Translations under genes and position numbers: made by a program
From: Streptomyces sp. LaPpAH-108
Lineage (GTDB): Bacteria > Actinomycetota > Actinomycetes > Streptomycetales > Streptomycetaceae
Assembly (NCBI RefSeq): GCF_000373625.1
Contig: NZ_KB891988.1
Location: 62,001-126,000, forward strand
Length of the DNA: 64,000 bases
Direction of reading: 5' to 3'
The notes under the pieces: generated by a model
Database searches by the model: none
Seen by the model: only the letters and a program-made list of their open reading frames with translations
Told to the model about the DNA's origin: nothing
Shown here: piece after piece, positions 1 to 64,000 of the stretch
Numbering within the stretch: position 1 is the stretch's first letter
How the letters are laid out: every line of letters starts with the position of its first letter

Positions 1-535
1 CCTCCCCGGCGAGTTGGGCGTTCTCCTGCCGCCGGTGGGCGGAGTGCGCGCGGACCAGGATCTCGCCCGCGGTGTAGTACCAGACGCTCCGGAAGAGCCC
101 GACGGCCTGGTCGAGCGTGCACCCGCAGTCGACGGCCCCCGCCACGATCGTCTCGACCGCCTGGAGGGACGCGGGCCCGAGCCGGGCCAGGAAGCCGTCC
201 ACCGTGAGGATCTCGGCCGCCCACGGCCAGGCGGCGAGGGAGTCGTGGATCGCGGTCGCCGCCGCGATGATCCGCTCGCGCGGCTCGGCGGGGAGGTCCG
301 GGCGCAGCGTGTGGTCCACATGCTCGTTGAGGAGCTGGACCAACAGGTCCTCCCTGTCCCGGACATGGTGGTACAGCGTCGTCGTCCCGATGCCGATCTC
401 CGCCGCCAGCCTGCGCACGGTCAGCTTCTCCCAGCCGTCCCGCTCGATGACGCGGCGCGCCGCGTCCAGGATCTCGGTGCGGGAGGTGGCCGGGGGGCGG
501 CCGCTGCGGCCGGGCGATGAGTTGCTTCGGGGCAC
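1..535 (-). CDS. TetR-family transcriptional regulator (3' end beyond window)
   Basis: Reading on the minus strand from a GTG at 535, the protein begins MPRSNSSPGRSGRPPATSRT and enters a canonical TetR helix-turn-helix: RTEILDAARRVIE, then LAAEIGIGTTTLYHHVRDRE at roughly residues 45-65. About 178 residues are visible with no stop, so the C-terminus lies off the left edge. The C-terminal part looks like the drug-sensing all-helical domain of TetR proteins. The gene is divergent from an MFS exporter, the standard repressor/efflux arrangement, so it probably represses that exporter and itself. A palindrome at 592-611 lies in the shared promoter. Start choice is moderately sure; GATGGAG just upstream of the GTG could act as ribosome binding site. 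Confidence 0.85.
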   Translation of the reverse strand, partial: MPRSNSSPGRSGRPPATSRTEILDAARRVIERDGWEKLTVRRLAAEIGIGTTTLYHHVRDREDLLVQLLNEHVDHTLRPDLPAEPRERIIAAATAIHDSLAAWPWAAEILTVDGFLARLGPASLQAVETIVAGAVDCGCTLDQAVGLFRSVWYYTAGEILVRAHSAHRRQENAQLAGE

Positions 536-591
536 CGCTCCATCATGCCGTTCCCCGCTTCCCGCTCGACAGCGGCGGTCGCGCGGAGTAC

Positions 592-611
592 TTTCGGAAC
601 ATGTTCCAAAA
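592..611. promoter_or_regulatory. Candidate TetR operator between regulator and efflux gene
   Basis: The core GGAACATGTTCC (596-607) is a perfect 12-bp palindrome. Adding the flanks gives a 20-bp inverted repeat with nine of ten base pairs matching. It lies in the 115-bp gap between the divergent tetR and MFS genes, where a TetR dimer would control both promoters. Binding is inferred, not shown. Confidence 0.55.
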
Positions 612-650
612 CCTCGGGGGAGCCGCGTTTCCAACGGCATGGAGGAACTG

Positions 651-2105
651 GTGACGAAGACGGTCGAAGAGCCGGACGGCAGGGGTGCGGCGGTCGACGT
701 GGGGGCGGGCGACGGCGTGCGCGCGGGCGTGCGGCCGGGACTCACCCTCGCCGCGGTGGCCGTGGTGCAGTTCATGGTGTCGCTCGACCTGTCGGTGGTG
801 AACGTAGGACTGCCCGAGATCGCCGACGGCCTGAACTTCTCGGGCGTGGGCCTGACATGGGTGATCCACGCGTACGCGCTCACCTTCGGCGGGCTGCTCC
901 TGCTGGGTGGCAGGACGGCGGACCGGTACGGCCGTAAGCGGGTGCTTCTGGCGGGGCTCGCCCTGTTCGGCCTGGCGTCCCTGTCCGGCGGCTTCGCTCA
1001 GTCCCCCGCTCAACTGGTCGCCGCCCGCGCCGTCCAGGGCATCGGAGCCGCGGCCCTCTCCCCGGCCGCGCTGGCCCTGCTGACGACGACGTTCCCCACG
1101 GGCCGCGCCCGCGTACGGGCCTTCGGCGTGTGGAGCGCGGTCAACGCGGCGGGCGGTGCGCTGGGCGTTCTGATCGGGGGCGTCCTCACGCAGTACGCGG
1201 GCTGGCGCTGGTTGATGTTCGTGAACGTGCCGATTGCGGCAGGGGCGTTGCTGCTGTCGTGGCGGGGTGTGGGCGCGGACCGGCCACACCCCGGCGGTGG
1301 CCGGCCGGACATCCTCGGCGCCGTCCTGGTCACCTCGGGGATGCTGCTCCTGGTGTTCGGCGTCGTCCGCACCGACCGGTACGGCTGGGGCTCACCGGTG
1401 ACGCTGACGACCCTGACGGCGGCGGTGGCCCTGCTGGCCGCCTTCCTCCAGGTCGAGCGGACGACCAGCCGCGAACCACTGATCCGACTGGGCCTGTTCA
1501 CGAACCGCTCGGTCCTCGGCGCGAACGCCTTCAACCTCCTGGCCGGTGCCGCGATGGCCTCCGCCTTCTACTTCATCTCCCTCTACCTGCAAGGCGTCCT
1601 CGGCCACGGCGCCGCCCGCACCGGCCTGGAATTCCTCCCGCTGGCCGTCGGCGTGATCACCGGCTCGGCCCTCGCGGTGAAACTCGCCCACCGCTTCCCA
1701 CCCCGCACCCTCCTGCCCCTCGGCGGCACCCTGGCAGCCACCGGCTTCGCCTGGGCGAGCCTGATCACCCCGCACGGCTCCTACCTCACCGACATCCTCG
1801 GCCCCGCCCTCCTCGCGGGCACCGGCTTCGGCTTCTGCCTGGCCCCGGCGGTCTCCCTGGCAACGGAAGGCGTGTCCTCTTCCGAGGCAGGCACCGCCTC
1901 CGCCCTCCTGAACAGCTCCCGCCAGATCGGCGCCTCCCTCGGCCTGACAGCCCTGGTCACGACAGCGGCTCACCACACGGGGCCCGTGGTCACGGCCGAG
2001 AGCCTGACCGAGGGGTACGCGCTGGGGCTGAGGCTGGGAGCGGGGCTGCTGGCGGCGGGGGTCGTGGTGGCGATGACGGTGCTGCGGGGGGACCGGTCCG
2101 ACTGA
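651..2105 (+). CDS. MFS drug efflux transporter, DHA2 (EmrB/QacA) type
   Basis: A 484-residue membrane protein, the usual size for 14-helix DHA2 drug/H+ antiporters. The first helix contains VQFMVSLDLSVVNVGLPEI, the typical motif D1 region, and GGRTADRYGRKRVLL is the cytoplasmic loop motif A between helices 2 and 3. Many hydrophobic segments follow. The reading frame is open much further upstream, but GGAGG at 641-645 sits 5 nt before GTG 651 and decides the start; ATG 639 is the alternative. It is divergent from a TetR gene, implying drug-inducible expression. The substrate cannot be told from sequence. It is predicted to act in the cytoplasmic membrane by proton antiport. Confidence 0.88.
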   Translation: MTKTVEEPDGRGAAVDVGAGDGVRAGVRPGLTLAAVAVVQFMVSLDLSVVNVGLPEIADGLNFSGVGLTWVIHAYALTFGGLLLLGGRTADRYGRKRVLLAGLALFGLASLSGGFAQSPAQLVAARAVQGIGAAALSPAALALLTTTFPTGRARVRAFGVWSAVNAAGGALGVLIGGVLTQYAGWRWLMFVNVPIAAGALLLSWRGVGADRPHPGGGRPDILGAVLVTSGMLLLVFGVVRTDRYGWGSPVTLTTLTAAVALLAAFLQVERTTSREPLIRLGLFTNRSVLGANAFNLLAGAAMASAFYFISLYLQGVLGHGAARTGLEFLPLAVGVITGSALAVKLAHRFPPRTLLPLGGTLAATGFAWASLITPHGSYLTDILGPALLAGTGFGFCLAPAVSLATEGVSSSEAGTASALLNSSRQIGASLGLTALVTTAAHHTGPVVTAESLTEGYALGLRLGAGLLAAGVVVAMTVLRGDRSD

Positions 2106-2113
2106 CCGGCAGT

Positions 2114-2151
2114 GAAGCCGCCTCGGACAGCGGTCAAGCCGCGGCGGCTTC
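2114..2151 (+). terminator. Hairpin after the MFS gene
   Basis: GAAGCCGCC (2114-2122) and GGCGGCTTC (2143-2151) form a perfect 9-bp stem eight bases after the MFS stop codon. There is no T-run, as is common for Streptomyces terminators. Confidence 0.45.
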
Positions 2152-2218
2152 TCGGCGGCAGTAGCGCAGCACGATACCCGGACCCGGTGCCGCCTCCGGC
2201 GCCGTACCCCGAGGATCT

Positions 2219-2395
2219 TCAGCGTCGCCTCCGCACCGGGGCGCACGGCTCCCTGTGACGGTACGCGTCCGGGGCGAACCCGGTGCCGGACTCGACGGGG
2301 ATGACGTCGTAGTGCTCACCGGGCTGGAAGTAGTGGCCGCATCGGGCGCAGGCGGGGGTGATGTACGACGGCGGGGGCTCGGGTTCGGGGTTCAT
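2219..2395 (-). CDS. Small zinc-ribbon-like protein (58 aa)
   Basis: This 58-residue protein starts MNPEPEPPPSYITPACARCG. It has a CxxC pair (CARC) followed by GHYFQPGEHYDVIPVES and a late HREPC, a spacing suggestive of a small treble-clef or zinc-ribbon fold. Its ATG overlaps the stop of the upstream 242-residue gene (ATGA at 2392-2395), so the two are almost certainly translationally coupled. I do not recognise a named family. Its position beside a WhiJ/Scr1-type cluster is typical of small accessory Streptomyces genes. Function unknown. Confidence 0.6.
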   Translation of the reverse strand: MNPEPEPPPSYITPACARCGHYFQPGEHYDVIPVESGTGFAPDAYRHREPCAPVRRRR

Positions 2396-3120
2396 TTCCG
2401 CCCTTCCCGGCCCATCCACGCGCGCTCGGTCCGCTCGCCGGTGCAGGGGCGGCAGGCGCGAGGGAACCAGCGCTGGGGTGTGGGCAGTTGACCGAAGTCG
2501 AGGAAGGCAGTCTCGGCGGTGAGCGGGGTTCCGCACCAGACGCAGGCGCGGCCCCGTAGGCGGTCGTCGGGCACGGTGTCGGGTGGGGGAAGTTCCTGAA
2601 CGAGAGCGCTCAGTGCCTCTGCGTCGGTCCTGTGTGTCTGCCCCAACTCCCGTCTGCCGTAGGCGATGAGAGCCAGCACGTCCTCGGCGCGGCACAGGTG
2701 GTGTCGGCGGTGGGGCGGGGTCACCCAGAAGGAGCCGGGCGGACCGGTGACGGTGAGGTCGGGCACGCCCAGGTACGTGCCGTGGCTGAGGAGCGGGGTC
2801 TCCGGGTCGCCGGGCCAGCCGTCCTGGTGGGGGACCAGGGCCCAGTAGGTGGGGCCGAGGGTTCGTACGTCATGGATGACAGGGCCGTTGAGCGCGTCAC
2901 GGGCATCTCCACTGCCGACGGCGGCGTGGAGGAGGTCGCCGGGAATGCGAACGGCATCGAAACACGAGCCGAGCGGCAGCAGCGCGATGCCACACCTGCT
3001 CCATTCCCGCCGGGCCTGCTCGGGGGAGGGGTGCGCGCCTGCCAGCCAGTCCCGGACCACTTCGGGAGGATCGCTACGGGAGGGGAGGACGGCGGACTGG
3101 GTGGTGTGGCCGTGCTGCAT
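2392..3120 (-). CDS. Hypothetical protein, bifunctional primase-polymerase N-domain-like, with C-terminal Cys motifs
   Basis: A 242-residue soluble protein. The segment DWLAGAHPSPEQARREWSR, then GIALLPLGSCFDAVRIPGDL, resembles short Streptomyces proteins annotated as bifunctional DNA primase/polymerase N-terminal-like. The catalytic acidic residues of a true prim-pol are not obvious, so enzymatic activity is doubtful. The C-terminus has CVWCGTPL and CRPC, possible zinc ligands shared in style with the coupled downstream gene. GAGGGAG upstream of ATG 3120 could be the ribosome binding site. Family resemblance is from memory and tentative. Confidence 0.6.
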   Translation of the reverse strand: MQHGHTTQSAVLPSRSDPPEVVRDWLAGAHPSPEQARREWSRCGIALLPLGSCFDAVRIPGDLLHAAVGSGDARDALNGPVIHDVRTLGPTYWALVPHQDGWPGDPETPLLSHGTYLGVPDLTVTGPPGSFWVTPPHRRHHLCRAEDVLALIAYGRRELGQTHRTDAEALSALVQELPPPDTVPDDRLRGRACVWCGTPLTAETAFLDFGQLPTPQRWFPRACRPCTGERTERAWMGREGRK

Positions 3121-3280
3121 GCGAGGCTCCCTCGGAGGAGGCGGTCCCCAGGGGCAGAGATGCCTTGGGGGCGGGTCGTCCAGCCGACGGTAGGGAAGTG
3201 ATGTGCGCCGCTGCGAGTGATGTTCATGAATGTTCAGAGCCGCTACTCACCGCAGTTCATCGGCCTGAAGAAGCTTTTGA

Positions 3281-3526
3281 TCCGACTGCCGGGCGAGGCG
3301 AAAGTGCGTACATCCATGCACAGCCAGAGCGCTGGAGGGCGTCGAGTCATTACGGTTCATCGGGATCCACCCGAGCACCGGGCAGGGTGAGAGCCCGCCG
3401 TCTGAGTGGATCAGACGCGGCAAGCTCGTGATCCAGGGGTGGAAGCCGGATACGGCGACACGGATGAAGCGCTTCGCCTTCGAGGTGTCCGGCCACACGG
3501 TTGGCATTTCGAGCACGACCAAGTAG
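3281..3526 (+). pseudogene. Start-less remnant of a small DUF6879-neighbour protein
   Basis: The frame is open from just after a TGA at 3278-3280 to a TAG at 3524-3526, but has no ATG or GTG start. It encodes ESLRFIGIHPSTGQGESPP followed by RRGKLVIQGWKPDTAT. The pattern IGxxPxTGxxxSPxxW...LVxQGWK matches, in my recollection, small Streptomyces proteins encoded beside DUF6879 and Scr1-type regulators. The usual C-terminal end is replaced by unrelated sequence. It lies in the otherwise gene-free 3121-3572 gap, just upstream of the first DUF6879 gene. This is an inference from motif similarity. Confidence 0.4.
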
Positions 3527-3572
3527 TCCGTGTCTTGAGTCCGTAGGAACGCGACCCCGAGAGAGGCGTGCG

Positions 3573-4100
3573 ATGTCACAGAGATCGCCGAGCCGCGCTG
3601 AACTGCTGGACAGCGCCGCCGAGTCGGCCGTCCATCTGGAGATGCGGGACGCATACGGCGTGGCCGGTGAAGCGGCGGACTTCGCTCGCTGGAAGGAGAC
3701 GGGTGAGTTCGACGACGACCCCGAATCTCCGTACTGGGCGCCCTGGACCGAGCTGGTGCGTCGTACCGTCGCGCGCGGAGTCTCCGTCCGCAGGGCCCGC
3801 ATCGTCTCCGAGCCCGTGAGTGACTACATTCGCTACGAGCACGCCGGGACCGGCGTCAACGTCGCGGCCGGTGAGCAGGTGCGCTGGCTGCCGCGTCGAC
3901 GGGCCTCCGATCTCTGCCTGCCGGGCAACGACTTCTGGCTGATCGACGGCAGACTCGTGCGCTGGAACCACTTCACCGGCGACGGTGCGAGCGCGCCTGG
4001 CGAGATCACCGAGGAGCCCGGGACAGCCCGGTTGTGCGAGGCGGCGTTCGAGACGGTGTGGGCCCGGGCCGTCCCGCATGCCGAGTACAAGATCCAGTAA
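3573..4100 (+). CDS. DUF6879 family protein (copy 1)
   Basis: A 175-residue soluble protein. It shows the family hallmarks SAVHLEMRDAYGV near the N-terminus, RRARIVSEPVSDYIRYEH in the middle, AGEQVRWLPRRR, then GNDFWLIDGRLVRWNHFTG and a C-terminal FETVWARAVPHAEYKIQ. Full length for the family. DUF6879 genes are typically partnered with XRE/DUF5753 (Scr1-type) regulators in Streptomyces, as here, where the regulator starts 28 nt downstream. GAGAGG at 3560-3565 precedes ATG 3573 and selects this start over one at 3501. The pair may act as a toxin-antitoxin-like or developmental regulatory module, but this is unproved. Confidence 0.85.
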   Translation: MSQRSPSRAELLDSAAESAVHLEMRDAYGVAGEAADFARWKETGEFDDDPESPYWAPWTELVRRTVARGVSVRRARIVSEPVSDYIRYEHAGTGVNVAAGEQVRWLPRRRASDLCLPGNDFWLIDGRLVRWNHFTGDGASAPGEITEEPGTARLCEAAFETVWARAVPHAEYKIQ

Positions 4101-4128
4101 CGCGACACGAAGGGTCCAGCCGCGCTGC

Positions 4129-4995
4129 ATGGCCGCCACCCCGTCCCCGTCCTCTTCCGCCCAGGCCGCACGCCAGCGCGTCGCCCGACGCCTGCGTGAT
4201 CTCCGGGCCGACGCGGGACTGACCGGGACCGAACTCGCCGTGCTCTGCGGCTGGACGCACCCCAAGACCTCCCGCCTGGAGAACGGGCGCACGCCGCCGT
4301 CCCCCGACGACATCCGCCGCTGGTGCCGGGCGTGCGGCGCGGAGGACCAGACCGAGGACGTCCTCGCGCAGTCGAGAGACGCCGAGTCCGCCTACATGGA
4401 GTGGCGACGGCAACTGCGCCCCGGCCTCAAGCGTTTGCAGGACAGCTACGTCGACCTCTACCGCCGCACCGAGCTGTTCCGCATCTACTCGCCCACGCTC
4501 GTGCCCGGCCTGCTCCAGACCGAGGGGTACGCCCGCGCCCTGCTGACCGGTGTGGCCGAGCTGTACGACGCGCCCAACGACGTGGACCAGGCCGTGGCCG
4601 CGCGCCTGGAGCGCTCGAAGGTCATCAGCGAGCCGGGTCACCGCTTCGTCATGGTCATCGAGGAGAACGTCCTCCACCACCGGCTCGGCGACGCCGACGC
4701 GATGGCCGCCCAACTCGGTTATCTGCTCACCGCCGGCGCCCTGCCATCGGTCTCCCTCGGCATCATCCCGCACACCGTGCAACGGGGGCTGTGGCCGCAG
4801 GAGTTGTTCCACGTCTACGACGACGAGCTGGTCTCTGTCGAGCTGATGGCCGCGCGGGTACGCGTGACCCAGCCCACCGAAGTCGCCCTCTACCTCAAGG
4901 CATTCGAACAGCTCCGCTCCATGGCCGTCTACGGCCCCGACGCCCGAGCCCTGATCCGCCGAGCCATCGAGGCGCTGGACCAGCCAGGGGTGTGA
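4129..4995 (+). CDS. XRE-family regulator with DUF5753 (Scr1/WhiJ type)
   Basis: A 288-residue regulator. Residues about 18-75 form a lambda-repressor-like HTH (RRLRDLRADAGLTGTELA, then CGWTHPKTSRLENGRTPPS). Residues about 100-280 are the DUF5753 effector domain, recognised by YSPTLVPGLLQTEGYARALL, VIEENVLHHRLG, GIIPHTVQRG and LYLKAFEQLRSMAVYG. This is the WhiJ-like class that occurs in many paralogues in Streptomyces and influences differentiation. It lies between two DUF6879 genes in the same orientation. The last 20 bp before its final codons are repeated after the second DUF6879 gene (5574-5593). ATG 4129 follows the DUF6879 stop by 28 nt, consistent with an operon. Confidence 0.9.
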   Translation: MAATPSPSSSAQAARQRVARRLRDLRADAGLTGTELAVLCGWTHPKTSRLENGRTPPSPDDIRRWCRACGAEDQTEDVLAQSRDAESAYMEWRRQLRPGLKRLQDSYVDLYRRTELFRIYSPTLVPGLLQTEGYARALLTGVAELYDAPNDVDQAVAARLERSKVISEPGHRFVMVIEENVLHHRLGDADAMAAQLGYLLTAGALPSVSLGIIPHTVQRGLWPQELFHVYDDELVSVELMAARVRVTQPTEVALYLKAFEQLRSMAVYGPDARALIRRAIEALDQPGV

Positions 4996-5034
4996 CAGGC
5001 ACGGGCACGAGACCACTGATCAGGGAGGCATGTG

Positions 5035-5568
5035 ATGTCGTCGAACGTGCTGCCAGTCGAGTTCACCGACCTTCTCGCGTCCGCGCAACGGTCCGCCGTC
5101 CACCTGGAGATGCGTGACGCGTACGCCGTCGACTACGAGCGCGGCCCCTTCGCCAAGTGGCGTGAGGGATTCCGGTACGACCCCGCCGACCGCGCGTCCT
5201 GGTGGCGGCCCTGGCTGGACCTGGTGCGGGAGACGGTGGCCCGGGGTGTCGTCATCCGCCGGGCCCGGATCGTCTCCGAGCCGGTGAGCGAGTACACCCG
5301 CTTCCTGTACGACAACACCTTCACCAACGTGGCTGCCGGAGAGCAGGTGCGCTGGCTTCCGCGCCGCAGGACCGGCGCGATCGCTCTGCCCGCCAACGAC
5401 TTCTGGGTCATCGACGGACAGGTGGTCCGCTGGAACCACTTCACGGGATCGGGCGCGTCCGCGGGCGGGGAGGTCACGGACGACCCTGCAGCGGCGAAGC
5501 TGTGCAGTGAAGCCTTAGACGCCGTCTGGGCGCGAGCCATCCCGCACGACCAGTACGAGATCCACTGA
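5035..5568 (+). CDS. DUF6879 family protein (copy 2), contains a TTA codon
   Basis: A 177-residue paralogue of the gene at 3573: SAVHLEMRDAYAVDYERGPF, RRARIVSEPVSEYTRF, AGEQVRWLPRRRT, NDFWVIDGQVVRWNHFTG and a C-terminal DAVWARAIPHDQYEIH. AGGGAGG at 5022-5028 precedes ATG 5035; a GTG at 5032 is also possible. Codon 161 (5515-5517) is TTA, the rarest codon in Streptomyces, read by the bldA tRNA, so full translation should depend on bldA. Copy 1 has no such codon. The two copies flank the DUF5753 regulator and probably arose by cassette duplication. Confidence 0.87.
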   Translation: MSSNVLPVEFTDLLASAQRSAVHLEMRDAYAVDYERGPFAKWREGFRYDPADRASWWRPWLDLVRETVARGVVIRRARIVSEPVSEYTRFLYDNTFTNVAAGEQVRWLPRRRTGAIALPANDFWVIDGQVVRWNHFTGSGASAGGEVTDDPAAAKLCSEALDAVWARAIPHDQYEIH

Positions 5569-5570
5569 CC

Positions 5571-5606
5571 CGCGCCATCGAGGCGCTGGACCACCCGAAG
5601 AACTGA
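5571..5606 (+). pseudogene. Vestigial C-terminus of a second DUF5753 regulator
   Basis: Two bases after the stop of DUF6879 copy 2, the sequence encodes RAIEALDHPKN and a stop. The intact regulator ends RRAIEALDQPGV, and 20 consecutive bases match (4963-4982 versus 5574-5593). The rest of the regulator is missing here. This is what a duplicated [DUF6879-regulator] cassette would leave after an internal deletion. Confidence 0.65.
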
Positions 5607-5642
5607 GTCGACAGGTACCCCACGCCGCGCCAGACTCCCCCG

Positions 5643-6158
5643 ATGACCCAACGAACCGACACACCCCCCACCTGGGACGAGCGTGCGCAGCTCACCACCT
5701 TTCTCGACTACGCCCGGGACACCGCGCGGGCCAAGTGTGAGGGGGTGTCGGAGGAGGGGGCTCGGATGGCGCCGCTTCCGGGGTCGCCGTTGATGACGTT
5801 GTGCGGGCTGATCAGTCATCTGCGGTGGGTGGAGTACTACTGGTTCCAGGTGATGTTCCTCGGGGAGGAGCTTGAGGGGCCGCTGGCCGGGGCCACCGAG
5901 GATGATCCGGACCCCGAGATGCGGACGGCGGTCGACATTCCGTTGGCGCGGCTGCTCGCCGAGTACGAGGAGCAGAGTGCCCGTTATCGGCGGCTGGTGG
6001 CCGAACGTGAGCTGGATGCGAAGGCCAAGCGACCCATCGGGGACGGGCGGTACGTCGATCTTCGCTGGGTGATCCTGCATCTCATCGAGGAGACCTCCCG
6101 GCACAACGGCCATCTCGATGTCGTACGGGAGCTTGTCGACGGGCGGACCGGGGCTTAG
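5643..6158 (+). CDS. DinB-superfamily protein (DUF664)
   Basis: A 171-residue four-helix-bundle protein of the DinB/DUF664 group. DERAQLTTFLDYARDTARAK opens helix 1, SHLRWVEYYWFQ carries the first conserved histidine (about residue 59), and HLIEETSRHNGHLDVVREL carries the remaining histidines near the C-terminus. Those histidines form the metal site seen in DinB-like thiol transferases such as mycothiol- or bacillithiol-dependent enzymes. Actinobacteria make mycothiol, so such a role is plausible, but the substrate is unknown. Its stop codon overlaps that of the convergent gene at 6155. Confidence 0.82.
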   Translation: MTQRTDTPPTWDERAQLTTFLDYARDTARAKCEGVSEEGARMAPLPGSPLMTLCGLISHLRWVEYYWFQVMFLGEELEGPLAGATEDDPDPEMRTAVDIPLARLLAEYEEQSARYRRLVAERELDAKAKRPIGDGRYVDLRWVILHLIEETSRHNGHLDVVRELVDGRTGA

Positions 6159-6562
6159 CCCGTCTCGTCCACGTGGGTCAGTCGGCCGTCGGTCAGGTGC
6201 CAGTACCTCTGGTGGGGGGTCAGGCGCCAGGTTTCGGTGGCGGTGAGGCCCTGGGTGATCCAGGTGTGGAGCTGGGGGAGGGCCTGGGCGCGGAGGAGGG
6301 GGCGGATGGTGGCGCGTTGCGGGGTGGGGACCGGGTGGACGTAGAGGGAGAAGCCGACCGAGTCCGGGTGGATGCCGCGGCCGTAGGTGCGGGGGAGCGG
6401 GGCCACCCAGGACGCGCTCAGGACGATGGACCCGCTGTCCACGCCCGTGAGGAAGTCCAGGTGTGTCACGTGGGTCATGAGCGGGCCCAGGTGCTCGGTG
6501 ATGTCGGTCGTGGTCAGGGGCCAGGCGCGGCCTCGGGGCAGGCGGCGGTTTCGTGCGGACAT
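6155..6562 (-). CDS. Conserved hypothetical protein (135 aa)
   Basis: A 135-residue soluble protein starting MSARNRRLPRGRAWPLTTTD, with no signal peptide or membrane segment. The central part (ASWVAPLPRTYGRGIHPDS, then GFSLYVHPVP) and the tail (WRLTPHQRYWHLTDGRLTHV) look like a compact beta-rich domain that I have seen as a Streptomyces-conserved hypothetical. A longer frame runs to 6637 but would overlap the tRNA terminator hairpin, so ATG 6562 is preferred. It converges with the DinB gene, the stops overlapping by four bases. Function unknown. Confidence 0.65.
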   Translation of the reverse strand: MSARNRRLPRGRAWPLTTTDITEHLGPLMTHVTHLDFLTGVDSGSIVLSASWVAPLPRTYGRGIHPDSVGFSLYVHPVPTPQRATIRPLLRAQALPQLHTWITQGLTATETWRLTPHQRYWHLTDGRLTHVDETG

Positions 6563-6601
6563 GACAGGGAGAGTGGCAGAGAGGGCGCCCGGTGCGGAAA
6601 C

Positions 6602-6641
6602 GACTTTGGGCCGATCCGTCGGAACGGATCGGCCCAAAGTC
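6602..6641 (-). terminator. tRNA-His terminator hairpin
   Basis: An 18-bp perfect inverted repeat (6602-6619 and 6624-6641) with a CGGA loop sits six bases beyond the 3' end of tRNA-His. It is a very stable hairpin well placed to end the tRNA transcript. Confidence 0.7.
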
Positions 6642-6647
6642 CATCAG

Positions 6648-6721
6648 GGTGAGTGACGGGACTTGAACCCGCGACATCCTGGACCACAACCAGGTGCTCT
6701 GCCAGCTGAGCTACACCCACC
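6648..6721 (-). tRNA. tRNA-His (anticodon GUG)
   Basis: On the minus strand the acceptor arm GTGGGTG (6720-6714) pairs with CACTCAC (6655-6649). The D-arm is GCTC...GAGC, the anticodon stem-loop is CCTGGTTGTGGTCCAGG with GTG as anticodon, and the T-arm contains GGGTTCAAGTCCC. A G at the -1 position (complement of 6721) faces C73 (complement of 6648), the identity element of histidine tRNAs. CCA is not encoded. It lies next to ornA and adpA, an arrangement I recall from other Streptomyces. Confidence 0.95.
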
Positions 6722-6814
6722 ACGACCGGCGGTTGAACGTGTCGTTCCCCGACCGGCCGAGAAGAAGTCTACAGGGTTCTCGGGGGTGCTCGCGCACACG
6801 TTTCCGTGTGGGGG

Positions 6815-7417
6815 CTACTGCGGGGGCAGGACGTACTTCGCGGCGATCGTCCGGGCCGTTTCGGAGTCCGGGCCCGGCTGGGGGACGAAGACGGCCTCGC
6901 GGTAGTAGCGCAGCTCGGCGATGGATTCGCGGATGTCGGCAAGCGCGCGGTGGTTGCCGTTCTTCTCCGGGCTGTTGAAGTACGCCCTCGGGTACCAGCG
7001 CCGGGCCAGCTCCTTGATCGAGGAGACGTCCACGATGCGGTAGTGGAGGTGCGCCTCCAGCGTCGGCATGTCGCGCAGCAGGAAGCCGCGGTCGGTGCCG
7101 ACCGAGTTGCCGCACAGCGGCGCCTTGCCCGGCTCCTTGACGTGCTCACGGATGTACGCGAGCACCTGCTCCTCGGCGTCGGCCAGCGTCGTACCGCCGG
7201 CCAGCTCCTCCAGCAGGCCGGACGCGGTGTGCATCTGGCGCACCACCTCCGGCATCGTCTCCAGCGCGGCGTCCGGCGGACGGATGACGATGTCCACGCC
7301 CTCGCCGAGTACGTTCAGCTCGGAGTCGGTGACGAGGGCGGCCACCTCGATGAGCGCGTCGTCGGACAGCGAGAGGCCGGTCATCTCGCAGTCGATCCAC
7401 ACCATGCGATCGTTCAT
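6815..7417 (-). CDS. orn: Oligoribonuclease (3'-to-5' exoribonuclease)
   Basis: A 200-residue DEDDh exonuclease that degrades 2-5 nt RNAs (and pGpG from c-di-GMP turnover) to mononucleotides in the cytoplasm. Catalytic residues are visible: D9 and E11 in [11 protein letters not shown]109 in [11 protein letters not shown]156 and D161 in [11 protein letters not shown]. Length is normal for bacterial Orn. ATG 7417 ([15 protein letters not shown]) is chosen over an upstream ATG because family members start here. In Streptomyces, ornA lies beside adpA and its loss impairs aerial development. A separate promoter is likely because a hairpin lies between it and adpA. Confidence 0.95.
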
Positions 7418-7474
7418 GTGTCTCACCTTACGGTGAGCCGACCCCACCTGAACCCGGCCGTGCGCGAGGTATGG

Positions 7475-7519
7475 GGGGAGGGGGAGGGGCGTGTGACGTC
7501 CGCCCTCTTCCCCCTCCCC
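7475..7519 (-). terminator. Hairpin downstream of adpA
   Basis: GGGGAGGGGGA (7475-7485) pairs with TCCCCCTCCCC (7509-7519), a perfect 11-bp stem between the adpA stop (7546) and the ornA start. A smaller repeat, GATCCC-TAC-GGGATC (7523-7537), lies nearer adpA. Either could end the adpA transcript. Confidence 0.4.
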
Positions 7520-7545
7520 GATGATCCCTACGGGATCCCCTACGG

Positions 7546-8766
7546 TCAGACCCCGCCCCGCGCCCCCGGCAGCAGACTCACCGCACCCGCCGCATGCCTG
7601 CGACTCTGCAGCGGGACTCCCCCGTCACGCTCCGCGTGCAGTACGGCGGGCACCTGGCCGACCACGCCATGGCCGGCCAGGCCGACCGCGGTGCCGGTCA
7701 CACCCGGCGGCGGCAGCGGCGACTCCTGCTCGACCGGCCGTTCGCCCTGCGGCCTGCGGGCCCGGTAGGCGGCCCGGTAGGCGGCGGGGGACGAGCCGAG
7801 CTGGCGGCGGAAGTGCCCGCGCAGCGCGACCGGCGAGCGGAAGCCGCACCGGCCCGCGACCTCGTCCACGGAGTAGTCCGAGGTCTCGAGCAGCCGCTGT
7901 GCCTGGAGCACCCGCTGGGTGATCAGCCACTGCAGCGGCGCGCTGCCGGTGAGCGAGCGGAAACGGCGGTCGAACGTACGGCGGCTCATATAGGCGCGTG
8001 CCGCCAGCGTCTCCACGTCGAACTGCTCGTGGAGGTGTTCCAGCGCCCAGGCGACGACCTCGGCCAGCGGGTCGGCGCCGATCTCCTCGGGTAAAGACCT
8101 GTCGAGATAGCGCTCCTGACCGCCACTGCGGCGCGGCGGGACCACCAGACGCCGGGCGAGCGCGCCCGCCGCCTCGTTGCCGTGGTCCGTCCGCACGATG
8201 TGGAGACAGAGGTCGATCCCGGCCGCCGTCCCCGCGGAGGTCAGTACGTCGCCGTCGTCCACGAAGAGTTCCCGTGGATCGACGTGCACCGACGGATAGC
8301 GCTTGGCCAGCGTCGGCGCGTACATCCAGTGGGTGGTCGCCGGGCGGCCGTCCAGCAGGCCGGCCGCCGCCAGGACGAACGCCCCGGTGCACAGGCCGAC
8401 GATGCGGGCCCCCTCCTCGTGTGCGCGGCGCAGCGCGTCGAGCGCCTCCTCCGGCGGTGGGGAGGTGATCGAACGCCAGGCCGGTACGACGACCGTCCCC
8501 GCGCGGGAGATCGCCTCCAGGCCATGCGGCGCGGTGAGTTCCAGGCCCCCTGTGGTCCGCAGCGGGCCGTCCTCGCCCCCGCACACCAGCAGTCGGTAGC
8601 GCGGTACTCCGGCGTCCTGGCGGTCGATGCCGAACACCGAAAGCGGTATGGAACTCTCGAAGATGGGGCCGCCGCTGAACAGCAGCACCGCGACGATCTC
8701 CTTGCGGCGTCGCCCGGCGAGCTTCCGGGCTGCGGCATCCGGCGCTGCGGTGGAGTCGTGGCTCAT
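7546..8766 (-). CDS. adpA: AdpA, AraC-family master regulator of development, with bldA-dependent TTA codon
   Basis: A 406-residue protein. Residues about 25-195 form a DJ-1/PfpI-like domain ([20 protein letters not shown], with the nucleophile-elbow cysteine in [15 protein letters not shown]). Residues about 235-335 form an AraC-type double HTH ([19 protein letters not shown], then [18 protein letters not shown]). Codon 225 is TTA (8094-8092), between the two domains. This is the known point where bldA tRNA controls adpA translation in Streptomyces. AdpA binds TGGCSNGWWY sites and activates or represses hundreds of genes, including its own. The neighbouring ornA and tRNA-His support the identification. 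The C-terminal tail after the HTH is variable and low in complexity. Confidence 0.96.
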
Positions 8767-9144
8767 ACTGCTAAGCCCCCCTCGGTGGTCGCGGCTCCTC
8801 GGTTGTGTCGCTCCTGCACGTTTCCCCTCGGTCCTGCACGAGTCCCCCGCCGTAAGACAGTCAAGATCGAATCTACTGGCTGCCGTGGTCTGCCGGTGGC
8901 CAGTTCTCCACGTCACGCATTGTCGACATGACAACTTGGCGTGAAGCATTCGATCACGAAGGGTTGCACTCGTGGGCCGCGCAGGGAAGTGCGCCTCAGC
9001 GTGGTGGCCAAACCGCATAGGGTGCGTGGGGTCTCGTGGACCCTGTTTGTGCAGGTGGAACGGGGGATGAAGGGTGGTTGCGACCCCTCCGGAGCGATAT
9101 TCAGAAGTTGGCTGAAAAGCAGCGTTCCGAGGCGCGGAAACCGG
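8767..9144. other. adpA upstream region without a gene
   Basis: About 380 bp lie between adpA and the next gene. The part nearest adpA (to about 8940) is less GC-rich than the surroundings and holds an AdpA-consensus match, a second near match TGGCGTGAAG (8937-8946) and an inverted repeat TTGTC-5-GACAA around 8919-8933. In other species adpA has a long leader with multiple AdpA sites. No convincing open frame is seen. Confidence 0.5.
8897..8906 (+). promoter_or_regulatory. Candidate AdpA-binding site upstream of adpA
   Basis: TGGCCAGTTC matches all ten positions of the published AdpA consensus TGGCSNGWWY and lies about 130 bp upstream of the adpA start. Autoregulation of adpA is known in S. 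griseus. Use of this site here is inferred. Confidence 0.45.
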
Positions 9145-9456
9145 TCAGTCAACCGGTGTCTGTCGTTCCGCCTTCGTCGCGGCGCGCTCGAAGTGGCGAA
9201 GGAGCGCCCAGCATGTTCCCGTCACGGCGGTCAGGCCAAGGCCCGCCCCTGCGGCGGTCACCGGCGGGGCGCCGCACCACAGCAGGACGACGGGGACGAG
9301 CAGGCACCCGAACACACCCCAGCCGATCACGTCACGCACGGTGTCCGGCGCGGACGGCACGGACGGTGCGGACGGCGCCGATGAAGCCGACGGGCCGCCC
9401 TGCGCGGCCGACGACTCGGCGCGCGGTGCGGCGGCGGTGGGCCGGGCTGCGGGCAT
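9145..9456 (-). CDS. Small two-helix membrane protein (103 aa)
   Basis: A 103-residue protein. The first 40 residues are rich in Ala, Ser and Pro (MPAARPTAAAPRAESSAAQG). Two closely spaced membrane helices follow: VIGWGVFGCLLVPVVLLWCG and VTAAGAGLGLTAVTGTCWAL. The short charged tail reads FERAATKAERQ. GGGAGCAG upstream of ATG 9456 may serve as ribosome binding site. It lies upstream of adpA on the same strand but 378 bp away, so it probably forms a separate unit. I do not recognise the family. Function unknown. Confidence 0.6.
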   Translation of the reverse strand: MPAARPTAAAPRAESSAAQGGPSASSAPSAPSVPSAPDTVRDVIGWGVFGCLLVPVVLLWCGAPPVTAAGAGLGLTAVTGTCWALLRHFERAATKAERQTPVD

Positions 9457-9838
9457 CGGACTGCTCCCTGGGGGCTGCGGTTCAGGGGGTTCAACGCGGC
9501 CGGGCCCGGTCGGTCACCGGGCGGACCCGGATTTCCGTACAACGGTCATGGCGCGATGGTCACCTCCCGGCCCCCGGCCGGTCCCGCCCCCGTCCCCTGA
9601 TCCCGTACAAAACCGCGTGTACGGGGCAGCGACCATTGCGCCCCGCGCGTCGCTCGTGCATTCTCCGGGGAACCCCCTGGGGCACCCCGGAGGGCCGCTC
9701 ACGGAGCGTGCGGGAGATCTGGGCTCGGGAGGCGTGCCGCCGTACCCTTGGGGGTATGGGCTTGGGAAGACGAATCCCGGACACAGCTCCGCCGCACGAT
9801 GTCCCCCTCCCATAAAGGATCACAACGCCGAGACAGCC
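9457..9838. other. Divergent promoter region with several inverted repeats
   Basis: This gap separates the small membrane protein from the universal stress protein. CCCGTACA (9602-9609) and TGTACGGG (9618-9625) form a perfect inverted repeat spaced by eight bases, suiting a dimeric regulator. CTCCGGGG (9663-9670) and CCCCGGAG (9685-9692) form a stable hairpin. No gene is apparent. Confidence 0.45.
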
Positions 9839-10366
9839 ATGGCCGGTCACGAATTCTTCGAACCCGCGGACCGCAAGCGGCCGGTTGCCGAACCGACGGC
9901 GGCCGACCCCCTGGCGGCGGAAGAGGCACGCCCTTCCTGCGATCCCGCCTTCCAGCACGGAGTGGTCGTCGGCTTCGACGGCTCCACCTCCAGCGAGCGC
10001 GCCCTCGCCTACGCGATCGGCGTGGCCTGGCGATCCGGCTCCGGCCTGATCATCGTCCATGTGGCCAACCGGCTGCCCACCACCGTGTGGGCGGGCTGCG
10101 AGCCGCCCGTCTTCGTCGATGTGCCCGACCACCGCACCGAAGTGCTCGGTCTTGAGCTGGCCTGCGCGGACCATCTCGCCGAGGTGCCCTGGATCCTGGT
10201 CGAGCGCGGCGGCGACATCTGCCATGAACTCGAGGAGGTCGGGCGGGAGTACGAGGCGGACGCGATCGTGGTCGGCTCGACCCACGGCCTGGTCGGCCGT
10301 CTCTTCGGCTCGGTGGCGGGGCGGCTGGCCAAGCGGGCCCGCCGCCCGGTGATCGTGATCCCCTGA
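9839..10366 (+). CDS. Universal stress protein (UspA family)
   Basis: A 175-residue protein with one Usp domain after a ~38-residue extension. The strand-1 motif GVVVGFDGSTSSERALAYAI carries the nucleotide-contacting Asp. The C-terminal GSTHGLVGRLFGSVAGRLAK, then RRPVIVIP, contains the G-x2-G-x9-G(S/T) phosphate-binding signature, so this member probably binds ATP. It is cytoplasmic and likely induced by stress or hypoxia, as for actinobacterial DosR-type Usp proteins. ATG 9839 lacks a clear Shine-Dalgarno sequence. It is followed by a strong bidirectional hairpin. Confidence 0.87.
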   Translation: MAGHEFFEPADRKRPVAEPTAADPLAAEEARPSCDPAFQHGVVVGFDGSTSSERALAYAIGVAWRSGSGLIIVHVANRLPTTVWAGCEPPVFVDVPDHRTEVLGLELACADHLAEVPWILVERGGDICHELEEVGREYEADAIVVGSTHGLVGRLFGSVAGRLAKRARRPVIVIP

Positions 10367-10450
10367 CGTCCCGTAAGGGGCGCGTTCAGGACTGTGGAAC
10401 ACCCAACGCGCCTGCTGGTGCGCCCGGTTGAACCGTCATCCAGGTGTCCG

Positions 10451-10487
10451 GAAGCCCCCGGCGGGGCATGAACCCGCCGGGGGCTTC
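10451..10487. terminator. Bidirectional terminator between usp and glmS
   Basis: A perfect 15-bp stem (10451-10465 with 10473-10487) and a 7-base loop lie in the convergent gap between the usp and glmS stop codons. Confidence 0.65.
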
Positions 10488-10544
10488 GGTGCGTGTCGCA
10501 GCGCCGGCGGGTGACGGCCGCCGGCCGAGGGGGCGGCACGGAAT

Positions 10545-10572
10545 GGACCCCCACGTGGCCACGTAGGGGTCC
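10545..10572. repeat. Near-perfect 28-bp palindrome downstream of glmS
   Basis: GGACCCCCACGTGG (10545-10558) is followed immediately by CCACGTAGGGGTCC (10559-10572). It is an inverted repeat with one mismatched pair and no spacer. It could be a second terminator for glmS or a protein site. The rest of the 303-bp gap 10367-10669 shows no gene. Confidence 0.4.
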
Positions 10573-10669
10573 GTTCTCCTCTTTGCGCCTAAACCGGCGC
10601 CGCTCTCGCGGAGGTGGTTGCTCGCCGCGGGGGTTGCTCAATTGTCGCTTCCGCCCGTGCGGGGATTTC

Positions 10670-12487
10670 CTATTCCACCGTGACGGACTTCGCCAGGTTG
10701 CGCGGCTTGTCGATGTCGCGGCCCAGGGCCTTCGCCGTGTGGTAGGCGAGCAGCTGGAGCGGGATGCCCATGAGGATCGGGTCCAGCTCGTCCTCGTTCT
10801 TCGGGACGATGATCGTCCGGTCGGCCTTCTCCTGGTCCTGGTGGGCGACCGCGAGGATCTGACCGCTGCGGGCCTTGATCTCCTCCAGGGCGGCGCGGTT
10901 CTTCTCCAGCAGGTCGTCGTCCGGGACGATCGCGACCGTCGGCAGCGCGGGCTCGATCAGGGCCAGCGGACCGTGCTTCAGCTCGGAGGCGGGGTAGGCC
11001 TCGGCGTGGATGTACGAGACCTCCTTGAGCTTGAGGGAGGCCTCACGCGCCACCGGGTAGCCCCGGACACGGCCGATGAAGAGCATCGAGCGGGCGTCGG
11101 CGAACTGCTCCGCCAGCACCTTGATCTCCTCCTCCTGCTTGAGGATCTCGGTGATCTGCTGGGGCAGCTTGCGCAGGCCCTCGATGATCCGCTTGCCGTC
11201 GCGCACCGACAGGTCGCGGGTGCGGCCCAGGTGCAGGGCGAGCAGGGCGAAGGCGACGGTCATGTTGGTGAAGCACTTGGTGGACACCACGCAGACCTCG
11301 GGCCCGGCGTGCACGTACATGCCGCCGTCGGCCTCGCGGGCGATCGCCGAGCCGACCACGTTGACCACGCCGAGGACGCGGGCGCCCTTGCGCTTCAGCT
11401 CCTGCACGGCGGCCAGCACGTCGTACGTCTCACCGGACTGGGAGACGGCGATGTAGAGGGTGTCGGGGTCCACGACCGCGTTGCGGTAGCGGAACTCGGA
11501 GGCGGGCTCGGCGTCGGCGGGGATGCGGGCCAGCTCCTCGATCATCTGGGCGCCGATCATGCCCGCGTGGTACGAGGTGCCGCAGCCGAGGATCTTCACG
11601 CGGCGGATCTGGCGGGCCTCACGGGCGTCCAGGTTGAGGCCGCCGAGGTGCACGGTGGAGAAGCGGTCGTCGATGCGACCGCGCAGCACGCGGTCCACGG
11701 CGTCGGCCTGCTCGAAGATCTCCTTGTGCATGTAGGTGTCGTGGCCGCCCATGTCGTACGAGGCGGCCTCCCACTCCACGGTGGTGGGCTCGGAGCTGGT
11801 CCGGGTGCCCTCGGTGGTGTAGGTGCGGAAGTCGTCGGCCTTCAGGGTGGCCATCTCGCCGTCGTCCAGGGTGACGATCTGGCGGGTGTGGGCGACCAGG
11901 GCGGCGATGTCCGAGGCGACGAACATCTCCTTCTCGCCGATGCCGAGGACGACCGGGGAGCCGTTGCGGGCCACCACGATGCGGTCGGGGAAGTCGGCGT
12001 GCATGACGGCGATGCCGTAGGTGCCCTCGACGACGCGCAGCGCCTCGCGGACCTTGTCCTCCAGCTTCTCGGCGCTCGAGCGGGCGACCAGATGGGTGAG
12101 GACCTCGGTGTCGGTGTCCGAGAGGAATTCGACGCCGTCCGCCTCCAGCTTGCGGCGCAGGTCGGCGGCGTTGTCGATGATGCCGTTGTGCACGACGGCG
12201 ACCTTGCTGTCGGCCGACATGTGCGGGTGGGCGTTCACGTCGGAGGGGGCGCCGTGGGTGGCCCAGCGGGTGTGGGCGATGCCGGTGGTGCCCTTGAAGC
12301 GCGCCGGGACCTTGGCCTCCAGGTCGCGCACCCGGCCCTTGGCCTTGACCATCTTCAGACCGGCCGACTTGGGGCTGGAGACGACGATGCCCGCCGAGTC
12401 GTAGCCCCGGTACTCCAGGCGCTGCAGGCCCTCGAGGAGGAGGGGAGCGACGTCGCGCTTACCGATGTATCCGACAATTCCGCACAT
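10670..12487 (-). CDS. glmS: Glutamine--fructose-6-phosphate aminotransferase (isomerizing)
   Basis: A 605-residue cytoplasmic enzyme making glucosamine-6-phosphate from fructose-6-phosphate and glutamine, the first step to UDP-GlcNAc and peptidoglycan. The N-terminus MCGIVGYIGKRDVAPLLLEG has the amidotransferase nucleophile Cys2 after Met removal. The domain runs to about residue 220 and includes THPHMSADSKVAVVHNGIID-like Ntn residues (HNGII). Two SIS isomerase domains follow (GCGTSYHAGMIGAQ, AVSQSGETYDVLAAV, ELKHGPLALIEP), and the canonical C-terminus is PRNLAKSVTVE. Length is standard. No glmS ribozyme or Rho-type leader is evident upstream. Streptomyces may carry a second glmS elsewhere. 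Confidence 0.96.
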   Translation of the reverse strand: MCGIVGYIGKRDVAPLLLEGLQRLEYRGYDSAGIVVSSPKSAGLKMVKAKGRVRDLEAKVPARFKGTTGIAHTRWATHGAPSDVNAHPHMSADSKVAVVHNGIIDNAADLRRKLEADGVEFLSDTDTEVLTHLVARSSAEKLEDKVREALRVVEGTYGIAVMHADFPDRIVVARNGSPVVLGIGEKEMFVASDIAALVAHTRQIVTLDDGEMATLKADDFRTYTTEGTRTSSEPTTVEWEAASYDMGGHDTYMHKEIFEQADAVDRVLRGRIDDRFSTVHLGGLNLDAREARQIRRVKILGCGTSYHAGMIGAQMIEELARIPADAEPASEFRYRNAVVDPDTLYIAVSQSGETYDVLAAVQELKRKGARVLGVVNVVGSAIAREADGGMYVHAGPEVCVVSTKCFTNMTVAFALLALHLGRTRDLSVRDGKRIIEGLRKLPQQITEILKQEEEIKVLAEQFADARSMLFIGRVRGYPVAREASLKLKEVSYIHAEAYPASELKHGPLALIEPALPTVAIVPDDDLLEKNRAALEEIKARSGQILAVAHQDQEKADRTIIVPKNEDELDPILMGIPLQLLAYHTAKALGRDIDKPRNLAKSVTVE

Positions 12488-12514
12488 ATGAAGTCTTCCC
12501 TCACCCTGGAGTTC

Positions 12515-12772
12515 TCAGCCGTAGACCATGCGGCGCAGTTGCCTGAGCGTCAGCTCCGGCGGCGCCACGGCCCGGTATTTCAGGTCTGCCTCGATCTGTT
12601 CAAAGATCGCTGTGTTCCGCAGGCCGTCGGCCTGCAGTTCACGGTGGCGGCGACGGACGTACTCCTGGGTCGTCTCGTCGAAGTAGGCCAGCACGTCCTG
12701 GATCACCCGCAGCGCTTCGCCCCTGTTCAGCGGGGTGGAGCGCGTCAGGTGATCGACAAGTTCCTCGTGCAC
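12515..12772 (-). CDS. Small charged hypothetical protein upstream of glmS (85 aa)
   Basis: An 85-residue helical, highly charged protein: VHEELVDHLTRSTPL, ALRVIQDVLAYFDETTQEYV, RRRHRELQADGLRNTAIFEQ, ending LTLRQLRRMVYG. GTG 12772 is chosen because GAGGAT lies eight bases upstream and the frame is not protein-like before it. Its stop is 27 bp before the glmS start, so cotranscription with glmS is likely. I do not know the family; a regulatory or DNA-binding role would be a guess. Confidence 0.6.
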   Translation of the reverse strand: MHEELVDHLTRSTPLNRGEALRVIQDVLAYFDETTQEYVRRRHRELQADGLRNTAIFEQIEADLKYRAVAPPELTLRQLRRMVYG

Positions 12773-12804
12773 CCGGTAGATCCTCGGGCACGATCGCGAC
12801 TTTC

Positions 12805-12832
12805 GCAAGAATCTTGCCCGAAATCGGGCAAG
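12805..12832. promoter_or_regulatory. Overlapping inverted repeats in a divergent promoter region
   Basis: Three alternating arms are visible: GCAAG (12805-12809), CTTGC (12813-12817) and GCAAG (12828-12832). The middle arm can pair with either side. The second pairing extends to a perfect 8-bp stem, CTTGCCCG-AAAT-CGGGCAAG (12813-12832). It lies between the small glmS-linked gene and the divergent phosphatase and may be a regulator site. Confidence 0.4.
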
Positions 12833-12922
12833 CGCCTGTTGGGGGTCCGATGGGGTGCTGTTAGCCGGAAATCCACCCGGCGTCCCGGGCGGCGTCGCCC
12901 GCGCGGGGCACCTTCTGGTGAC

Positions 12923-14524
12923 ATGGACATTCCTCGTATGGGCGTACCCGAGAAGCTGGCCGAGCGCATGAGCATGGCCGAGCAGCACGAATATCTGCGC
13001 TCCAGGTTCTCCCGGCGGACCATGATCAGAGGCGGCGCCGTGACGGTGGGCACCGTCGTGGGCGGCGCGTTCGTCTCCGGCGCCTCGGCCCAGGCGGCCC
13101 CCGCGAGCGCCCCCGCCACCGCCGCCACGATCCCCGCCCACCGCCCCGCCGAGACCGTCGACGGCGCCCTCGTCGCCCCCTTCGGACGCCATCTGGCCTG
13201 GGGCAACGACCCGCGCACCGAGATCACCGTCTCCTGGCAGGTGCCCGTCGCGGTCAAGCGGCCCTTCCTCCGCGTCGGCGCCCACCCCTGGGACCTCTCC
13301 CGCAAGATCGAGGCCGAGGTCCGCACCCTCTACACCCCGGCCGGAGTCGGCGCGAGCGGCGACCACACCCAGTACTACGTCCACGCCAAGCTGACTCACC
13401 TGCGCCCCGGGCAGACCTATTACTACGGCGTCGGCCACCAGGGCTTCGACCCCGCCGCGCCCCATCTGCTCGGCACCCTCGGCACCTTCACCACCGCCCC
13501 CGCCGGGAAGAAGCCGTTCACCTTCACCGCGTTCGGCGACGAGGGCGTCGGCTACCACGGCCTGGCCAACAACGCCCTGATCCTCGGCCAGAACCCCGCC
13601 TTCCACCTGCACGCGGGCGACATCGCCTACGGCGACCCGGCCGGCCAGGGCAAGACCACCGACACCGGCTTCGACTCGCGCACCTGGGACCAGTTCCTGC
13701 ACCAGACCGAGTCCGTCGCCAAACAGATCCCCTGGATGCCCGCCTACGGCAACCACGACATGGAGGCCTGGTACTCGCCCAACGGCTACGGCGGCGAGGA
13801 GGCCCGCTGGACCCTCCCGGACAACGGCCCCGACCGCAAGAACCTCCCCGGCGTCTACTCCTTCGTCTACGGCAACACCGCCGTGATCTCGCTCGACGCC
13901 AACGACATCTCGTACGAGATCCCGGCGAACCTCGGCATCTCCGGCGGCACCCAGACCAAGTGGCTGGAGACCCAGCTGAAGAAGTACCGCGCCGCGAAGG
14001 ACGTGGACTTCATCGTGATCTTCTTCCACCACTGCGCCTACTGCACCTCCACCGCGCACGCCTCCGAGGGCGGGGTACGGCAGGAGTGGGTGCCGCTGTT
14101 CGAGAAGTACACCGTGGACCTGGTCATCAACGGCCACAACCACCAGTACGAGCGCACCGACGTGATCAAGGGCGACAAGGTCGTCAAGAAGCTCCCCATC
14201 GGCGGCACCGCCTACCCGGAGAGCGAGGGCGTCGTCTACGTCACCGCGGGCGCGGCCGGCAAGAGCCTGTACGCCTTCACCGCGCCCGACTCCTACGAGG
14301 GGCACGAGCACGAGGTCGAGTCCGTGGCCTCCTTCGTCAACCTCAAGGACGGCAAGCGCGACGAGGCGGTCACCTGGTCCCGGGTGCGCTACCTCGACTA
14401 CTCCTTCCTGCGCGTGGACGTCACGCCCGCGCCGAAGGGGCACACGGCGAAGCTGACCGTGTCGGGCATCGCGGAGACGGGTGAGCGGATCGACCACTTC
14501 ACGGTGGCGCGCAAGGCCAGGTAG
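12923..14524 (+). CDS. Tat-exported purple-acid-phosphatase-like metallophosphoesterase
   Basis: A 533-residue secreted phosphatase. The N-terminus carries a twin-arginine signal (SRRTMIRGG at residues 30-38) after an unusually long n-region, then a hydrophobic stretch ending ASAQA. An N-terminal fibronectin-like domain of purple acid phosphatases is followed by metal motifs: FGDEG, HAGDIAYGD, YGNHDMEAW, FFHHCAYC and NGHNHQYER. These match the dinuclear metallophosphoesterase fold that hydrolyses phosphate monoesters. It is probably exported folded, with metals loaded. No clear PHO-box repeats are seen upstream. It is divergent from the glmS-linked gene and ends before a strong hairpin shared with desD. 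Confidence 0.9.
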   Translation: MDIPRMGVPEKLAERMSMAEQHEYLRSRFSRRTMIRGGAVTVGTVVGGAFVSGASAQAAPASAPATAATIPAHRPAETVDGALVAPFGRHLAWGNDPRTEITVSWQVPVAVKRPFLRVGAHPWDLSRKIEAEVRTLYTPAGVGASGDHTQYYVHAKLTHLRPGQTYYYGVGHQGFDPAAPHLLGTLGTFTTAPAGKKPFTFTAFGDEGVGYHGLANNALILGQNPAFHLHAGDIAYGDPAGQGKTTDTGFDSRTWDQFLHQTESVAKQIPWMPAYGNHDMEAWYSPNGYGGEEARWTLPDNGPDRKNLPGVYSFVYGNTAVISLDANDISYEIPANLGISGGTQTKWLETQLKKYRAAKDVDFIVIFFHHCAYCTSTAHASEGGVRQEWVPLFEKYTVDLVINGHNHQYERTDVIKGDKVVKKLPIGGTAYPESEGVVYVTAGAAGKSLYAFTAPDSYEGHEHEVESVASFVNLKDGKRDEAVTWSRVRYLDYSFLRVDVTPAPKGHTAKLTVSGIAETGERIDHFTVARKAR

Positions 14525-14545
14525 CGCGTCGCGCGGCACGGGAAC

Positions 14546-14580
14546 GGGCACCCCGGAGGACCGTACTCTCCGGGGTGCCC
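14546..14580. terminator. Bidirectional terminator between phosphatase and desD
   Basis: GGGCACCCCGGAG (14546-14558) pairs perfectly with CTCCGGGGTGCCC (14568-14580). It lies in the 100-bp gap between two converging genes. Confidence 0.7.
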
Positions 14581-14624
14581 GTCGTCTCTGTGCCCGTCTT
14601 GTCCGTGCCCGTCTCGCGGGCCGC

Positions 14625-16394
14625 TCAGAACGCCGCGAGCGGGTTCTGCAGGGTGCCGATGAGCTGGAGCGCGCCGGACGGGTCCGCGAGGTCCACCATC
14701 TGCTTGTTGTTGCGCAGCTGGAGCCGGTTCAGGCAGGACAGCGCGAACTCGGGCGCGAACATGTCGTACTGCGCGAACTTCTCCGCCAGCTGCGGGTTCG
14801 CCGCCTGGTACTCCCGGGTGATCTCCGCGACCGTGCCCCAGAACTCGTCCTCGGTGAGGATGCCCTCGGCCGCCAGGTTGGACGCGAGGAAGCGGAAGAA
14901 GCAGTCGAAGACGTCCGTGAAGATCGACAGCAGCTTCGTGTCCTCGGGCACCTCGACCCGGATGCGCCGGACCTCGGGCGGCAGCACCGCGTCCGGGTCC
15001 ATCACGGCGATCTCCTCCGCGATGTCCTTGTACACCGCGCGCCGGACCGCGCCGTCCGCCAGGACCAGGATCACGTTCTCGCCGTGCGGCATGAACACCA
15101 GGTCGTAGGCGTAGAAGCTGTGCAGCAGCGGCACGTAGTACGCGCGCAGGTAGTCGCGCAGCCAGTCGGCGGGTGCCTGCCCGGAGCGCTCGATCAGCGC
15201 GCCAGCGAAGGAGGCGCCGTCCTGGTCGACATGGAGCAGCGAGGCCATGGTCGCCAGCGACTCGCCCTCGGCGAGCCGGGACACCGGGGACTCCCGCCAC
15301 AGCGCGGCCAGCATCTTGCGGTACGGCGAGTAGCGGTCGGTCGCCCGCTCGTACTCCAGGTGCCGGTAGCCGACGGCCGCCTGCTCGCGGATGATCGTCA
15401 GGCCCGTGCCGCTGAGCACCGGGTCGTTCTCGATCAGCTGGGCCAGCCAGTCGTTGATCGCCGGGGTCGCCTCCATGTACGCGGCCGAAAGACCACGCAT
15501 GAAGCCCATGTTGAGGACGGACAGGGCCGTCTTCACATAGTGCTTCTCCGGGTGCGAGGCGTTGAAGAACGTCCGGATGGACTGCTGGGCCAGATACTCG
15601 TCCTCGCCCTCGCCCAGGCACACCAGATGGCGGCGGGCCACCTCGGCGGCGAAGGTCACGCTGAGCTTGTTCCACCACTGCCAGGGGTGGACCGGGATCA
15701 GCAGATAGTCCTCCGGGTCGAGACCCTGCGCGGTGAGCACGCCCCGGAAGCGCTCCAGGACGGTCTCGCCCAGCTCGCGCCGGAAGAACTCCTCGTACTC
15801 GACGCCCGCCCCGGCGGTGAACGCGGCGCGCGAGCGGTGCGCGGCCAGCCAGACCAGTTTCAGCGGGCTCGCGGTCTCCGGCGCGTACGCCAGATACTCG
15901 TGCACACCGAAGCCGAGCCGCCCGTTGTTCGCGACGAAGCACGGGTGGCCCTCGGTCATCCCGGTCTCGATCTCCTGGAACGAGCCGGCCGCCAGCTCCT
16001 TCGCGGTGACGCGGGGCTTGGTGAGCTTGTAGCAGGTGCCGGACAGGGTGGAGGAGATCTCCTCCAGGTAGACCGGCAGGATCTCCTCGCTCAGGCCGAG
16101 CGCTTCCTTGAACTCGATGAAGAAGTCCAGGGCGGCGAGCGGGAGTTCGGAGCCGTCGCGGTGCCGGGTGATCGAGTCTTCGGCGATCTGCCAGTGGTCG
16201 AGGCCCCGGCGTACGGCGGAGAAGCGGTACGCGGTCAGTTTGTCGTCGCTGCGGACGACGTACTGCTCCCCGTCCTCCTCGGGCGTGAGCAGCCGCTCAT
16301 GGGCGAACTCCGCGAGGGCTTTGCGGATCAGCAGGCGGTTGGCCTGGTCCCAGCGCTCGGGGGAGAGATGGGCGACGGAGTCGGCGAGGCTCAT
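14625..16394 (-). CDS. desD: Desferrioxamine synthetase DesD (NIS synthetase, IucA/IucC family)
   Basis: A 589-residue ATP-dependent NRPS-independent siderophore synthetase. It joins and cyclises succinyl- or acyl-hydroxycadaverine units into desferrioxamine E/B. Family motifs include GHPCFVANNGRLGFG near the N-terminal third, LIPVHPWQWWNKL, HYVKTALSVLNMGFMRGLSA and the C-terminal LHSFYAYDLVFMPHGENVIL. Length is typical. It is the last gene of desABCD: its ATG overlaps the desC stop (ATGA, 16391-16394), so translation is coupled. The operon is expected to be repressed by iron through the box at 19661-19685. Confidence 0.96.
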   Translation of the reverse strand: MSLADSVAHLSPERWDQANRLLIRKALAEFAHERLLTPEEDGEQYVVRSDDKLTAYRFSAVRRGLDHWQIAEDSITRHRDGSELPLAALDFFIEFKEALGLSEEILPVYLEEISSTLSGTCYKLTKPRVTAKELAAGSFQEIETGMTEGHPCFVANNGRLGFGVHEYLAYAPETASPLKLVWLAAHRSRAAFTAGAGVEYEEFFRRELGETVLERFRGVLTAQGLDPEDYLLIPVHPWQWWNKLSVTFAAEVARRHLVCLGEGEDEYLAQQSIRTFFNASHPEKHYVKTALSVLNMGFMRGLSAAYMEATPAINDWLAQLIENDPVLSGTGLTIIREQAAVGYRHLEYERATDRYSPYRKMLAALWRESPVSRLAEGESLATMASLLHVDQDGASFAGALIERSGQAPADWLRDYLRAYYVPLLHSFYAYDLVFMPHGENVILVLADGAVRRAVYKDIAEEIAVMDPDAVLPPEVRRIRVEVPEDTKLLSIFTDVFDCFFRFLASNLAAEGILTEDEFWGTVAEITREYQAANPQLAEKFAQYDMFAPEFALSCLNRLQLRNNKQMVDLADPSGALQLIGTLQNPLAAF

Positions 16395-16924
16395 GCGGCC
16401 ACCCCCGTCGCCGCCTCGAACCGCTCCCGCGTGCAGAAGCTCAGCAGGGCGCGCTTCTCCGGCTTCTCTATCTCGCGCTCGGCCTCGAAGCCGACGGCCT
16501 CGTTGAGCACGTGCACGGCCTTGTTGCGCACGTCCGGCTCCACGACCACGCGCCGGGTCGCCGGGTCCGCGAACAGATGGGCCATCACGGCCGTGATCAC
16601 CGACCGGGTGAATCCGTGCACGGGCGTGTCCGTGGGCGGCACCAGGAAGTGCATCCCGACGTCCCCCTCCTGAGGCTCGTACAGCCCGACCAGCTCCCGG
16701 TGGGCCGGGTCGTAGCTCTCCATCAGGAAGACCGGCGCTCCGGACTCGTCCAGACCGAGGAAGGCGTGGTGGTGCGGGTCGGCCGCGATCTCCATGTAGG
16801 CGCGCTCGACGTCCACCAGGCGTGCGTCCTGCATCATCCAGAACGCGGCCTTCGGGTCGGTGACCCAGCCGTGGACGAGCCGCGCGTCCTTCAGGGGGTC
16901 GAGCGGGCGGATCGTGAAGGTCAT
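16391..16924 (-). CDS. desC: Hydroxycadaverine N-acyltransferase DesC
   Basis: A 177-residue acyltransferase of the IucB/GNAT type that acylates N-hydroxycadaverine with succinyl-, acetyl- or other acyl-CoA, making the hydroxamate building block. Motifs are [25 protein letters not shown]-like [25 protein letters not shown] and [20 protein letters not shown], with VVVEPDVRN near the end. It overlaps desB upstream (ATGA at 16921-16924) and desD downstream by four bases, a tightly coupled arrangement. Size matches known DesC. Confidence 0.95.
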
Positions 16925-18195
16925 ACGGCGAACTCCTGGAAGGCGATGGTCTTCTCCACCGGGTAGTACTCCCTGCCGAGCAGGTCGCGGATGATGGAGG
17001 CGTTCCGGTAGGGGCCCATGCCCAGGTCGGGGCTGGTCACGCTGTGGGTGTGGACACCCGCGTTCTGGAGGAAGACGCCCCGGCCCGTGGTGTCGATCGC
17101 GTAGTTGCGGGCGATGTCGAAGTTGCCGTGGGAGTCGTAGCGCAGACGGTCGCGGACCGGCTTCAGGAACTCCGGCTCGCGGTACTGGTAGCCGGTGGCG
17201 AGCACCAGGCCGTCGCTCTCCAGCTCGAAGTCCTTGCCCTGCTCCTCCTGGCGGAAGGCGAGGGTGTAGCTGCCGTCCTCGTAACGGGCGCTGGTGAGGG
17301 CGGAGTTGGTGAGCAGGCGGGTGGGGACCGGGCCGCCGAGGTTCTTCTGGTAGAGCAGGTCGAAGATCTCGTTGATCAGCTCGCCGTCGATGCCCTTGAA
17401 CAGGCCCTTCTGCGCGGTGGCGAGCCGGTAGCGGGTGTCCTCCGGGAGCGCGTGGAAGTAGTCGATGTACTCCGGGGAGGTCATCTCCAGCGTGAGCTTG
17501 GTGTATTCGAGCGGGAAGAAGCGCGGGGAGCGGGTGACCCAGTTGAGCCGGTAGCCGTGGACGTCGATCTCGCTGAGGAGGTCGTAGTAGATCTCCGCCG
17601 CCGACTGGCCGCTGCCGACCAGGGTGATGGAGCGCTTCTTCTGCAGCTCCGCCTTGTGCTGGAGATAGCGGGAGTTGTGCAGGAAGTCGCCGCCGAGGTC
17701 CTGGCACGCCTCGGGGATGTACGGCGGGGTGCCGGTGCCGAGGACCAGATGCCTGGCGCGGTAGGTGTCACCGGCCTGCGTGTGCACGGCGTACACGCCG
17801 TCCTCGTACGTCACTTCGGTGACCGTGGTGCTGAACCGCACGCTGGTCAGCTTGTTGGCCGCCCAGCGGCAGTAGTCGTCGTACTCCACGCGCAGCGGGT
17901 AGAAGTTCTCGCGGATGTAGAACGAGTACAGACGGCCTTTCTCCTTCAGGTAGTTGAGGAAGGAGTACGGCGAGGTCGGGTCGGCCAGGGTGACCAGGTC
18001 CGACATGAACGGCGTCTGGAGGTGGGCGCCTTCGAGGAACATCCCGGCGTGCCACTCGAAGTCGGGCTTCGAGTCGAGGAAGACGCCGTTCAGCTCGTCG
18101 ATGGGCTCGGTCAGACAGGCAAGGCCGAGGTTGAAGGGACCGAGGCCGATCCCCACGAAGTCAAGGACGGGGCTGGCTTCAGGAAGCGCGGTCAA
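16921..18195 (-). CDS. desB: Cadaverine N-monooxygenase DesB
   Basis: A 424-residue flavin-dependent N-hydroxylase of the lysine/ornithine monooxygenase family. It uses FAD, NADPH and O2 to convert cadaverine to N-hydroxycadaverine. The FAD-binding motif [14 protein letters not shown] is near residue 15, the substrate/FAD region reads [20 protein letters not shown], the NADPH motif is [14 protein letters not shown], and the C-terminal [12 protein letters not shown] is the family signature. It overlaps desA upstream by 17 bp and desC downstream by 4 bp. Cytoplasmic. Confidence 0.96.
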
Positions 18196-19621
18196 GGGAC
18201 TCTCCCAGGTACTGCTCGGCGTGGCCGGCGATCAGATCGAGGACGGCGGCGATGTCGGCCGCGGTGGTCTCGGGGTTGAGCAGGGTGAACTTCAGGTAGT
18301 GGCGTCCGCCGACCTTGGTGCCCGCGACGACGGCGTCACCGGAGGCGAACAGGGCCTTGCGGGCGTAGAGGTTGGCGCGGTCGATCTCGGCGGGGTCGGT
18401 GACCCCGGCCGGGATGTAGCGGAAGACGAGGGTGGACAGGGACGGGGCCACGACCACGTCGTAACGCGGGTCGGTGGCAAGGAGCTTCCAGCCCTCCTGG
18501 GCCAGTTCGCAGACCTCGTCGAAGAGTTCGCCGATGCCGTCCGCGCCCATCACGCGCAGCGTCATCCACAGCTTGAGCGCGTCGAAACGGCGCGTGGTCT
18601 GGAGGGACTTGTCGACCTGGTTGGGGATGCGCTCCTGGACCATGCGGCGCGGGTTGAGGTACTCCGCGTGGTAGGTGGCGTGGCGCAGGGTGGCCACGTC
18701 GCGCACCAGGAGGGCGGACGAACTCACCGGCTGGAAGAAGGACTTGTGGTAGTCCACGGTGACCGAGTCGGCGCGCTCGATGCCGTTCAGCTTGTCGCGG
18801 TGCTTGAGCGAGGTGAGCAGGCCGCAGCCGTACGCGGCGTCCACGTGCATCCACACGCCGAACTGCTCGCACAGCTCGGCGATTTCGGGGAGCGGGTCGA
18901 TGGAGCCGAAGTCGGTGGTGCCCGCGGTGGCGACGACGGCCATCGGGACCAGGCCGTCCTGGACGGCGCGCTCCAGCTCGTGGGCGAGTGCGACGGTGTG
19001 CATCCGCTTGTCGTGGTCCACGGGGATGGTCACGACCGCGTCCGGGCCGAGGCCGAGCAGTTTCGCGGACTTCTTCACGCTGAAGTGGCTCACCTCGGAG
19101 GTGAACACCCGCAGTTTGTCCAGGGATTCGGCCTTGGCCTCCTCGCGGGCGAGCAGCAGGGCCTGGAGGTTGGACTGGCTGCCGCCGGAGGTGAAGACCC
19201 CGTCGGCGTTCTCACCGAGGCCGATGCGCTCGGTGGTCCAGTCGATCAGTTTCCGCTCGATGAGCGTGCCGCCTGCCGACTGGTCCCAGGTGTCCAGCGA
19301 GGAGTTGACGGCGGAGAGCACGGCCTCGCCGAGCACCGCCGGTATGACGACCGGGCAGTTGAGGTGGGCGAGGTAGCGGGGGTGGTGGAAGTAGACGGCG
19401 TCGCGGAGGTACAGCTCCTCCAGCTCGTCCAGGACGGCGGCGGTGTCGCCGAGCGGGCGGTCCAGGTCGACGGCGTCGATGCGGGGGGTGAGGTCGTCGA
19501 CGGTGACGCCGGTGAACGGACGTTCGGTGGTGGCCAGTTTGGCAGCCACCCGCTCTACTCCTTCGGTCACGGAGCGGCGGTAGTGCTCCGCGGTGAGGCC
19601 ATTGAGCAGGTGCGAGCGCAT
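18179..19621 (-). CDS. desA: Lysine decarboxylase DesA (PLP-dependent)
   Basis: A 480-residue group II PLP decarboxylase that turns lysine into cadaverine, committing it to desferrioxamine synthesis. Motifs are [20 protein letters not shown] (PLP phosphate binding), WMHVDAAYG (pyridine-stacking Asp region), and [20 protein letters not shown] with the Schiff-base lysine. Length agrees with DesA. It is first in desABCD; the transcript probably starts just upstream, where a 25-bp iron-box palindrome lies 40 bp before the ATG. It resembles aromatic or diaminobutyrate decarboxylases, but the operon context settles the substrate. Confidence 0.95.
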
Positions 19622-19660
19622 GTGGGGGTCCTCCGAGGGGACTGTCCGTGCGGGAACTTC

Positions 19661-19685
19661 AACTTAGGTTAGCCTAACCTAAGTT
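19661..19685. promoter_or_regulatory. Iron box (DmdR1/DtxR-type operator) of desABCD
   Basis: This is a perfect 25-bp palindrome centred on C at 19673. Its core TTAGGTTAGCCTAACCTAA (19664-19682) matches the known DtxR/DmdR1 iron-box consensus. It lies 40 bp upstream of desA, so iron-loaded regulator should block the operon. Confidence 0.92.
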
Positions 19686-19990
19686 AGCTCGGGGGTGATC
19701 ACGGGGGTGCGGTGACGGGGGTCACGTCGGCGTTGCGCTTGGCTTTGGCGGGTGGGGGTGCCGGGGGTGCGCGGGGTGGCCGGGCGCGGGTGCGGACGTC
19801 GCGGTTGCGAGGAGAGGTGACGCGGACACGCGTCGGAGCGGTGGGGGTGGGGGGAGTGGGGGCGCGTCTCAATGGCCCGCGGGTCGCGTGGCCGGGCGGC
19901 TCCGGGGCTGCGTCGATCGGGCCGGACGGATTCGCCACCCCGCGCACGGTGGAGCCGCGTGTCGAAGTGGCTGAGGGAGCGCCGGTCATG

Positions 19991-20056
19991 GCCGCCCTCC
20001 GCGGACCGGACTCCCGCCCACGGTATGCGGCAGGAGTCCGGTCCGCGGAGGGCGGC
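19991..20056. repeat. 24-bp perfect inverted repeat between desE and desA
   Basis: The arms 19991-20014 and 20033-20056 are perfectly complementary over 24 bases with an 18-base loop. It is the longest perfect hairpin in the window. It lies downstream of desE and could stop desE transcription before the desA promoter. Confidence 0.6.
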
Positions 20057-20158
20057 GGTTCTGGGGGTGACCGGAACGGCGGCGGCCCGAGCCCCGACGC
20101 CGCCCGTCCGCGCCGAGGCGAGGAGCAGATGCGAGGTGACTCGGCTGCCGCGCCGCGG

Positions 20159-20215
20159 TCTCCTGAGCCCGGCCCGGCTCTCCGGGTGCTTTCCCGGGCG
20201 GCCGGGTTCAGGAGA
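20159..20215 (-). terminator. Terminator-like compound hairpin after desE
   Basis: A 16-base arm (20159-20174) pairs with 20200-20215, with a single G-T wobble. A smaller CCGGG/CCCGG hairpin lies in the loop. It begins 15 bases after the desE stop. Confidence 0.55.
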
Positions 20216-20230
20216 CGGGGGAGCGGGAGG

Positions 20231-21286
20231 TCAGCTGACCTTCTTGGCCTTCTCGATGGCCTCGGCGAGATTCGTCAGAAGCGGGACGCACTTGTCGTAG
20301 GAGAGGATCGGCTCGGGAGAGCGGGAGATGACCTGGCCGGCCTTGACCGCGGGGAGCTTCTTCCAGGTCGCCTTGGTGATGTCCGCAGGCTGGATCGTCG
20401 AGGCGCGGTCGTCCATGATGATCACGTCGGCGGGGTACTTGTCGACGTTCTCCCAGCTCAGGGTCTCGTACCAGCCACCGGTGGACTTCTTGGCCTTCTC
20501 CGGGGGCTCCACGAGGTTCACGCCGAGGGCCTTGAAGTACTCCAGGTCGATCGAGTAGTGCGAACCGGAGACGTAGAAAACGTCCTGGGCGGCCGAGCCG
20601 GCCAGCACCTTGATCTCGGGGCGGGCCTTCGCGGCCTTGCGCAGCCGCTCGGCGGCGGCCTCGAACCTCGTCTTCGCGTCGACGGCCTTCGGCGCCTTCA
20701 GGTCGGCGCCCAGCGACTTGGCCAGTGCGGCCATGTGCTCCAGGGACACGGGCAGTTGGCGGTTCCAGGCGGCGATGCCCACGCTCGGGGCGATCTTGGC
20801 GATCTTGGCCTTGGACTCCTCCGGCACGTACCAGAGGGTGCCGGAGGAGTCGAACACCGTGGTGATGAGCACGTCCGGCGCCATGGCCGCGTACTTCTCC
20901 ACGTTGAACTGGCCCCAGACATTGCCAAGGACCGTGACCTTGCTGATGTCCATGTCGCCGGCCTGCACGTCGGCCTTGCCGTCCTTGGTCCTGGTCGGGC
21001 CGAAGACGCCCTTGACCTGGATGCCGTAGTCGTAGAGGGCGGCGCCGACGCCGACGAACGCGACGATGTTCGAGGGGACGGCGTCCAGCTTCACGGTCGT
21101 GCCGCGGTCGTCCTTGAACGACCAGGGGCCCGACGCCTTGCCGGACGTCGACCCGGTTGCCGAGCCACCGCTTTTGGCGTCGTCATCCCCACAGGCCGCG
21201 AGCACGGCGCCGAGACCGAGGGCACCACCAGCGGCGAGTATGCCGCGGCGGGTGAGGTGGGTGGCACGGACGTTGGGCATGGGCAT
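20231..21286 (-). CDS. desE: Ferrioxamine-binding lipoprotein DesE
   Basis: A 351-residue periplasmic-type binding lipoprotein for hydroxamate siderophores, feeding an ABC importer. The signal peptide RATHLTRRGILAAGGALGLG has a twin-arginine character and ends in the lipobox LAAC, with the lipidated cysteine at about residue 32. A Gly/Ser/Thr-rich tether follows, then the class III binding fold (PSNIVAFVGVGAALYDYGIQ, MAPDVLITTVF). ATG 21286 gives a normal signal; an in-frame start at 21322 is less likely. It is transcribed separately from desABCD but is controlled by its own iron box, so uptake and synthesis respond together. Confidence 0.93.
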   Translation of the reverse strand: MPMPNVRATHLTRRGILAAGGALGLGAVLAACGDDDAKSGGSATGSTSGKASGPWSFKDDRGTTVKLDAVPSNIVAFVGVGAALYDYGIQVKGVFGPTRTKDGKADVQAGDMDISKVTVLGNVWGQFNVEKYAAMAPDVLITTVFDSSGTLWYVPEESKAKIAKIAPSVGIAAWNRQLPVSLEHMAALAKSLGADLKAPKAVDAKTRFEAAAERLRKAAKARPEIKVLAGSAAQDVFYVSGSHYSIDLEYFKALGVNLVEPPEKAKKSTGGWYETLSWENVDKYPADVIIMDDRASTIQPADITKATWKKLPAVKAGQVISRSPEPILSYDKCVPLLTNLAEAIEKAKKVS

Positions 21287-21329
21287 GCTGCTTTCGAAGG
21301 GGGCGGAGCGCCCGCCGGACAATTCGAAA

Positions 21330-21348
21330 GTAGGTTAGCCTAACCTCA
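21330..21348. promoter_or_regulatory. Iron box of desE
   Basis: AGGTTAGCCTAACCT (21332-21346) is a perfect 15-bp palindrome identical to the core of the desA iron box. It lies about 45 bp upstream of desE. Confidence 0.9.
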
Positions 21349-21416
21349 TATCTTGTCCAGTGATCGGCTCCTCTGTGACGAAACCGGTGAACCTTCCACG
21401 GACCTGCATTGACACG

Positions 21417-21463
21417 GAGCCAGGCCCAACTCCGTCGTTGTGAACGGTCGTTGGGCCTGACTC
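21417..21463 (-). terminator. Terminator hairpin of the 21.5-25.0 kb operon
   Basis: A 14-base arm (21417-21430) pairs with 21450-21463 with one mismatch, 27 bases beyond the stop of the last operon gene at 21490. Confidence 0.6.
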
Positions 21464-21489
21464 GTGCGGTTGTCCCGGCCGGTGGGCGA

Positions 21490-22263
21490 CTACGCGGCCG
21501 TCTTCTGTTCGCGAGCCAGGGCCTTGGCCGCGTCGCGGCGCTTGCCGGACAGTACGTCCACCGGGGCGCCGGCGCCCTTGCCGGGCTGCTTCTCCCAACC
21601 GCGAAGCTTGGCGACCACCTTGGCCAGCAGCGGGCTGCCCGGCTTCACCGCGACGTAGAACAGCGACTCGTCGGGCGTCTTGTCGTCCCCGCCCCAGCGG
21701 ACGACGCCTTCGAGTTCGGCGAGGATGTCGCGGATCACCAGTTGCTGCGGGGTGAAGAAGCCGCCTCTGGCACCGCTCGGGTAGTGCTCCGGACGGATCT
21801 GTACCGCGGTCCCGGAAGCCTGGTTGGCCTCGGACAGCCTGCCGCGCACCGTGCTCGGGCTGCGCCAGCCGACCACATCGCCCCCGCGCAGCTCGTCCAC
21901 CTCGTAGTGGAACCGGCGGATGACGTGAACGAGCACGGTCTCCACGTCGCCGATCCGTACGGCGACGCCCTTGACGGGGGTGCCGGGGACCGGCCGGGTC
22001 CACACGAACCCGCCCTTGTCGGTGGTCAGTTCCATCTCCCAGCCGTTGGGGCTCGGCTTGCCGGACTGGGTGCGCTTGCCACGGGCCAGCGCACGGCGGG
22101 CCGCGTCCCTGAGGTGCTTCGGCTGGGCGTATCGGTTCGCCGCGTGCGCGGGCGAGGCGAGGTACTCGGAGAAGGGCAGCGTGGCCGCTGCCGTGGCGCC
22201 CGCGATCACTGCGGTCCGGGCGAGGAAGGTACGGCGGGAAAGCGTGCGGCGGGAAGAAGTCAT
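21490..22263 (-). CDS. Tat-exported M15-peptidase homologue lacking zinc ligands
   Basis: A 257-residue protein with a twin-arginine signal (SRRTFLA, residues 9-15) and cleavage near SPAHA at about 41. The C-terminal half resembles M15-type D-Ala-D-Ala carboxypeptidases: NQASGTAVQI (147-156), YPSGARGGFFTPQQ, VVRWGGD (187-193), then DESLFYV (198-204). In active members these read HASGTAxDI and (D)xMHFE. Here the zinc histidine is Gln148, the zinc aspartate Gln155 and the second histidine is replaced in LFYV. It is probably a non-catalytic wall-binding domain. It is the last gene of an operon, its ATG overlapping the preceding stop (22260-22263). Confidence 0.7.
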   Translation of the reverse strand: MTSSRRTLSRRTFLARTAVIAGATAAATLPFSEYLASPAHAANRYAQPKHLRDAARRALARGKRTQSGKPSPNGWEMELTTDKGGFVWTRPVPGTPVKGVAVRIGDVETVLVHVIRRFHYEVDELRGGDVVGWRSPSTVRGRLSEANQASGTAVQIRPEHYPSGARGGFFTPQQLVIRDILAELEGVVRWGGDDKTPDESLFYVAVKPGSPLLAKVVAKLRGWEKQPGKGAGAPVDVLSGKRRDAAKALAREQKTAA

Positions 22264-22751
22264 GAACGCCTTGTCTCTCTCTTGAAGTCCCGAGTGGCCC
22301 GGCGCTCGGTTTCCAGCAGGCTGAAACCGCCCAGCGCGACGGCGGCGAGTGCGAGAGCGCCCACCGCGGGGTTGATGTAGCCGGGCACGCCGATCGAATA
22401 GGTGGTACCGCTCTTCACATGGCAGCCGAGGCCGAGGGGGATGTAGGTGGGCCGGTAGGAATCGATCTCCAGGACCCGCGCCGGACCCACCGCCGCCTTG
22501 CAGCCGAGGTCCCGTCCCGTCTCGTCCAGCGTCAGCAGATGCAGGGCACCCCAGGCGTAGAGGCAGGCCGCGCCGGCCCCCGCGAGCGCCGCGAACGAGC
22601 GCAGCTGGACCAGCAGGCCCGCCCGTCTGACGCCGTGGCGGGCCACCGTCGCGAAGCCGTAGACGGCCAGTGCGGCGGCGGCCGACAGGCCGAGAAGAAC
22701 GAGGAGAAGCAGCGCCAAGGGGTTGTGCCCCTCGTACGGGTCCGTGGACAT
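22260..22751 (-). CDS. Membrane protein with an extracytoplasmic cysteine loop (163 aa)
   Basis: A 163-residue protein with three or four hydrophobic segments: ALLLLVLLGLSAAAALAVYG, then SFAALAGAGAACLYAWGALH, and a final VGALALAAVALGGFSLL. Between the second and third lies a polar loop with two cysteines (DLGCKAA and LGLGCHVKSG) and the motif DSYRPTYIPLGLGCHV. I recall similar loops in Streptomyces membrane proteins of unknown role. It lies between the DUF1906 gene (37 bp upstream) and the M15 homologue (overlapping by four bases), so it is almost certainly cotranscribed. Holin-like or anchoring roles are possible but unproved. Confidence 0.7.
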   Translation of the reverse strand: MSTDPYEGHNPLALLLLVLLGLSAAAALAVYGFATVARHGVRRAGLLVQLRSFAALAGAGAACLYAWGALHLLTLDETGRDLGCKAAVGPARVLEIDSYRPTYIPLGLGCHVKSGTTYSIGVPGYINPAVGALALAAVALGGFSLLETERRATRDFKRETRRS

Positions 22752-22788
22752 GGTGCTCCTGACTGCAGATGTGTCTGACCGTGCCGGA

Positions 22789-25032
22789 CTACCGCCGGGA
22801 CAGTCCGTTGTACTTCTCGAAGAGCTGGTAGAGCGCCATGCGCTTGTTCGCGTGCGCCTCGGCCTCGTTGCCCCAGCCCTGATAGCGGCGCAGGACCTGG
22901 AAGATCTCGGACTGGGTGTAGTCCAGGCTCATGGTGCGCATGACGCTCTCACCGCTCGGCGGGTTCTGGCCGCCCGCCTTGCCGGACGCGTCCCACAGGT
23001 GGATGAGGGGGACGGTGCGGATCGAGTAGGCGTTGTCCTGGTTGACCTTGTGCCACATGGTCCAGATGTCGGGGTCCTTGGCGGGGTCGAGGATGGTGCC
23101 CTGGACGATGCCGGCCTGGATGCAGTGGTTCCAGGCACGGATGCCCACCTCACCACTGATCTGCGCGATACCGGTGGAGGAGTCGCGCTTGGGGACGATG
23201 CCGTCCGCCCCGCTTCCGGTGTGGTAGAGGGTGACGGCGGCATCGACGCCGAGGTCGACCACGTCGTAGTGGCGCATCTCCCAGTAGGCCGAGGTCTGGA
23301 TCAGCGCCTTGCGCATGTTGTACGCGTTCGACAGCTGGGTGATCAGGCTGTCGTGGGACATGATCGTCTCAAGACACTCGGTGTGTGTGAAGATCCGGGT
23401 GATGTCCGAGTCCGGGAAGCCGATCTGCTGCATGTAGGTGCTGATGTCGGCGTGCAGGATGTCGTAGTACGACGAGAAGTTGAACGCGGTGTCCGGGTCG
23501 CTGTCGAGGTACGACGCGTTGAAGGAACCCTCACCGATGTCGCGCCCCGAGGCGATGTTGTGGTCGACCTCGATGGCACCGTCGCCCGAGCCGAGCACCC
23601 GCGTGACGACCTGGTCGTAGGCCCAGTTGGCCGGTAGCGGATAGCCGTAGTTGCCGGAGAAACCGCTGGACATGTCGGAGACGAAGCTCGCCGTGGCGTG
23701 GCCCGCTTCGGACACCCGGATGCAGACGTTGCGCGGCCCGTAGACACCGACCCGGTAAGGGTTGTTGTACATCGCCAGGGCGTCCTGGACACCCTTGAAG
23801 TAGGGCAGGACGCTGTCGGTCACCTCGTAGTCGTAGGCGTCGAAGTCGACCGCGAAGAAGATCCGGGCACCGTTCTTGAAGCCGTGGCGCTGGGCGGCGG
23901 CGATGGCGGCGAGACCGTCCGCGCTCCCGGAGGGGTAGCTGTAGCCGCTGGCGTCGCGGCCGTAGGTCTGCCAGATCGGGAAGCAGCGCAGCCCGTTCTC
24001 GGCGATGGTCTGGAGCTCGCCGGCCTGGATCTCCTTCTCGTAGGGCTTTCCGCCGGTGGCATTGATCAGATAGCGGCCGATGTACTTGACGCCCTCGGCC
24101 TTGAGGGCCGCCGCGCGGGCGGCGGTGATCTTCGTGACGCCGTCGCAGGCCTCGCCCCTGCGGTTCTGGTCGCCGTACGAGACCAGGAGGGACGCCCAGG
24201 TGGAGAAGTCGCCCCTGCCGGTGACCGGGAGCTTCACGAACGCCTGGAACGCGGCCGTCTCACTGGCGACCGTGCTGTTGAAGAGGGAGGTGAAGGGCGT
24301 CGCCGAACGGCCGTTGAGGATCAGCGCGGCGCTGTACAGCTGCGCCCAGGTGCCCGCGGACCCCTCGGAGAGCGTGTGGTCGGCCAGGCCCGACCTGGTC
24401 CCCGGGCCGAACACGCCGTTGGCGGTGCCGTCGGCCATGCCGAGCTCGTACTGGATGGCGTACAGCATGGACGAGGACACGGTCCGCGAGTGGTGGCCGT
24501 CGCACGGCACGATGAAGAAGTCCTGGCGCCCTATGTAACGGCCGTTCAGCCACTGCTGGATATCACGGATCGTCGAACTGCCGCCGTTCACCACGACATA
24601 GGGGTCCATGTTGAGCAGCGCCTTGAAGACCTTGGGGTAGAGGGCGCCCTCGTCCGGGAACGACGGAAGCACACCCATGTCGATCTTCAGCTTGCGCACC
24701 GAGTCGGCGACGCGGCTGTTGTACGTCCCGTCCATGTCGCCGCCGTCGTAGCCCTTGCAGTAGAGCCCGGCCTGGATGATACGGGCGAAATTGGCCGACG
24801 GGACATTCCCGTTCTTCAGCACGGGATACTTCGACTGCAGGGTGTTGAGAGTCGTCGGTCCGAAGGTGTTGGAGAGCGAGCTGATTCCGAGTTCGAGCTG
24901 GAGGGCGCGGGTGAGCGCGTACATCACGGTCCAGCTCGTCTGGCCGTTCTCCTCCAGCGGCTCTATGCCCAGCATGTTGGGATATGTCGTATTGATGAAG
25001 CGCTGGGCGCGGATTACCATCTCGTCGGCCAT
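22789..25032 (-). CDS. DUF1906 (Rv2525c-like glycoside hydrolase-like) multidomain protein without signal peptide
   Basis: A 747-residue protein. Residues about 1-290 contain repeated peptidoglycan-binding-like modules (FGPTTLNTLQSKYPVL, DGTYNSRVADSVRKLKIDMG, GVFGPGTRSGLADHTLSE). Residues about 295-505 form a DUF1906 TIM-barrel-like domain (KYIGRYLINATGGK, FPIWQTYG, GARIFFAVDFDAYDYEV, WAYDQVV, EVDHNIA). Residues 575-640 contain SAYWEMRHYD and SSTGIAQISGEVG, reminiscent of a lysozyme/transglycosylase. A wall-degrading role is likely, yet no signal peptide or membrane segment is visible at MADEMVIRAQRFINTTYPN. It is first in a three-gene operon. Codon use includes ATA, ACA and AAT more than its neighbours. 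The C-terminal assignment is tentative. Confidence 0.75.
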   Translation of the reverse strand: MADEMVIRAQRFINTTYPNMLGIEPLEENGQTSWTVMYALTRALQLELGISSLSNTFGPTTLNTLQSKYPVLKNGNVPSANFARIIQAGLYCKGYDGGDMDGTYNSRVADSVRKLKIDMGVLPSFPDEGALYPKVFKALLNMDPYVVVNGGSSTIRDIQQWLNGRYIGRQDFFIVPCDGHHSRTVSSSMLYAIQYELGMADGTANGVFGPGTRSGLADHTLSEGSAGTWAQLYSAALILNGRSATPFTSLFNSTVASETAAFQAFVKLPVTGRGDFSTWASLLVSYGDQNRRGEACDGVTKITAARAAALKAEGVKYIGRYLINATGGKPYEKEIQAGELQTIAENGLRCFPIWQTYGRDASGYSYPSGSADGLAAIAAAQRHGFKNGARIFFAVDFDAYDYEVTDSVLPYFKGVQDALAMYNNPYRVGVYGPRNVCIRVSEAGHATASFVSDMSSGFSGNYGYPLPANWAYDQVVTRVLGSGDGAIEVDHNIASGRDIGEGSFNASYLDSDPDTAFNFSSYYDILHADISTYMQQIGFPDSDITRIFTHTECLETIMSHDSLITQLSNAYNMRKALIQTSAYWEMRHYDVVDLGVDAAVTLYHTGSGADGIVPKRDSSTGIAQISGEVGIRAWNHCIQAGIVQGTILDPAKDPDIWTMWHKVNQDNAYSIRTVPLIHLWDASGKAGGQNPPSGESVMRTMSLDYTQSEIFQVLRRYQGWGNEAEAHANKRMALYQLFEKYNGLSRR

Positions 25033-25273
25033 GCCGAAGCTCGCTTTCGCTGAGAGGGAATGCCGGGCGCGGAGGCGACGCGGTTGACCCGTCGTGTGCG
25101 CAGCGGCTGTTGATTCTTTGCCAGCCGGGCCCGGGGTGGGAAGGCTCTGGCGTAATTGCGCCGATGCGCCGTGAACGTGGGGTCGGCGGGGTGGCGTAAT
25201 GACGTCACATTCATTGGCAGCCGCTTCTCGTGATGCCAGGATCTACGCTCGACCCAGCCCGAGGAGATGAAAT

Positions 25274-25726
25274 ATGCGAGCCTTCAGCGCAGCCCTGACC
25301 GCATCGGTTGCCGCCGGAATGCTGGTTTTCACGGGAAATCCCGCGCACGCCGAGGACCAGCTGGACCTGAAGAACTGGATGCTGGCCTGTGAGTCGGGAA
25401 ACAACTTCAAGTTCGAGCTGCATTACAACTCCGACAACAAGGGTGCCTGGCGTGACTTCGGCTACGCCGTCGCCAACTTCGACTCCGTGTACAGCGGTCA
25501 GGGATACAAGCCCCTCGTGTTCTGCGACAACGGTGCCGGCGGGTTGCAGAAGGTGAAGAACAACGCCGCGTCGGCGCACAACAGACACACGTCGTACGGC
25601 GCGTGCGTGTACTACAACAGCTGGTTCAACGGGGCGAAGGACGCGCTGCAGCCCGCGGTTCCCGCCCCGGTGAGCCGGAACCTGGTGAACACCTACAACC
25701 AGAACGCCTCCTTCCAGTGGTGCTGA
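25274..25726 (+). CDS. Small secreted protein with four cysteines
   Basis: A 150-residue protein with a clear Sec signal (MRAFSAALTASVAAGMLVFT, cleavage after NPAHA). The mature ~122 residues contain four cysteines (MLACES, LVFCDNG, YGACVYY, FQWC), probably two disulfides, and many Asn, Tyr and Trp residues, giving a lower GC than neighbours. GAGGAG at 25261-25266 precedes ATG 25274. It is divergent from the DUF1906 operon, sharing a 241-bp promoter region. I do not recognise the family. A wall-associated binding, inhibitor or antimicrobial role is conceivable, without direct support. Confidence 0.75.
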   Translation: MRAFSAALTASVAAGMLVFTGNPAHAEDQLDLKNWMLACESGNNFKFELHYNSDNKGAWRDFGYAVANFDSVYSGQGYKPLVFCDNGAGGLQKVKNNAASAHNRHTSYGACVYYNSWFNGAKDALQPAVPAPVSRNLVNTYNQNASFQWC

Positions 25727-25758
25727 GAACGACGCGAGCACGGGGCGCACTCCGCCGG

Positions 25759-26643
25759 ATGCGCCCCGTGCTGGCCCTCGCGCTGGCCCTGCCGCTCGCG
25801 GCGGGGTGCGGCGGCCAGGACGCAGGAACCGGCTCCGACCCGGGAGCCGGCCGTGCCGCCGACCCCGCGAACCCGGCCACCTGGGTCCTCCCGCTCCAGG
25901 CGTACATGCCGGACCCGGAGCAGGAGGACCTGCTCTTCGACGCCATCGAGCAGGCCAAGTCCGTGTGCATGAAGAAGTTCGGGTTCGACTACCACCCGGC
26001 CGAACCGCTGCCGGACATGGGCCCGGACACGCTCACCGACCTCCGGTACGGCATCCACGACCGGCACGTCGCCGCCACGTACGGATACAAGCCCGCCGGT
26101 GACATGCGCGCGTACCAGCGGGAGACGCAGCGCCTTATGGAGGCGTCCGAGCTCGGCCCCGAGGAGGAGGCGGCCATGACCGGGAAGCGGGACGGCTCGG
26201 CCGTCGGCGCGAAGCTTCCCGAGGACGGCTGCGGCGGGGAGGCGTACCGCCGGATCTACGGCTCCCTGCACCCCCTGTCCACGCTCGCCATGGACCTGAG
26301 CAACGAGGCGTACACGAAGGCGCAGCGGGCCGAGCCGGTACGGAAGGCCTTCCGGTCCTGGTCGAAGTGCATGGCCGACAGCGGCTACACCTACGACGAG
26401 CCCCTGGACGCCCCGAACGACCCCGCGTTCGGCGCGCCGACGGCCGGACCCGAAGAGATCGCCACCGCCCTGGCCGACCTGAAGTGCCGGGACACGTACA
26501 AGGTGGCGGATGTCTGGTTCAAGGAGGAGTCCGCGCTGCAGCGGCAACTGGGCGAGAAGCACGCCCAGGAACTCAAGGCGGCCGACCAGGTGCTCGAGCG
26601 GGCGCTGAAGGCCGCGGCACGCATCACCGGGTCCGGTTCCTGA
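25759..26643 (+). CDS. Lipoprotein of unknown function
   Basis: A 294-residue protein. MRPVLALALALPLAAGC is a lipoprotein signal with lipobox LAAGC, Cys17 being the predicted lipid site. The mature region is helical and charged, with Cys residues in KSVCMKKFGF, DGCGG, SKCMADSGY and LKCRD. This pattern is common in Streptomyces lipoproteins beside MacAB-type exporters. No strong ribosome binding site precedes ATG 25759, so coupling to the preceding gene or an upstream GTG start is possible. It lies 13 bp before the MacA-like gene, suggesting a common operon. Its partner role to the exporter is inferred from context. Confidence 0.75.
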   Translation: MRPVLALALALPLAAGCGGQDAGTGSDPGAGRAADPANPATWVLPLQAYMPDPEQEDLLFDAIEQAKSVCMKKFGFDYHPAEPLPDMGPDTLTDLRYGIHDRHVAATYGYKPAGDMRAYQRETQRLMEASELGPEEEAAMTGKRDGSAVGAKLPEDGCGGEAYRRIYGSLHPLSTLAMDLSNEAYTKAQRAEPVRKAFRSWSKCMADSGYTYDEPLDAPNDPAFGAPTAGPEEIATALADLKCRDTYKVADVWFKEESALQRQLGEKHAQELKAADQVLERALKAAARITGSGS

Positions 26644-26656
26644 GGAGTTGGCCGGG

Positions 26657-28117
26657 ATGAAAGACAACGCCGGGACGAACGACCTCTCGGACATCGAGCC
26701 GCTGCCGGGCGACGAACTCGCCGGGGGACCGGAGCCCGGTCACGCCGGGCTGACCAGGCGCTGGCGGTGGCTGGCCGGGATGACGGCCGCCTCCGTGCTG
26801 CTCACCGGCGCGGGGGTCGCCGCCGCTCAGCTGATCCGCTCCCCGGCCCAGGCCGCGGCGGAGACCGCGCCACCTGAGGCCGACGTGCTCACCGCGCCGG
26901 TGGAACACCGCGTGCTGAAGGACACGGTCGTCCTGCGAGGCACGGTACGCGCCGGGCAGACGGTAGAGGTGGCGCCGCAGAGCTCGGGCGGGGACGGGGC
27001 CGGAGCCCCCGTGGTCACCAGGGTGCCGGTCAAGGCCGGCCAGCGCGTCAAGGCCGGTCAGGTGGTGCTGGAGGTCTCCGGCCGCCCCGTGTTCGTACTG
27101 CCCGGAGACATCCCCGTGTACCGCGACCTCAAGCCCGGCGCCGAGGGCCGGGACGTGGCGCAGTTGCAGTCGGCCCTGCGCGGTCTCGGCCATGGCACGG
27201 GGGCGGACCCGAAGGGCGTCTTCGGCGCGGGCACGAAGTCGGCACTGGCCGGGTACTACTCCTCGATCGGTTACGAGCCACGGCGGGCCGAGGCCGACGG
27301 CGGAGACCGGCTCGACGCCGCGCGGGACGCCGTACGGCAGGCCGAGCGCGCTCTTCAGGACGCCGACCGGGGAACCGGGCAGCACGTCGACGGGGGCACC
27401 GGGCAGGGCAGCGCCGCGGTCACCCGGCGCCGGGCCGAGCAGGACCTCGCCGACGCACGCGCCGAACTCGCCGAGGCGGAGGCGGTGTCGGGGCCGATGC
27501 TGTCCATGGGCGAGGTGGTCTTCGTCCGCGGATTCCCGGCCTTCGTCGACTCGGTCACCGGCACGGTGGGCTCGCGCGTGTCGGGCTCCGTGCTGCGGCT
27601 GTCGGCCGGTGAACTGGTCGTCCACGGGTATCTCCCGGAGCACCAGCGGAAGTTGGTCGGTGCCGGACGGGCGGTGCAGATCCTGTCGGAGCTCAGCGGC
27701 GAGGAGACCGGTGCCGTGGTGGCCTCGGTGGCCGATACGCCGGAGTCGGGGAAGGCCGCGGAGGGCGAGGACGCCACGGGCGGCGAGGTGCCCCCGCCCG
27801 GCTCCTACCGGCTGGTGGTCAAGCCGGACAAGGCACTCACGGCGGGCTCCGCCGGGCAGGGCGTGCGGTTGACCATCGAGTCGGCCTCGACCGAGGGCCG
27901 CGCCCTGGTGGTGCCGATCACGGCGGTCTCCGCCGGGGCCGACAGCAGGACGTCCGTCACCGTCCTCGAAACGAACACCACCCGCAGACGGGTGGAAGTC
28001 CGGTGCGGTACCCAGGGCGACGGCTATGTCGCGGTGGTTCCCGTCGGCGGACAGGCCGCGCTTCGGCCGGGAGAGCGCGTGATCGTCGGGCTGCGCGGCA
28101 CAGGTGGCCCGCGATGA
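26657..28117 (+). CDS. MacA/HlyD-like adaptor with a peptidoglycan-binding domain
   Basis: A 486-residue single-span membrane protein. The membrane helix lies at about residues 38-60 (WLAGMTAASVLLTGAGVAAA). A biotinyl-lipoyl-like part (VVLRGTVRAGQTVEVAP, VKAGQRVKAGQVVLEVSGRP) is interrupted by a PG_binding_1-type module at about 158-205 (DLKPGAEGRDVAQLQSALRG, FGAGTKSALAGYYSS). An alpha-helical hairpin (about 215-285) and a beta-barrel domain follow. GAGGAG at 26642 is nine bases before ATG 26657. With the next two genes it forms a tripartite MacAB-like exporter suited to a Gram-positive wall. Cargo unknown. Confidence 0.85.
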   Translation: MKDNAGTNDLSDIEPLPGDELAGGPEPGHAGLTRRWRWLAGMTAASVLLTGAGVAAAQLIRSPAQAAAETAPPEADVLTAPVEHRVLKDTVVLRGTVRAGQTVEVAPQSSGGDGAGAPVVTRVPVKAGQRVKAGQVVLEVSGRPVFVLPGDIPVYRDLKPGAEGRDVAQLQSALRGLGHGTGADPKGVFGAGTKSALAGYYSSIGYEPRRAEADGGDRLDAARDAVRQAERALQDADRGTGQHVDGGTGQGSAAVTRRRAEQDLADARAELAEAEAVSGPMLSMGEVVFVRGFPAFVDSVTGTVGSRVSGSVLRLSAGELVVHGYLPEHQRKLVGAGRAVQILSELSGEETGAVVASVADTPESGKAAEGEDATGGEVPPPGSYRLVVKPDKALTAGSAGQGVRLTIESASTEGRALVVPITAVSAGADSRTSVTVLETNTTRRRVEVRCGTQGDGYVAVVPVGGQAALRPGERVIVGLRGTGGPR

Positions 28118-28851
28118 GGCGGCTCCTGCGGCGGAGGCGGCCAGTGCCGGAACCTGTCGGCAGTGACACGGTGCTGGACTTCCGTGCCGTCGGCCGCACC
28201 TACCCGGGGCCGCCACCGGTGACGGCCCTGCGGTCCGCGAGTCTGTCGGTGCGGCAGGGGGACTTCGTCACCGTGTCCGGCCCTTCCGGCTCCGGGAAGT
28301 CCACCTTCCTCAATATCGCCGGGCTCCTCGACACGCCGACCGAGGGGCAGTACCTCCTCGACGGCGTCGACGTCGGCTGTCTCGCCGACGCCGAACGCAC
28401 CGCCGTACGAGGCCGCCGTATCGGCTTCGTGTTCCAGTCCTTCCATCTCATGCCCCACCGCACCGCGCACGAGAACGTCGAGCTGGGGATGGTGTACGCC
28501 GGGGTGCGGCGCCGGGAACGGGCCGAGCGGGCCCGGGAAGCGCTGCACAGCGTCGGTCTCGGCCATCGGCTCGATGCGCTGCCCGGCCGGCTCTCCGGAG
28601 GCGAGCGCCAGCGCGTCGCGATCGCACGGGCCCTGGTGGTCCGGCCCGCGCTGCTCCTGTGCGACGAGCCGACCGGAAACCTCGACAGCGCGACGGCCGA
28701 CGCCGTACTGGCACTGCTCGACGGACTGAACGACCAGGGAATGACACTCGTCGTGATCACTCACGATCCCGCCGTCGCCGTACGGGGGTCGCGCCGCATC
28801 ACGATCCGCGACGGCGTACTGAGTGAGCCCGTGCCCGCCGCGGCGCGGTGA
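28114..28851 (+). CDS. ABC exporter ATPase, MacB/LolD type
   Basis: A 245-residue ATP-binding subunit. It has Walker A SGPSGSGKSTFLNIAG, Q-loop VFQSFHLMPHRTAHENVE, signature LSGGERQRVAIARAL, Walker B LLLCDEPTGNLDS and H-loop VVITHDP. The sequence fits the MacB/LolD/FtsE class that pairs with FtsX-type permeases rather than importers. Its ATG overlaps the adaptor stop (28114-28117), and the permease begins nine bases after its stop, so the three genes are translated as a set. It should power mechanotransmission-type export of a peptide, antibiotic or lipid. Confidence 0.93.
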   Translation: MRRLLRRRRPVPEPVGSDTVLDFRAVGRTYPGPPPVTALRSASLSVRQGDFVTVSGPSGSGKSTFLNIAGLLDTPTEGQYLLDGVDVGCLADAERTAVRGRRIGFVFQSFHLMPHRTAHENVELGMVYAGVRRRERAERAREALHSVGLGHRLDALPGRLSGGERQRVAIARALVVRPALLLCDEPTGNLDSATADAVLALLDGLNDQGMTLVVITHDPAVAVRGSRRITIRDGVLSEPVPAAAR

Positions 28852-28860
28852 GGAGAGGGC

Positions 28861-30108
28861 ATGACCAGACCCGGAACACCGCGCGGTGCGGGAATCTCCC
28901 CGTCCGTACTGCGGCTGCGCGACCTGTGCGCCGAGGCGGCGGCGGGCATCCTGCAGCGCCCGGCCCGGTCCCTGCTGACCGCCTTCGGCACCGTACTGGG
29001 CGTGGGCAGTTTCGTGGCCGTGCTGGGCCTGACGGCCACGGCGTCGTCGCAGATCGACAGCCGTTTCAGCGGCTTGAGTGCCACCGAAGTGACGGTCGAG
29101 GACAACGCCAGGAAGCAGAACGAGTTTGTGAACGTCGCGTTCCCCGAGGACGCCGACCAGCGGATCGGGCGGCTCAACGGCGTGGACCACGCGGGCGTGT
29201 ACTTCACCGTCCGGCTGCCGGACGACGCCACGGTGAGCGCCTCGCCGCAGGCCGATGCCCCCGGCTCGACCTCCCGCACCAAGGTGGTGGCCGCCTCTCC
29301 GGGAGTTCTCGCGGCGGCGGTGCCCAGTCTTGTCCAAGGACGTGTCTACGACGGGTTCGCCGAGCGCACGGCCGCTCCGGTGGCGGTGATCGGCGAGGGG
29401 GTGGCCGGTCAACTCGGCATCACCACACTGGAGAACGCTCCCGCGATCTTCATCGACGGGGAAGCCTTCTCCGTCGTGGGCATCGTCGGCGATGTGGAAC
29501 GCAAGGCCGACCTCCTGCTCTCCGTGGTCGTGCCCAGGACCACGGCGGAACGTGTCTGGGGCGAGGAGACCGCCTCGGATCCCACGATGCTGATCTCCAC
29601 CCGGACCGGTGCCGCCCAGCAGATCGCGGCGGAGGCGGCACTGGCACTGCGCCCCGACCATCCGGAGTACTTCCGCGCGATCGCTCCTCCGGACCCCAGA
29701 CAGCTGCGGACGTCGGTCGGTTCCGACCTCGACCAGCTGTTCCTGCTGCTCGCCTCCATCTGCCTGGTCATCGGCGCGGTCGGGATCGCCAACACCACGC
29801 TGGTGGCCGTACTCGAACGCACCGGGGAGATCGGTCTGCGCAGGGCTCTCGGGGCGCGCGGGCGCCACATCGCCGGCCAGTTCCTCGCCGAGTCGGGGGC
29901 GCTGGGAGCGCTGGGCGGCTTGCTGGGCACCGCGATCGGCACGATCACGGTGGTCGCCGTGGCCGTCTTCCGCGAGTGGACACCTGTCGTCCACCCGGCG
30001 ACGGTGACGGCGGCGCCGTTGGTCGGCCTGGTCACCGGCCTGCTCGCCGGTCTCTACCCGGCGGTCAGGGCGTCACGGGTCCAGCCCGTGGAGGCGCTCA
30101 GGCGCTGA
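28861..30108 (+). CDS. ABC exporter permease, MacB/FtsX type
   Basis: A 415-residue permease. One membrane helix near residues 38-60 (RSLLTAFGTVLGVGSFVAVL) is followed by a large extracytoplasmic MacB-PCD-like domain. Three C-terminal helices form the FtsX domain (LFLLLASICLVIGAVGIANT, ALGALGGLLGTAIGTITVVA, LVGLVTGLLAGLYP), ending in the typical ASRVQPVEALRR. The segment ERTGEIGLRRALGARGRHI is the conserved cytoplasmic coupling loop. AGGAGAG upstream of ATG 28861 is the ribosome binding site. It completes the adaptor-ATPase-permease set, and a hairpin follows the stop. Confidence 0.92.
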   Translation: MTRPGTPRGAGISPSVLRLRDLCAEAAAGILQRPARSLLTAFGTVLGVGSFVAVLGLTATASSQIDSRFSGLSATEVTVEDNARKQNEFVNVAFPEDADQRIGRLNGVDHAGVYFTVRLPDDATVSASPQADAPGSTSRTKVVAASPGVLAAAVPSLVQGRVYDGFAERTAAPVAVIGEGVAGQLGITTLENAPAIFIDGEAFSVVGIVGDVERKADLLLSVVVPRTTAERVWGEETASDPTMLISTRTGAAQQIAAEAALALRPDHPEYFRAIAPPDPRQLRTSVGSDLDQLFLLLASICLVIGAVGIANTTLVAVLERTGEIGLRRALGARGRHIAGQFLAESGALGALGGLLGTAIGTITVVAVAVFREWTPVVHPATVTAAPLVGLVTGLLAGLYPAVRASRVQPVEALRR

Positions 30109-30109
30109 G

Positions 30110-30129
30110 CGTTCCCTTCTGCGGGAACG
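30110..30129 (+). terminator. Hairpin after the exporter operon
   Basis: CGTTCCC (30110-30116) pairs with GGGAACG (30123-30129) across a six-base loop, two bases beyond the permease stop. Confidence 0.5.
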
Positions 30130-30261
30130 TGGCGTATTCACGCCATGAGGATGTTGGGTGCTGCGTGATCTTTTGGGCAGTTTTTAAGACGGACTTGTGG
30201 AAACCATGGAGATTAGAGTGCCCGGTGAGGTAGCTGTGGTTCCGTCTCTGGGGGATATGCG

Positions 30262-30531
30262 TTGCGTCGTTCATCGTCACTCGACCAGCTCGATCAGACC
30301 GACATGCTGATTGTCCGCATGCTGCATCAGGGACTCGGTGACGCGGCCATCGGCCGAAGACTCGGCATCGGGCACCGAACGGTTCAACGGCGGGTGCGTC
30401 AGCTGATGGAACGCTGGAACGTCCCGGGGCGCGTGGCGTTGGGAGCCAGGGCTCAGGAACTCGGCCTGTTCGGCAGCGAGCAGGACGATGTCAGGGCTGT
30501 TATGAGCGGTCGGTTCGCCCAATCGGCCTGA
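30262..30531 (+). CDS. Minimal LuxR-type helix-turn-helix protein (89 aa)
   Basis: An 89-residue protein that is almost only an HTH: LDQTDMLIVRMLHQGLGDAA, then IGRRLGIGHRTVQRRVRQLM. This is the GerE/LuxR C-terminal domain found at the end of longer Streptomyces regulators. No sensor domain is present. A TTG start at 30262, eight to nine bases after GGGGG, is the best choice. It could be a stand-alone small regulator or the surviving end of a truncated gene. The upstream 100 bp is AT-rich for this genome and may contain its promoter. It lies just after the exporter operon. Confidence 0.6.
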   Translation: MRRSSSLDQLDQTDMLIVRMLHQGLGDAAIGRRLGIGHRTVQRRVRQLMERWNVPGRVALGARAQELGLFGSEQDDVRAVMSGRFAQSA

Positions 30532-30647
30532 ACCGCACGCAGTTCGGAGCAGGCGCCGGGCGCCCCTGATGTCCGCCGATCGCGCCGATGGCGCCGGTCG
30601 ACAGGTGAGCGTGGGCGGCCCGGCCGCGTCCGGGCCGCCCCGGTCCC

Positions 30648-31808
30648 TCAGCCCGTCAGTCCCAGTTCCCGGGCGATCAGCATGCGCTGGACCTCGCTCG
30701 TGCCCTCGCCGATTTCGAGGATTTTGGAGTCGCGCCACATGCGGGCGACGGGGTACTCGTTCATGAAGCCGTAGCCGCCGTGGATCTGGGTGGCGTCGCG
30801 GGCGTTGTCGACGGCGATCGTGGAGGAGTAGAGCTTGGCGATGGCGGCTTCCTTCTTGAAGGGGTCGCCGGCCACCAGGCGGGCGGCGGCGTCGCGCCAG
30901 GCGAGGCGGGCCGTGTGGGCCTTCATCTCCATGTCGGCGAGCTTGAACTGGATGGCCTGGTTGGTGCCGATGGGGCGGCCGAAGGCGTGCCGTTCCTTGG
31001 CGTAGCGCACCGACTCGTCCACGCAGCCCTGGGCGAGCCCGGTGCCGAGGGCGGCGATGGCGATGCGGCCCTCGTCCAGGATGCGGAGGAACTGGGCGTA
31101 GCCGCGGCCCTCTTCGCCGAGCAGGTTGGCGGCGGGCACGCGCACGTCCTGGAAGGACAGTTCGCGGGTGTCGGAGGCGTTCCAGCCGACCTTGGAGTAC
31201 GGCGCCGCGACCGTGAAGCCGGGGGTGCCCGAGGGGACGATGATCGCGGAGATCAGCGGCTTGCCGTCGGGCTTGCGGCCGGTCACCGCCGTCACCGTGA
31301 CCAGGCCGGTGATGTCCGTGCCGGAGTTGGTGATGAAGCACTTGGAGCCGTTGATCACCCATTCGTTCGTGTCCGGGTCCAGGCGGGCCGTGGTGCGAGT
31401 GGCCCCGGCATCGCTGCCGCCGTCCGGCTCCGTCAGCCCGAACGCGCCCAGGATCTCGCCCGCGCACAGCCGGGGCAGCCACTCGGCCTTCTGCTCCTCG
31501 GTGCCGAAGAGATGGATCGGCATGGCGCCCAGCGAGACACCCGCCTCCAGGGTGATGGCCACGGACGAGTCGACCCGGGCCAGTTCCTCCAGCGCGATGC
31601 CGAGCGCCAGATAGTCGCCGCCCATGCCGCCGTACTCCTCCGGGAACGGCAGCCCGAACAGGCCCATGCGGCCCATCTCGCGGACGATCTCGTACGGGAA
31701 CTCGTGCCGCTCGTAGAAGTCGCCGATCTTCGGCGCCACGACATCGTGCGCGAACTCCTCGACCGTACGGCGGAGTTCCTCCAGCTCGGGGCTGAGACGG
31801 TGGTCCAT
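30648..31808 (-). CDS. Acyl-CoA dehydrogenase (isovaleryl/branched-chain type, leucine operon)
   Basis: A 386-residue FAD enzyme. It shows LTEPDGGSDAGATRTTARLD, then CFITNSGTDITG (FAD/substrate loop), the second family signature QIHGGYGFMNEYPVARMWRD and a C-terminal EIGEGTSEVQRMLIAREL whose GEGT carries the usual catalytic-base glutamate position. It shares a transcription unit with HMG-CoA lyase (five bases away) and the two carboxylase subunits. It most likely dehydrogenates isovaleryl-CoA or a related branched acyl-CoA in leucine breakdown. From memory, S. coelicolor has the same order with a gene called acdH. Cytoplasmic. Confidence 0.9.
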   Translation of the reverse strand: MDHRLSPELEELRRTVEEFAHDVVAPKIGDFYERHEFPYEIVREMGRMGLFGLPFPEEYGGMGGDYLALGIALEELARVDSSVAITLEAGVSLGAMPIHLFGTEEQKAEWLPRLCAGEILGAFGLTEPDGGSDAGATRTTARLDPDTNEWVINGSKCFITNSGTDITGLVTVTAVTGRKPDGKPLISAIIVPSGTPGFTVAAPYSKVGWNASDTRELSFQDVRVPAANLLGEEGRGYAQFLRILDEGRIAIAALGTGLAQGCVDESVRYAKERHAFGRPIGTNQAIQFKLADMEMKAHTARLAWRDAAARLVAGDPFKKEAAIAKLYSSTIAVDNARDATQIHGGYGFMNEYPVARMWRDSKILEIGEGTSEVQRMLIARELGLTG

Positions 31809-31813
31809 GCTGA

Positions 31814-32770
31814 TCACTGGTCCTTGTCGGGCTGAGTCGTGTTGCCGAGGGCGCGGACGGTTCGGGAGGGGCTCGGGCGGCCCAGGTGCCCGGCCATCCA
31901 CACGCTGGTCGCGGTCAGGCGGTCGAGATCGACGCCGGTCTCGATGCCGAGGCCGTGCAGCATCCAGACCAGGTCCTCGGTGGCGAGGTTCCCGGTGGCG
32001 GACTTGGCGTAGGGGCAGCCGCCCAGGCCCCCGGCGGAGGCGTCGACGGTGGTCACACCGTGCTGGAGGGCGGCGAAGGTGTTGGCGAGCGCCTGGCCGT
32101 AGGTGTCGTGGAAGTGCACACCGAGGGTGTTGGTCGGCACGCCCGACTCGTTGAGCAGGGCGAGCAGTTCGAGCACATGGCCCGGGGTGGCGACCCCGAT
32201 GGTGTCGCCGAGGCTCAGCTCGTCGCAGCCCATGTCCCTGAGCGCGGTGCACACCTTGACCACCTGGTGGAGCGGGACGGCGCCCTCCCACGGGTCGCCG
32301 AAGCACATCGACACATAGCCGCGCACATGCGCGCCCGCGTCCTTGGCCTGCCGCACCACCGGCTCGAAGACGGCCAGCGACTCGTCCACCGTGCGGTTGA
32401 GGTTGGCCTTCGCGAAGGACTCGGTGGCGCTCGCGAACACCGCGATACGGCGGGCGCCGAGCGCGAGGGCCCGGTCCAGGCCGCGCTGGTTGGGGACCAG
32501 CACCGGGAGGTCCGCGTCCAGATCGCCGAGAAGCGGGAACAGCTCCTCCGCGTCGGCCAGTTGGGGCACCCACTTGGGGTGCACGAAGCTGGTCGCCTCG
32601 ATCGTCGTCAGGCCCGCGTCGGCGAGCCTGCGGACGAACTCCGCCTTCACCGCCGTCGGTACGGCCGTCTTCTCGTTCTGCAGGCCGTCGCGCGCGCCCA
32701 CCTCGTGGATGCGCACCCGGGCCGGGAGATCCGGCGCCGGTACGACCATGGGCAGTCCCTCGGTGCTCAC
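31814..32770 (-). CDS. Hydroxymethylglutaryl-CoA lyase
   Basis: A 318-residue DRE-TIM metallolyase cleaving HMG-CoA to acetoacetate and acetyl-CoA, the last step of leucine degradation. The N-terminal RIHEVGARDGLQNEKTAVP holds the metal/catalytic Arg-Asp pair. SLGDTIGVATPGHV and GVHFHDTYGQALAN give the metal-binding HxH and conserved strand. The catalytic-cysteine loop GGLGGCPYAKSATGN is present. Length is normal. ATG 32770 overlaps the stop of the carboxylase alpha gene (ATGA 32767-32770), so the genes are coupled. Confidence 0.94.
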   Translation of the reverse strand: MSTEGLPMVVPAPDLPARVRIHEVGARDGLQNEKTAVPTAVKAEFVRRLADAGLTTIEATSFVHPKWVPQLADAEELFPLLGDLDADLPVLVPNQRGLDRALALGARRIAVFASATESFAKANLNRTVDESLAVFEPVVRQAKDAGAHVRGYVSMCFGDPWEGAVPLHQVVKVCTALRDMGCDELSLGDTIGVATPGHVLELLALLNESGVPTNTLGVHFHDTYGQALANTFAALQHGVTTVDASAGGLGGCPYAKSATGNLATEDLVWMLHGLGIETGVDLDRLTATSVWMAGHLGRPSPSRTVRALGNTTQPDKDQ

Positions 32771-34776
32771 TCCGCCGCCTCCTTCGGCTCGATGACCGCC
32801 AGGACCTGGTCCATGGCGACCGTGCTGCCGGGGGTCACGTCGAGTTCGGCGACCGTGCCCGCGTGCGGGGCGGAGACGACGTGCTCCATCTTCATCGCCT
32901 CCACCACCAGCAGGCTCTGCCCCGCCTCCACCTCGTCGCCCACGGCCACCTTCACCACCGTCACCGTGCCGGGCATCGGCGCGGTGAGGGAATCGGCGCC
33001 CGCGTGCGCGGAGCGGGTGAGGGACGCGGCGACGGGGTCGTGGTCGCGGACCTGCCAGGCGTCACCGTCGCGGCCCAGCCAGGTGCCGTCCGGCAGCGTG
33101 GCGAAGGTGTACGACACCCCGTCCAGCTCGCACGCGAAGCGGTGGCCGTCCGCCGAGAAGGCTCCCGGAGTCGCCCGGACCGGGGTGTCGGCGCCGTCCG
33201 GCAGCAGCTCGGTCCTGCCGTCCGCGGTGCGGCGCACTCGCACGGTCACCGGCTCCTGGCCCGGCACCCGAAGGGGGTGCGGCGTCCAGGCGCGCGCCCC
33301 GCCGAGCCGCCACCCGTCGGCTGCGCCGAACGGGTTCACCCAGCCGGTCCCGGCTTCCGGGGCGAGCGCCGCTTGGCGCAACAGCGCCGCCGCCTCGTAC
33401 ACCTCCGGCGGAACGTCCGTGGAGACCAGCTCGTCCACCACCCGCTCCACCAGACCGGTGTCCAACTCGCCCGCCACCACCGCCGGATGCGCCAGCAGCC
33501 GCCGCAGGAACCCCGCGTTGGTCGGCACGCCCAGCGTGACCGTCTCCGCCAGGGCGCCGCGCAGCTTCCGCAGGGCCGTCGCGCGGTCGGGGCCGTACGC
33601 GATCACCTTGGACAGCATCGGGTCGTACAGGCTGCCGACCTCGGTGCCCTCGGAGAGGCCGGAGTCCGTGCGGACCCCGTCGCCCTGGGGCTCGCGGAGG
33701 AGCAGGACCGTGCCGCCGGAGGGGAGGAAGCCGCGGGCGGGGTCCTCTGCGCAGATGCGGGCTTCCACCGCGTGTCCGGTGAGCCGTACGTCCTCCTGCG
33801 TGAAGCCCAGCCGCTCACCGGCGGCGACCCGGAGCTGCCACTCGACCAGGTCCAGGCCCGTGATCAGCTCGGTGACCGGGTGCTCCACCTGGAGGCGGGT
33901 GTTCATCTCCATGAAGTAATAGGAGGAGGGGTCGCCGCCCGGCACGATGAACTCCACCGTGCCCGCGCCCCGGTACCCGCACGAGCGGGCCGCCTGCACG
34001 GCCGCCTCGCCCATCGCGGCGCGGGTCGTCTCGTCGAGCAGGACGCTGGGCGCCTCCTCGATGACCTTCTGGTGGCGCCGCTGGAGGGAGCACTCGCGCT
34101 CGCCGAGGTGGACGACATGGCCATGGCCGTCGGCCAGGACCTGGATCTCGATGTGCCGGGGGCGGTCGATCCACCGCTCCACCAGCAGCGTGTCGTCGCC
34201 GAAGGAGGCGCGGGCCTCGCGGCGGGCGGCGGCGATCTCCTCCTCCAGGGCGGAGACGTCCCGGACGAGACGCATCCCCTTGCCGCCGCCGCCCGCCGAG
34301 GGCTTGAGCAGCACCGGGGTGCCGATCTCCCGCGCGGCGTCGGCCAGTTGGGCGTCGGTCAGGCCGCTGCCGCTGGAGCCCGGCACGACCGGCACCCCGG
34401 CCGCCGCCACCGTCTCCTTGGCGCGGATCTTGTCGCCCATGAGGGCGATGGCGTCGGCGGACGGGCCGATGAAGACCAGGCCCGCCTCCTCGCAGGCGCG
34501 CGCGAAGGCGGCGTTCTCGGCGAGGAAGCCGTAGCCCGGGTGGACGGCCTGGGCGCCGGTGCGGGCGGCGGCGTCGAGCAGCCGCTCCACCGACAGATAG
34601 CTCTCCCCGGCGGGCGCCGGGCCGATCCGGACCGCCGTGTCGGCCTCCCGGACGTGCCGCGCGTCCGCGTCGGCGTCGGAGAAGACCGCCACCGAGCCCA
34701 CGCCGAGCGCGCGGAGCGTCCGGATCACCCGGACGGCGATCTCGCCCCGGTTGGCGACCAGCACTGTGTCGAACAC
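32767..34776 (-). CDS. Acyl-CoA (methylcrotonyl-CoA) carboxylase alpha subunit: biotin carboxylase + BCCP
   Basis: A 669-residue fusion. Residues 1-450 are biotin carboxylase (FDTVLVANRGEIAVRVIRTL, ATP-grasp KPSAGGGGKGMRLVRD, HIEIQVLADGHG, EMNTRLQVEHPVTE). The C-terminal biotinyl domain has the biotin lysine at about residue 629 in VVEAMKMEHV. GTG 34776 follows GGGAGGGG. With the 538-residue carboxyltransferase encoded upstream, HMG-CoA lyase and acyl-CoA dehydrogenase, it fits methylcrotonyl-CoA carboxylase of leucine catabolism. A broader acyl-CoA carboxylase role is possible in actinomycetes, where alpha subunits are shared. Confidence 0.92.
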   Translation of the reverse strand: MFDTVLVANRGEIAVRVIRTLRALGVGSVAVFSDADADARHVREADTAVRIGPAPAGESYLSVERLLDAAARTGAQAVHPGYGFLAENAAFARACEEAGLVFIGPSADAIALMGDKIRAKETVAAAGVPVVPGSSGSGLTDAQLADAAREIGTPVLLKPSAGGGGKGMRLVRDVSALEEEIAAARREARASFGDDTLLVERWIDRPRHIEIQVLADGHGHVVHLGERECSLQRRHQKVIEEAPSVLLDETTRAAMGEAAVQAARSCGYRGAGTVEFIVPGGDPSSYYFMEMNTRLQVEHPVTELITGLDLVEWQLRVAAGERLGFTQEDVRLTGHAVEARICAEDPARGFLPSGGTVLLLREPQGDGVRTDSGLSEGTEVGSLYDPMLSKVIAYGPDRATALRKLRGALAETVTLGVPTNAGFLRRLLAHPAVVAGELDTGLVERVVDELVSTDVPPEVYEAAALLRQAALAPEAGTGWVNPFGAADGWRLGGARAWTPHPLRVPGQEPVTVRVRRTADGRTELLPDGADTPVRATPGAFSADGHRFACELDGVSYTFATLPDGTWLGRDGDAWQVRDHDPVAASLTRSAHAGADSLTAPMPGTVTVVKVAVGDEVEAGQSLLVVEAMKMEHVVSAPHAGTVAELDVTPGSTVAMDQVLAVIEPKEAAE

Positions 34777-34790
34777 GATTCCCCTCCCTC

Positions 34791-36407
34791 TCACATCCGG
34801 AAGACGCCGAACCGGGGCTCTCCCAGCGGCGCGTCGGCACAGGCCGTCAGGGCGAGGCCCAGGACCTGGCGGGTCTCCAGCGGGTCGATCACGCCGTCGT
34901 CCCAGAGGCGGGCGGTGGCGTAGTACGCGCTGCCCTGGCCCTCGTACTGCGCGCGGATCGGCGCCTTGAAGGCGTCCTCGTCCTCGGCGGACCACTCCTC
35001 GCCGCGCGCCTCCAGCTGGTCGCGCTTGACCGTGGCGAGCACGGAGGCGGCCTGTTCGCCGCCCATGACGGAGATCTTGGCGCCGGGCCACATCCACAGG
35101 AAGCGGGGGGAGTAGGCGCGACCGCACATCGAGTAGTTGCCCGCGCCGTACGAACCGCCGACGACGACCGTCAGCTTCGGTACGCGCGTGCAGGCGACGG
35201 CGGTGACCATCTTGGCGCCGTGCTTGGCGATGCCACCCGCCTCGTAGTCCCTGCCGACCATGAAGCCCGAGATGTTCTGCAGGAAGACCAGCGGGATGCC
35301 GCGCTGGTCGCACAGCTCGATGAAGTGGGCGCCCTTCTGGGCGGACTCGGAGAAGAGGATGCCGTTGTTGGCGACGATGCCGACCGGGTGACCGTGGATG
35401 CGGGCGAAGCCGGTGACCAGGGTCTGGCCGAACTCGGACTTGAACTCGCTGAACCGCGAGCCGTCCACCACGCGGGCGATGATCTCGCGGACGTCGTAGG
35501 GGGTGCGGGAGTCGACCGGGACCGCGCCGTACAGCCCATGGGGGTCCACCTTGGGCTCCACCGGCGCCGTGACCTCCCAGGGGGCGTCCTTGGGGGCCGG
35601 GAGGGTGGCGACGATGTTCCGCACGATCCTGAGCGCGTGCGCGTCGTCCTCCGCGAGGTGGTCGGTGACGCCGGAGACGCGGGAGTGGACCTCGCCGCCG
35701 CCCAGCTCCTCCGCGGTGACGACCTCGCCCGTCGCGGCCTTCACCAGCGGGGGGCCGCCGAGGAAGATCGTGCCCTGGTTGCGGACGATGACCGCCTCGT
35801 CGCTCATCGCCGGGACGTACGCCCCACCGGCCGTGCACGAGCCGAGGACGGCGGCGATCTGCGGGATGCCGGCGGCCGACATGCGGGCCTGGTTGTAGAA
35901 GATGCGGCCGAAGTGGTCGCGGTCGGGGAAGACCTCGTCCTGCATGGGGAGGAAGGCGCCGCCGGAGTCGACCAGGTAGACGCAGGGGAGGCGGTTGTCG
36001 AGGGCGACCTCCTGGGCGCGGAGGTGCTTCTTGACCGTCATCGGGTAGTAGGTGCCGCCCTTGACCGTGGCGTCGTTGGCGACGATCACGCACGTACGGC
36101 CGCTGACCTTGCCGATCCCGGCGATCACCCCGGCGGCGGGGGCCTGTCCCTCGTACATCCCGTCGGCCGCGAGGGGGGCCAGCTCCAGGAAGGGGGAGCC
36201 GGGGTCGAGCAGCGTGTCCACCCGGTCCCTGGGCAGCAGCTTGCCGCGCGCGGTGTGGCGGGCGCGCGCCTTCTCGCCGCCGCCGAGGGCGGCCCGCGCG
36301 AGCTTCGCGCGCAGCTCCTCGCCGAGAGCGAGATGGGCCTGTTCATTGGCCCGCCAGGCCTCCGACGCGGGATCCGCCGCGCTCGTCAGCTCCGGTGCCT
36401 CGTGCAT
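34791..36407 (-). CDS. Acyl-CoA (methylcrotonyl-CoA) carboxylase beta subunit: carboxyltransferase
   Basis: A 538-residue carboxyltransferase with two crotonase-like halves. [60 protein letters not shown] and the C-half [40 protein letters not shown] and [19 protein letters not shown] are typical of MccB/AccB-type subunits. It transfers carboxylate from biotin on the partner subunit to the acyl-CoA. It is the first gene of the operon (order beta, alpha, lyase, dehydrogenase) and is divergent from a TetR gene with palindromes in the 77-bp gap, implying repression relieved by a leucine-derived acyl-CoA. Confidence 0.93.
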
Positions 36408-36434
36408 CCTGCGAACCCCTCACCTTGTTAATGA

Positions 36435-36473
36435 GCGTTAACGCATTTCCCTCAGGTTAACGACCGCTAACCT
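36435..36473. promoter_or_regulatory. Two palindromes in the divergent carboxylase / TetR promoter
   Basis: GCGTTAACGC (36435-36444) is a perfect 10-bp palindrome. AGGTTAACGACCGCTAACCT (36454-36473) is a 20-bp inverted repeat with nearly all pairs matched. Both share a GTTAACG core and lie in the 77-bp gap, so they are probable sites of the adjacent TetR regulator. Confidence 0.65.
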
Positions 36474-36484
36474 CGCTGTCTAGA

Positions 36485-37090
36485 ATGAACCGCATGGCCA
36501 GCAGAACCGATGCCCCGACCCGGCGCCAGCAGATCCTCAGGGAGGCCGCGCGCCTGTTCGCCGAGCGCGGCTTCCATGGCGTCGGCGTGGACGAGATAGG
36601 AGCGGCGGTCGGCATCAGCGGCCCCGGTCTCTACCGGCACTTCCCCGGCAAGGACGCGATGCTCGCCGAGCTGCTGGTCGGCATCAGCGGCCAGCTGCTG
36701 ACCGGCGCCCGGCGCCGCCTCTCGGAGGCCGACGGCCACGCGGACGCCTCCGCCGTCCTCGACTCCCTCATCGAGGGCCACATCGACTTCGCCCTCGACG
36801 ACCGCCCGCTGATCACCCTCCACGACCGCGAACTCGACCGCCTCCGCGAGAGCGACCGCAAGCTGGTCCGCCAGCTCCAGCGCCAGTACGTCGAACTCTG
36901 GGTGGAGGTCGTCCGCGAGGTCCACCCCACCCTCACCGAACCCGCCGCCCGCTCCGCCGTCCACTCCGTCTTCGGCCTCCTCAACTCCACCCCCCACCTC
37001 GGCCGAGCGGGCACCCTCCCCGGCCGGGGGGCCACAGCAGCGCTGCTGCACCGGATGGCCCGGGGGGCGTTCGCGTCGGCGGGGGTTTGA
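36485..37090 (+). CDS. TetR-family regulator of the leucine-catabolism operon
   Basis: A 201-residue protein. The HTH occupies about residues 15-60 (RRQQILREAARLFAERGFHG, then EIGAAVGISGPGLYRHFPGK). The C-terminal domain matches TetR proteins that sense acyl-CoA esters (SLIEGHIDFALDDRPLITLH, RQYVELWVEVVREVHPTL). ATG 36485 or ATG 36494 may start it. It is divergent from the carboxylase operon with two operator-like palindromes between them, so it probably represses the operon and itself. Just beyond the gene begins a ~125-bp tandem repeat array, and the 3' coding end itself shows weak similarity to the unit. Confidence 0.9.
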   Translation: MNRMASRTDAPTRRQQILREAARLFAERGFHGVGVDEIGAAVGISGPGLYRHFPGKDAMLAELLVGISGQLLTGARRRLSEADGHADASAVLDSLIEGHIDFALDDRPLITLHDRELDRLRESDRKLVRQLQRQYVELWVEVVREVHPTLTEPAARSAVHSVFGLLNSTPHLGRAGTLPGRGATAALLHRMARGAFASAGV

Positions 37091-37122
37091 GGCTCGGCCG
37101 GGGCGGTGGCCTGCGCGGGGGT

Positions 37123-37620
37123 GCGTGCACCCAGCCAGCTCGGCTTTTCGTCGCCCGGGCCGCGTGGGCGTGCTTCCCTGCCGGGTCTACGGCGGTGTTC
37201 GTGCGGCGGGTGAGCGCGGCTCTGCCGGTGTGCTGGCCTGTGCGGGGGTGCGTGCGCCGTCCAGCTTCGCTTCGTCGCCCAGGCCGGGTGGAGATGCTTC
37301 CCTGCCGGGGTCTATGACGGTGTTCGCGTCGGCCGGGGGGCTGAGGCTCCACCTGGGAGGTGGCCTACGCGGGGCGCGTGCACCAGCCAGCTCCGCTTCC
37401 TCGCCCGGGCCGCGTGGGCATCCTTCCCTGCCGGGCCTACGGCGACGTTCGCGTCGGCGGGTGAGCGCGGCTTCGCCGGTGTGCTGGCCTGTGCGGGGGT
37501 GCGTGCGCCGTCCAGCTCCGCTTCCTCGCCCAGGCCGGGTGGGCGTGCTTCCCTGCCGGGTCTACGGCGGTGTTCGCGTCGGTGGGTGAGTGCGGCTCCG
37601 CCGGGGCGCTGGAGTCATGG
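37123..37620. repeat. Tandem array of four ~125-bp units with two-unit periodicity
   Basis: Four units begin near 37123, 37248, 37374 and 37498 (spacings 125, 126 and 124). Each has a GTGCGTGC-like start, a CCAGCT block, TTCCCTGCCGGG and a GGTGTTCGCGTCGG-like end. Units 1 and 3 share ACCAGCCAGCT-type sequence and GGGCCGCGTGGGC. Units 2 and 4 share GCCGTCCAGCT and AGGCCGGGTGG. Degenerate partial units may lie at about 37000 and 37665. The 683-bp gap 37091-37773 has no convincing gene; frames through it look low-complexity. Confidence 0.8.
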
Positions 37621-37773
37621 CCCGTGTGAGGGGGCGCGCCCGTCACCTTCACCCCTCCACTCCACCCGGGCCGAGCGGGCACGCTTCCCCGTCTGGGCTC
37701 TGCCGCGCCGGACGGCACGGGGGGAGCACGCGCGTCGGCGGTCGGCCGGGGCTTCGCCGGTACGCTGCGGCCC

Positions 37774-38337
37774 GTGGACTACGCCAGGATGCGTGTGCTC
37801 GCCGACGAGCCGGGTGCCTTCGCCGAAGGGCTCGAAGGGGCGTGGCGCGTCGAGATCGGGCCGGAGGGGCCCTCGCTGGCGCTGCGGCGTCGCCCGAAAC
37901 GCCACGCGGGGATCGTCCGCAGCCTGCGCGCGCAGCTGGACCGGCAGCTCCGCGCGACCCACCCGGACCACGTCTGCGCGTCCCCGCCCATCGAGCACCC
38001 CGCCCTCGGCCGGATGCTCCACCCGGACGCGGCGGTCGTCCCCGAGGCGGCCCTGGACGAGGATGGCCCGGCGGTGAACGCCTCACAGGTGCCGGCATCC
38101 GTCGAGGTCGCCGCTTCGGCGGACGGGGGCACCGCGAGGCCGACCGCGTTCGCCGCCCTGGGCATCGCCCACCACCTGGCCGTCGACCCGGCCGTCGGCA
38201 CCATCGAGGTCCACTCCGACCCCCGCAAGGGCCGCTACGCCCGCAAGGACGCCTACATCTTCGGTGACACGGTCCCCTTCGGCCCCTGGCTGATCGACAC
38301 CGGCGACTTCCGGCGGTACGGCAAGACCGGCGGCTGA
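37774..38337 (+). CDS. Uma2-family (DUF820) protein, probably inactive
   Basis: A 187-residue protein of the Uma2/DUF820 group, a PD-(D/E)xK nuclease-like fold expanded in Streptomyces. The N-terminus DYARMRVLADEPGAFAEGLE, the centre HPALGRMLHPDAAVVPEAAL and the C-terminus HSDPRKGRYARKDAYIFGDT, then PFGPWLIDT, match the family. Asp in HPDAAV and Glu in SVEVAA remain. The segment that normally carries the catalytic lysine (usual form SxxNxxxDxxxKxxxY) is replaced by ASADGGTARPTAFAALGIA. GTG 37774 is the likely start. Catalysis is doubtful. Role unknown. Confidence 0.72.
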   Translation: MDYARMRVLADEPGAFAEGLEGAWRVEIGPEGPSLALRRRPKRHAGIVRSLRAQLDRQLRATHPDHVCASPPIEHPALGRMLHPDAAVVPEAALDEDGPAVNASQVPASVEVAASADGGTARPTAFAALGIAHHLAVDPAVGTIEVHSDPRKGRYARKDAYIFGDTVPFGPWLIDTGDFRRYGKTGG

Positions 38338-38421
38338 AAACCCCGCGACGAAAAGGCTGTTCCCGCAGGTCAACCCTGTGGTCTCATTCCCCGGGGGATC
38401 GGCAAACAGGGGGGAGTTCCG

Positions 38422-38970
38422 GTGCGTGCTCGGGTTTTCAGAGGGGTCGCGGGCGCGGTCGTGCTCGTGGGGGTGCTGACGGCGGCGGCCGGGGGTGACG
38501 GCGGGAGCGGGGATGCGCAGGGGCGGGCGCTGGCCGGGAGGGGGGGCGAGATCGGCAATGAGCATGTGCGGGTGGGGGCCGAGTACTGGGTGACGATGCC
38601 GGTGCAGCGCAATGTCACCGGGGAGCCGCTGACGGTGCTGCGTACGCGGTGGGTCCATGTGCCGCGCAACGTGAAGGTGGTCCGGTACGGCGTCGTCACC
38701 GTGAAGGAGACCGGCGGCGCCGTCCTCGGGGCGGTCGAGCCGAAGGATCTGCGCCGCGATGTCGGCCTCACGCACGTGGGCGCCGAGCGGCCCGTCGAGA
38801 TACCGGCGCACAGTGAGACGGAGGCGTATGTCCTCGCCCTGGTGAAGGTGACCGGGCCCGTGCGCGACCACCTCTCCGGTTACCGCGTCCGGTACCGCCA
38901 GGGCGCCGTGGAGTACCGGCAGGATCTCGACTGGGAGGCAAGGCTGCGACCGCACCCCGAGGACGCGTGA
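38422..38970 (+). CDS. Secreted or membrane-anchored hypothetical protein
   Basis: A 182-residue protein. The N-terminus VRARVFRGVAGAVVLVGVLT is a signal peptide or anchor, followed by a Gly-rich stretch. The rest (MPVQRNVTGEPLTVLRTRWV, RNVKVVRYGVVTVKETGGA, VEIPAHSETEAYVLALVKVT) looks like an immunoglobulin-type beta-sandwich, with YRVRYRQGAVEYRQDLDWEA near the end. GTG 38422 follows GGGGGGAG. I do not recognise a family. It stands alone between the Uma2 and acyl-CoA dehydrogenase genes on the same strand. Confidence 0.6.
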   Translation: MRARVFRGVAGAVVLVGVLTAAAGGDGGSGDAQGRALAGRGGEIGNEHVRVGAEYWVTMPVQRNVTGEPLTVLRTRWVHVPRNVKVVRYGVVTVKETGGAVLGAVEPKDLRRDVGLTHVGAERPVEIPAHSETEAYVLALVKVTGPVRDHLSGYRVRYRQGAVEYRQDLDWEARLRPHPEDA

Positions 38971-39043
38971 GACCCGGGAGCGTGACGAGCGTTACGGCCG
39001 ATGCCCTCTGGACGGGGTTCCGTACTCGCCGGTAGGCTCGTCT

Positions 39044-39060
39044 GAGCAAGCGCTTAGACA
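39044..39060. promoter_or_regulatory. Palindromic candidate operator upstream of acyl-CoA dehydrogenase
   Basis: GAGCAAGCGCTTAGA surrounds the perfect palindrome AAGCGCTT (39048-39055), about 50 bp before the dehydrogenase start. Similar AGCAAGCGCTTGCT-like sites are used by TetR-type fatty-acid regulators in actinobacteria. Confidence 0.4.
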
Positions 39061-39103
39061 TGCGTCATGCCCGATGTCATGCCGAGTACGTGGAGGTGGC
39101 GGC

Positions 39104-40261
39104 GTGCGCCGTACGGTGTTCAACGAGGATCACGAGGCGTTCCGGGAGACCCTTCGGGCCTTCATCGAGGCCGAGGTCGTGCCCGTCTACGACGAGTGGT
39201 TCGCGGCCGGGCAGGCTCCCCGCGACTTCTACTACAAGCTCGGCGAGCTGGGCATCTTCGGGATCAACGTCCCGGAGGAGTTCGGCGGCGCGGGCATGGA
39301 CAGCCACAAGTTCGAGGCCGTCCTCTACGAGGAGACCGCCCGCGCGGGCGTCCAGTTCGGCGGCTCCGGCGTGCATGTGCTGCTCGCCCTGCCGTACATC
39401 AAGATGCTGGCCACGGAAGAGCAGAAGAAGCGTTTCCTGCCGAAGTTCGTCACCGGCGAGGAGATGTGGGCCATCGCGATGACGGAGCCCGGCACCGGCT
39501 CCGACCTCGCGGGCATGAAGACCACCGCCAAGCTCTCCGAGGACGGCACGCACTACGTCCTCAACGGCGCCAAGACCTTCATCACCGGCGGCGTCCACGC
39601 CGACAAGGTCATCGTCTGCGCCCGTACCTCCGCCCCGAAGGAGGACGACCGCCGCTTCGGCATCTCCCTCTTCGCCGTGGACACCAAGTCCGAGGGCTAC
39701 TCGGTGGGCCGCAAGCTCGACAAGCTCGGCCTGAAGACCTCCGACACCGCCGAACTCGCCTTCGTGGACGTCAAGGTCCCCGTCGAGGACCTGCTCGGCG
39801 AGGAGAACAAGGGCTTCTCCTACCTCGGCCACAACCTCGCCTCCGAGCGCTGGGGCATCGCCTTCGGCGCCTACGCCCAGGCCAAGGCCGCCGTCCGCTT
39901 CGCCAAGCAGTACGTGCAGGACCGCACGGTCTTCGGCAAGCCGGTCGCCCACTTCCAGAACACCAAGTTCGAGCTGGCCGCCTGCCAGGCCGAGGTCGAC
40001 GCCGCCGAGGCCGTCGCCGACCGCGCCACCGAGGCGCTGGACGCCGGTGAGCTGACCCCCGCCGAGGCCGCCTCCGCGAAGCTCTTCTGCACCGAGGTCG
40101 CCCACCGCGTGATCGACCGCTGCCTCCAGCTGCACGGCGGCTACGGCTACATGAACGAGTACCCGATCGCCCGCCTGTACGCGGACAACCGCGTCAACCG
40201 CATCTACGGCGGCACCAGCGAGATCATGAAGACGATCATCGCGAAGGACATGGGCCTGTAA
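39104..40261 (+). CDS. Acyl-CoA dehydrogenase (long/medium-chain type)
   Basis: A 385-residue FAD enzyme beginning VRRTVFNEDHEAFRETLRAF. Signatures are AIAMTEPGTGSDLAGMKTTA, then NGAKTFITGGVHADKV, and QLHGGYGYMNEYPIARLYAD. Near the C-terminus IYGGTSEIMKTIIAKDMGL has Gly where many short/medium-chain members have the catalytic Glu, as in long-chain and isovaleryl-type enzymes with the base elsewhere. GGAGGTGG at 39091 precedes GTG 39104 and decides the start. With the downstream TesB thioesterase it forms a small fatty acyl-CoA unit. It is distinct from the enzyme at 30648. Confidence 0.92.
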   Translation: MRRTVFNEDHEAFRETLRAFIEAEVVPVYDEWFAAGQAPRDFYYKLGELGIFGINVPEEFGGAGMDSHKFEAVLYEETARAGVQFGGSGVHVLLALPYIKMLATEEQKKRFLPKFVTGEEMWAIAMTEPGTGSDLAGMKTTAKLSEDGTHYVLNGAKTFITGGVHADKVIVCARTSAPKEDDRRFGISLFAVDTKSEGYSVGRKLDKLGLKTSDTAELAFVDVKVPVEDLLGEENKGFSYLGHNLASERWGIAFGAYAQAKAAVRFAKQYVQDRTVFGKPVAHFQNTKFELAACQAEVDAAEAVADRATEALDAGELTPAEAASAKLFCTEVAHRVIDRCLQLHGGYGYMNEYPIARLYADNRVNRIYGGTSEIMKTIIAKDMGL

Positions 40262-40297
40262 GGCCCCCGAAATGACTGGCCGATACCACTACACGTC

Positions 40298-41164
40298 ATG
40301 AGCCAGGCACTTCAGGACCTCCTCGATCTGCTCGACCTGGAGCGGATCGAGGAGGACATCTTCCGCGGGCACTCCCGCTCCGCCGTCGTCCCCCGCGTCT
40401 TCGGCGGCCAGGTCGCGGCCCAGGCGCTCGTCGCCGCGGGCCGCACCGTCCCCGCCGACCGTCACGCGCACTCCCTGCACGCCTACTTCCTGCGCATGGG
40501 CGACCCCGGAGCGCCGATCGTCTACAGCGTCGACCGCATCCGCGACGGCCGCTCCTTCACCACCCGCCGCGTGGTCGCCGTCCAGCACGGCAAGCCGATC
40601 TTCCATCTCTCGGCGTCCTTCCAGACGTACGAGGACGGTCTCGACCACCAGTCCGTCATGCCGGACGCGCCCGACCCGGCCACGCTGCCCACCTCCCAGG
40701 AGCGGCTGCGCGGCTACGGCCATCTCGCCCCCGAGATCGTCGAGCGCTTCCTCCAGGCCCGCGAGGCGATCGACCTGCGCTACGTGGACGAGCCGCCGTA
40801 CGGCGCGTTCGGCACCCCGCGCGAACCGCACAGCCAGGTCTGGTTCCGCACCAACGGCAAGCTGGACGACGACCCGTTGCTGCACGTCGTCCTCGCGACC
40901 TACGTCTCCGACATGACCCTGCTCGACTCCGTGCTGCTCGCGCACGGGCGCGGAGGGTGGGCCGTCGGCGACGTGGTCGGGGCCTCCCTCGACCACGCGA
41001 TGTGGTTCCACCGCCCCTTCCGTGCCGACGAGTGGCTGCTGTACGACCAGGAGTCACCGTCCGCGCACGGCGGCCGGGGCCTCGGTCAGGCCCGCATCTT
41101 CACCCGGGAGGGACAGCTCGCGATCTCGGTCGTCCAGGAGGGTGTCGTCCGCGTCCCGCGCTGA
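40298..41164 (+). CDS. tesB: Acyl-CoA thioesterase II (TesB family)
   Basis: A 288-residue double-hotdog thioesterase hydrolysing medium- to long-chain acyl-CoA to free acid and CoA. Motifs are RVFGGQVAAQALVAAGRTVP, HSLHAYFLRMGDPGAPIVY, TRRVVAVQHGKPIFHLSASF in the first half, and ATYVSDMTLLDSVLLAHG, SLDHAMWFHRPFRADEWLLY, ARIFTREGQLAISVVQEGVV in the second, containing the Asp/Gln/Thr catalytic set. It starts 36 bp after the acyl-CoA dehydrogenase and is probably cotranscribed. Cytoplasmic. Confidence 0.93.
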   Translation: MSQALQDLLDLLDLERIEEDIFRGHSRSAVVPRVFGGQVAAQALVAAGRTVPADRHAHSLHAYFLRMGDPGAPIVYSVDRIRDGRSFTTRRVVAVQHGKPIFHLSASFQTYEDGLDHQSVMPDAPDPATLPTSQERLRGYGHLAPEIVERFLQAREAIDLRYVDEPPYGAFGTPREPHSQVWFRTNGKLDDDPLLHVVLATYVSDMTLLDSVLLAHGRGGWAVGDVVGASLDHAMWFHRPFRADEWLLYDQESPSAHGGRGLGQARIFTREGQLAISVVQEGVVRVPR

Positions 41165-41232
41165 AATATCATCGTCAACAACCTTTTACCCAAGGGGACT
41201 TGACGACAGAATCAGATACATGGTTGCTCGAA

Positions 41233-41261
41233 GTGACGAGTGGCGCATGGGGTACTAGGCT
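41233..41261 (+). promoter_or_regulatory. Candidate vegetative promoter giving a leaderless transcript
   Basis: GTGACG (41233-41238), a 17-bp spacer and TAGGCT (41256-41261) resemble -35 and -10 elements. The predicted start point coincides with a GTG codon at 41268. It lies in the otherwise gene-poor 41165-41513 gap. Confidence 0.45.
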
Positions 41262-41267
41262 CTAACA

Positions 41268-41342
41268 GTGAAAGCCGCAACGCACGGTTTGCCCGGCCGA
41301 CGAGCTTCCGGACGCCCGGATCTCAGCCGCAGCACCCGATGA
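41268..41342 (+). CDS. Tiny leaderless ORF (24 aa), possible leader peptide
   Basis: GTG 41268 lies about seven bases after a -10-like TAGGCT, the geometry of leaderless Streptomyces mRNAs. The frame encodes VKAATHGLPGRRASGRPDLS plus STR-type end and stops at TGA 41340-41342, overlapping the ATG of a second tiny frame. Coding status is uncertain because no family is known. Confidence 0.3.
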   Translation: MKAATHGLPGRRASGRPDLSRSTR

Positions 41343-41416
41343 CGCACAGCGTACGGATGACTGACAGGCGTCGGCGGTTCCACATCGTGCCGCTCAGACA
41401 TTGCGGTGACATCTGA
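41339..41416 (+). CDS. Tiny ORF (25 aa) overlapping the preceding one by ATGA
   Basis: ATG 41339 overlaps the preceding stop (ATGA). The peptide begins MTHSVRMTDRRRRFHIVPLR and ends HCGDI. It is Arg/His-rich with one cysteine. The two tiny frames precede the His-rich secreted protein and might be an attenuating leader. Conservation is unknown. Confidence 0.3.
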   Translation: MTHSVRMTDRRRRFHIVPLRHCGDI

Positions 41417-41513
41417 AGACCGCGCCGCATCTTCCTCTTTACGCGGCGACGGCCATCCACCTCGCCCCCAGACAGGGGATACGCGAGAGACGATGGAGAT
41501 GGAAGGTATTCCC

Positions 41514-41903
41514 ATGCGATCACAGCGCACGAGGCGCCTCGTCGCGATGTCCGCCACCGGCCTGCTGCTGGCCGGAGGAGCCGCGATAGGCACCGCGGGC
41601 ACCGCCTCTGCAGCCCCGTCCCACAGCAACGACCACAGTTCCTACGGCAGGGACTGGGACAGGAACCACCACAACAACTGGTGGAACGACAACGACAGGG
41701 GCCGTCACCACCACAACAACTGGTGGAACGACAATGACTGGGGCCGGGGTGACTGGGGCTACGGCCACGGCCACGGCGGCCATGGTCACGACGGCTACGG
41801 CCACGGAGGCTACGGCCACGGCGGTCACGGCGGCGGTCATGGCGGTGGCCATGGCGGTCACGGCGGCGGTCATGGTGGCGGCCACGGTGGTCACGGACGC
41901 TGA
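41514..41903 (+). CDS. Secreted His/Gly-rich repeat protein (129 aa)
   Basis: A 129-residue protein with a Sec signal (SATGLLLAGGAAIGTAGTAS, cleaved near ASAA). The mature part has two copies of HHNNWWNDND and a long C-terminal tract of Gly-His repeats (GHGGHGHDGYGHGGYGHGG then GGHGGG units). Such tracts commonly bind divalent metals such as nickel, zinc or copper. GGAAGG at 41501-41506 precedes ATG 41514. The repeats are unit-based (GGH/GGGH), so length may vary between strains. Function may be extracellular metal buffering or spore-surface coating; neither is proved. Confidence 0.75.
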   Translation: MRSQRTRRLVAMSATGLLLAGGAAIGTAGTASAAPSHSNDHSSYGRDWDRNHHNNWWNDNDRGRHHHNNWWNDNDWGRGDWGYGHGHGGHGHDGYGHGGYGHGGHGGGHGGGHGGHGGGHGGGHGGHGR

Positions 41904-41920
41904 CTCACTCACCGCGATCT

Positions 41921-41962
41921 GAGCGCGATGTGCGGCCCTGGACGGGGCCGTGCATCGCGCTC
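41921..41962. terminator. Bidirectional terminator after the His-rich gene
   Basis: An 18-base arm (41921-41938) pairs with 41945-41962 with two weak positions. It lies between convergent genes. Confidence 0.6.
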
Positions 41963-41968
41963 GGCGCG

Positions 41969-42754
41969 TTAGAGCCCCGCTTCTGCCAGCAGATACGCGG
42001 TCATGGGGTCGTAGAAACGAGGGCTGACCACATGGTCGTCGAGCGGCACCGCCACCTGGAGGGTGCCCTCGGACTCGGCGAGGAAGAGCGCCGGGTCGTT
42101 GCAGTCGGCGTAGCCCACCGCGTCCACGCCGTGCTGCGCGGCGTACCCGGCCCAGCCGTGATCGGCCACCACGAGATCGGGCAGCGGGCGCCCGGCGCGC
42201 TCAAGTCCGGTGAGAATGGCGCGCATCGGCTCCCCTGAGTGGGTGTGCCAGAGCGTCGCGCCGTGCTCCAGGACGGCCACGTCCGCGAACTGCATGACGT
42301 AACCCTCCTCCGTCGTCAGCCCGTCGGGGATGACGACGATCTCGCAGCCCGCGGCGCGCAGCGCGGCGGCCGTGGCGCGGTGCACGTCGAGCAGGCCGCC
42401 GGGGTGCCCGGTCGCGAACAGCACCCGCTGCTCGCCCTCGGCCGCCTTGCGCAGCTGGGCCGCCATCCGGTCCAGCGCGTCCACGGTCAGTTCGGGGTCG
42501 ATGGTGTCCTGGCCGTAGCGGTGGCCCGGATCGTCGTTCACCCCGACCCGCTCGGCCATCACCGCGAGCACGTCCTGCTCGTCGGACCAGCGGTCGCCCA
42601 GCTCGAGACCGAGCCAGAAGTGACGGTCTCCGTTGGCGAGCCTGCGGTAGTGGGAGAGGTTGTTCTCGCGGGGAGTGGCGACGTCGCCCGCGATACGTGT
42701 TCTCACCAGATGCTCGACCAGTTCGGCGCGGCTGGGTGTCCCGGGTATCGGCAT
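41969..42754 (-). CDS. Phosphatase-like conserved protein
   Basis: A 261-residue protein, MPIPGTPSRAELVEHLVRTR at its start. I recall it as a highly conserved Streptomyces phosphatase annotation. Distinct features are TPRENNLSHYRRLANGDRHF, VLFATGHPGGLLDVHRATAA, EIVVIPDGLTTEEGYVMQFA, EHGATLWHTHSGEPMRAIL and DLVVADHGWAG, repeated His/Asp-containing loops suited to metal binding in a Rossmann-like fold. ATG 42754 is used; ATG 42763 is equally in frame. The reaction is not known. It lies downstream of the PucR regulator with a 59-bp gap. Confidence 0.7.
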   Translation of the reverse strand: MPIPGTPSRAELVEHLVRTRIAGDVATPRENNLSHYRRLANGDRHFWLGLELGDRWSDEQDVLAVMAERVGVNDDPGHRYGQDTIDPELTVDALDRMAAQLRKAAEGEQRVLFATGHPGGLLDVHRATAAALRAAGCEIVVIPDGLTTEEGYVMQFADVAVLEHGATLWHTHSGEPMRAILTGLERAGRPLPDLVVADHGWAGYAAQHGVDAVGYADCNDPALFLAESEGTLQVAVPLDDHVVSPRFYDPMTAYLLAEAGL

Positions 42755-42813
42755 GCCCCCCATTGTGGGGCAGCGGGCCGGGTGCCGTCTCCGCCCTCGC
42801 ACCGGTGCGGGCC

Positions 42814-45066
42814 TCAGCCCCGGCGCAGCGCGAACCACAGCTCCATCCGTACGTCCGGATCGTCCAGATCGGCCCCGAGCAGGGCCGCGCAGCGGGCGAT
42901 CCGCTGGCGCACGGTGTTGCGGTGGACGCCCAGCGCGACCGCCGTACGGTCCCAACTGCCGTGCAGCGAAAGCCAGGCGTGCAGCGTCTCGGCGAGCGCG
43001 GGGCCCGCGGCGAGCGGGGCGAGCAGGGCGCGGGCGTGCGCCTCGGCGTCCGCCGGGGGCACCAGGTCCGCGAGGCCAGGGCGGGCGCCGTGCCGCACCA
43101 GCGCGGTACGCGTCGCACGGGCGCGGGCCAGCGCGCGGGCCGCCTGCGCGTCGGCGGCGGCCCAGTCCGCGGGCCGCGCGGGCGCGCTCACCCCGAGCGT
43201 CCACCCGGGCTGCGGCTCGGGCTCCCGCCCGGCGGGCACCAGCACCCGTACGGCCTCCCGCGCGAGGTCCGTCAGCGGCGACCCCAGCGCCGCCCCCAGC
43301 GCGGCGGCGGCCACGGCGTCCGGCGCGCGCCCCTCGGGCCGCGCGTGCACGACGACCCACGGCTCCGGCCCCGGCCGCAGCAACGGCACGACCTCCTCCG
43401 GCGCGGCCCCCAGCAGCAACCGCACCAACGCCGACGACCGGTCCGCCCCCGCCCCGCTCTGATGCTCCCCGGTCAGCAACGACAGCAGCACGGCGGCGAC
43501 GGACGCGATGGTGTGATCCCCGGCGGTGCGCTGCGCGGCGGCCACCCCGAGCACGAACCCGCCGTTGCTGCCGAGGGCGTAGGCGGAGAGGTGGGTGCCG
43601 TGGTGGGTGTCGGTGGCGGAGGAGGGGGCCTGGCGGCCGGCCGGGGTGGGGGCGGTGGTGCCGGGGCGGTGGGGTGGGGTGTGGCCGGGCCGGGTGTCGG
43701 GGCCGGGCGTGGGTGCGGCGCTGTGGCCCGGGTCGGGGGTGACGGCCGTGCCGGGGCGGTGGGGTGGGGTGTGGCCAGGCTGGGGGTCGGGGCCGGGCGT
43801 GGGTGCGGCGCTGTGGCCCGGGTCGGGGGTGACGGCCGCACCGGGCGTCCGGTCGGCGCCGTGGGGCGGCTGGGGGAGGGCGCTCAGCTGTCGCGTGCCG
43901 GGGGCGGTCTCCGCTGGTGACTCGGTGCCGGGGGCCGTCCGCCGTGCGTCCTGGCCCGGCCCGGGTGCGGACGGCCCGCCCGGCTGCTCACCGGGTACGG
44001 CTCGGGTTCCGGGGCCGGTCGCGGGTGTGGCTGGTCCCGAGTGTGCTGCGGCCGGGTTGTCGCCAGGGGCTGGTCCGTCCGCCGGGCTGCTGCCCGGTGG
44101 GCCGCCGGGTGCGGCTTGAGTTCCGGTGCTGGTCGTGGGTGTGGTCGGTCCCGAGTGTGCTGCGGCCGGGTTGTCGCCAGGGGCTGGTCCGTCCGCCGGG
44201 CCGCTGCTCGGTAGGTCGCCGGGTGCGGCTTCGGGGGTGGGTGTTGCCGGGCCGGGGTGTCCTGCGGAGGGGGCGTCGCCGGGTGCCGGGCGGCTGCCTG
44301 GCTGTCGGGTTCCGGGCGCGGTGGCCGCGCTGCGGTCAGGGGTCGGGCGGCTCTCGCCGGTTTCCGTCGCGTCGCGCTCCGGTGTTCGGTCCTCGCCGGG
44401 TGCCGGGGTGGGCAGCGGGCGTACCACCGACGCCAGCCGGGCCAGTGCCTCCCGAGGGTCCGGGGTCGTCGTGCGGCCCGCGGCGGCGATCGCCGTGCCG
44501 TCGGGGCCGTAGAGCACCGCGTGGGCCGCGAGGCGCTGGGCGAGTTGGCGGAGGACGGAGGGGACCGGGTCGGGGCGGGAGGCGGCGGCGGTCAGGCTCT
44601 GCTGGGCCTCGGTGACGCGGCGGAGTTCGGCGAGCCGGGCCTGGGCCATCAGCTGCCAGACGGCGCGGGCGATGCCGGAGAAGGTCGTACGGGGCGGGAC
44701 TTCCAGCAGCGGCAGGCCGTACGCCTCGCACGCCGCGACCAGCGCGCGCGGCACCGTGTCGTGCACCGGGGCGAGACCGAAGCCGAGTGCGGCGCCGCCC
44801 GCCGCGACGATCCGGGAGACGTAGTCGTCGAAGTACGCCCCCGACCCCGCCGCCTCCGGGACGTGCACCCCCGCCGTGAGCAGCAGCTCGCCGCCCAGGA
44901 GATAGGGGTACGGGTCGGCCATCTCCGAGGTGTGCGCCCAGTGGATCACCGTGTCCGGGTCCTCGGGGCCCGCGATCTGCCGCAGCCCCAGGTCCTCCCG
45001 CGCGAGCAGGGCGGAGAGCGGCACGGGTGGGGTCGGCGGCACGGCCGGGGTGATCGGGTCCGTCAT
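42814..45066 (-). CDS. PucR-family regulator with a long repeat-expanded linker
   Basis: A 750-residue regulator, far longer than the usual ~500. Residues about 15-125 are the PucR N-terminal domain (PLSALLAREDLGLRQIAGPE, then HTSEMADPYPYLLGGELLLT). Residues about 695-745 are the C-terminal HTH (LHGSWDRTAVALGVHRNTVR). A ~270-residue Pro/Ala/Thr/Gly linker at about 230-500 contains two internal tandem repeats: a 38-residue unit with DGPAPGDNPAAAHSGP and a 30-residue unit with TPDPGHSAAPTPGPD. It is divergent from the symporter-agmatinase-TPP operon, which it probably controls, as PucR proteins often govern nitrogen-compound catabolism. N-terminus MTDPITPAVPPTPPVPLSA. Confidence 0.88.
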   Translation of the reverse strand: MTDPITPAVPPTPPVPLSALLAREDLGLRQIAGPEDPDTVIHWAHTSEMADPYPYLLGGELLLTAGVHVPEAAGSGAYFDDYVSRIVAAGGAALGFGLAPVHDTVPRALVAACEAYGLPLLEVPPRTTFSGIARAVWQLMAQARLAELRRVTEAQQSLTAAASRPDPVPSVLRQLAQRLAAHAVLYGPDGTAIAAAGRTTTPDPREALARLASVVRPLPTPAPGEDRTPERDATETGESRPTPDRSAATAPGTRQPGSRPAPGDAPSAGHPGPATPTPEAAPGDLPSSGPADGPAPGDNPAAAHSGPTTPTTSTGTQAAPGGPPGSSPADGPAPGDNPAAAHSGPATPATGPGTRAVPGEQPGGPSAPGPGQDARRTAPGTESPAETAPGTRQLSALPQPPHGADRTPGAAVTPDPGHSAAPTPGPDPQPGHTPPHRPGTAVTPDPGHSAAPTPGPDTRPGHTPPHRPGTTAPTPAGRQAPSSATDTHHGTHLSAYALGSNGGFVLGVAAAQRTAGDHTIASVAAVLLSLLTGEHQSGAGADRSSALVRLLLGAAPEEVVPLLRPGPEPWVVVHARPEGRAPDAVAAAALGAALGSPLTDLAREAVRVLVPAGREPEPQPGWTLGVSAPARPADWAAADAQAARALARARATRTALVRHGARPGLADLVPPADAEAHARALLAPLAAGPALAETLHAWLSLHGSWDRTAVALGVHRNTVRQRIARCAALLGADLDDPDVRMELWFALRRG
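43659..43838. repeat. 90-bp tandem repeat (two units) inside the PucR gene
   Basis: Two nearly identical 90-bp units begin at 43659 and 43749 and each encodes 30 residues of the linker, keeping frame. A separate unit of about 114 bp recurs near 44041 and 44155 in the same linker. Confidence 0.85.
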
Positions 45067-45259
45067 GCTGTGCGATTCCTCCGTCCCACCCCGTTCGAGT
45101 GGATGAAACGTACACTTCGCAGTCGCTTTCCGGCCACCTAATCTCTAGGCGGAACGGCAGCCACGGGTACGGGCGGATGTCCCCGTGAACCGCTGCCGTC
45201 GCACCCCCACGACACCGCACGACACGCCACCGGACTGCGCGCGAAGGAGGGCCCCGCTC

Positions 45260-46720
45260 ATGGCCGTCGACTACACAGTGATCGTCGTCTATCTCGTCGG
45301 AATGCTGGCCATGGGCTGGTGGGGGATGCGCCGGGCCAGGTCGAAGAGCGAGTTCCTGGTGGCGGGCCGCCGCCTGGGCCCCGCCATGTACTCCGGCACC
45401 ATGGCCGCGATCGTCCTCGGCGGCGCGTCCACCATCGGCGGCGTCGGCCTCGGCTACAAGTACGGCCTCTCCGGCGCCTGGATGGTCTTCGCCATCGGCC
45501 TCGGCCTGCTGGCCCTCTCGGTGTTCTTCTCGGCCCGGATCGCCCGCCTGAAGGTCTACACCGTCTCCGAGATGCTGGATCTGCGCTACGGCGGACGGGC
45601 CGGGGTCATCTCCGGCGTCGTCATGTGGGCGTACACCCTCATGCTCGCCGTGACCTCCACCATCGCCTACGCCACGATCTTCGACGTGCTGTTCGACATG
45701 AACCGCACCCTCGCGATCGTCCTCGGCGGCTCCATCGTCGTCGCGTACTCCACCCTCGGCGGCATGTGGTCGATCACGCTCACCGACATGGTGCAGTTCG
45801 TGGTGAAGACCATCGGCGTCCTGCTCCTGCTGCTGCCCATCGCCGTGGTCAAGGCGGGCGGCTTCTCGGAGATGAAGGCCAAGCTGCCCACCGAGTACTT
45901 CGACCCGCTGGGCATCGGCGGCGAGACGATCTTCACCTATGTGCTGATCTACACCTTCGGCATGCTGATCGGCCAGGACATCTGGCAGCGCGTGTTCACC
46001 GCCCGCGACGACCGCACCGCCAAGTGGGGCGGCACGGTGGCGGGCACCTACTGTCTGGCCTACGCCGTCGCGGGCGCCGTCATCGGCACCGCCGCCAAGG
46101 TCCTCTACCCCAAGCTGGCCAACCCGGACGACGCGTTCGCGACCATCGTCAAGGACGAACTCCCCATCGGCGTACGGGGCCTGGTGCTGGCCGCCGCCCT
46201 CGCCGCCGTGATGTCCACTTCCTCCGGCGCCCTGATCGCCTGCGCGACCGTCGCCAACAACGACATCTGGTCCCGGCTGCGCGGCCTGGTCCGCCCGGGC
46301 GGCGAGGAGCACGACGAGGTCAAGGGCAACCGCGTCTTCATCCTGATCATGGGCCTCGCGGTGATCGGCACCGCCATCGCCCTGAACAACGTGGTCGAGG
46401 CGCTGACCGTCGCGTACAACCTCCTCGTCGGCGGCCTGCTCGTGCCCATCCTCGGCGGGCTGCTGTGGAAGCGCGGCACCGTGCAGGGCGCGCTGGCCTC
46501 CGTGATCGTCGGCGGCCTCGCGGTGATCGGCCTGATGGCGGCCTACGGCATCCTCGCCAACGAGCCCGTCTACTACGGCCTGCTCGCCTCCCTCGCCGCC
46601 TATGTCGTCGTCTCGCTGGCCACCAGGCCCACCGACGAGCGCGTCCTCGCCGTCTGGCGCGACCGCCTCGCCGGGAAGTCCCCCGAACTCGCGTCCGAAC
46701 CGGTCCCGGCTCACCAGTAG
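45260..46720 (+). CDS. Sodium:solute symporter family transporter
   Basis: A 486-residue SSS-family permease with 13 or so predicted helices. [20 protein letters not shown] is helix 1, [20 protein letters not shown] the conserved cytoplasmic loop and helix 2, [20 protein letters not shown] the Na2-site helix, and [20 protein letters not shown] the typical central motif. GAAGGAGG at 45242-45249 precedes ATG 45260, which excludes an upstream frame start. It is first in an operon with an agmatinase-family enzyme and a TPP enzyme, so the substrate is probably a guanidino compound, polyamine precursor or related nitrogen source. Inner membrane. Confidence 0.9.
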
Positions 46721-46776
46721 AGTCGTACGGAAAGCAGTACATGCGCGACGAAGCGCAAGGAAGAAGGCATTTCACG

Positions 46777-47748
46777 ATGAGCAGCTCCGAGACGCCCCGC
46801 GGGCCCGTCGACTCCTCCCGCGTCCCGCGCTACGCGGGCCCCGCCACCTTCGCCCGGCTGCCCCGGCTGGACGAGGTCGGCCGCGCGGACGTCGCCGTGG
46901 TCGGCGTGCCGTTCGACTCCGGCGTCTCGTACCGGCCGGGCGCCCGCTTCGGCGGCAACGCCATCCGCGAGGCGTCCCGGCTGCTGCGCCCGTACAACCC
47001 CGCGCAGGACGCGTCCCCCTTCGCCCTCGCGCAGGTCGCGGACGGCGGCGACATCGCCGTGAACCCGTTCAACATCAACGAGGCCGTCGACACCATCGAG
47101 GCCGCCGCCGACGACCTCCTCGGCACCGGCGCCCGGCTGATGACGCTGGGCGGCGACCACACCATCGCGCTGCCGCTGCTGCGCTCGGTCGCCAAGAAGC
47201 ACGGCCCGGTCGCGCTGCTGCACTTCGACGCACACCTGGACACCTGGGACACGTACTTCGGCGCCGAGTACACCCACGGCACCCCCTTCCGGCGCGCGGT
47301 GGAGGAGGGCATCCTCGACACCTCCGCGCTCTCGCACGTGGGCACGCGCGGCCCGCTGTACGGCAAGCAGGACCTCACGGACGACGAGAAGATGGGCTTC
47401 GGCATCGTCACCTCGGCGGACGTCTACCGGCGGGGCGCCGACGAGGTCGCCGACCAGCTGCGCCAGCGCATCGGGGACCGCCCGCTGTACATCTCCATCG
47501 ACATCGACTGCCTCGACCCGGCCCACGCTCCCGGCACCGGCACCCCCGAGGCGGGCGGCATGACCTCCCGCGAGCTGCTGGAGATCCTGCGCGGCCTGGC
47601 CTCGTGCAACCTGGTCTCGGCGGACGTGGTGGAGGTCGCCCCGGCCTACGACCACGCCGAGATCACCTCGGTCGCGGCCTCCCACACCGCGTACGAACTG
47701 ACCACGATCATGAGCCGTCAGATCGCGGCGGCCCGGAAGGACGCGTAA
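46777..47748 (+). CDS. speB: Agmatinase-family ureohydrolase
   Basis: A 323-residue Mn2+ ureohydrolase that releases urea from a guanidino substrate. Metal motifs are [28 protein letters not shown], and [20 protein letters not shown], with [18 protein letters not shown] a substrate-side loop. GGAAGAAGG at 46759-46767 precedes ATG 46777. It lies 56 bp after the symporter gene and six bp before the TPP enzyme. SpeB is the customary name, but agmatine, guanidinobutyrate and guanidinopropionate hydrolases cannot be separated by eye. A PucR regulator upstream fits nitrogen-source use. Confidence 0.9.
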
Positions 47749-47753
47749 GCGCA

Positions 47754-49439
47754 GTGACTCACGACCACGACCTGGTGCTCCGCCCGACGCAGGCGCAGAT
47801 CTCCGCCGCCCTGAACCCTCCTCCCGGGCGCAACGGCGGCGACCTGGTCGTGGAGACCCTGGCCGGGCTCGGCGCGACGACCGTCTTCGGGCTGCCCGGC
47901 CAGCACGCGCTCGGCATGTTCGACGCGCTGCGCCGCTCCTCGCTGCGCTACATCGGGCTGCGGGTGGAGAACAACGCGGGCTTCGCGGCGGACGCGTACG
48001 GCCGGATCACGGGGGAGGCGGCGCCGCTGCTGCTCTCCACGGGTCCGGGCGCGCTCACGTCCCTGGCCGCGCTCCAGGAGGCGGCGTCGGCGTCGGCGCC
48101 CGTCCTGGCGATCAGCAGCCAGATCCCGACGGCGGGGCTGGGCGGCGGCCGGCACGGGTATCTCCATGAACTCCCGGACCAGTCCGCCTCGTTCCGGGGC
48201 GTGGTGAAGTCGGTTCACACGGTGCGCTCGCAGTCGCAGATCCCGTCGGCCATCGCGGAGGCGTGGCGTTCCGCGCTGACCGCTCCGCACGGGCCGGTGT
48301 GGGTGGAGATCCCGCAGGACGTGCTCCTCGCGGAGACCTCGCTGCCCGTGGTGACGGCCCCGGACGCGACGCCGGAGGAGCTGGTCCCGCGCGTCGAACT
48401 CACGGCGGTGGCGGCGGACTTGCTGTCCCGTGCGGAGCGTCCCGCGATCATCGCGGGCGGGGGAGTCGTACGGTCGGACGCCTCGGGCAAGCTGCGTCAG
48501 CTCGCGGAGAAGCTGGACGCCCCCGTGGTGACGACCTTCGGAGGCAAGGGCGCCTTCCCCTGGGAGCACCCGCTGTCCCTCCAGTCCTGGCTGGAGGACC
48601 GGCACACGACGGACTTCCTGGAGGACGCGGACGTACTTCTGGTCGTCGGCTCGGGCCTCGGTGAACTCTCCTCGAACTACCACACGTTCAAGCCGCGCGG
48701 CCGGGTGATCCAGATCGAGGCGGACCTCGGCAAGCTGGAGTCCAACCACCCGGCGCTGGGCATCCACGCGGACGCCCGCCTCGCGCTCCAGGCGCTCCTG
48801 GAGACGGTGGAGGAGCGGACGGACGCGTCGGCGGCGGACCGGGTGCGGGAACTTCTCGCGAAGGTCACGGCACGCATCGCCGCCCAGGAACTCACCCTGG
48901 AACAGGACGTGTTGGCCTCGGTACGGAAGGCGCTGCCTCCCGGCTCCCCGTCCTTCTGGGACATGACGATCCTCGCCTACTGGGCCTGGTCCGCCTTCGA
49001 CCCCCGCGGCGCCAACACCATGCACTCCGCCCAGGGCGCCGGCGGCCTCGGCTACGGCTTCCCGGCGGCCCTCGGCGCGGCGGCGGCGGACCCCACCCGC
49101 CCGGTCCTGGCGGTCTCCGGCGACGGCGGCGCCCTGTACTCCATCGCGGAGCTGGCGACGGCCCGCCAGTACGACCTCCCCGTCACCTGGCTCATCGTGG
49201 ACGACGGCGGCTACGGCATCCTCCGCGAATACATGACAGACGCCTTCGGCGAACCGACGGCGACGGAACTGACCCGCCCGGACTACGTGGCGCTGGCGGA
49301 GTCCTTCGGGGTACCGGGCACCCTGACCTCTCCGGAGACCCTGGAGGCGGACCTGTCCAAGGCGCTGGCGACTCCGGGGCCTTCGGTGGTGGTGCTTCCG
49401 GCGGTGCTGCGGATGTTCGCGCCGACGCATCTGGACTGA
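47754..49439 (+). CDS. Thiamine-pyrophosphate enzyme, acetolactate synthase-like
   Basis: A 561-residue TPP-dependent enzyme with the three domains of the ALS/POX family: N-terminal PYR (TVFGLPGQHALGMFDALRRS, then RVENNAGFAADAYGRITGEA with the catalytic Glu), central domain (IIAGGGVVRSDASGKLRQLA) and C-terminal PP (AVSGDGGALYSIAELATARQ, then VDDGGYGILREYMTDAFG, the GDGG...N/D-type metal motif). GTG 47754 begins six bases after the agmatinase stop. Which alpha-keto acid it decarboxylates is unknown. In this operon it may process a keto-acid derived from the guanidino substrate. Confidence 0.88.
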   Translation: MTHDHDLVLRPTQAQISAALNPPPGRNGGDLVVETLAGLGATTVFGLPGQHALGMFDALRRSSLRYIGLRVENNAGFAADAYGRITGEAAPLLLSTGPGALTSLAALQEAASASAPVLAISSQIPTAGLGGGRHGYLHELPDQSASFRGVVKSVHTVRSQSQIPSAIAEAWRSALTAPHGPVWVEIPQDVLLAETSLPVVTAPDATPEELVPRVELTAVAADLLSRAERPAIIAGGGVVRSDASGKLRQLAEKLDAPVVTTFGGKGAFPWEHPLSLQSWLEDRHTTDFLEDADVLLVVGSGLGELSSNYHTFKPRGRVIQIEADLGKLESNHPALGIHADARLALQALLETVEERTDASAADRVRELLAKVTARIAAQELTLEQDVLASVRKALPPGSPSFWDMTILAYWAWSAFDPRGANTMHSAQGAGGLGYGFPAALGAAAADPTRPVLAVSGDGGALYSIAELATARQYDLPVTWLIVDDGGYGILREYMTDAFGEPTATELTRPDYVALAESFGVPGTLTSPETLEADLSKALATPGPSVVVLPAVLRMFAPTHLD

Positions 49440-49445
49440 CGGCCG

Positions 49446-50144
49446 TCACTCCCCGGCCGCGTCGAGCAGCACCCGTGCCAGCTCGCGCGGCCGGGAGAAC
49501 ATCGGCCAGTGCCCGGTGTCCATCCGGACGAGGCGCCAGTGCCCGGCGGCCACCAACTCGGCCACGTCGTCGTCGGGTTCGTCCCCGGCGGGTCCGCACA
49601 GGACATAGGTCGCCTTCAGGGTGCCGAGCGGGCGGGTGAGTACGGCGGGCTCGGTCAGCGTGGGGCCCGGGTGGGGCGTGGAGTTGCTGACGATCCGCGC
49701 GATCTGTTCCTCGGTGAGCCCGTGTCCGTCGTAGTGGGAGGCGGGGGCGACGGGCCAGAAGCCGTTGTTCTGAGCGACGGCCTGTTTCAGCGCCACCCCG
49801 CCGTCGGGCCATTGCGAGGCGAACGACTCTCCGTCGACCGGAACACTGGAGTCGACGAACACCACCCGCGCCAGCCGCTCCCCGATCCGCTCCGCGGCCT
49901 GGCCCACCGGGACACCGGCGTAGCTGTGCCCCACCAGGACGACTTCGCGCAGATCGTGCCGCTCGACTTCGTCGACGATGTCCTGAACGTGGGTCCGCTG
50001 CCCGGCCGTTACGCCCCGCCGGTCGGCGAGACCGGAGAGCGTCAACGAGTGAACGCCGTGACCGGCTTCCCGCAGGAGCGGTACGACGCCGTCCCAGGCC
50101 CATGAGCCGAGACGGGCGCCGGGGACGAGTACGAAGGCGGTCAT
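49446..50144 (-). CDS. Alpha/beta-fold hydrolase
   Basis: A 232-residue hydrolase: MTAFVLVPGARLGSWAWDGV (oxyanion-hole region), VVLVGHSYAGVPVGQA with the nucleophile serine in GHSYAG, VVFVDSSVP following strand and a C-terminal MDTGHWPMFSRPRELA carrying the catalytic histidine. It resembles hydroxynitrile lyase/esterase-type members (about 230 residues). The upstream sequence has TACCCT six bases before the ATG and no ribosome binding site, suggesting a leaderless mRNA. It converges with the TPP operon, six bp between stops. The substrate is unknown. Confidence 0.88.
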   Translation of the reverse strand: MTAFVLVPGARLGSWAWDGVVPLLREAGHGVHSLTLSGLADRRGVTAGQRTHVQDIVDEVERHDLREVVLVGHSYAGVPVGQAAERIGERLARVVFVDSSVPVDGESFASQWPDGGVALKQAVAQNNGFWPVAPASHYDGHGLTEEQIARIVSNSTPHPGPTLTEPAVLTRPLGTLKATYVLCGPAGDEPDDDVAELVAAGHWRLVRMDTGHWPMFSRPRELARVLLDAAGE

Positions 50145-50150
50145 GGGGGC

Positions 50151-50156
50151 AGGGTA
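50151..50156 (-). promoter_or_regulatory. -10 element of a likely leaderless promoter
   Basis: On the minus strand TACCCT ends six bases before the hydrolase ATG (50144), placing transcription start at the initiation codon. No -35 motif is obvious. Confidence 0.4.
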
Positions 50157-50275
50157 GCGGCCGGGGAGTTTCTGCGGGTGGGGCGCGGGGAACGGCGCGA
50201 CCAGCCACAGCGGACCCGCACGCGCCCCCAACCTGCACCCCCACGGCGATATCTCTCGAAAACACCCTGCGCGAC

Positions 50276-51820
50276 TCATCTCACCTGGGCGGAAAGCACC
50301 CTTGTCCGCAGGAACACCGCGCTGGTGAGGACCCCCAAGAGCACGAGCCCCGCGTTCACCGCGATCGCTGTCTTCAGGCCGGTCAGTACCGCGAGGGCGC
50401 CCGTGCCGGTCATCGCGCCGGTGGCGATCGCGCTCATCACCGGGGTGCCCATGGTGATGCCGATCTGCTGGGTCATGGTCGCGAGGCCGGTCGCCAGGCC
50501 CTGTTCGCCGTCGGCCAGACCCGACGTGGCGGTCACCATGAAGCCGACGATGACGAGCATGTTCCCGATCCCGCCCGCGAACGTGGCGACGAGCAGCGGT
50601 CCCAGGGACGCGTGCCCCGTGCCGAGACCGAGCAGCGCGGCCGTGAACACCGCCTGGACCACCCCGCCGACGATCAGCGTCCGCCTGCTGCCGATCCGCC
50701 CGATGATCCTCGGCGCGAGGGCGCCGCCCGTGACCGTACCCACCCCCAGCACCCCGAAGGACAGCCCGGCCGCCAGCGGGGAGAAGCCGAGCACCTTCTG
50801 GAGATACAGGGTCAGCAGGAAGACGAGGGAGGTCTCGGTGAGGAACGCGACGAGACCGGCCAGATTTCCCCAGGCGACGGTGCGCCTGCCGAGGACGTGG
50901 AGCGGTACGAGGGGCTGGGCCACCCGGCGTTCCACCGCGCCGAAGAGGACCAGCAGCGCCACTCCCGCCCCGAGGGCGCCCAGCGTGTACGGCGAACCCC
51001 ACCCGCGCTCGCCCGCCTGCGTGAGCCCGAGTACGACGGCCAGCAGACCGAGGGTGACCGTGAGGGCGCCGGGGAGGTCCAGCGTGGCGCGGTGGCCGCT
51101 GGTCCGGGACTCGGCGATGACCGCGGGCGCGACCAGCAGGACCGCGAGGGCGACGGGCACATTGACGAAGAACGCCCAGCGCCAGGACAGCAGGTCGGTG
51201 AGGACCCCGCCGAGGATCGCGCCGGTGGTGAACCCCGCCGACATCAGCGCCCCGTTGAGCCCGAGCGCCTTCTCCCGCAGCGGGCCTTCCGGGAACGAGG
51301 TCGTCAGCAGCGACAGCCCCGCCGGAGTCACGGCCGTGGTGGCCAGCCCTTGCAGCACACGGGCCGCGAGCAGCACCTCGGGGCTGGTGGCGAGACCGCC
51401 CGCGAGGGAGGCGACGGCGAGTACGGCGAGGCCGCCGAGGAACAGCCGACGGCGCCCGAAGAGGTCGGCCACCCGGCCGAAGAGCAGGGTGAAGCCCGCC
51501 GCGCAGAGGGCGAACGCGGTCCCGATCCACTGGAGTTGACCGAGCCGGAAGCCAAGGCCCCGGCCGATCACCGGAAGCGCGACGTTCAGGATCGAGAAGT
51601 CCACGGCGAGCATGAACTGGGCGGCGAGCAGGAGGACGAGGACGAGACGGAGGCGGGGGGTGAGGGCGGTGACGGCTGCGGTCGGGGGCGGGGTTCCGGT
51701 GAGCGGCATGGCGGGGATTCCCTTCGACGGGTCGGGGCTCGGCTCGGCGAAGCCAGGCTCGCCAGCGGGAAAGGGGGCAGCCAGCACCCCGGTCCGGGCA
51801 GTCACCGGGAGGGTGGTCAT
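50276..51820 (-). CDS. MFS drug efflux transporter, DHA2 type
   Basis: A 514-residue exporter of the EmrB/QacA class with 14 predicted helices. LLLAAQFMLAVDFSILNVAL is helix 1, GRVADLFGRRRLFLGGLAVL carries motif A, and RVLQGLATTAVTPAGLSLLT is the motif-B region. About 55 N-terminal residues precede the first helix; ATG 51820 (after GAGGGTGG) is used, with ATG 51709 a possible alternative giving a shorter tail. It is divergent from an MmyB-like regulator, 75 bp apart, and thus probably controlled by it. Substrate unknown. Confidence 0.87.
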   Translation of the reverse strand: MTTLPVTARTGVLAAPFPAGEPGFAEPSPDPSKGIPAMPLTGTPPPTAAVTALTPRLRLVLVLLLAAQFMLAVDFSILNVALPVIGRGLGFRLGQLQWIGTAFALCAAGFTLLFGRVADLFGRRRLFLGGLAVLAVASLAGGLATSPEVLLAARVLQGLATTAVTPAGLSLLTTSFPEGPLREKALGLNGALMSAGFTTGAILGGVLTDLLSWRWAFFVNVPVALAVLLVAPAVIAESRTSGHRATLDLPGALTVTLGLLAVVLGLTQAGERGWGSPYTLGALGAGVALLVLFGAVERRVAQPLVPLHVLGRRTVAWGNLAGLVAFLTETSLVFLLTLYLQKVLGFSPLAAGLSFGVLGVGTVTGGALAPRIIGRIGSRRTLIVGGVVQAVFTAALLGLGTGHASLGPLLVATFAGGIGNMLVIVGFMVTATSGLADGEQGLATGLATMTQQIGITMGTPVMSAIATGAMTGTGALAVLTGLKTAIAVNAGLVLLGVLTSAVFLRTRVLSAQVR

Positions 51821-51895
51821 GACGTGACCACCCTCGGCGGGCGCCCCGCGCGCCCACGGCGGCCATCATGGAAACCCCGACCCGTGGAGGCAGCG

Positions 51896-52813
51896 ATGGA
51901 CGCCCCGTCCGACCTGGGCGACTTCCTCAAGTCCCGCCGCGCCGCCCTGCGTCCGGAGGAGGCGGGCCTCACCCCGCTCCCGACCCGCCGCCGGGTGACG
52001 GGGCTGCGCCGCGAGGAACTGGCCATGCTCTCCGGCGTCAGCGTCACCCACTACACCCGCCTGGAACAGGGCCGCGCGGCCGGTGCCTCCGACTCCGTCC
52101 TGAACGCGATCGCCCGCACGCTACGCCTCACCGAGGACGAGACGGCCCACCTGAAGGCACTGGCCCACCCGGTGCGTTCCGCTACGACCCCGCCCCGCCC
52201 GGAGCAGGCGAGCGCATCGGTACGCCAACTCCTCGCGTCGATGCGGGAGATACCGGCCCTGGCCCTGGACCGCCGGAACGACGTCCTGGCCTGGAACCCC
52301 CTGGGCCACGCCCTCCTGGCCGCACACCTCCCCGCGAACGCCCCCGACGCCTCCGCCACCCGCCCCAACCTCACCCGCATGCTCTTCCTGGACCCCGCCT
52401 ACCGCGCCCTGTACCGCGACCGGCCCTCCGAGGCCGTCCTGGCGGTGGCCTCCCTGCGCCAGCAAACGGCCCGCCACCCCGACGACCCCGCCCTGACGGC
52501 CCTGGTGGGCCACCTCACCATCCACTCCTCCGACTTCACGCCCCTCTGGAACCGCCACCCGGTCCGCACGTGCACGTCGGGCATGAAACGCCTGCGCCAC
52601 CCGCCGGCAGGCGACATGGACCTCGCCTTCGAAACCCTGACGTTCCCGGCCTCCTCGGGCCAACGCCTGATCACGTACACGGCCGAGGCGGGCTCGGACT
52701 CGGCGCGCGCCCTCCGGTCGCTCCTCGAAGAAACACTCCCGTCGGCCCACCCACCCGAAGACCCCAGTTCGACGCCCCGGTTCGCCATCGGAAGCAACCT
52801 CAAGCACCGGTAA
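51896..52813 (+). CDS. XRE/MmyB-like transcriptional regulator
   Basis: A 305-residue regulator. The HTH at about residues 8-75 includes DFLKSRRAALRPEEAGL, VTGLRREELAMLSGVSVTHY and LEQGRAAGASDSVLNAIART. The C-terminal MmyB-like ligand-binding domain contains PALALDRRNDVLAWNPLGHA, RMLFLDPAYRALYRD, LRQQTARHPDDPALTALVGH and the HTH-proximal HPVRTCTSGMKRLRHPPAG. GGAGG at 51886-51890 precedes ATG 51896. Such proteins bind fatty-acid-like ligands and often control adjacent oxidoreductases or efflux; here the divergent MFS pump is the likely target. Confidence 0.9.
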   Translation: MDAPSDLGDFLKSRRAALRPEEAGLTPLPTRRRVTGLRREELAMLSGVSVTHYTRLEQGRAAGASDSVLNAIARTLRLTEDETAHLKALAHPVRSATTPPRPEQASASVRQLLASMREIPALALDRRNDVLAWNPLGHALLAAHLPANAPDASATRPNLTRMLFLDPAYRALYRDRPSEAVLAVASLRQQTARHPDDPALTALVGHLTIHSSDFTPLWNRHPVRTCTSGMKRLRHPPAGDMDLAFETLTFPASSGQRLITYTAEAGSDSARALRSLLEETLPSAHPPEDPSSTPRFAIGSNLKHR

Positions 52814-52909
52814 AGAACCCGTCAGGGTCGGGCAACTTGTGGGAAGAAGTCGCTCGAACCGGGACACGGTCCGTGCAACTTTCGTGTGGTTCCGTTAGTC
52901 AACTGAGGC

Positions 52910-53827
52910 ATGAAAACCCGGACTCCACGTCGTACCGGAGCGGTCGCCGCCGCGCTCGGTGTCGCGTTGCTCATACCGGCCGTGGCCGCCACACCGGCGT
53001 CCGCGGCCTCGGCCGTCAGCTGTACGTCGTCCAAGGCGGGGCTGGCGGACAAGCTGGAGAAGGACATCACGGCGGCGCTGGCGAAGCGGAAGAGCAGTGT
53101 CGCGCTCGGGGTGTACGACCGCTCGACCGGCACCACCTGCACGCTGCGGGCGACCAGCGCGTACGACTCGGCCAGCACCGTCAAGGTCACCGTGCTCGCC
53201 ACGCTGCTCTGGGACGCCAAGAAGCACGACCGGTATCTGACGAACACCGAGACCACGCTCGCCAAGGCGATGATCACGCAGTCGGACAACACCGCCACCA
53301 GCAAGCTGTGGAAGCAGCTCGGCGTGACGAAGGTCAAGGGCTTCCTGGCCGCCGCCAAGATGACCAGGACGACGCCGGGCGCGAACGGTTACTGGGGGCT
53401 GACCCAGATCAACGTCACCGACGAGCAGAAGCTGCTCAAGCTCGTCACCGCCAAGAACAGTGTGCTGAGCGACAGTTCGCGGGCGTACATCCTCAAGCTC
53501 ATGGGCCAGGTCGTCTCCTCCCAGCGCTGGGGCACCCCGGCAGGCGCCCCCGCCACGGTCGCCGTGCACGTCAAGAACGGCTGGCTCCAGCGCGCGACCC
53601 ACGGCTGGCGCGTCCACAGCCTCGGCACCTTCGACGGCGCCGGTCACGACTACATGCTCAGCGTGCTGACGCAGGACAACAGCACGATGGACTACGGCGT
53701 CACCACCATCCAGAACGTCTCCAAGGTCATCCACAAGGACCTGGTCCCGACGGCGGCCAAGTCCGCCGTCTACGTCCCGACCAGCACCCCGCGCGAGGCC
53801 TTCGTGGCCACCCCGCCGCAGGGCTGA
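52910..53827 (+). CDS. Secreted class A beta-lactamase-fold serine hydrolase
   Basis: A 305-residue exported protein. The signal peptide includes AVAAALGVALLIPAVAATPA with cleavage near SAASA. The serine-hydrolase motifs are visible: SxxK as S89-T-V-K92, SDN as S125-D126-N127 and K222-N-G at the KTG position, where Asn replaces Thr or Ser. A Glu in a typical omega loop is not obvious. Similar Streptomyces proteins are annotated as serine hydrolases; a penicillinase activity is possible but the KNG box makes it uncertain, and a wall-peptide role is also reasonable. ATG 52910 is preceded by ACTGAGG. Confidence 0.87.
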   Translation: MKTRTPRRTGAVAAALGVALLIPAVAATPASAASAVSCTSSKAGLADKLEKDITAALAKRKSSVALGVYDRSTGTTCTLRATSAYDSASTVKVTVLATLLWDAKKHDRYLTNTETTLAKAMITQSDNTATSKLWKQLGVTKVKGFLAAAKMTRTTPGANGYWGLTQINVTDEQKLLKLVTAKNSVLSDSSRAYILKLMGQVVSSQRWGTPAGAPATVAVHVKNGWLQRATHGWRVHSLGTFDGAGHDYMLSVLTQDNSTMDYGVTTIQNVSKVIHKDLVPTAAKSAVYVPTSTPREAFVATPPQG

Positions 53828-53840
53828 CACCCCCTCCGCA

Positions 53841-53879
53841 CGGGCCCGGCCCCTCCGTCCACCGGAGGAGCCGGGCCCG
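53841..53879 (+). terminator. Strong hairpin after the serine hydrolase gene
   Basis: A 17-base arm (53841-53857) pairs with 53863-53879 with one mismatch and a five-base loop. It begins 14 bases after the stop. Confidence 0.65.
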
Positions 53880-53942
53880 CGCGCGGGGGCCAACGGCCGT
53901 ACCGCCGTGCGCCCTTGGGCCCCGCCCCCTACCGTGACCCCC

Positions 53943-55007
53943 ATGACCGCGCGCAAGAGAACCCGCCCCGTCCTCTCCGCAACCCTCGCCGCCGCCTTCT
54001 GCCTCGCGGCACCGGGGGCAGCGCACGCCGACTCCCCGCAGGAGCGCGCCAACTCCCCGCAGACACACGCCTGTTCCCCCGCCGTCACGCTCGACCGTTT
54101 CTCCGACGCGCTCGACAAGACGACGTACGACGGCAGTTACGTCGGCAACCTCTCCGCCCTCGCCGTGGACCGCGACGGATCGCTCGCCGCGCTGTCGGAC
54201 CGGTCCACGCTGTTCCGGCTGGACGCACACAGCCTGCGGCCGACCGGAGCGATCGGTCTCGCCGACGAGAGCGGCCAGGAGCTGGACTCCGAGGGCCTGG
54301 TCGTGGACCGGGACGGCACCCGGCTGGTCACCTCCGAGACCGAGCCGTCCGTACGGCGGTACTCGCGCACCGGGAAGCTCCTGGAGCGGCTGCCCGTCCC
54401 CGAAGACCTGCGCGTCGCCCCCGCCGGACGCGCCACCGCCAATCAGACCTTCGAGGGGCTGACCCTGCTGCCCGGCGGCCACACCCTGCTCGCGTCGATG
54501 GAGTACGCGCTCGCCGGGGACGACCCCGGCACCGTCCGCTTCCAGACGTGGACGCGGGGGCACGGCGGGTTCCGGCTCGCCGCGCAGTACGCGTACCGCA
54601 CCGACGACCCGAGCCTCGGCGTGCCCGAGGTACAGGCCACCCCCGACGGCCGCCTGCTCGTCCTGGAGCGCGGCTTCACGGCGGGCGTCGGCAACACCGT
54701 CCGGCTCTCTCTCGCCGACCCGCGCCACGCCACCGACACCGCACGCGTCGGGCACCTCACCGGACAGCCCGGCGTACGTCTCCTGCGCAAGACCCCGCTC
54801 GCCGACATCGCCGACTGCCCGAGCCTCGGCGCGACCGCCCGCCAGCCCCAGCCCAACCCGCTGCTCGACAACATCGAGGGCATGACCGTCACCGGGCGGG
54901 ACGCGAAGGGCCGCCTGAAGGTGCTCCTGGTGAGTGACGACAACCAGAACCCGGCGCAGACGACCCGCCTCTTCTCCTTGCGGGTGCGCACGGCACCTAC
55001 TCGCTGA
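53943..55007 (+). CDS. Secreted esterase-like activity of phytase family protein
   Basis: A 354-residue secreted protein. The signal peptide is KRTRPVLSATLAAAFCLAA with cleavage after GAAHA. The mature part matches the phytase-esterase (PF13449-like) family, with beta-propeller blades: GSYVGNLSALAVDRDGSLAA, ELDSEGLVVDRDGTRLVTSE, NQTFEGLTLLPGGHTLLASM, NPLLDNIEGMTVTGRDAKGR and LVSDDNQNPAQTTRLFSLRV. These repeat the pattern (E/N)GL...DG seen in family members. ATG 53943 is used. The enzymatic reaction is not established for the family. Its 3' end overlaps the convergent small gene by 11 bp. Confidence 0.85.
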   Translation: MTARKRTRPVLSATLAAAFCLAAPGAAHADSPQERANSPQTHACSPAVTLDRFSDALDKTTYDGSYVGNLSALAVDRDGSLAALSDRSTLFRLDAHSLRPTGAIGLADESGQELDSEGLVVDRDGTRLVTSETEPSVRRYSRTGKLLERLPVPEDLRVAPAGRATANQTFEGLTLLPGGHTLLASMEYALAGDDPGTVRFQTWTRGHGGFRLAAQYAYRTDDPSLGVPEVQATPDGRLLVLERGFTAGVGNTVRLSLADPRHATDTARVGHLTGQPGVRLLRKTPLADIADCPSLGATARQPQPNPLLDNIEGMTVTGRDAKGRLKVLLVSDDNQNPAQTTRLFSLRVRTAPTR

Positions 55008-55287
55008 GACTCCCGTCCGGATTCCAGTCCGACGGGATCTCCGAGGACAGCCCGAGCGCGCGGGCGCGGTCCATGATGTGGCGGCGGATCGTGTCGTGCG
55101 GATCGCGGCGCCCCCGGCCGACCGCGTGGATCGCCCGGCGCAGGTCCTCCGCGCCGTGCAGGTCCGCCGGGCGGACGGGATAGCTGCCGTCCGGCAGCGC
55201 CCAGCCCTCGGCGGCGCTGTGCCGCCGGGCCGCCGCGTCCAGGTCGGCGGCGTCCGGCGTGTCGATGTTGCCCGTGTCGTTGCCCAT
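54997..55287 (-). CDS. Small DUF6582-like protein (96 aa)
   Basis: A 96-residue protein. The segment WALPDGSYPVRPADLHGAED, then LRRAIHAVGRGRRDP and HDTIRRHIMDRARALGLSSE, ending IPSDWN, is the compact helical motif (LPDGSYPIR...AIRAxGR...HIxxRAxALG...IPxxW) that I recall as DUF6582, common in phage and actinobacterial proteins. GGAGG five bases upstream of ATG 55287 decides the start. No phage genes are nearby, so it is a chromosomal stand-alone copy. Function unknown. Confidence 0.68.
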   Translation of the reverse strand: MGNDTGNIDTPDAADLDAAARRHSAAEGWALPDGSYPVRPADLHGAEDLRRAIHAVGRGRRDPHDTIRRHIMDRARALGLSSEIPSDWNPDGSLSE

Positions 55288-55478
55288 GTGCGCCTCCATC
55301 ACCGAGTCCCTGCGACGCGACGCATTCCAGCACAGATACGGACACCCCGCCCGGCGGCCGTCACCCGCCAGGCGGCGCCTCCGTACCGGACCGGGCGGCA
55401 CCCCCGTACGGAATACCCCCCTTCCACCCCGCGTTTGTGCCTCACGGAAGATCAGGCCGACCGACGGAGGACACCCGC

Positions 55479-58400
55479 GTGGGACCGCAACGGGGATGGG
55501 CACGACGACTGGCGGGATACGCCTGGCGGTATCCGAAGGACGTCGTCCTCGCCCTCGGCTCCTCGCTCGCCGGAATGGCCGTCATGGCGGTCGTCCCGCT
55601 GATCACGAAGGTGATCATCGACGACGTGATCGGCGGCCACACCCGCTCGATGGCCCCCTGGGCGGGCGCCCTGATCGGCGCCGCACTGCTGGTGTACGCG
55701 CTCACCTACGTCCGCCGCTACTACGGCGGCCGGGTCGCCCTGGACGTCCAGCACGACCTGCGGACCGCGATGTACCGCACGATCACCCGGCTCGACGGCC
55801 GCCGTCAGGACGAGCTGTCCACCGGGCAGGTCGTCGGCCGGGCCACCAGCGACCTCCAGCTGATCCAGGGCCTGCTGTTCATGCTCCCGATGACCATCGG
55901 GAACGTGCTGCTGTTCCTGATCTCGCTCGGGATCATGGCCTGGCTGTCGCTGCCGCTCACCCTGGTCGCGCTCGCGGTCGGTCCCGCGCTCGGCTGGATC
56001 GCCCGGCGCAGCCGCAGCAGGCTGCACCCGGCCACCTGGTACGCGCAGGCGCAGGCCGCCGCCGTCGCCGGAGTGGTGGACGGCGCGGTCAGCGGCGTCC
56101 GCGTGGTGAAGGGGTTCGGGCAGGAGGAGCAGGAGACCGGGAAGCTGCGCGAGGTCGGCCGCAGGCTGTTCGCGGCGCGGCTGCGGACCATCCGGCTGAA
56201 CAGCAAGTACACCCCCGCCCTCCAGGCCGTCCCCGCGCTCGGCCAGGTCGCCATGCTGGCCCTCGGCGGCTGGCTCGCGGTGGGCGGGCACATCACGCTC
56301 GGCACCTTCGTCGCCTTCTCCACCTACCTCGCCCAGCTGGTCGGCCCGGTGCGGATGCTCGCCGTGGTGCTCACCGTCGGCCAGCAGGCCCGCGCGGGCA
56401 CCGAGCGCGTCCTGGAGCTGATCGACACCGAGCCGACCATGAAGGACGGCACCAAGACCCTCCCGGCCGACGCGCCCGCCTCCGTCGAGTTCGACGACGT
56501 GTCCTTCGGCTACGACGCCGACCGGCCCGTCCTCAAGGGGCTCAGCTTCGAGATCCGGCCGGGCGAGACGCTGGCCGTCGTCGGCGCCTCGGGCTCCGGC
56601 AAGTCCACCCTCTCGATGCTGCTGCCCCGCTTCTACGACGTGGGCCGGGGCGCCGTCCTGGTCGGCGGCCACGACGTGCGCGAGCTGACGCTCGACTCGC
56701 TGCGCGCCGCCATCGGCCTGGTCCCGGAGGACTCCTTCCTGTTCTCCGCCTCGGTCCGCGAGAACATCGCCTACGGCCGCCCCGACGCCACGCAGGAGGA
56801 GATCGAGGCCGCCGCCCGCGCCGCCCAGGCCCACGGCTTCATCAGCGAGCTGCCCGAGGGCTACGACACCAAGGTCGGCGAGCACGGCCTCACCCTCTCC
56901 GGCGGCCAGCGCCAGCGCGTCGCCCTCGCCCGCGCCCTGCTCACCGACCCGCGCCTGCTGGTCCTGGACGACGCGACCAGCGCCGTCGACGCCCGCGTGG
57001 AGCACGAGATCCACGAGGCGCTGCACCAGGTGATGCAGGGCCGTACGACCCTGCTCATCGCGCACCGCCGCTCCACCCTGAACCTGGCCGACCGCATCGC
57101 GGTCCTGGAAGGCGGCCGCCTCGCGGACATCGGCACCGACGCCGAGCTGCAGAAGCGCTCCCCGCTCTACCGCAGGCTGCTCACCGACCCCGACGAGCTG
57201 GGCGGCGTCTCCCCGGGCCACGCCCGCCCGGCCGAGCCGCGCGAGGACACCACCGTCCGCGAGGAGCTGGACGCCGAGTTCGACGCCGAGCGCGGTCTCA
57301 CCCCGAGGCTGTGGACCGGCGACCGCGCACCCCGCGACCGGGCGCTGGCGGGCACCCCGGCCACCCCGGAACTCCTCGCCAAGGTCGAGGCGCTGCCCCC
57401 GGCCACCGACACCCCCGGCGTGGACGAGGCCCGCGCGGTCCGCCCCGAGGACTCCTACGGGCTGCGCCGTCTGCTGCACGGCTTCGGGCGCCCCCTGCTG
57501 ATCAGCCTGCTGCTCGTCGCCGTGGACGCGGGCGCGGGCCTGCTGCTCCCGGTCCTGATCCGGCACGGCATCGACCAGGGCGTCACCCGCGCGGCCCTCG
57601 GCGCGGTCTGGGCGGCCTCGCTGCTGGGCCTGCTCACGGTGCTGGTGCAGTGGGTCGCGCAGTACGGCGAGACCCGGATGACCGGCCGTACCGGCGAGCG
57701 GGTGCTGTACGCGCTGCGGCTGAAGATCTTCACCCAGCTCCAGCGGCTCGGCCTGGACTACTACGAGCGCGAGCTGACCGGCCGCATCATGACCCGGATG
57801 ACCACCGACGTGGACGCGCTGTCCACGTTCCTCCAGACGGGTCTGGTCACCGCGTTCGTCTCGGTCGTCACCTTCTTCGGGATCATGGGCGCGCTGCTGG
57901 TGCTCGACCTCCGTCTCGCGCTGGTCGTCTTCGCCACGCTGCCCCCGCTGATCGTGGCCACCTTCTTCTTCCGCCGGGCCAGTGTGAAGGCGTACGAGCT
58001 GGCCCGTGAGCGGGTCTCGGTCGTCAACGCCGACCTCCAGGAGTCGGTGGCCGGGCTGCGGATCGTGCAGGCGTTCCGGCGCGAGGGCGACGGCGGGCGC
58101 CGGTTCGCCGCGCGCAGCGACAGCTACCGGCAGGCCCGCATCCGGGGCCAGTGGCTGATCTCCGTCTACTTCCCGTTCGTCCAGCTGCTGTCCTCGGTCG
58201 CGGCGGCGGCCGTGCTGATCTCGGGCGCCGGACGAGTGGAGGCGGCCACGCTGACCACGGGCGCGCTGGTCGCCTATCTGCTCTACATCGACCTGTTCTT
58301 CGCGCCTGTCCAGCAGCTCTCCCAGGTCTTCGACGGCTACCAGCAGGCCACCGTCTCCCTCGGCCGCATCCAGGAGCTGCTGCGCGAGCCCGCCTCCACC

Positions 58401-59198
58401 GGCTCGGCCGCCGAGCCCCTGGAGGTGCTTTCGCTGCGCGGGGACATCGCCTTCGAGGACGTGTCGTTCGCGTACGGCGACGAGGAGGAGGCGCTGACCG
58501 GCGTCGACCTGACCGTCCCGGCCGGGCAGACGGTCGCCTTCGTCGGCGAGACCGGCGCGGGCAAGTCCACGCTGGTCAAGCTGGTCGCGCGGTTCTACGA
58601 CCCGACCGCGGGCCGGGTCACCGTCGACGGCACGGATCTGCGCGCCCTGGACCTCACCTCGTACCGGCACCGGCTCGGGGTCGTGCCGCAGGAGGCGTAC
58701 CTCTTCCCCGGCACGGTCCGTGACGCCATCGCCTACGGCCGTCCCGACGCCACCGACGCCGAGGTGGAGGCGGCGGCGCGGGCGGTCGGCGCGCACGAGA
58801 TGATCGCCACGCTGGAGGGCGGCTATCTGCACGAGGTCGCCGAGCGCGGCCGGAACCTCTCGGCGGGCCAGCGCCAGCTGATCGCGCTCGCCCGCGCCGA
58901 GCTGGTCGACCCCGACGTCCTGCTGCTCGACGAGGCCACCGCCGCCCTGGACCTGGCCACCGAGGCCCAGGTCAACCAGGCCACCGACCGCCTCGCGGGC
59001 CGCCGTACGACCCTGGTGGTCGCCCACCGGCTGACCACGGCCGCCCGCGCCGACCGCGTGGTCGTGATGGACCACGGCCGGGTCGCGGAGGACGGCACCC
59101 ACGACGAACTCCTCGCCCTGGACGGCCGCTACGCCCGGCTGTGGCGGACCTTCGTGGGGGAGTCGGAGCCGGAGGAGCCGGTGGGGGTGACCGGCTGA
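55479..59198 (+). CDS. Fused two-half ABC exporter (MdlB-type, one degenerate ATP site)
   Basis: A 1239-residue protein that joins two type IV ABC half-exporters. Each half has six membrane helices and an ATPase. The first ATPase has [13 protein letters not shown], signature [16 protein letters not shown] and Walker [14 protein letters not shown], where Asp replaces the catalytic Glu. The second has [29 protein letters not shown] and [13 protein letters not shown], with the catalytic Glu present. One consensus and one degenerate site is the hallmark of heterodimeric exporters; here both are in one chain, linked by a ~120-residue acidic region. GGAGG at 55466 precedes GTG 55479. It probably exports lipids, drugs or peptides; no biosynthetic genes adjoin. 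Confidence 0.92.
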
Positions 59199-59353
59199 GC
59201 CGAGAGCGCGCCGCGCGGGACGGGACGCGCGCCGGGGCGCCCGCGCCCCGCGCGTTTCGCTGACGGTCGTGCAACCGTCCGGCACACCCCGTGCGTCCGT
59301 ACACCAGTACGTACATCGACGGCGTATGCCCAGGACACGGGGGAGGCACGGGA

Positions 59354-59743
59354 GTGGGCGGGGACGCGATACGCCGGCTGACGGCGGTCGGCGCGGCCGT
59401 GCTGACGGTGCTCGGGGTGCTCGTCCTCGCCGCGCCCGGCGCCGGGGCCGCCCCGCGCCAGGACTGCCCCGGGCGCCAGGTGCGCGCCCTGCCGTTCCGC
59501 ACCGGGGTCGTCCGGCTCTACAAGCGCGAGGGCTACGTCTGCGCGCTCACCCTCGCCAAGGTCCCCGGCACCCCGCGCGTGATGTCGGTCAGCGTGCAGG
59601 CGCGCGGCAACCGGCCGGTGACCGACCAGGGCCGCTACCGCCATCACGCGGGCCCGGTCACCGTGCACGCCGGACACCGCTGCGTGCGGGTGCGCGGCGC
59701 GGTGGGGCGCGGCTCGGTCAGCTCGGGCTGGATCCTGTGCTGA
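59354..59743 (+). CDS. Small secreted cysteine-containing protein (129 aa)
   Basis: A 129-residue protein. VGGDAIRRLTAVGAAVLTVL followed by GVLVLAAPGAGAA is a Sec signal. The mature part is basic and has four cysteines (QDCPGRQV, YVCALTL, HRCVRVR, ILC at the end), likely two disulfide bonds. GGGAGG at 59341 precedes GTG 59354; ATG 59291 is in frame but would give a non-signal N-terminus. I recognise only a general resemblance to small Streptomyces secreted proteins. Function unknown. Confidence 0.65.
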   Translation: MGGDAIRRLTAVGAAVLTVLGVLVLAAPGAGAAPRQDCPGRQVRALPFRTGVVRLYKREGYVCALTLAKVPGTPRVMSVSVQARGNRPVTDQGRYRHHAGPVTVHAGHRCVRVRGAVGRGSVSSGWILC

Positions 59744-59888
59744 CCGGCCGCCGGATTCTGTGCCGGTCGGCCGCCAGGTGCCGGGCCTGCGGCCCACATT
59801 GATCGCCTGACACGCCCAACATCCTCTGATGTCACAGCAGTTGCTCGGATACCTTCCGGCGCACATGTGTCTCACAGGGGAGAGTCGA

Positions 59889-61310
59889 ATGCGCAAGGCC
59901 CTCAGATGGCTGCTGGCGCTCACGGTGCTGCTCGGCACCCTGAGCGCGGCAGGCACCGCAGGGGCGGCCACCGCCGCACCCGCCGACATCAAGGACCGGC
60001 TCCTCGCCATACCCGGCGTGAGTCTGATCGAGGAGAAGCCCTACACCGGCTACCGCTTCTTCGTCCTGAACTTCACCCAGCCCGTGGACCACCGGCACCC
60101 GGACCGCGGCACCTTCCAGCAGCGCATCACCGTGCTGCACAAGGACACCAGCCGCCCGACCGTCTTCTACACCGGCGGCTACAACGTCTCCACCACGCCG
60201 TCGCGCCGCGAGCCCACCCAGATCGTGGACGGCAACCAAGTCTCGCTGGAATACCGCTACTTCACCCCGTCCCGCCCGGCCCCGGCCGACTGGTCCAAGC
60301 TCGACATCTGGCAGGCGGCCAGCGACCAGCACCGCGTCTACCAGGCCCTCAAGCGCATCTACTCGGCCAACTGGCTGGCCACCGGCGGCTCCAAGGGCGG
60401 CATGACCGCCACCTACTACGAGCGCTTCTACCCGCGCGACATGGACGGCGTGGTCGCCTACGTCGCCCCCAACGACGTGGTGAACGACGAGGACTCGGCC
60501 TACGACCGCTTCTTCGCCACCGTCGGCACCAAGGAGTGCCGCGACCGGCTGAACGCCGTCCAGCGCGAGGCCCTGGTACGCCGCGAGGCGCTGGAGAAGC
60601 GGTACGCGCGGTTCGCGGCCGACGGCGGCTACACCTTCACCACCGTCGGCTCCCTGGACAAGGCGTACGAGGCCGTCGTCCTGGACTACGTCTGGGGCTT
60701 CTGGCAGTACAGCGGCCCGGACTGCGACGACATCCCGGCCGACGCCGCGCACGCGAGCGACGACGCGATCTGGGACTCGGTGGACACCATCTCCGGCTTC
60801 TCCGCCTACACCGACCAGGGCCTGGAGCAGTACACGCCGTACTACTACCAGGCGGGCACCCAGCTCGGCTCGCCCACCATCCACTTCCCGCACATCGAGC
60901 GCCGTCTGATCCGCTACGGCTACCAGCCGCCGCGCACCTTCGTGCCGCGCTCCATCCCGATGCGCTTCCAGCCCGGCGCCATGCGGGACGTGGACACCTG
61001 GGTCCGCCACCACGCCCGGCACATGCTGTTCGTCTACGGCCAGAACGACCCGTGGGGCGCCGAGCGCTTCCGTCCCGGCGCGGGCGCCCGTGACTCCTAC
61101 GTGTTCACCGCGCCCGGCATGAACCACGGGGCCAACGTGGCCGGTCTGACCGAGGGGCAGCGCACCCTGGCCACCGCCCGGATCCTCGCCTGGGCCGGGG
61201 TCGCCTCCCCGGCCGTCCAGGACGACCCGGCCGCCGCGAAGCCGCTGGCCCGCTTCGACGCGCGGCTCGACGTACGCGACGTGGAGCGCGAGCCCGCGCT
61301 GCGGCCGTAA
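59889..61310 (+). CDS. Secreted S28/PS-10-type serine aminopeptidase
   Basis: A 473-residue secreted alpha/beta-hydrolase peptidase (tripeptidyl/prolyl aminopeptidase-like, S28 or PS-10 family). Signal peptide: LRWLLALTVLLGTLSAAG, cleaved near AGAAT. The N-terminal FFVLNFTQPVDHRHPDRGTF is a family hallmark. The nucleophile is Ser168 in ATGGSKGGMTATYY, the acid Asp lies in VYGQNDPWGAERF and the His in PGMNHGANV. ATG 59889, after a GGGGAGAG motif, is chosen over an upstream ATG at 59829. It should degrade external peptides during mycelial lysis or nutrient scavenging. A hairpin follows. Confidence 0.9.
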   Translation: MRKALRWLLALTVLLGTLSAAGTAGAATAAPADIKDRLLAIPGVSLIEEKPYTGYRFFVLNFTQPVDHRHPDRGTFQQRITVLHKDTSRPTVFYTGGYNVSTTPSRREPTQIVDGNQVSLEYRYFTPSRPAPADWSKLDIWQAASDQHRVYQALKRIYSANWLATGGSKGGMTATYYERFYPRDMDGVVAYVAPNDVVNDEDSAYDRFFATVGTKECRDRLNAVQREALVRREALEKRYARFAADGGYTFTTVGSLDKAYEAVVLDYVWGFWQYSGPDCDDIPADAAHASDDAIWDSVDTISGFSAYTDQGLEQYTPYYYQAGTQLGSPTIHFPHIERRLIRYGYQPPRTFVPRSIPMRFQPGAMRDVDTWVRHHARHMLFVYGQNDPWGAERFRPGAGARDSYVFTAPGMNHGANVAGLTEGQRTLATARILAWAGVASPAVQDDPAAAKPLARFDARLDVRDVEREPALRP

Positions 61311-61325
61311 GGTCCCACGACGGGC

Positions 61326-61360
61326 AGGGCGCCGGCCGGGAGGGAACCGGTCGGCGCCCT
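61326..61360 (+). terminator. Hairpin after the S28-type peptidase gene
   Basis: AGGGCGCCGGCCGG (61326-61339) pairs with CCGGTCGGCGCCCT (61347-61360), with one G-T pair, 16 bases after the stop. Confidence 0.6.
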
Positions 61361-61564
61361 CACGCGTCCAAGCCCCGGACGCCGGACGAGTCGTGGTGCG
61401 GTGTCGGCCGGGTCCGCAGACCAGGCACCGACACCACCCTCCCAAGCCGCACCGCGACCGGCGTCACCGCCACCGGCGCGCCCCCCTCCCATGCGCCGGT
61501 GGCGGCCCCGTTCCCGGGCCCCGCTCGCCCCGGTGACCCGCCCTGTGCGGTCCCTTGACGGAAA

Positions 61565-61601
61565 GAAACTTCCCGGATATTGGTGATTCCTCGGAAGTTT
61601 C
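61565..61601. promoter_or_regulatory. Inverted repeat upstream of the GH3 gene
   Basis: GAAACTTCC (61565-61573) and GGAAGTTTC (61593-61601) are perfect inverted copies spaced by 19 bases. Each is close to the palindrome GGAAANTTTCC. It lies 32 bp before the GH3 start and may bind a sugar-responsive repressor. Confidence 0.5.
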
Positions 61602-61632
61602 CTTCAGCCGATCTCCTCCGGAAGGGGCGCAC

Positions 61633-63471
61633 GTGCCCGACACCCGCACGGCAAGCACGGGAAACACCGCACGGCCGTCCAGACGCGCCGTCCTCGCCGC
61701 CACCGCCGCCCTCACCGCGACGCTCGCCGCACCCGCCCCGGCCGCCCACGCCGCCGCCACGCCGGACGACAAGACGCTCCGCGCGCTGATCGCCGCCATG
61801 ACGCTGGAGGAGAAGGTCGGCCAGCTCTTCGTGATGCGGGTCTACGGCCACTCCGCCACCAACCCCGACCAGGCCGACATCGACGCCAACCGCCAGGAGC
61901 TGGGCGTCGCCACCGCGGCCGAGCTGATCGCCAAGTACCGCGTCGGCGGCATCATCTACTTCACCTGGGCGCACAACACCCGCGACCCGAAGCAGATCGC
62001 GGACCTGTCCAACGGCATCCAGAAGGCGTCCCTCGGCCTCAAACGCGGGCTGCCGGTGCTCATCGCCACCGACCAGGAGCACGGCGCGGTGTGCCGGGTG
62101 GGCAAGCCCGCCACGCTCTTCCCGGGCGCCATGGCCGTCGCCGCCGGACGGTCCTATTACGACGCCCTCGCCCTCGGCCGCCTCTCCGGCACCGAACTGC
62201 GCGCGATGGGCATCAACCAGGACTACTCGCCCGACGCGGACGTGAACATCAACCCGGCCAACCCCGTCATCGGGGTCCGGTCCTTCGGCGCCGACCCGGC
62301 CCTCGCGGGGCTCATGGTCTCCGCCGAGGTGAAGGGCTATCAGGCGGCCCGTGTCGCGGCGACCGCCAAGCACTTCCCCGGGCACGGCGACACCGCGACC
62401 GACAGCCACACCGGCTTCCCGGTCATCACCCACACCCGCGACCAGTGGGAGAAGCTGGACGCGGTGCCCTTCCGGGCCGCGATCTCCGCGCACATCGACT
62501 CGATCATGACCGCGCACATCCAGTTCCCCGCCCTGGACCCCTCCGGCGACCCGGCCACCCTCTCCCACCCGATCGTCACCGGCATCCTGCGCGGCGACCT
62601 CGGCTACGACGGCGTGGTCATCACCGACTCCCTCGGCATGGAGGGCGTGCGCACCAAGTACGGCGACGACCGGGTGCCGGTGCTCGCCCTGAAGGCGGGC
62701 GTGGACCAGCTGCTCAACCCGCCCTCCATCGACGTGGCCTGGAAGGCCGTACGGGACGCGGTGCGCGGCGGCGAGCTGACCGAGGCCCGCCTCGACGAAT
62801 CGGTTCTGCGCATCCTGCGGATGAAGGCCCGCCTCGGCCTCTTCGGCCACGCCTACACCACCCACGCCCGGGTGACCTCCGCCGTGGGCACCGCGTCCCA
62901 TCGGGCCACGGCCGACCGCATCGCCGAGCGCACCACCACCCTGCTGGTCAACGAGGGCAAGGTGCTCCCGCTCGACCGCCGCCGCACCCCGCGCGTCCTG
63001 GTGGTCGGCGCCGACCCGGCCTCCCCGTCCGGCACCGACGGACCGCCCACCGGCGTCATGGCCGCCGCGCTGAAGGAACTCGGCTTCACCACCACCGTCC
63101 TCGCCACCGGCACCGCCCCCTCCTCCGCGACCGTCACCCAGGCGGTGACGGCGGCCGGGAAGGCGGACGCGGTGGTCGTGCTGACGTACAACCTCACGGC
63201 GACCGACCCCCAGCGCACCCTGGTCGAGAAGCTGCTCGCCACCCAGCGCCCGGTGGTCGCGGTGGCGGTCCGCAACCCGTACGACGTGGCTCGGCTGCCC
63301 GGCGTCAAGGCGTATCTGACCTCCTACGGCTGGACCGACGTCGAGGTGCGCGCCGCCGCCCGGGTCGTCGCGGGCAAGGTCGCCCCGCGCGGCAAGCTCC
63401 CGGTGCCGGTGCAGCGGGCGGACGACCCGGCGCAGGTGCTGTACCCGATCGGCCACGGGCTGACGTACTAG
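61633..63471 (+). CDS. Tat-exported family 3 glycoside hydrolase (NagZ-type)
   Basis: A 612-residue exported enzyme. The signal has twin arginines (PSRRAVLAATAALTATLAA, residues 16-34), cleaved near AAHAA. The GH3 N-terminal barrel contains TDQEHGAVCRV, the NagZ hallmark AKHFPGHGDTATDSH with Lys245-His246, and the nucleophile Asp331 in GVVITDSLGMEGV. A C-terminal alpha/beta sandwich follows (VLVVGADPASPSGTDG). It probably removes beta-N-acetylglucosamine residues from muropeptides or chitin-type oligosaccharides outside the cell. GGAAGGGG at 61619 precedes GTG 61633. The upstream inverted repeat suggests sugar-controlled expression. Confidence 0.9.
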   Translation: MPDTRTASTGNTARPSRRAVLAATAALTATLAAPAPAAHAAATPDDKTLRALIAAMTLEEKVGQLFVMRVYGHSATNPDQADIDANRQELGVATAAELIAKYRVGGIIYFTWAHNTRDPKQIADLSNGIQKASLGLKRGLPVLIATDQEHGAVCRVGKPATLFPGAMAVAAGRSYYDALALGRLSGTELRAMGINQDYSPDADVNINPANPVIGVRSFGADPALAGLMVSAEVKGYQAARVAATAKHFPGHGDTATDSHTGFPVITHTRDQWEKLDAVPFRAAISAHIDSIMTAHIQFPALDPSGDPATLSHPIVTGILRGDLGYDGVVITDSLGMEGVRTKYGDDRVPVLALKAGVDQLLNPPSIDVAWKAVRDAVRGGELTEARLDESVLRILRMKARLGLFGHAYTTHARVTSAVGTASHRATADRIAERTTTLLVNEGKVLPLDRRRTPRVLVVGADPASPSGTDGPPTGVMAAALKELGFTTTVLATGTAPSSATVTQAVTAAGKADAVVVLTYNLTATDPQRTLVEKLLATQRPVVAVAVRNPYDVARLPGVKAYLTSYGWTDVEVRAAARVVAGKVAPRGKLPVPVQRADDPAQVLYPIGHGLTY

Positions 63472-63583
63472 ACATACGTCACGCACCGGGCAGGGCACCC
63501 CCGAAGGGCGGAAAGCACCCCTGTCGACTGGCGCGGGCCCCGCGCGGCGCGTCAGGCTGGGCGGGGTCTTCGGGGGGAGTGCG

Positions 63584-64000
63584 ATGCGCGGGAACGGTGC
63601 CGTGGGCACGGCGGCACGGCTGCCGTCCGCGTTACTGCTGGCGCTGGCGGGGCTGTTGGGCGTGACGGGCTGCCAGAGCGTGGCCCCCTCGGCCGGGGTG
63701 CGCCCCTCCTCGGCCCCGCCCGCGCACGACGGCACGTTCCTGGCCAAGGGCGAGTGCAGCTCCTTCGGGCCGACCAGCTACACCGAGGTGCCGTGTTCGG
63801 GGGAGCGGGCCGCCGCCCGGGTCGTCGCCCGCCACGACGGCCCGGTCACCGAAGGGCCGCCCTGCCCTCCGGCCACCGACTTCGTCCTGCACATCGGCGG
63901 CGGCGAGCCCGCCACCGGCCGCACCACCGCCCCCGCCGTCCCGCGCGGCTACGCCTGCATGCGCAACCTCCAGCCCCCGCACCCCGGCGACCCGGGCCAG
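63584..64000 (+). CDS. Lipoprotein with a TTA codon in its signal peptide (3' end beyond window)
   Basis: From ATG 63584, after GGGGGGAG, the protein begins MRGNGAVGTAARLPSALLLA, then LAGLLGVTGC, where GVTGC is a lipobox with the lipidated cysteine at about residue 30. Codon 17 (63632-63634) is TTA, so synthesis should need bldA tRNA. The mature part has Cys residues in GECSSFGP, VPCSGE, PPCPPA and YACMRN. At least 139 residues are visible and no stop occurs before the right edge. No family is recognised. Confidence 0.75.
   Translation, partial: MRGNGAVGTAARLPSALLLALAGLLGVTGCQSVAPSAGVRPSSAPPAHDGTFLAKGECSSFGPTSYTEVPCSGERAAARVVARHDGPVTEGPPCPPATDFVLHIGGGEPATGRTTAPAVPRGYACMRNLQPPHPGDPGQ

Follow-up and report, generated by a model that had tools for sequence, protein, structure and literature searches.

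The operon and the M15 domain

The locus lies on the minus strand of a 64,000-nucleotide stretch of the Streptomyces sp. LaPpAH-108 genome, the whole of which we refer to as the window. It comprises three genes arranged head to tail, in the order effector (747 aa), small membrane protein (163 aa) and a predicted exported protein of 257 aa, the pseudo-M15 (Table 1). The ATG of the last overlaps the stop of the small membrane gene by 4 bases. Inspected by eye together with its relatives, the small membrane protein fits the pattern termed 3TM-CCDN. The N-terminus of the pseudo-M15 displays the Tat substrate pattern (RRxFL, a hydrophobic stretch and AxA), and is recognized by the NCBIfam model TIGR01409 with 22.8 bits against a cut-off of 16.7; its export is predicted from these features.

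Table 1. Features of the three-gene operon in the window
Feature	Positions	Strand	Description and basis
Effector	22789..25032	-	Modular wall hydrolase, leaderless, 747 aa; begins at the first in-frame start past the upstream stop
PG_binding_1 repeat of the effector	24187..24315	-	Residues 240-282; PF01471
Rv2525c-like glycoside-hydrolase-like domain of the effector	23554..24108	-	Residues 309-493; PF08924, E 3.9e-51
C-terminal part of the effector (tail 0)	22789..23520	-	Predicted lysozyme-superfamily fold, nearest Tse3; no Pfam match
Small membrane protein	22260..22751	-	163 aa; three hydrophobic segments, with two Cys, an Asp and an Asn between them (by eye)
Pseudo-M15	21490..22263	-	257 aa, ATG start; Tat signal, phage-type M15 domain and C-terminal helix
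Predicted Tat signal peptide	22141..22263	-	Residues 1-41, SRRTFLA ... AHA; TIGR01409 over residues 8-41
M15 domain	21634..22053	-	About residues 71-210; PHROG, alignment and predicted fold
Gln148, replacing a zinc ligand (His)	21820..21822	-	Alignment with viral M15
Gln155, replacing a zinc ligand (Asp)	21799..21801	-	Alignment with viral M15
Asp198, kept at the catalytic-acid position	21670..21672	-	Alignment; Lys in 35/42 tail-1 rows
Leu201, replacing the third zinc ligand (His)	21661..21663	-	Alignment with viral M15

Directly downstream (14625-21322) lie a siderophore cluster, which codes for an IucA/IucC protein, a lysine/ornithine N-hydroxylase and a PLP decarboxylase and which we take to be of the desferrioxamine type, and a gene for a periplasmic binding protein. 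An iron-box pattern is seen in two exact copies at 19666-19680 and 21332-21346. In two other loci (L033 and L036) the operon is followed by a relative of this binding-protein gene, and in a third (L050) such a relative lies beside it on the other strand. Elsewhere in the window, the end of a long frame at 10493-14524 (+) resembles, by eye, another Tat-exported protein, a metallophosphatase, and a small protein with a hydrophobic N-terminus is encoded divergently from the effector gene at 25274-25726 (+); the latter has no Pfam or PHROG match and NCBIfam matches that are weak and below the cut-offs.

The affinity of the pseudo-M15 emerges from profile searches. PHROG 1512 (endolysin) matches its residues 70-231 with E 3.9e-16 and recovers all 31 members of our family alignment (A1). 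Pfam gives no match to the window protein even at E 10, and PF13539 is not reached; this model is found at E up to 1 in seven of the 31 A1 members, and its cut-off is passed by two relatives with an intact site (L125 and L050). Compared with PDB sequences, the family profile retrieves ChiX (E 0.0036), and once viral rows are added it retrieves ChiX and Ply500 (E 0.00046 and 0.0037, respectively). Among phages, tblastn recovered 196 records, mainly the M15 domains of lysin A from Mycobacterium and Gordonia phages, all with less than 60% identity (best E 3e-9 among the 60 matches listed). A viral scan with the single protein yielded no relative and one with the profile yielded 38, of which 30 entered a further alignment (A3) and 25 the tree.

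The AlphaFold2 model of the pseudo-M15 has a mean pLDDT of 81, being low in the signal region and near or above 90 over most of the domain. Foldseek placed ChiX, LysECD7 and the RB49 peptidase at the top with weak scores (E 0.1-0.2), and by itself returned nothing at E 0.001 or better for this model or that of the effector tail. In a second structural comparison M15/LAS proteins occupy every one of the top 32 rows, with Z values running from 5.9 (rmsd 3.2, 104 aligned residues) to 3.5 at row 32, and the first unrelated row has a Z of 3.1. These values, obtained with a predicted model, are modest and the weight rests on the consistency of the rows. The comparison with M15 structures, a check which the initial annotation had proposed, agrees with its family assignment. 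Profiles and predicted fold alike place the pseudo-M15 with the M15C L-Ala-D-Glu endopeptidases, and confirm beyond chance resemblance that it contains a phage-type M15 domain. With the enzymes of this group (Ply500, EndoT5/RB49, ChiX and the LysA M15 domains of Gordonia and Mycobacterium phages) it shares the profile, the predicted fold, the order of motifs and the position of the catalytic Asp. It differs from them in lacking all three zinc ligands and in bearing a Tat signal; further, unlike phage LysA, it is encoded apart from a lysin, as is also the case in some Gordonia phages. The structural matches of the window model also include the Hedgehog signaling domains, which belong to an unrelated pathway and exemplify an M15/LAS fold serving a job other than wall cutting, albeit with the zinc retained.

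Loss of the metal site across the family

We mapped the active site by aligning the family with viral M15 endolysins, whose majority sequence reads SNHASGTAVDxNA...RWGGDY...PDEMHFEI. The H-x6-D ... D-x-x-H of the enzymes aligns with Q148-x6-Q155 ... D198-x-x-L201 of the window protein. In the viral homologues (n=25) the first position is His and the second Asp in all 25, and the third is His in all 22 that reach it. The spacing in the window protein fits the site of EndoT5, given as H66, D73 and H133 with the catalytic D130 (PMC10487532), and agrees with that of ChiX, given as H68/D75/D120/H123 (PMC5778951). The window protein hence lacks the His-x6-Asp ... His triad, with Gln148 taking the place of the first His, Gln155 that of the Asp seven residues further and Leu201 that of the second His, and retains an Asp (Asp198) three residues before the last of these positions. 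The replacement of every zinc ligand, as claimed from the window sequence at the outset, therefore holds. The third ligand had been assigned to an LFYV segment; the place is right and the exact residue is Leu201. Phe202 was considered for this position and rejected, as the profile alignment pairs it with the Phe that follows the His of the enzymes. The retention of the catalytic acid, Asp198, had gone unremarked.

To place these substitutions in the family, relatives were collected from a contig scan, plasmid records and whole-genome searches. The 14 loci of the contig scan come from 13 Streptomyces and one Actinomycetales MAG. A relative is present in 34 of 150 Streptomyces genomes at E 1e-3, and a profile search at E 1e-6 finds one in 79 of 394 genomes sampled from the family and 11 of 394 sampled from the class. 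A census of the 142 distinct domains of at least 100 aa (21 fragments below 100 aa were left out) shows that 77 lack every one of the three ligands, while 41 retain one, 19 two and five the full set. Asp at position 155 occurs exclusively in the five domains with a full triad, being absent from every incomplete one. The residues found instead are mostly Gln, Leu and Tyr at 148, and Ala, Arg, Gln and Val at 155. We take this as conservation of the dead state.

Two of the five complete domains, L116 and L117, belong to ordinary M15 peptidases that lack a Tat-like signal and have no effector within reach. The other three (L050, L114 and L125) group with the dead family: all three have a Tat-like signal, and in L050 and L114 the effector lies upstream. 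Homologues with restored ligands, which the initial annotation had regarded as speaking against its reading, do accordingly occur. These three cluster together. In a quick tree computed without the ligand columns they fall within the window's class, but an alternative tree that separates them from every dead row has a likelihood at least as high. Holding the 110 dead rows as one clade raises the likelihood by 10.4 log units over the quick tree (AU p 0.64). We therefore do not adopt a scenario of many independent losses of the triad, for which the quick tree gives six irreversible events, or three with the weak branches collapsed. As the single-clade tree has the higher likelihood, one ancestral loss suffices, most simply of Asp155, and the data are compatible with it. 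If L050, L114 and L125 branch first, the operon would predate the loss of activity. Judged from its residues, the window protein itself is a dead enzyme under either placement.

Could the protein have stayed catalytic by using a different metal or mechanism? In favor of this, Asp198 persists in the window protein and across 68 of the 142 domains, including all five complete ones, and the fold is predicted to be intact. On the other hand, the 77 domains devoid of any zinc ligand, the nature of the residues at 148 and 155, and the Lys that takes the place of the acid in 45 of the 142 domains all argue against catalysis, as does ChiX, in which the loss of the acid by itself is described as abolishing activity (PMC5778951). 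We regard retained catalysis as very improbable.

The changes are focused on the site. Of the 32 columns in which the viral enzymes are 90% or more conserved, seven (148, 155, 157, 158, 200, 201 and 203) have a different most frequent residue in the window's class, and each of these coincides with a ligand position or lies beside one in the sequence. In line with the initial claim that the rest of the fold motif is kept, the dead rows retain NGW, SGTA and WGGD; in 106 of them, new near-invariant residues have appeared (R117, Y120, P158, Y161, D179 and P208). The dN/dS of the pseudo-M15 is 0.22-0.31 over the six pairs formed by the window protein and three close relatives, and that of the effector partner in these relatives is 0.16-0.26; the set holds four rather than five sequences, since L034, with a partner core below 400 aa, was dropped. 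These values support purifying selection acting on the apparently dead protein. A relic drifting without function could account for the few broken copies (L045, G294 and L182, the first of which is under 120 aa and was left out of the pairing and the tree), but is scarcely credible in the face of these dN/dS values and new near-invariant residues.

The effector partner and the distribution of export signals

The effector, whole or in part, is encoded upstream on the same strand in 105 of the 113 loci long enough to tell. The eight exceptions are the two ordinary M15 peptidases (L116 and L117), two loci with remnants of the partner tail seen by eye (L154 and L163), one broken copy (L182), and L125, L143 and L158. 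Of the 394 genomes sampled from the class, 12 have the effector and nine the dead M15 family, leaving aside the two with an ordinary M15 peptidase, and all nine are among the 12; in one of these genomes both genes are fragmentary (G294), in another they are fused (G530), and the effector is found without the M15 family in three (G404, G480 and G496). We further compared protein distances over 100 of the 108 pairs that are distinct by M15 sequence, omitting eight with a partner core below 400 aa (L034 among them). The distances of pseudo-M15 and effector correlate with a Mantel r of 0.79, against a maximum of 0.16 in 999 permutations, and within the two tail classes r is 0.61 and 0.80. Across 15 within-genome pairs, eight of which cross classes, the distance r is 0.74.

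The effector is modular: residues 1-505 are common, and are followed by tail 0 (the kind in the window), by a second family (tail 1) or by no tail. The 108 distinct pairs divide into 59 with tail 0, 42 with tail 1 and seven tailless ones (the count of 125 effector ORFs includes places fetched twice). By eye, six of the seven tailless forms share an N-terminal extension, and Pfam recognized an Amidase_2 domain in one of the two tailless forms examined. The residues of the dead site differ between these designs: Leu201 is found in 50 of the 59 tail-0 pairs; the 42 tail-1 pairs have His201 in 37, Ala155 in 33 and Lys198 in 35; and six of the seven tailless pairs read H-A-H-K. We rejected the design as an independent correlate of these states, since both follow the tree (three changes for tail 0 and six for tail 1).

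Folded alone from 12 rows, the window's tail 0 gave a model with pLDDT 82. Its first structural match is Tse3 (Z 11.3, rmsd 4.4, 184 aligned residues), a score that helical models can reach through a common arrangement, and the matches listed are lysozyme-like wall and chitin hydrolases throughout. TelC is absent from those matches and lysozyme-superfamily folds rank first; the fold search gives no support for a TelC domain, although the tail may yet be one. Tail 1 has no match among PDB sequences up to E 1.

The small membrane gene was likewise rejected as an immunity gene specific to one tail, as a single loose cluster accompanies both tails (27 and 28 cases). The script found no middle gene of at least 70 aa in 31 of 111 pairs; all these counts are rough, because it also took some out-of-frame ORFs.

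The operon fits a kind recently reported from Actinomycetota in the Lipocone study (eLife 2025), where the gene for an Rv2525c/PGBD/TelC protein stands together with those for a 3-TM protein and a "secreted VanY superfamily peptidase"; the authors propose that these are conflict systems (PMC12419801). The window likewise has the PGBD and Rv2525c barrel (PF01471 and PF08924), a 3-TM protein with two Cys, an Asp and an Asn (by eye), and a predicted secreted M15-superfamily protein as third gene. It may differ in the C-terminal part of the first protein, which is TelC in the published operons and for which our model ranks lysozyme and Tse3 folds first.

The export signals are divided unequally between the partners. 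Among the 108 pairs a Tat-like signal was detected on the M15 protein by script in 102 and by eye in the other six; a looser script finds it in 109 of the 113 loci. For the effectors we applied our own hydrophobicity criterion to the 99 partners with a visible N-terminus. In 96 the conserved N-terminus (MADEMVxxAQxFIN...) carries a start codon, and 41 have no in-frame start far enough upstream to accommodate a signal. An upstream start with a hydrophobic stretch was seen in just two of the remaining 58, leaving 97 of the 99 readable effectors without a signal. The sequence evidence thus supports the initial picture of an M15 peptidase that is dead yet conserved and carries a Tat signal within a lysin-like operon, with export as a prediction.

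The absence of a leader extends to effectors that occur without the M15 protein, in Bacillota and some other Actinomycetota: all eight with visible N-termini, of 11 inspected by eye, are leaderless. Since these include effectors on Bacillota plasmids, another exit route must exist, and escort by the M15 protein cannot by itself account for the missing signal. Effector matches in the plasmid collection amount to 539 records, with 384 from Enterococcus and 70 from Lactiplantibacillus; the two Bacillota plasmid loci inspected (L254 and L257) showed no M15 partner.

Fused forms also occur. In a genome of another family (L115, 5563-6504, minus strand) the N-terminal module of the effector is fused to a dead M15 domain, with no signal peptide. 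This signal-less fusion speaks for a joint role of the two partners and against export as the sole role. The gene after the fusion encodes a protein with a hydrophobic N-terminus. In L046 (4771-6294, plus strand) a truncated effector is joined in frame to the last part of the pseudo-M15, apparently by internal deletion.

Possible roles of the pseudoenzyme

We infer that the dead protein acts by binding. The binding or regulatory function suggested from the window sequence is a reasonable proposal, and can be narrowed by two observations: a modular effector without a leader is the partner, and one and the same dead protein family accompanies three effector designs. As it goes with different effector parts, its contact is most likely with the shared effector core or the wall and not with the toxin part.

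We tentatively favor the view that the pseudo-M15, a former phage-lysin M15 domain without its zinc site, binds the leaderless effector, with its Tat signal escorting the pair out of the cell. The pseudo-M15 would fold in the cytoplasm and bind the conserved front part of the effector, its Tat signal would carry the pair across the membrane as in "hitchhiker" export, and the effector would thereby be active only outside the cell; the emptied M15 cleft may still hold stem peptides of peptidoglycan. Such export would be the simplest joint reading of a Tat signal on the M15 protein and none on the effector. The main evidence against it is that effectors lacking an M15 partner are leaderless too, to which may be added the want of a Tat signal on the L115 fusion protein. 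Moreover, Tat use is common in Streptomyces, and co-inheritance is equally expected from mere linkage or from an inhibitor. The precedents for hitchhiking include HybO/HybC and PaoABC (PaoA/PaoBC) of E. coli, with MelC1/tyrosinase of Streptomyces cited among them (PMC4273604). Like these, the window pair has a signal on one partner and none on the linked other; unlike HybO/HybC, PaoA/PaoBC and MelC1, its escort is a proposal from sequence and the partner is a wall hydrolase.

Two close rivals of the escort account deserve consideration, neither of which we would call probable. In the first, the effector stays in the cytoplasm until lysis or is delivered otherwise, and the Tat-exported dead M15 neutralizes it or shields the stem peptides, acting as an inhibitor or immunity protein. 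Tsi3 plays such a role for the leaderless effector Tse3. The layout of a leaderless effector beside an exported partner is that of Tse3/Tsi3, and the predicted fold of the window tail is closest to Tse3; the tight gene linkage agrees with this reading, as do the differing residue states of the dead M15 between effector classes, although those classes also go with the tree. A contrary point is that immunity usually matches the toxin part, whereas here one dead M15 family goes with different effector parts, and an inhibitor would need to act on the shared core. M15 is, to our knowledge, not a known immunity fold.

In the second, to which we assign a similarly low probability, the pseudo-M15 is a wall-binding co-subunit with no part in export, whose dead cleft grips the L-Ala-D-Glu region of the stem peptide and anchors the effector or marks its sites. 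This would agree with the conservation of the motifs around the site while the metal residues were lost, and a fusion without an export signal, as in L115, is what a targeting module is expected to show. However, the effector already has peptidoglycan-binding repeats, and the changes at 157, 158, 200 and 203 imply that the substrate may no longer fit.

In the parts of the Lipocone study available to us, the third gene is called a peptidase, and the loss of its zinc site, Tat ("twin-arginine" occurs 0 times) and the leaderless partner go unmentioned (PMC12419801). As far as our searches go, the systematic inactivation of the third gene, the division of signals, the fusion and the lysozyme/Tse3-like tail are new. 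The published label "VanY superfamily peptidase" is accordingly to be qualified, as most of the loci collected lack a complete zinc site. More generally, dead bacterial M15/LAS proteins seem to be little described; the part of the literature that we searched yielded no description of one.

Were the escort reading correct, it would provide Streptomyces with a route for exporting large folded wall hydrolases. A broader version, which we regard as possible but rather doubtful, is that the dead M15 is a general Tat-borne escort of Streptomyces, with one adaptor, one docking core and exchangeable effector parts, these being the lysozyme-like tail, the second tail family or an N-terminal amidase. 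If so, it would represent a form of toxin export that sends folded effectors through Tat with a pseudoenzyme as their carrier.

What the first reader, a model, noticed from the sequence alone, without database searches (positions are those of the whole stretch)
22789..25032. Wall-hydrolase-like DUF1906 protein with no export signal
The protein has peptidoglycan-binding-like repeats, a DUF1906 barrel and a lysozyme-like C-terminal region, yet starts MADEMVIRAQ with no signal peptide. Such a protein needs a special route such as lysis, a contractile injection device or coupling to the adjacent membrane protein. No injection or type VII genes are seen here.
Basis: partly seen in the sequence, partly recalled or inferred. 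Interest (0 to 1): 0.6.

Follow-up and report, generated by a model that had tools for sequence, protein, structure and literature searches.

The report
Signal-less Streptomyces toxin with swappable tip
The protein is most likely an antibacterial toxin of a soil Streptomyces: a conserved wall-binding body with no export signal, carrying an exchangeable wall-cutting tip that travels together with a matching membrane protein (probably the producer's immunity), built like the enterococcal bacteriocin component BacA.

Summary
The 747-aa gene is real (minus strand, 25032..22789) and has no signal peptide: the start is conserved and no in-frame start lies upstream. Residues 1-505 are a fixed body (duplicated PG-binding pair plus Rv2525c-like barrel). 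Residues 505-747 are an exchangeable tip: remotely lysozyme-like here, TelC-like in sister genes.

Two downstream genes complete an operon: a 3-TM protein and a Tat-exported VanY-like protein that has lost all three zinc ligands. Across 40 loci the 3-TM protein tracks the tip, not the body (partial r 0.87 vs 0.29), and close relatives swap tip plus 3-TM as one cassette: toxin-immunity behaviour.

The same body is in E. faecalis BacA (Bac41), where I find 99.6% identical bodies with different tips and next genes. So this is probably a BacA-type polymorphic bacteriocin, not a housekeeping hydrolase. Contractile injection is not needed: this genome has no sheath gene. The export route is unknown; lysis or holin release is likeliest. 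Killing and immunity are untested. A 2025 eLife paper already predicted the TelC version of the operon as a conflict system, so this is a new variant of a known kind.

The parts
22789..25032 (-). Toxin gene, 747 aa (P0001), no signal peptide
   Evidence: start conservation
24811..25032 (-). PGBD-like repeat R1, residues 1-74
   Evidence: hhalign R1~R3 E 2.3e-16
24592..24807 (-). PGBD-like repeat R2, residues 76-147
   Evidence: hhalign R2~R4 E 1.7e-5
24361..24591 (-). PGBD-like repeat R3, residues 148-224
24163..24360 (-). PGBD repeat R4, residues 225-290 (Pfam PG_binding_1 at 240-282)
23554..24108 (-). DUF1906 / Rv2525c-like glycoside-hydrolase-like barrel, residues 309-493
   Evidence: PF08924 E 3.9e-51
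22792..23520 (-). Exchangeable C-terminal tip (CT-A), residues 505-747, lysozyme-like by predicted fold
23278..23280 (-). Glu585, candidate catalytic acid (invariant in the 40-row tip alignment; Ala in 5 other members)
23170..23184 (-). D617-S-S-T-G621 motif, candidate second active-site motif
22260..22751 (-). 3-TM protein, 163 aa (3TM-CCDN type), candidate immunity protein; 37 bp after the toxin stop
21490..22263 (-). Tat-exported VanY/M15-like protein, 257 aa, zinc ligands His/Asp/His replaced by Gln/Gln/Leu; overlaps the 3-TM stop by 4 bp

Best explanation
The locus encodes an antibacterial polymorphic bacteriocin of the BacA (bacteriocin 41) type. The signal-less body (duplicated PGBD pair plus Rv2525c-like barrel) binds and engages the peptidoglycan of a rival Gram-positive cell. 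The tip, which in this gene is a lysozyme-like hydrolase with candidate catalytic Glu585, damages the wall. The 3-TM protein protects the producer against its own tip. The Tat-exported VanY-like protein, which has lost its zinc ligands, is a fixed partner that probably binds rather than cuts the wall or its precursors. The toxin leaves without Sec or Tat, most likely when a few hyphae lyse; in Bacillota holins encoded nearby would do this. Shown here: no signal peptide; constant body and variable tip; exchange of tip plus 3-TM as a cassette; obligate VanY-like partner; homology of the body to the BacA gene of pMG2200. Inferred: killing activity, immunity, lysozyme chemistry, release route.
For: (1) Body/tip boundary: in 150 Streptomyces genomes matches are either full-length (1-746) or stop near residue 505-517 and continue into another C-terminus. 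Tips form two unrelated groups plus two tipless proteins. (2) Cassette exchange: S. viridochromogenes (L113) versus S. afghaniensis (L107), syntenic: PG repeats 95%, barrel 92%, VanY-like 92% identical, but tip 64% and 3-TM 48%. DNA identity falls at the tip boundary and recovers to 96% inside the VanY-like gene, with flanks mostly 80-96%. Also L081/L098, L104/L113 and L079/L108 (PG repeats 89%, tip 32%, 3-TM 16%). (3) Over 40 loci: 3-TM vs tip given body, partial r 0.87; 3-TM vs body given tip, 0.29. Body and tip trees conflict. (4) Same pattern in E. faecalis: L119 vs L149 body 99.6%, tip 55%, next gene 28%. L119 is pMG2200, a Bac41-type plasmid by PMC8532689 and PMC10746210. Bac41 activity needs extracellular BacL1 and BacA (PMC9951850). 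(5) VanY-like protein in 33 of 35 clear toxin genomes and 1 of 115 others, p 1e-29. (6) Tip remnants beside an intact 3-TM and VanY-like gene: L058, L146. (7) Glu585 became Ala in two lineages, and all five such loci lack the 3-TM gene. (8) Foldseek top PDB list dominated by lysozyme-superfamily enzymes, including the T6SS muramidase toxin Tse3.
Against: No killing, immunity or release has been tested. Foldseek E-values for the tip are not significant (>= 0.23) and TM-scores are low, so the lysozyme assignment is remote. About 13 Glu-retaining tip loci have no adjacent 3-TM gene. Homologous 3-TM genes occur in 17 genomes without any toxin match, and most of those examined belong to a syntenic stand-alone subfamily, so the 3-TM family is not purely an immunity family. 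No holin is recognised beside the Streptomyces genes. The VanY-like fold was not recovered by structure search.
Confidence: 0.75

Rival explanations
1. A housekeeping wall hydrolase (autolysin, sporulation or hyphal-lysis enzyme) that acts on the producer's own wall after cell lysis.
For: PG-binding and glycoside-hydrolase-like domains; no signal peptide fits release by lysis.
Against: Patchy: 39 of 150 Streptomyces and 4 of 297 genomes sampled across the phylum, two of those being Streptomyces. Tip exchanged together with a fast-evolving membrane protein while the body is conserved. Up to several copies per genome.
Confidence: 0.1
2. The 3-TM protein is a dedicated exporter or holin for the signal-less toxin rather than its immunity protein.
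For: It is small, membrane-embedded and directly downstream. Holin-family genes lie near homologous toxins in Bacillota.
Against: An exporter should follow the constant body; the 3-TM protein follows the tip (partial r 0.87 vs 0.29). It is absent where Glu585 is lost and occurs alone in genomes without the toxin. In E. faecalis the gene at this position differs with the tip type.
Confidence: 0.1
3. Cargo of a contractile injection system, or a prophage endolysin.
For: phrog_15213 matches residues 2-508 at 3.7e-127. Some polymorphic toxins are delivered by contractile systems.
Against: No sheath gene in this genome, and 9 of 35 toxin genomes lack one. No relative of the tip in 2.9 million viral contigs at this scan's sensitivity. 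Only two phage-record hits; the better one, MT836466, encodes VirB4-like and other conjugation-like genes, so looks like an integrative element.
Confidence: 0.05

Closest known systems
BacA of bacteriocin 41 (Enterococcus faecalis, Bac41 operon bacL1-bacL2-...-bacA-bacI)
   Same: Homologous signal-less body (39% identity over the N-module); C-terminal region variable and linked to a different next membrane gene; encoded with a lytic wall enzyme.
   Different: BacA's tip ends in a hydrophobic segment and showed no similarity to the window's lysozyme-like tip; the Bac41 operon has BacL1, BacL2 and a holin, none seen here; Streptomyces has the VanY-like partner. That the 726-aa gene is BacA and the next gene BacI is from gene order and memory; Kurushima 2016 was not readable here.
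PGBD + Rv2525c-barrel + TelC proteins with 3TM-CCDN and VanY genes (lipocone paper, eLife 2025 RP108061, PMC12419801)
   Same: Same body, same two downstream genes, same phylum; authors predict a conflict system.
   Different: Their statement concerns the TelC tip; the window's tip is a different, lysozyme-like domain. They call VanY a secreted peptidase; here its zinc ligands are lost. In the text I read, the exchange of tip and 3-TM as a cassette and the link to BacA are not mentioned.
Rv2525c (Mycobacterium tuberculosis)
   Same: Same barrel family PF08924.
   Different: Rv2525c is Tat-exported and, from memory, lacks the PGBD repeats and the tip.
B. subtilis / B. amyloliquefaciens YbfG
   Same: DUF1906 protein; detected in pellicle and culture liquid of B. 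amyloliquefaciens (PMC12020853). B. subtilis gives a PF08924 match.
   Different: Function unknown; sequence and tip not examined here.
Polymorphic toxins (Zhang et al. 2012, PMC3482391)
   Same: Conserved N-terminal body, variable C-terminal tip, adjacent co-varying gene, orphan tip cassettes.
   Different: No recognised trafficking signal in this family (no signal peptide or known secretion domain found); killing not shown.

Membership tests
BacA-type (Bac41) effector | Homologous N-terminal body | tested here: met
   A4 alignment, 39% identity to the pMG2200 protein over the N-module; tblastn E 5e-91
BacA-type (Bac41) effector | Variable C-terminus linked to a type-specific next gene | tested here: met
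   Streptomyces; E. faecalis
BacA-type (Bac41) effector | Works with a BacL1-type lysin encoded in the operon | tested here: not met
   No BacL1-like gene apparent among the called neighbours of the window gene; the VanY-like protein takes the accessory place. Hence I claim BacA-type body and behaviour, not membership of the Bac41 operon family
BacA-type (Bac41) effector | Extracellular bactericidal activity | not testable with these tools
   needs experiment
Polymorphic toxin system | Constant body, swapped tip | tested here: met
Polymorphic toxin system | Cognate immunity gene next to the tip | tested here: inconclusive
   3-TM gene co-varies with the tip, but about 13 loci lack it and protection is untested
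Polymorphic toxin system | Recognised trafficking or secretion module | tested here: not met
   No signal peptide; Pfam finds only PF08924 and PF01471
PGBD-Rv2525c-TelC conflict system (eLife 2025) | TelC lipocone tip | tested here: not met
   Window tip falls in a separate cluster from the TelC-like tips; Foldseek list is lysozyme-type
PGBD-Rv2525c-TelC conflict system (eLife 2025) | 3TM-CCDN gene plus VanY gene downstream | tested here: met
Lysozyme superfamily (tip) | Fold match with a conserved acidic residue | tested here: inconclusive
   Best PDB hits 3gxk, 4m5f, 6ghz with prob 0.54-0.72, E >= 0.23; Glu585 invariant in A2, Ala in 5 other members
VanY/M15 peptidase (third gene) | SxHxxGxAxD and downstream His zinc ligands | tested here: not met
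   Gln, Gln, Leu in the window; in tip-A loci ligands retained in 2, 1 and 1 of 49. Homologue L110 keeps all and passes PF13539
Contractile injection cargo | Sheath cluster in the genome | tested here: not met

The most novel reading that the evidence does not exclude
The PGBD-Rv2525c body is itself a self-sufficient delivery module of a large, plasmid- and chromosome-borne Gram-positive toxin class: it needs no Sec, Tat, T7SS or contractile device, and it carries unrelated tips (lysozyme-like, TelC-like lipid-II phosphatase, hydrophobic pore-like). In Actinomycetota it works with a zinc-less VanY-like pseudo-peptidase that acts as a wall or lipid-II stem-peptide binder, either a receptor or a shield.
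Probability: 0.3. Interest if true: 0.75.

Novelty: new variant of a known kind. Interest (0 to 1): 0.58.

Why it matters
It joins two separate literatures: an experimentally known enterococcal bacteriocin component (BacA) and a computationally predicted actinobacterial conflict operon. It gives a testable toxin-immunity pair in a genetically tractable genus. It raises a concrete open question, how a 500-residue wall-binding body with no export signal gets out of the producer and carries different tips. The family is common on enterococcal and lactobacillus plasmids (384 and 72 plasmid records), so its targeting and immunity rules bear on strain competition.

Tried and rejected
PDB sequence searches with the protein and with the tip profile found nothing. 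Pfam on the tips found nothing significant. A viral-contig scan with the tip profile found no relatives. AlphaFold plus Foldseek on the VanY-like protein was uninformative: mean pLDDT 80.5, models disagree, no M15 hit. A first hhalign run failed and was repeated. Contractile-injection cargo was considered and set aside. PADLOC had no matches. I first suspected frequent recent swapping between the TelC-like and lysozyme-like tips within Streptomyces, but the body tree puts all lysozyme-tip bodies in one clade; the swapping seen is among lysozyme-tip subtypes, while the change between tip classes is old. In the E. faecalis comparison, locus L150's start was mis-set by my script, so only L119 versus L149 is used. 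Kurushima 2016 (PMC4984558) could not be read.

Full report
What is there. The ORF lies on the minus strand, 25032..22789, 747 aa. Pfam identifies the Rv2525c-like barrel at 309-493 and one PG_binding_1 repeat at 240-282. Splitting residues 1-290 into four and comparing profiles shows R1~R3 (E 2.3e-16) and R2~R4 (E 1.7e-5), so the body is a duplicated PG-binding pair followed by the barrel. The gene is followed after 37 bp by a 163-aa 3-TM protein (22751..22260), which overlaps by 4 bp a 257-aa Tat-exported protein (22263..21490; TAT_signal_seq hit). The spacing implies an operon. Further downstream is a siderophore-binding-protein gene (20231-21322, Peripla_BP_2).

No signal peptide. No in-frame ATG/GTG/TTG precedes the ATG. 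In 46 of 47 related loci the protein starts (M/V/L)AD(E/A) at ATG, GTG or TTG, often with a purine-rich ribosome-binding stretch. In 233 close pairs DNA identity is 83% in the first 300 coding bases, 43% at -30..-1 and 34% further up. Bacillota relatives begin at the same place (MDEMV...). The absence of an export signal is therefore a family trait, not a mis-called start.

Two-layer architecture. In 150 Streptomyces genomes, 39 match. Matches are either full-length or end near residue 505-517 and run on into another C-terminus. In the Streptomyces loci read, tips cluster into group A (28 loci, including the window) and group B (15 loci), plus two proteins with no tip and an extra N-terminal domain. 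Group B tips share the motifs HLMAT and GDxAGWGGDL with each other and are homologous to tips of L. plantarum, E. faecium and Curtobacterium plasmid proteins. I read these as the TelC-lipocone tips that an eLife 2025 paper reports fused to PGBD and Rv2525c-like barrels (PMC12419801); this equation rests on motif and architecture and was not tested against TelC itself. A third kind of tip ends in a hydrophobic segment (E. faecalis, Salimicrobium, Terrisporobacter). This genome has three toxins: the window gene, a second group-A gene at C2:628805-631033 with its own 3-TM and VanY-like genes, and a group-B gene at C8:75027.

The window's tip. AlphaFold with 40 homologues gives pLDDT 93.6. Foldseek against the PDB returns g-type lysozyme, MltE, MltC and the T6SS muramidase toxin Tse3 at the top, but with E >= 0.23 and TM <= 0.46. 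The viral library gives a similar tendency. Glu585 and the D617-SSTG621 motif are the best active-site candidates. Five other members have Ala instead of Glu585, in two lineages, and all five lack the 3-TM gene. I call the tip lysozyme-like with moderate confidence.

Tip and 3-TM gene move together. Pairwise distances over 40 loci: 3-TM versus tip, controlling for body, partial r 0.87; 3-TM versus body, controlling for tip, 0.29; VanY-like versus tip 0.60 and versus body 0.37. Syntenic pairs show it directly: S. viridochromogenes (L113) and S. afghaniensis (L107) are mostly 80-96% identical in DNA outside the cassette, 90-97% through the body, then fall to 58-76% from the tip through the 3-TM gene and into the start of the VanY-like gene, then return to 96%. 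In protein terms PG repeats 95%, barrel 92%, tip 64%, 3-TM 48%, VanY-like 92%. L104/L113 and L081/L098 repeat this. In L079/L108 the PG repeats are 89% identical, the tip 32% and the 3-TM 16%. Body and tip trees conflict with support, for example for the L104 group and for L071/L093. An export partner would be expected to follow the constant body; an immunity protein follows the tip. Tip remnants next to an intact 3-TM and VanY-like gene (L058, L146), and a toxin-linked-type 3-TM gene in a genome without toxin (L133), fit this. Against it, about 13 Glu-retaining loci lack an adjacent 3-TM gene, and most solitary 3-TM genes examined belong to a separate syntenic subfamily.

The VanY-like partner. 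It is present in 33 of 35 clear toxin genomes and in 1 of 115 others (Fisher p 1e-29), with both tip classes. The motif SxHxxGxAxD has Gln in place of both the His and the Asp in the window, and the distal His is Leu. Among tip-A loci with readable motifs the three ligands survive in 2, 1 and 1 of 49; only L110 keeps all three, and of the three homologues scanned only it passes the PF13539 cut-off. So in most loci this is a pseudo-peptidase. The fold was not recovered by structure search, so the VanY assignment rests on sequence (phrog_1512) and on the eLife paper's description.

Closest experimental relative. The body is homologous to the 726-aa protein encoded in the Bac41 region of pMG2200, a Bac41-type plasmid according to PMC8532689 and PMC10746210. 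Bac41 killing needs two extracellular proteins, BacL1 and BacA (PMC9951850). The review PMC8532689 states that Bac41 shows partial diversity downstream linked to specific immunity factors. From memory, the cited paper (Kurushima 2016, not held) shows that the C-terminus of BacA and BacI1 or BacI2 set immunity specificity. I reproduced the sequence pattern: L119 versus L149 body 99.6%, tip 55%, next gene 28%. The assignment of the 726-aa gene as BacA is by gene order and memory.

Export. The contractile-sheath family is absent from this genome although found in 92 of 150 Streptomyces. In Bacillota, holin-family genes recur next to the toxin (E. faecalis phage holin; Terrisporobacter and Paraclostridium BhlA/UviB; Terribacillus phage holin), which suggests holin- or lysis-mediated release there. 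No such gene was recognised in Streptomyces; release by lysis of some hyphae is an inference.

Verdict. A BacA-type polymorphic bacteriocin with a lysozyme-like tip: a new variant of a known kind. The three-gene arrangement is published for the TelC tip. New, to my knowledge and within the papers I could search, are the lysozyme-like tip, the cassette exchange of tip plus 3-TM, the loss of zinc ligands in the VanY-like partner, and the link of this operon to BacA.

Noticed in passing
L026, L027, L028, L029, L057: Tip members with Ala in place of Glu585 have no 3-TM gene between the toxin and VanY-like genes: a natural loss-of-activity and loss-of-immunity pairing, two lineages.
   Followed up: partly
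L127 (MT836466.1) 1-10212: Record labelled 'Bacteriophage sp.' encodes VirB4-like and other conjugation-like genes plus a body with a hydrophobic-tip toxin and a YcxB-like next gene; it looks like an integrative conjugative element, not a phage.
   Followed up: partly
L049, L051: Relatives with the body but no tip and an extra N-terminal domain of about 200 aa, still followed by a VanY-like gene.
   Followed up: no
L129, L131, L132, L134, L135: A syntenic stand-alone subfamily of the 3-TM protein next to a 100-aa protein (MAKxPSAxVAAGGLVGGYGVARW) in genomes mostly without the toxin; function unknown.
   Followed up: partly
L122, L152, L153, L119: Holin-family genes (BhlA/UviB or phage holin), and in L119 and L122 also sigma-like regulators, lie beside the toxin in Bacillota plasmids; resembles UviA/UviB-type bacteriocin release.
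   Followed up: partly
window 14625-21322: Genes that look like a desferrioxamine-type siderophore cluster plus a Peripla_BP_2 binding protein flank the toxin operon; similar binding-protein neighbours occur at L018 and L057.
   Followed up: no
window 25274-25726: Divergent gene for a 150-aa protein with a signal-peptide-like start and no Pfam match, directly upstream of the toxin.
   Followed up: no
L006 8206-10578 and downstream: The genome's TelC-like-tip toxin has a Tat-type 343-aa exported protein next to it instead of the VanY-like protein, possibly the 'Ig-pair' alternative of the eLife paper.
   Followed up: no
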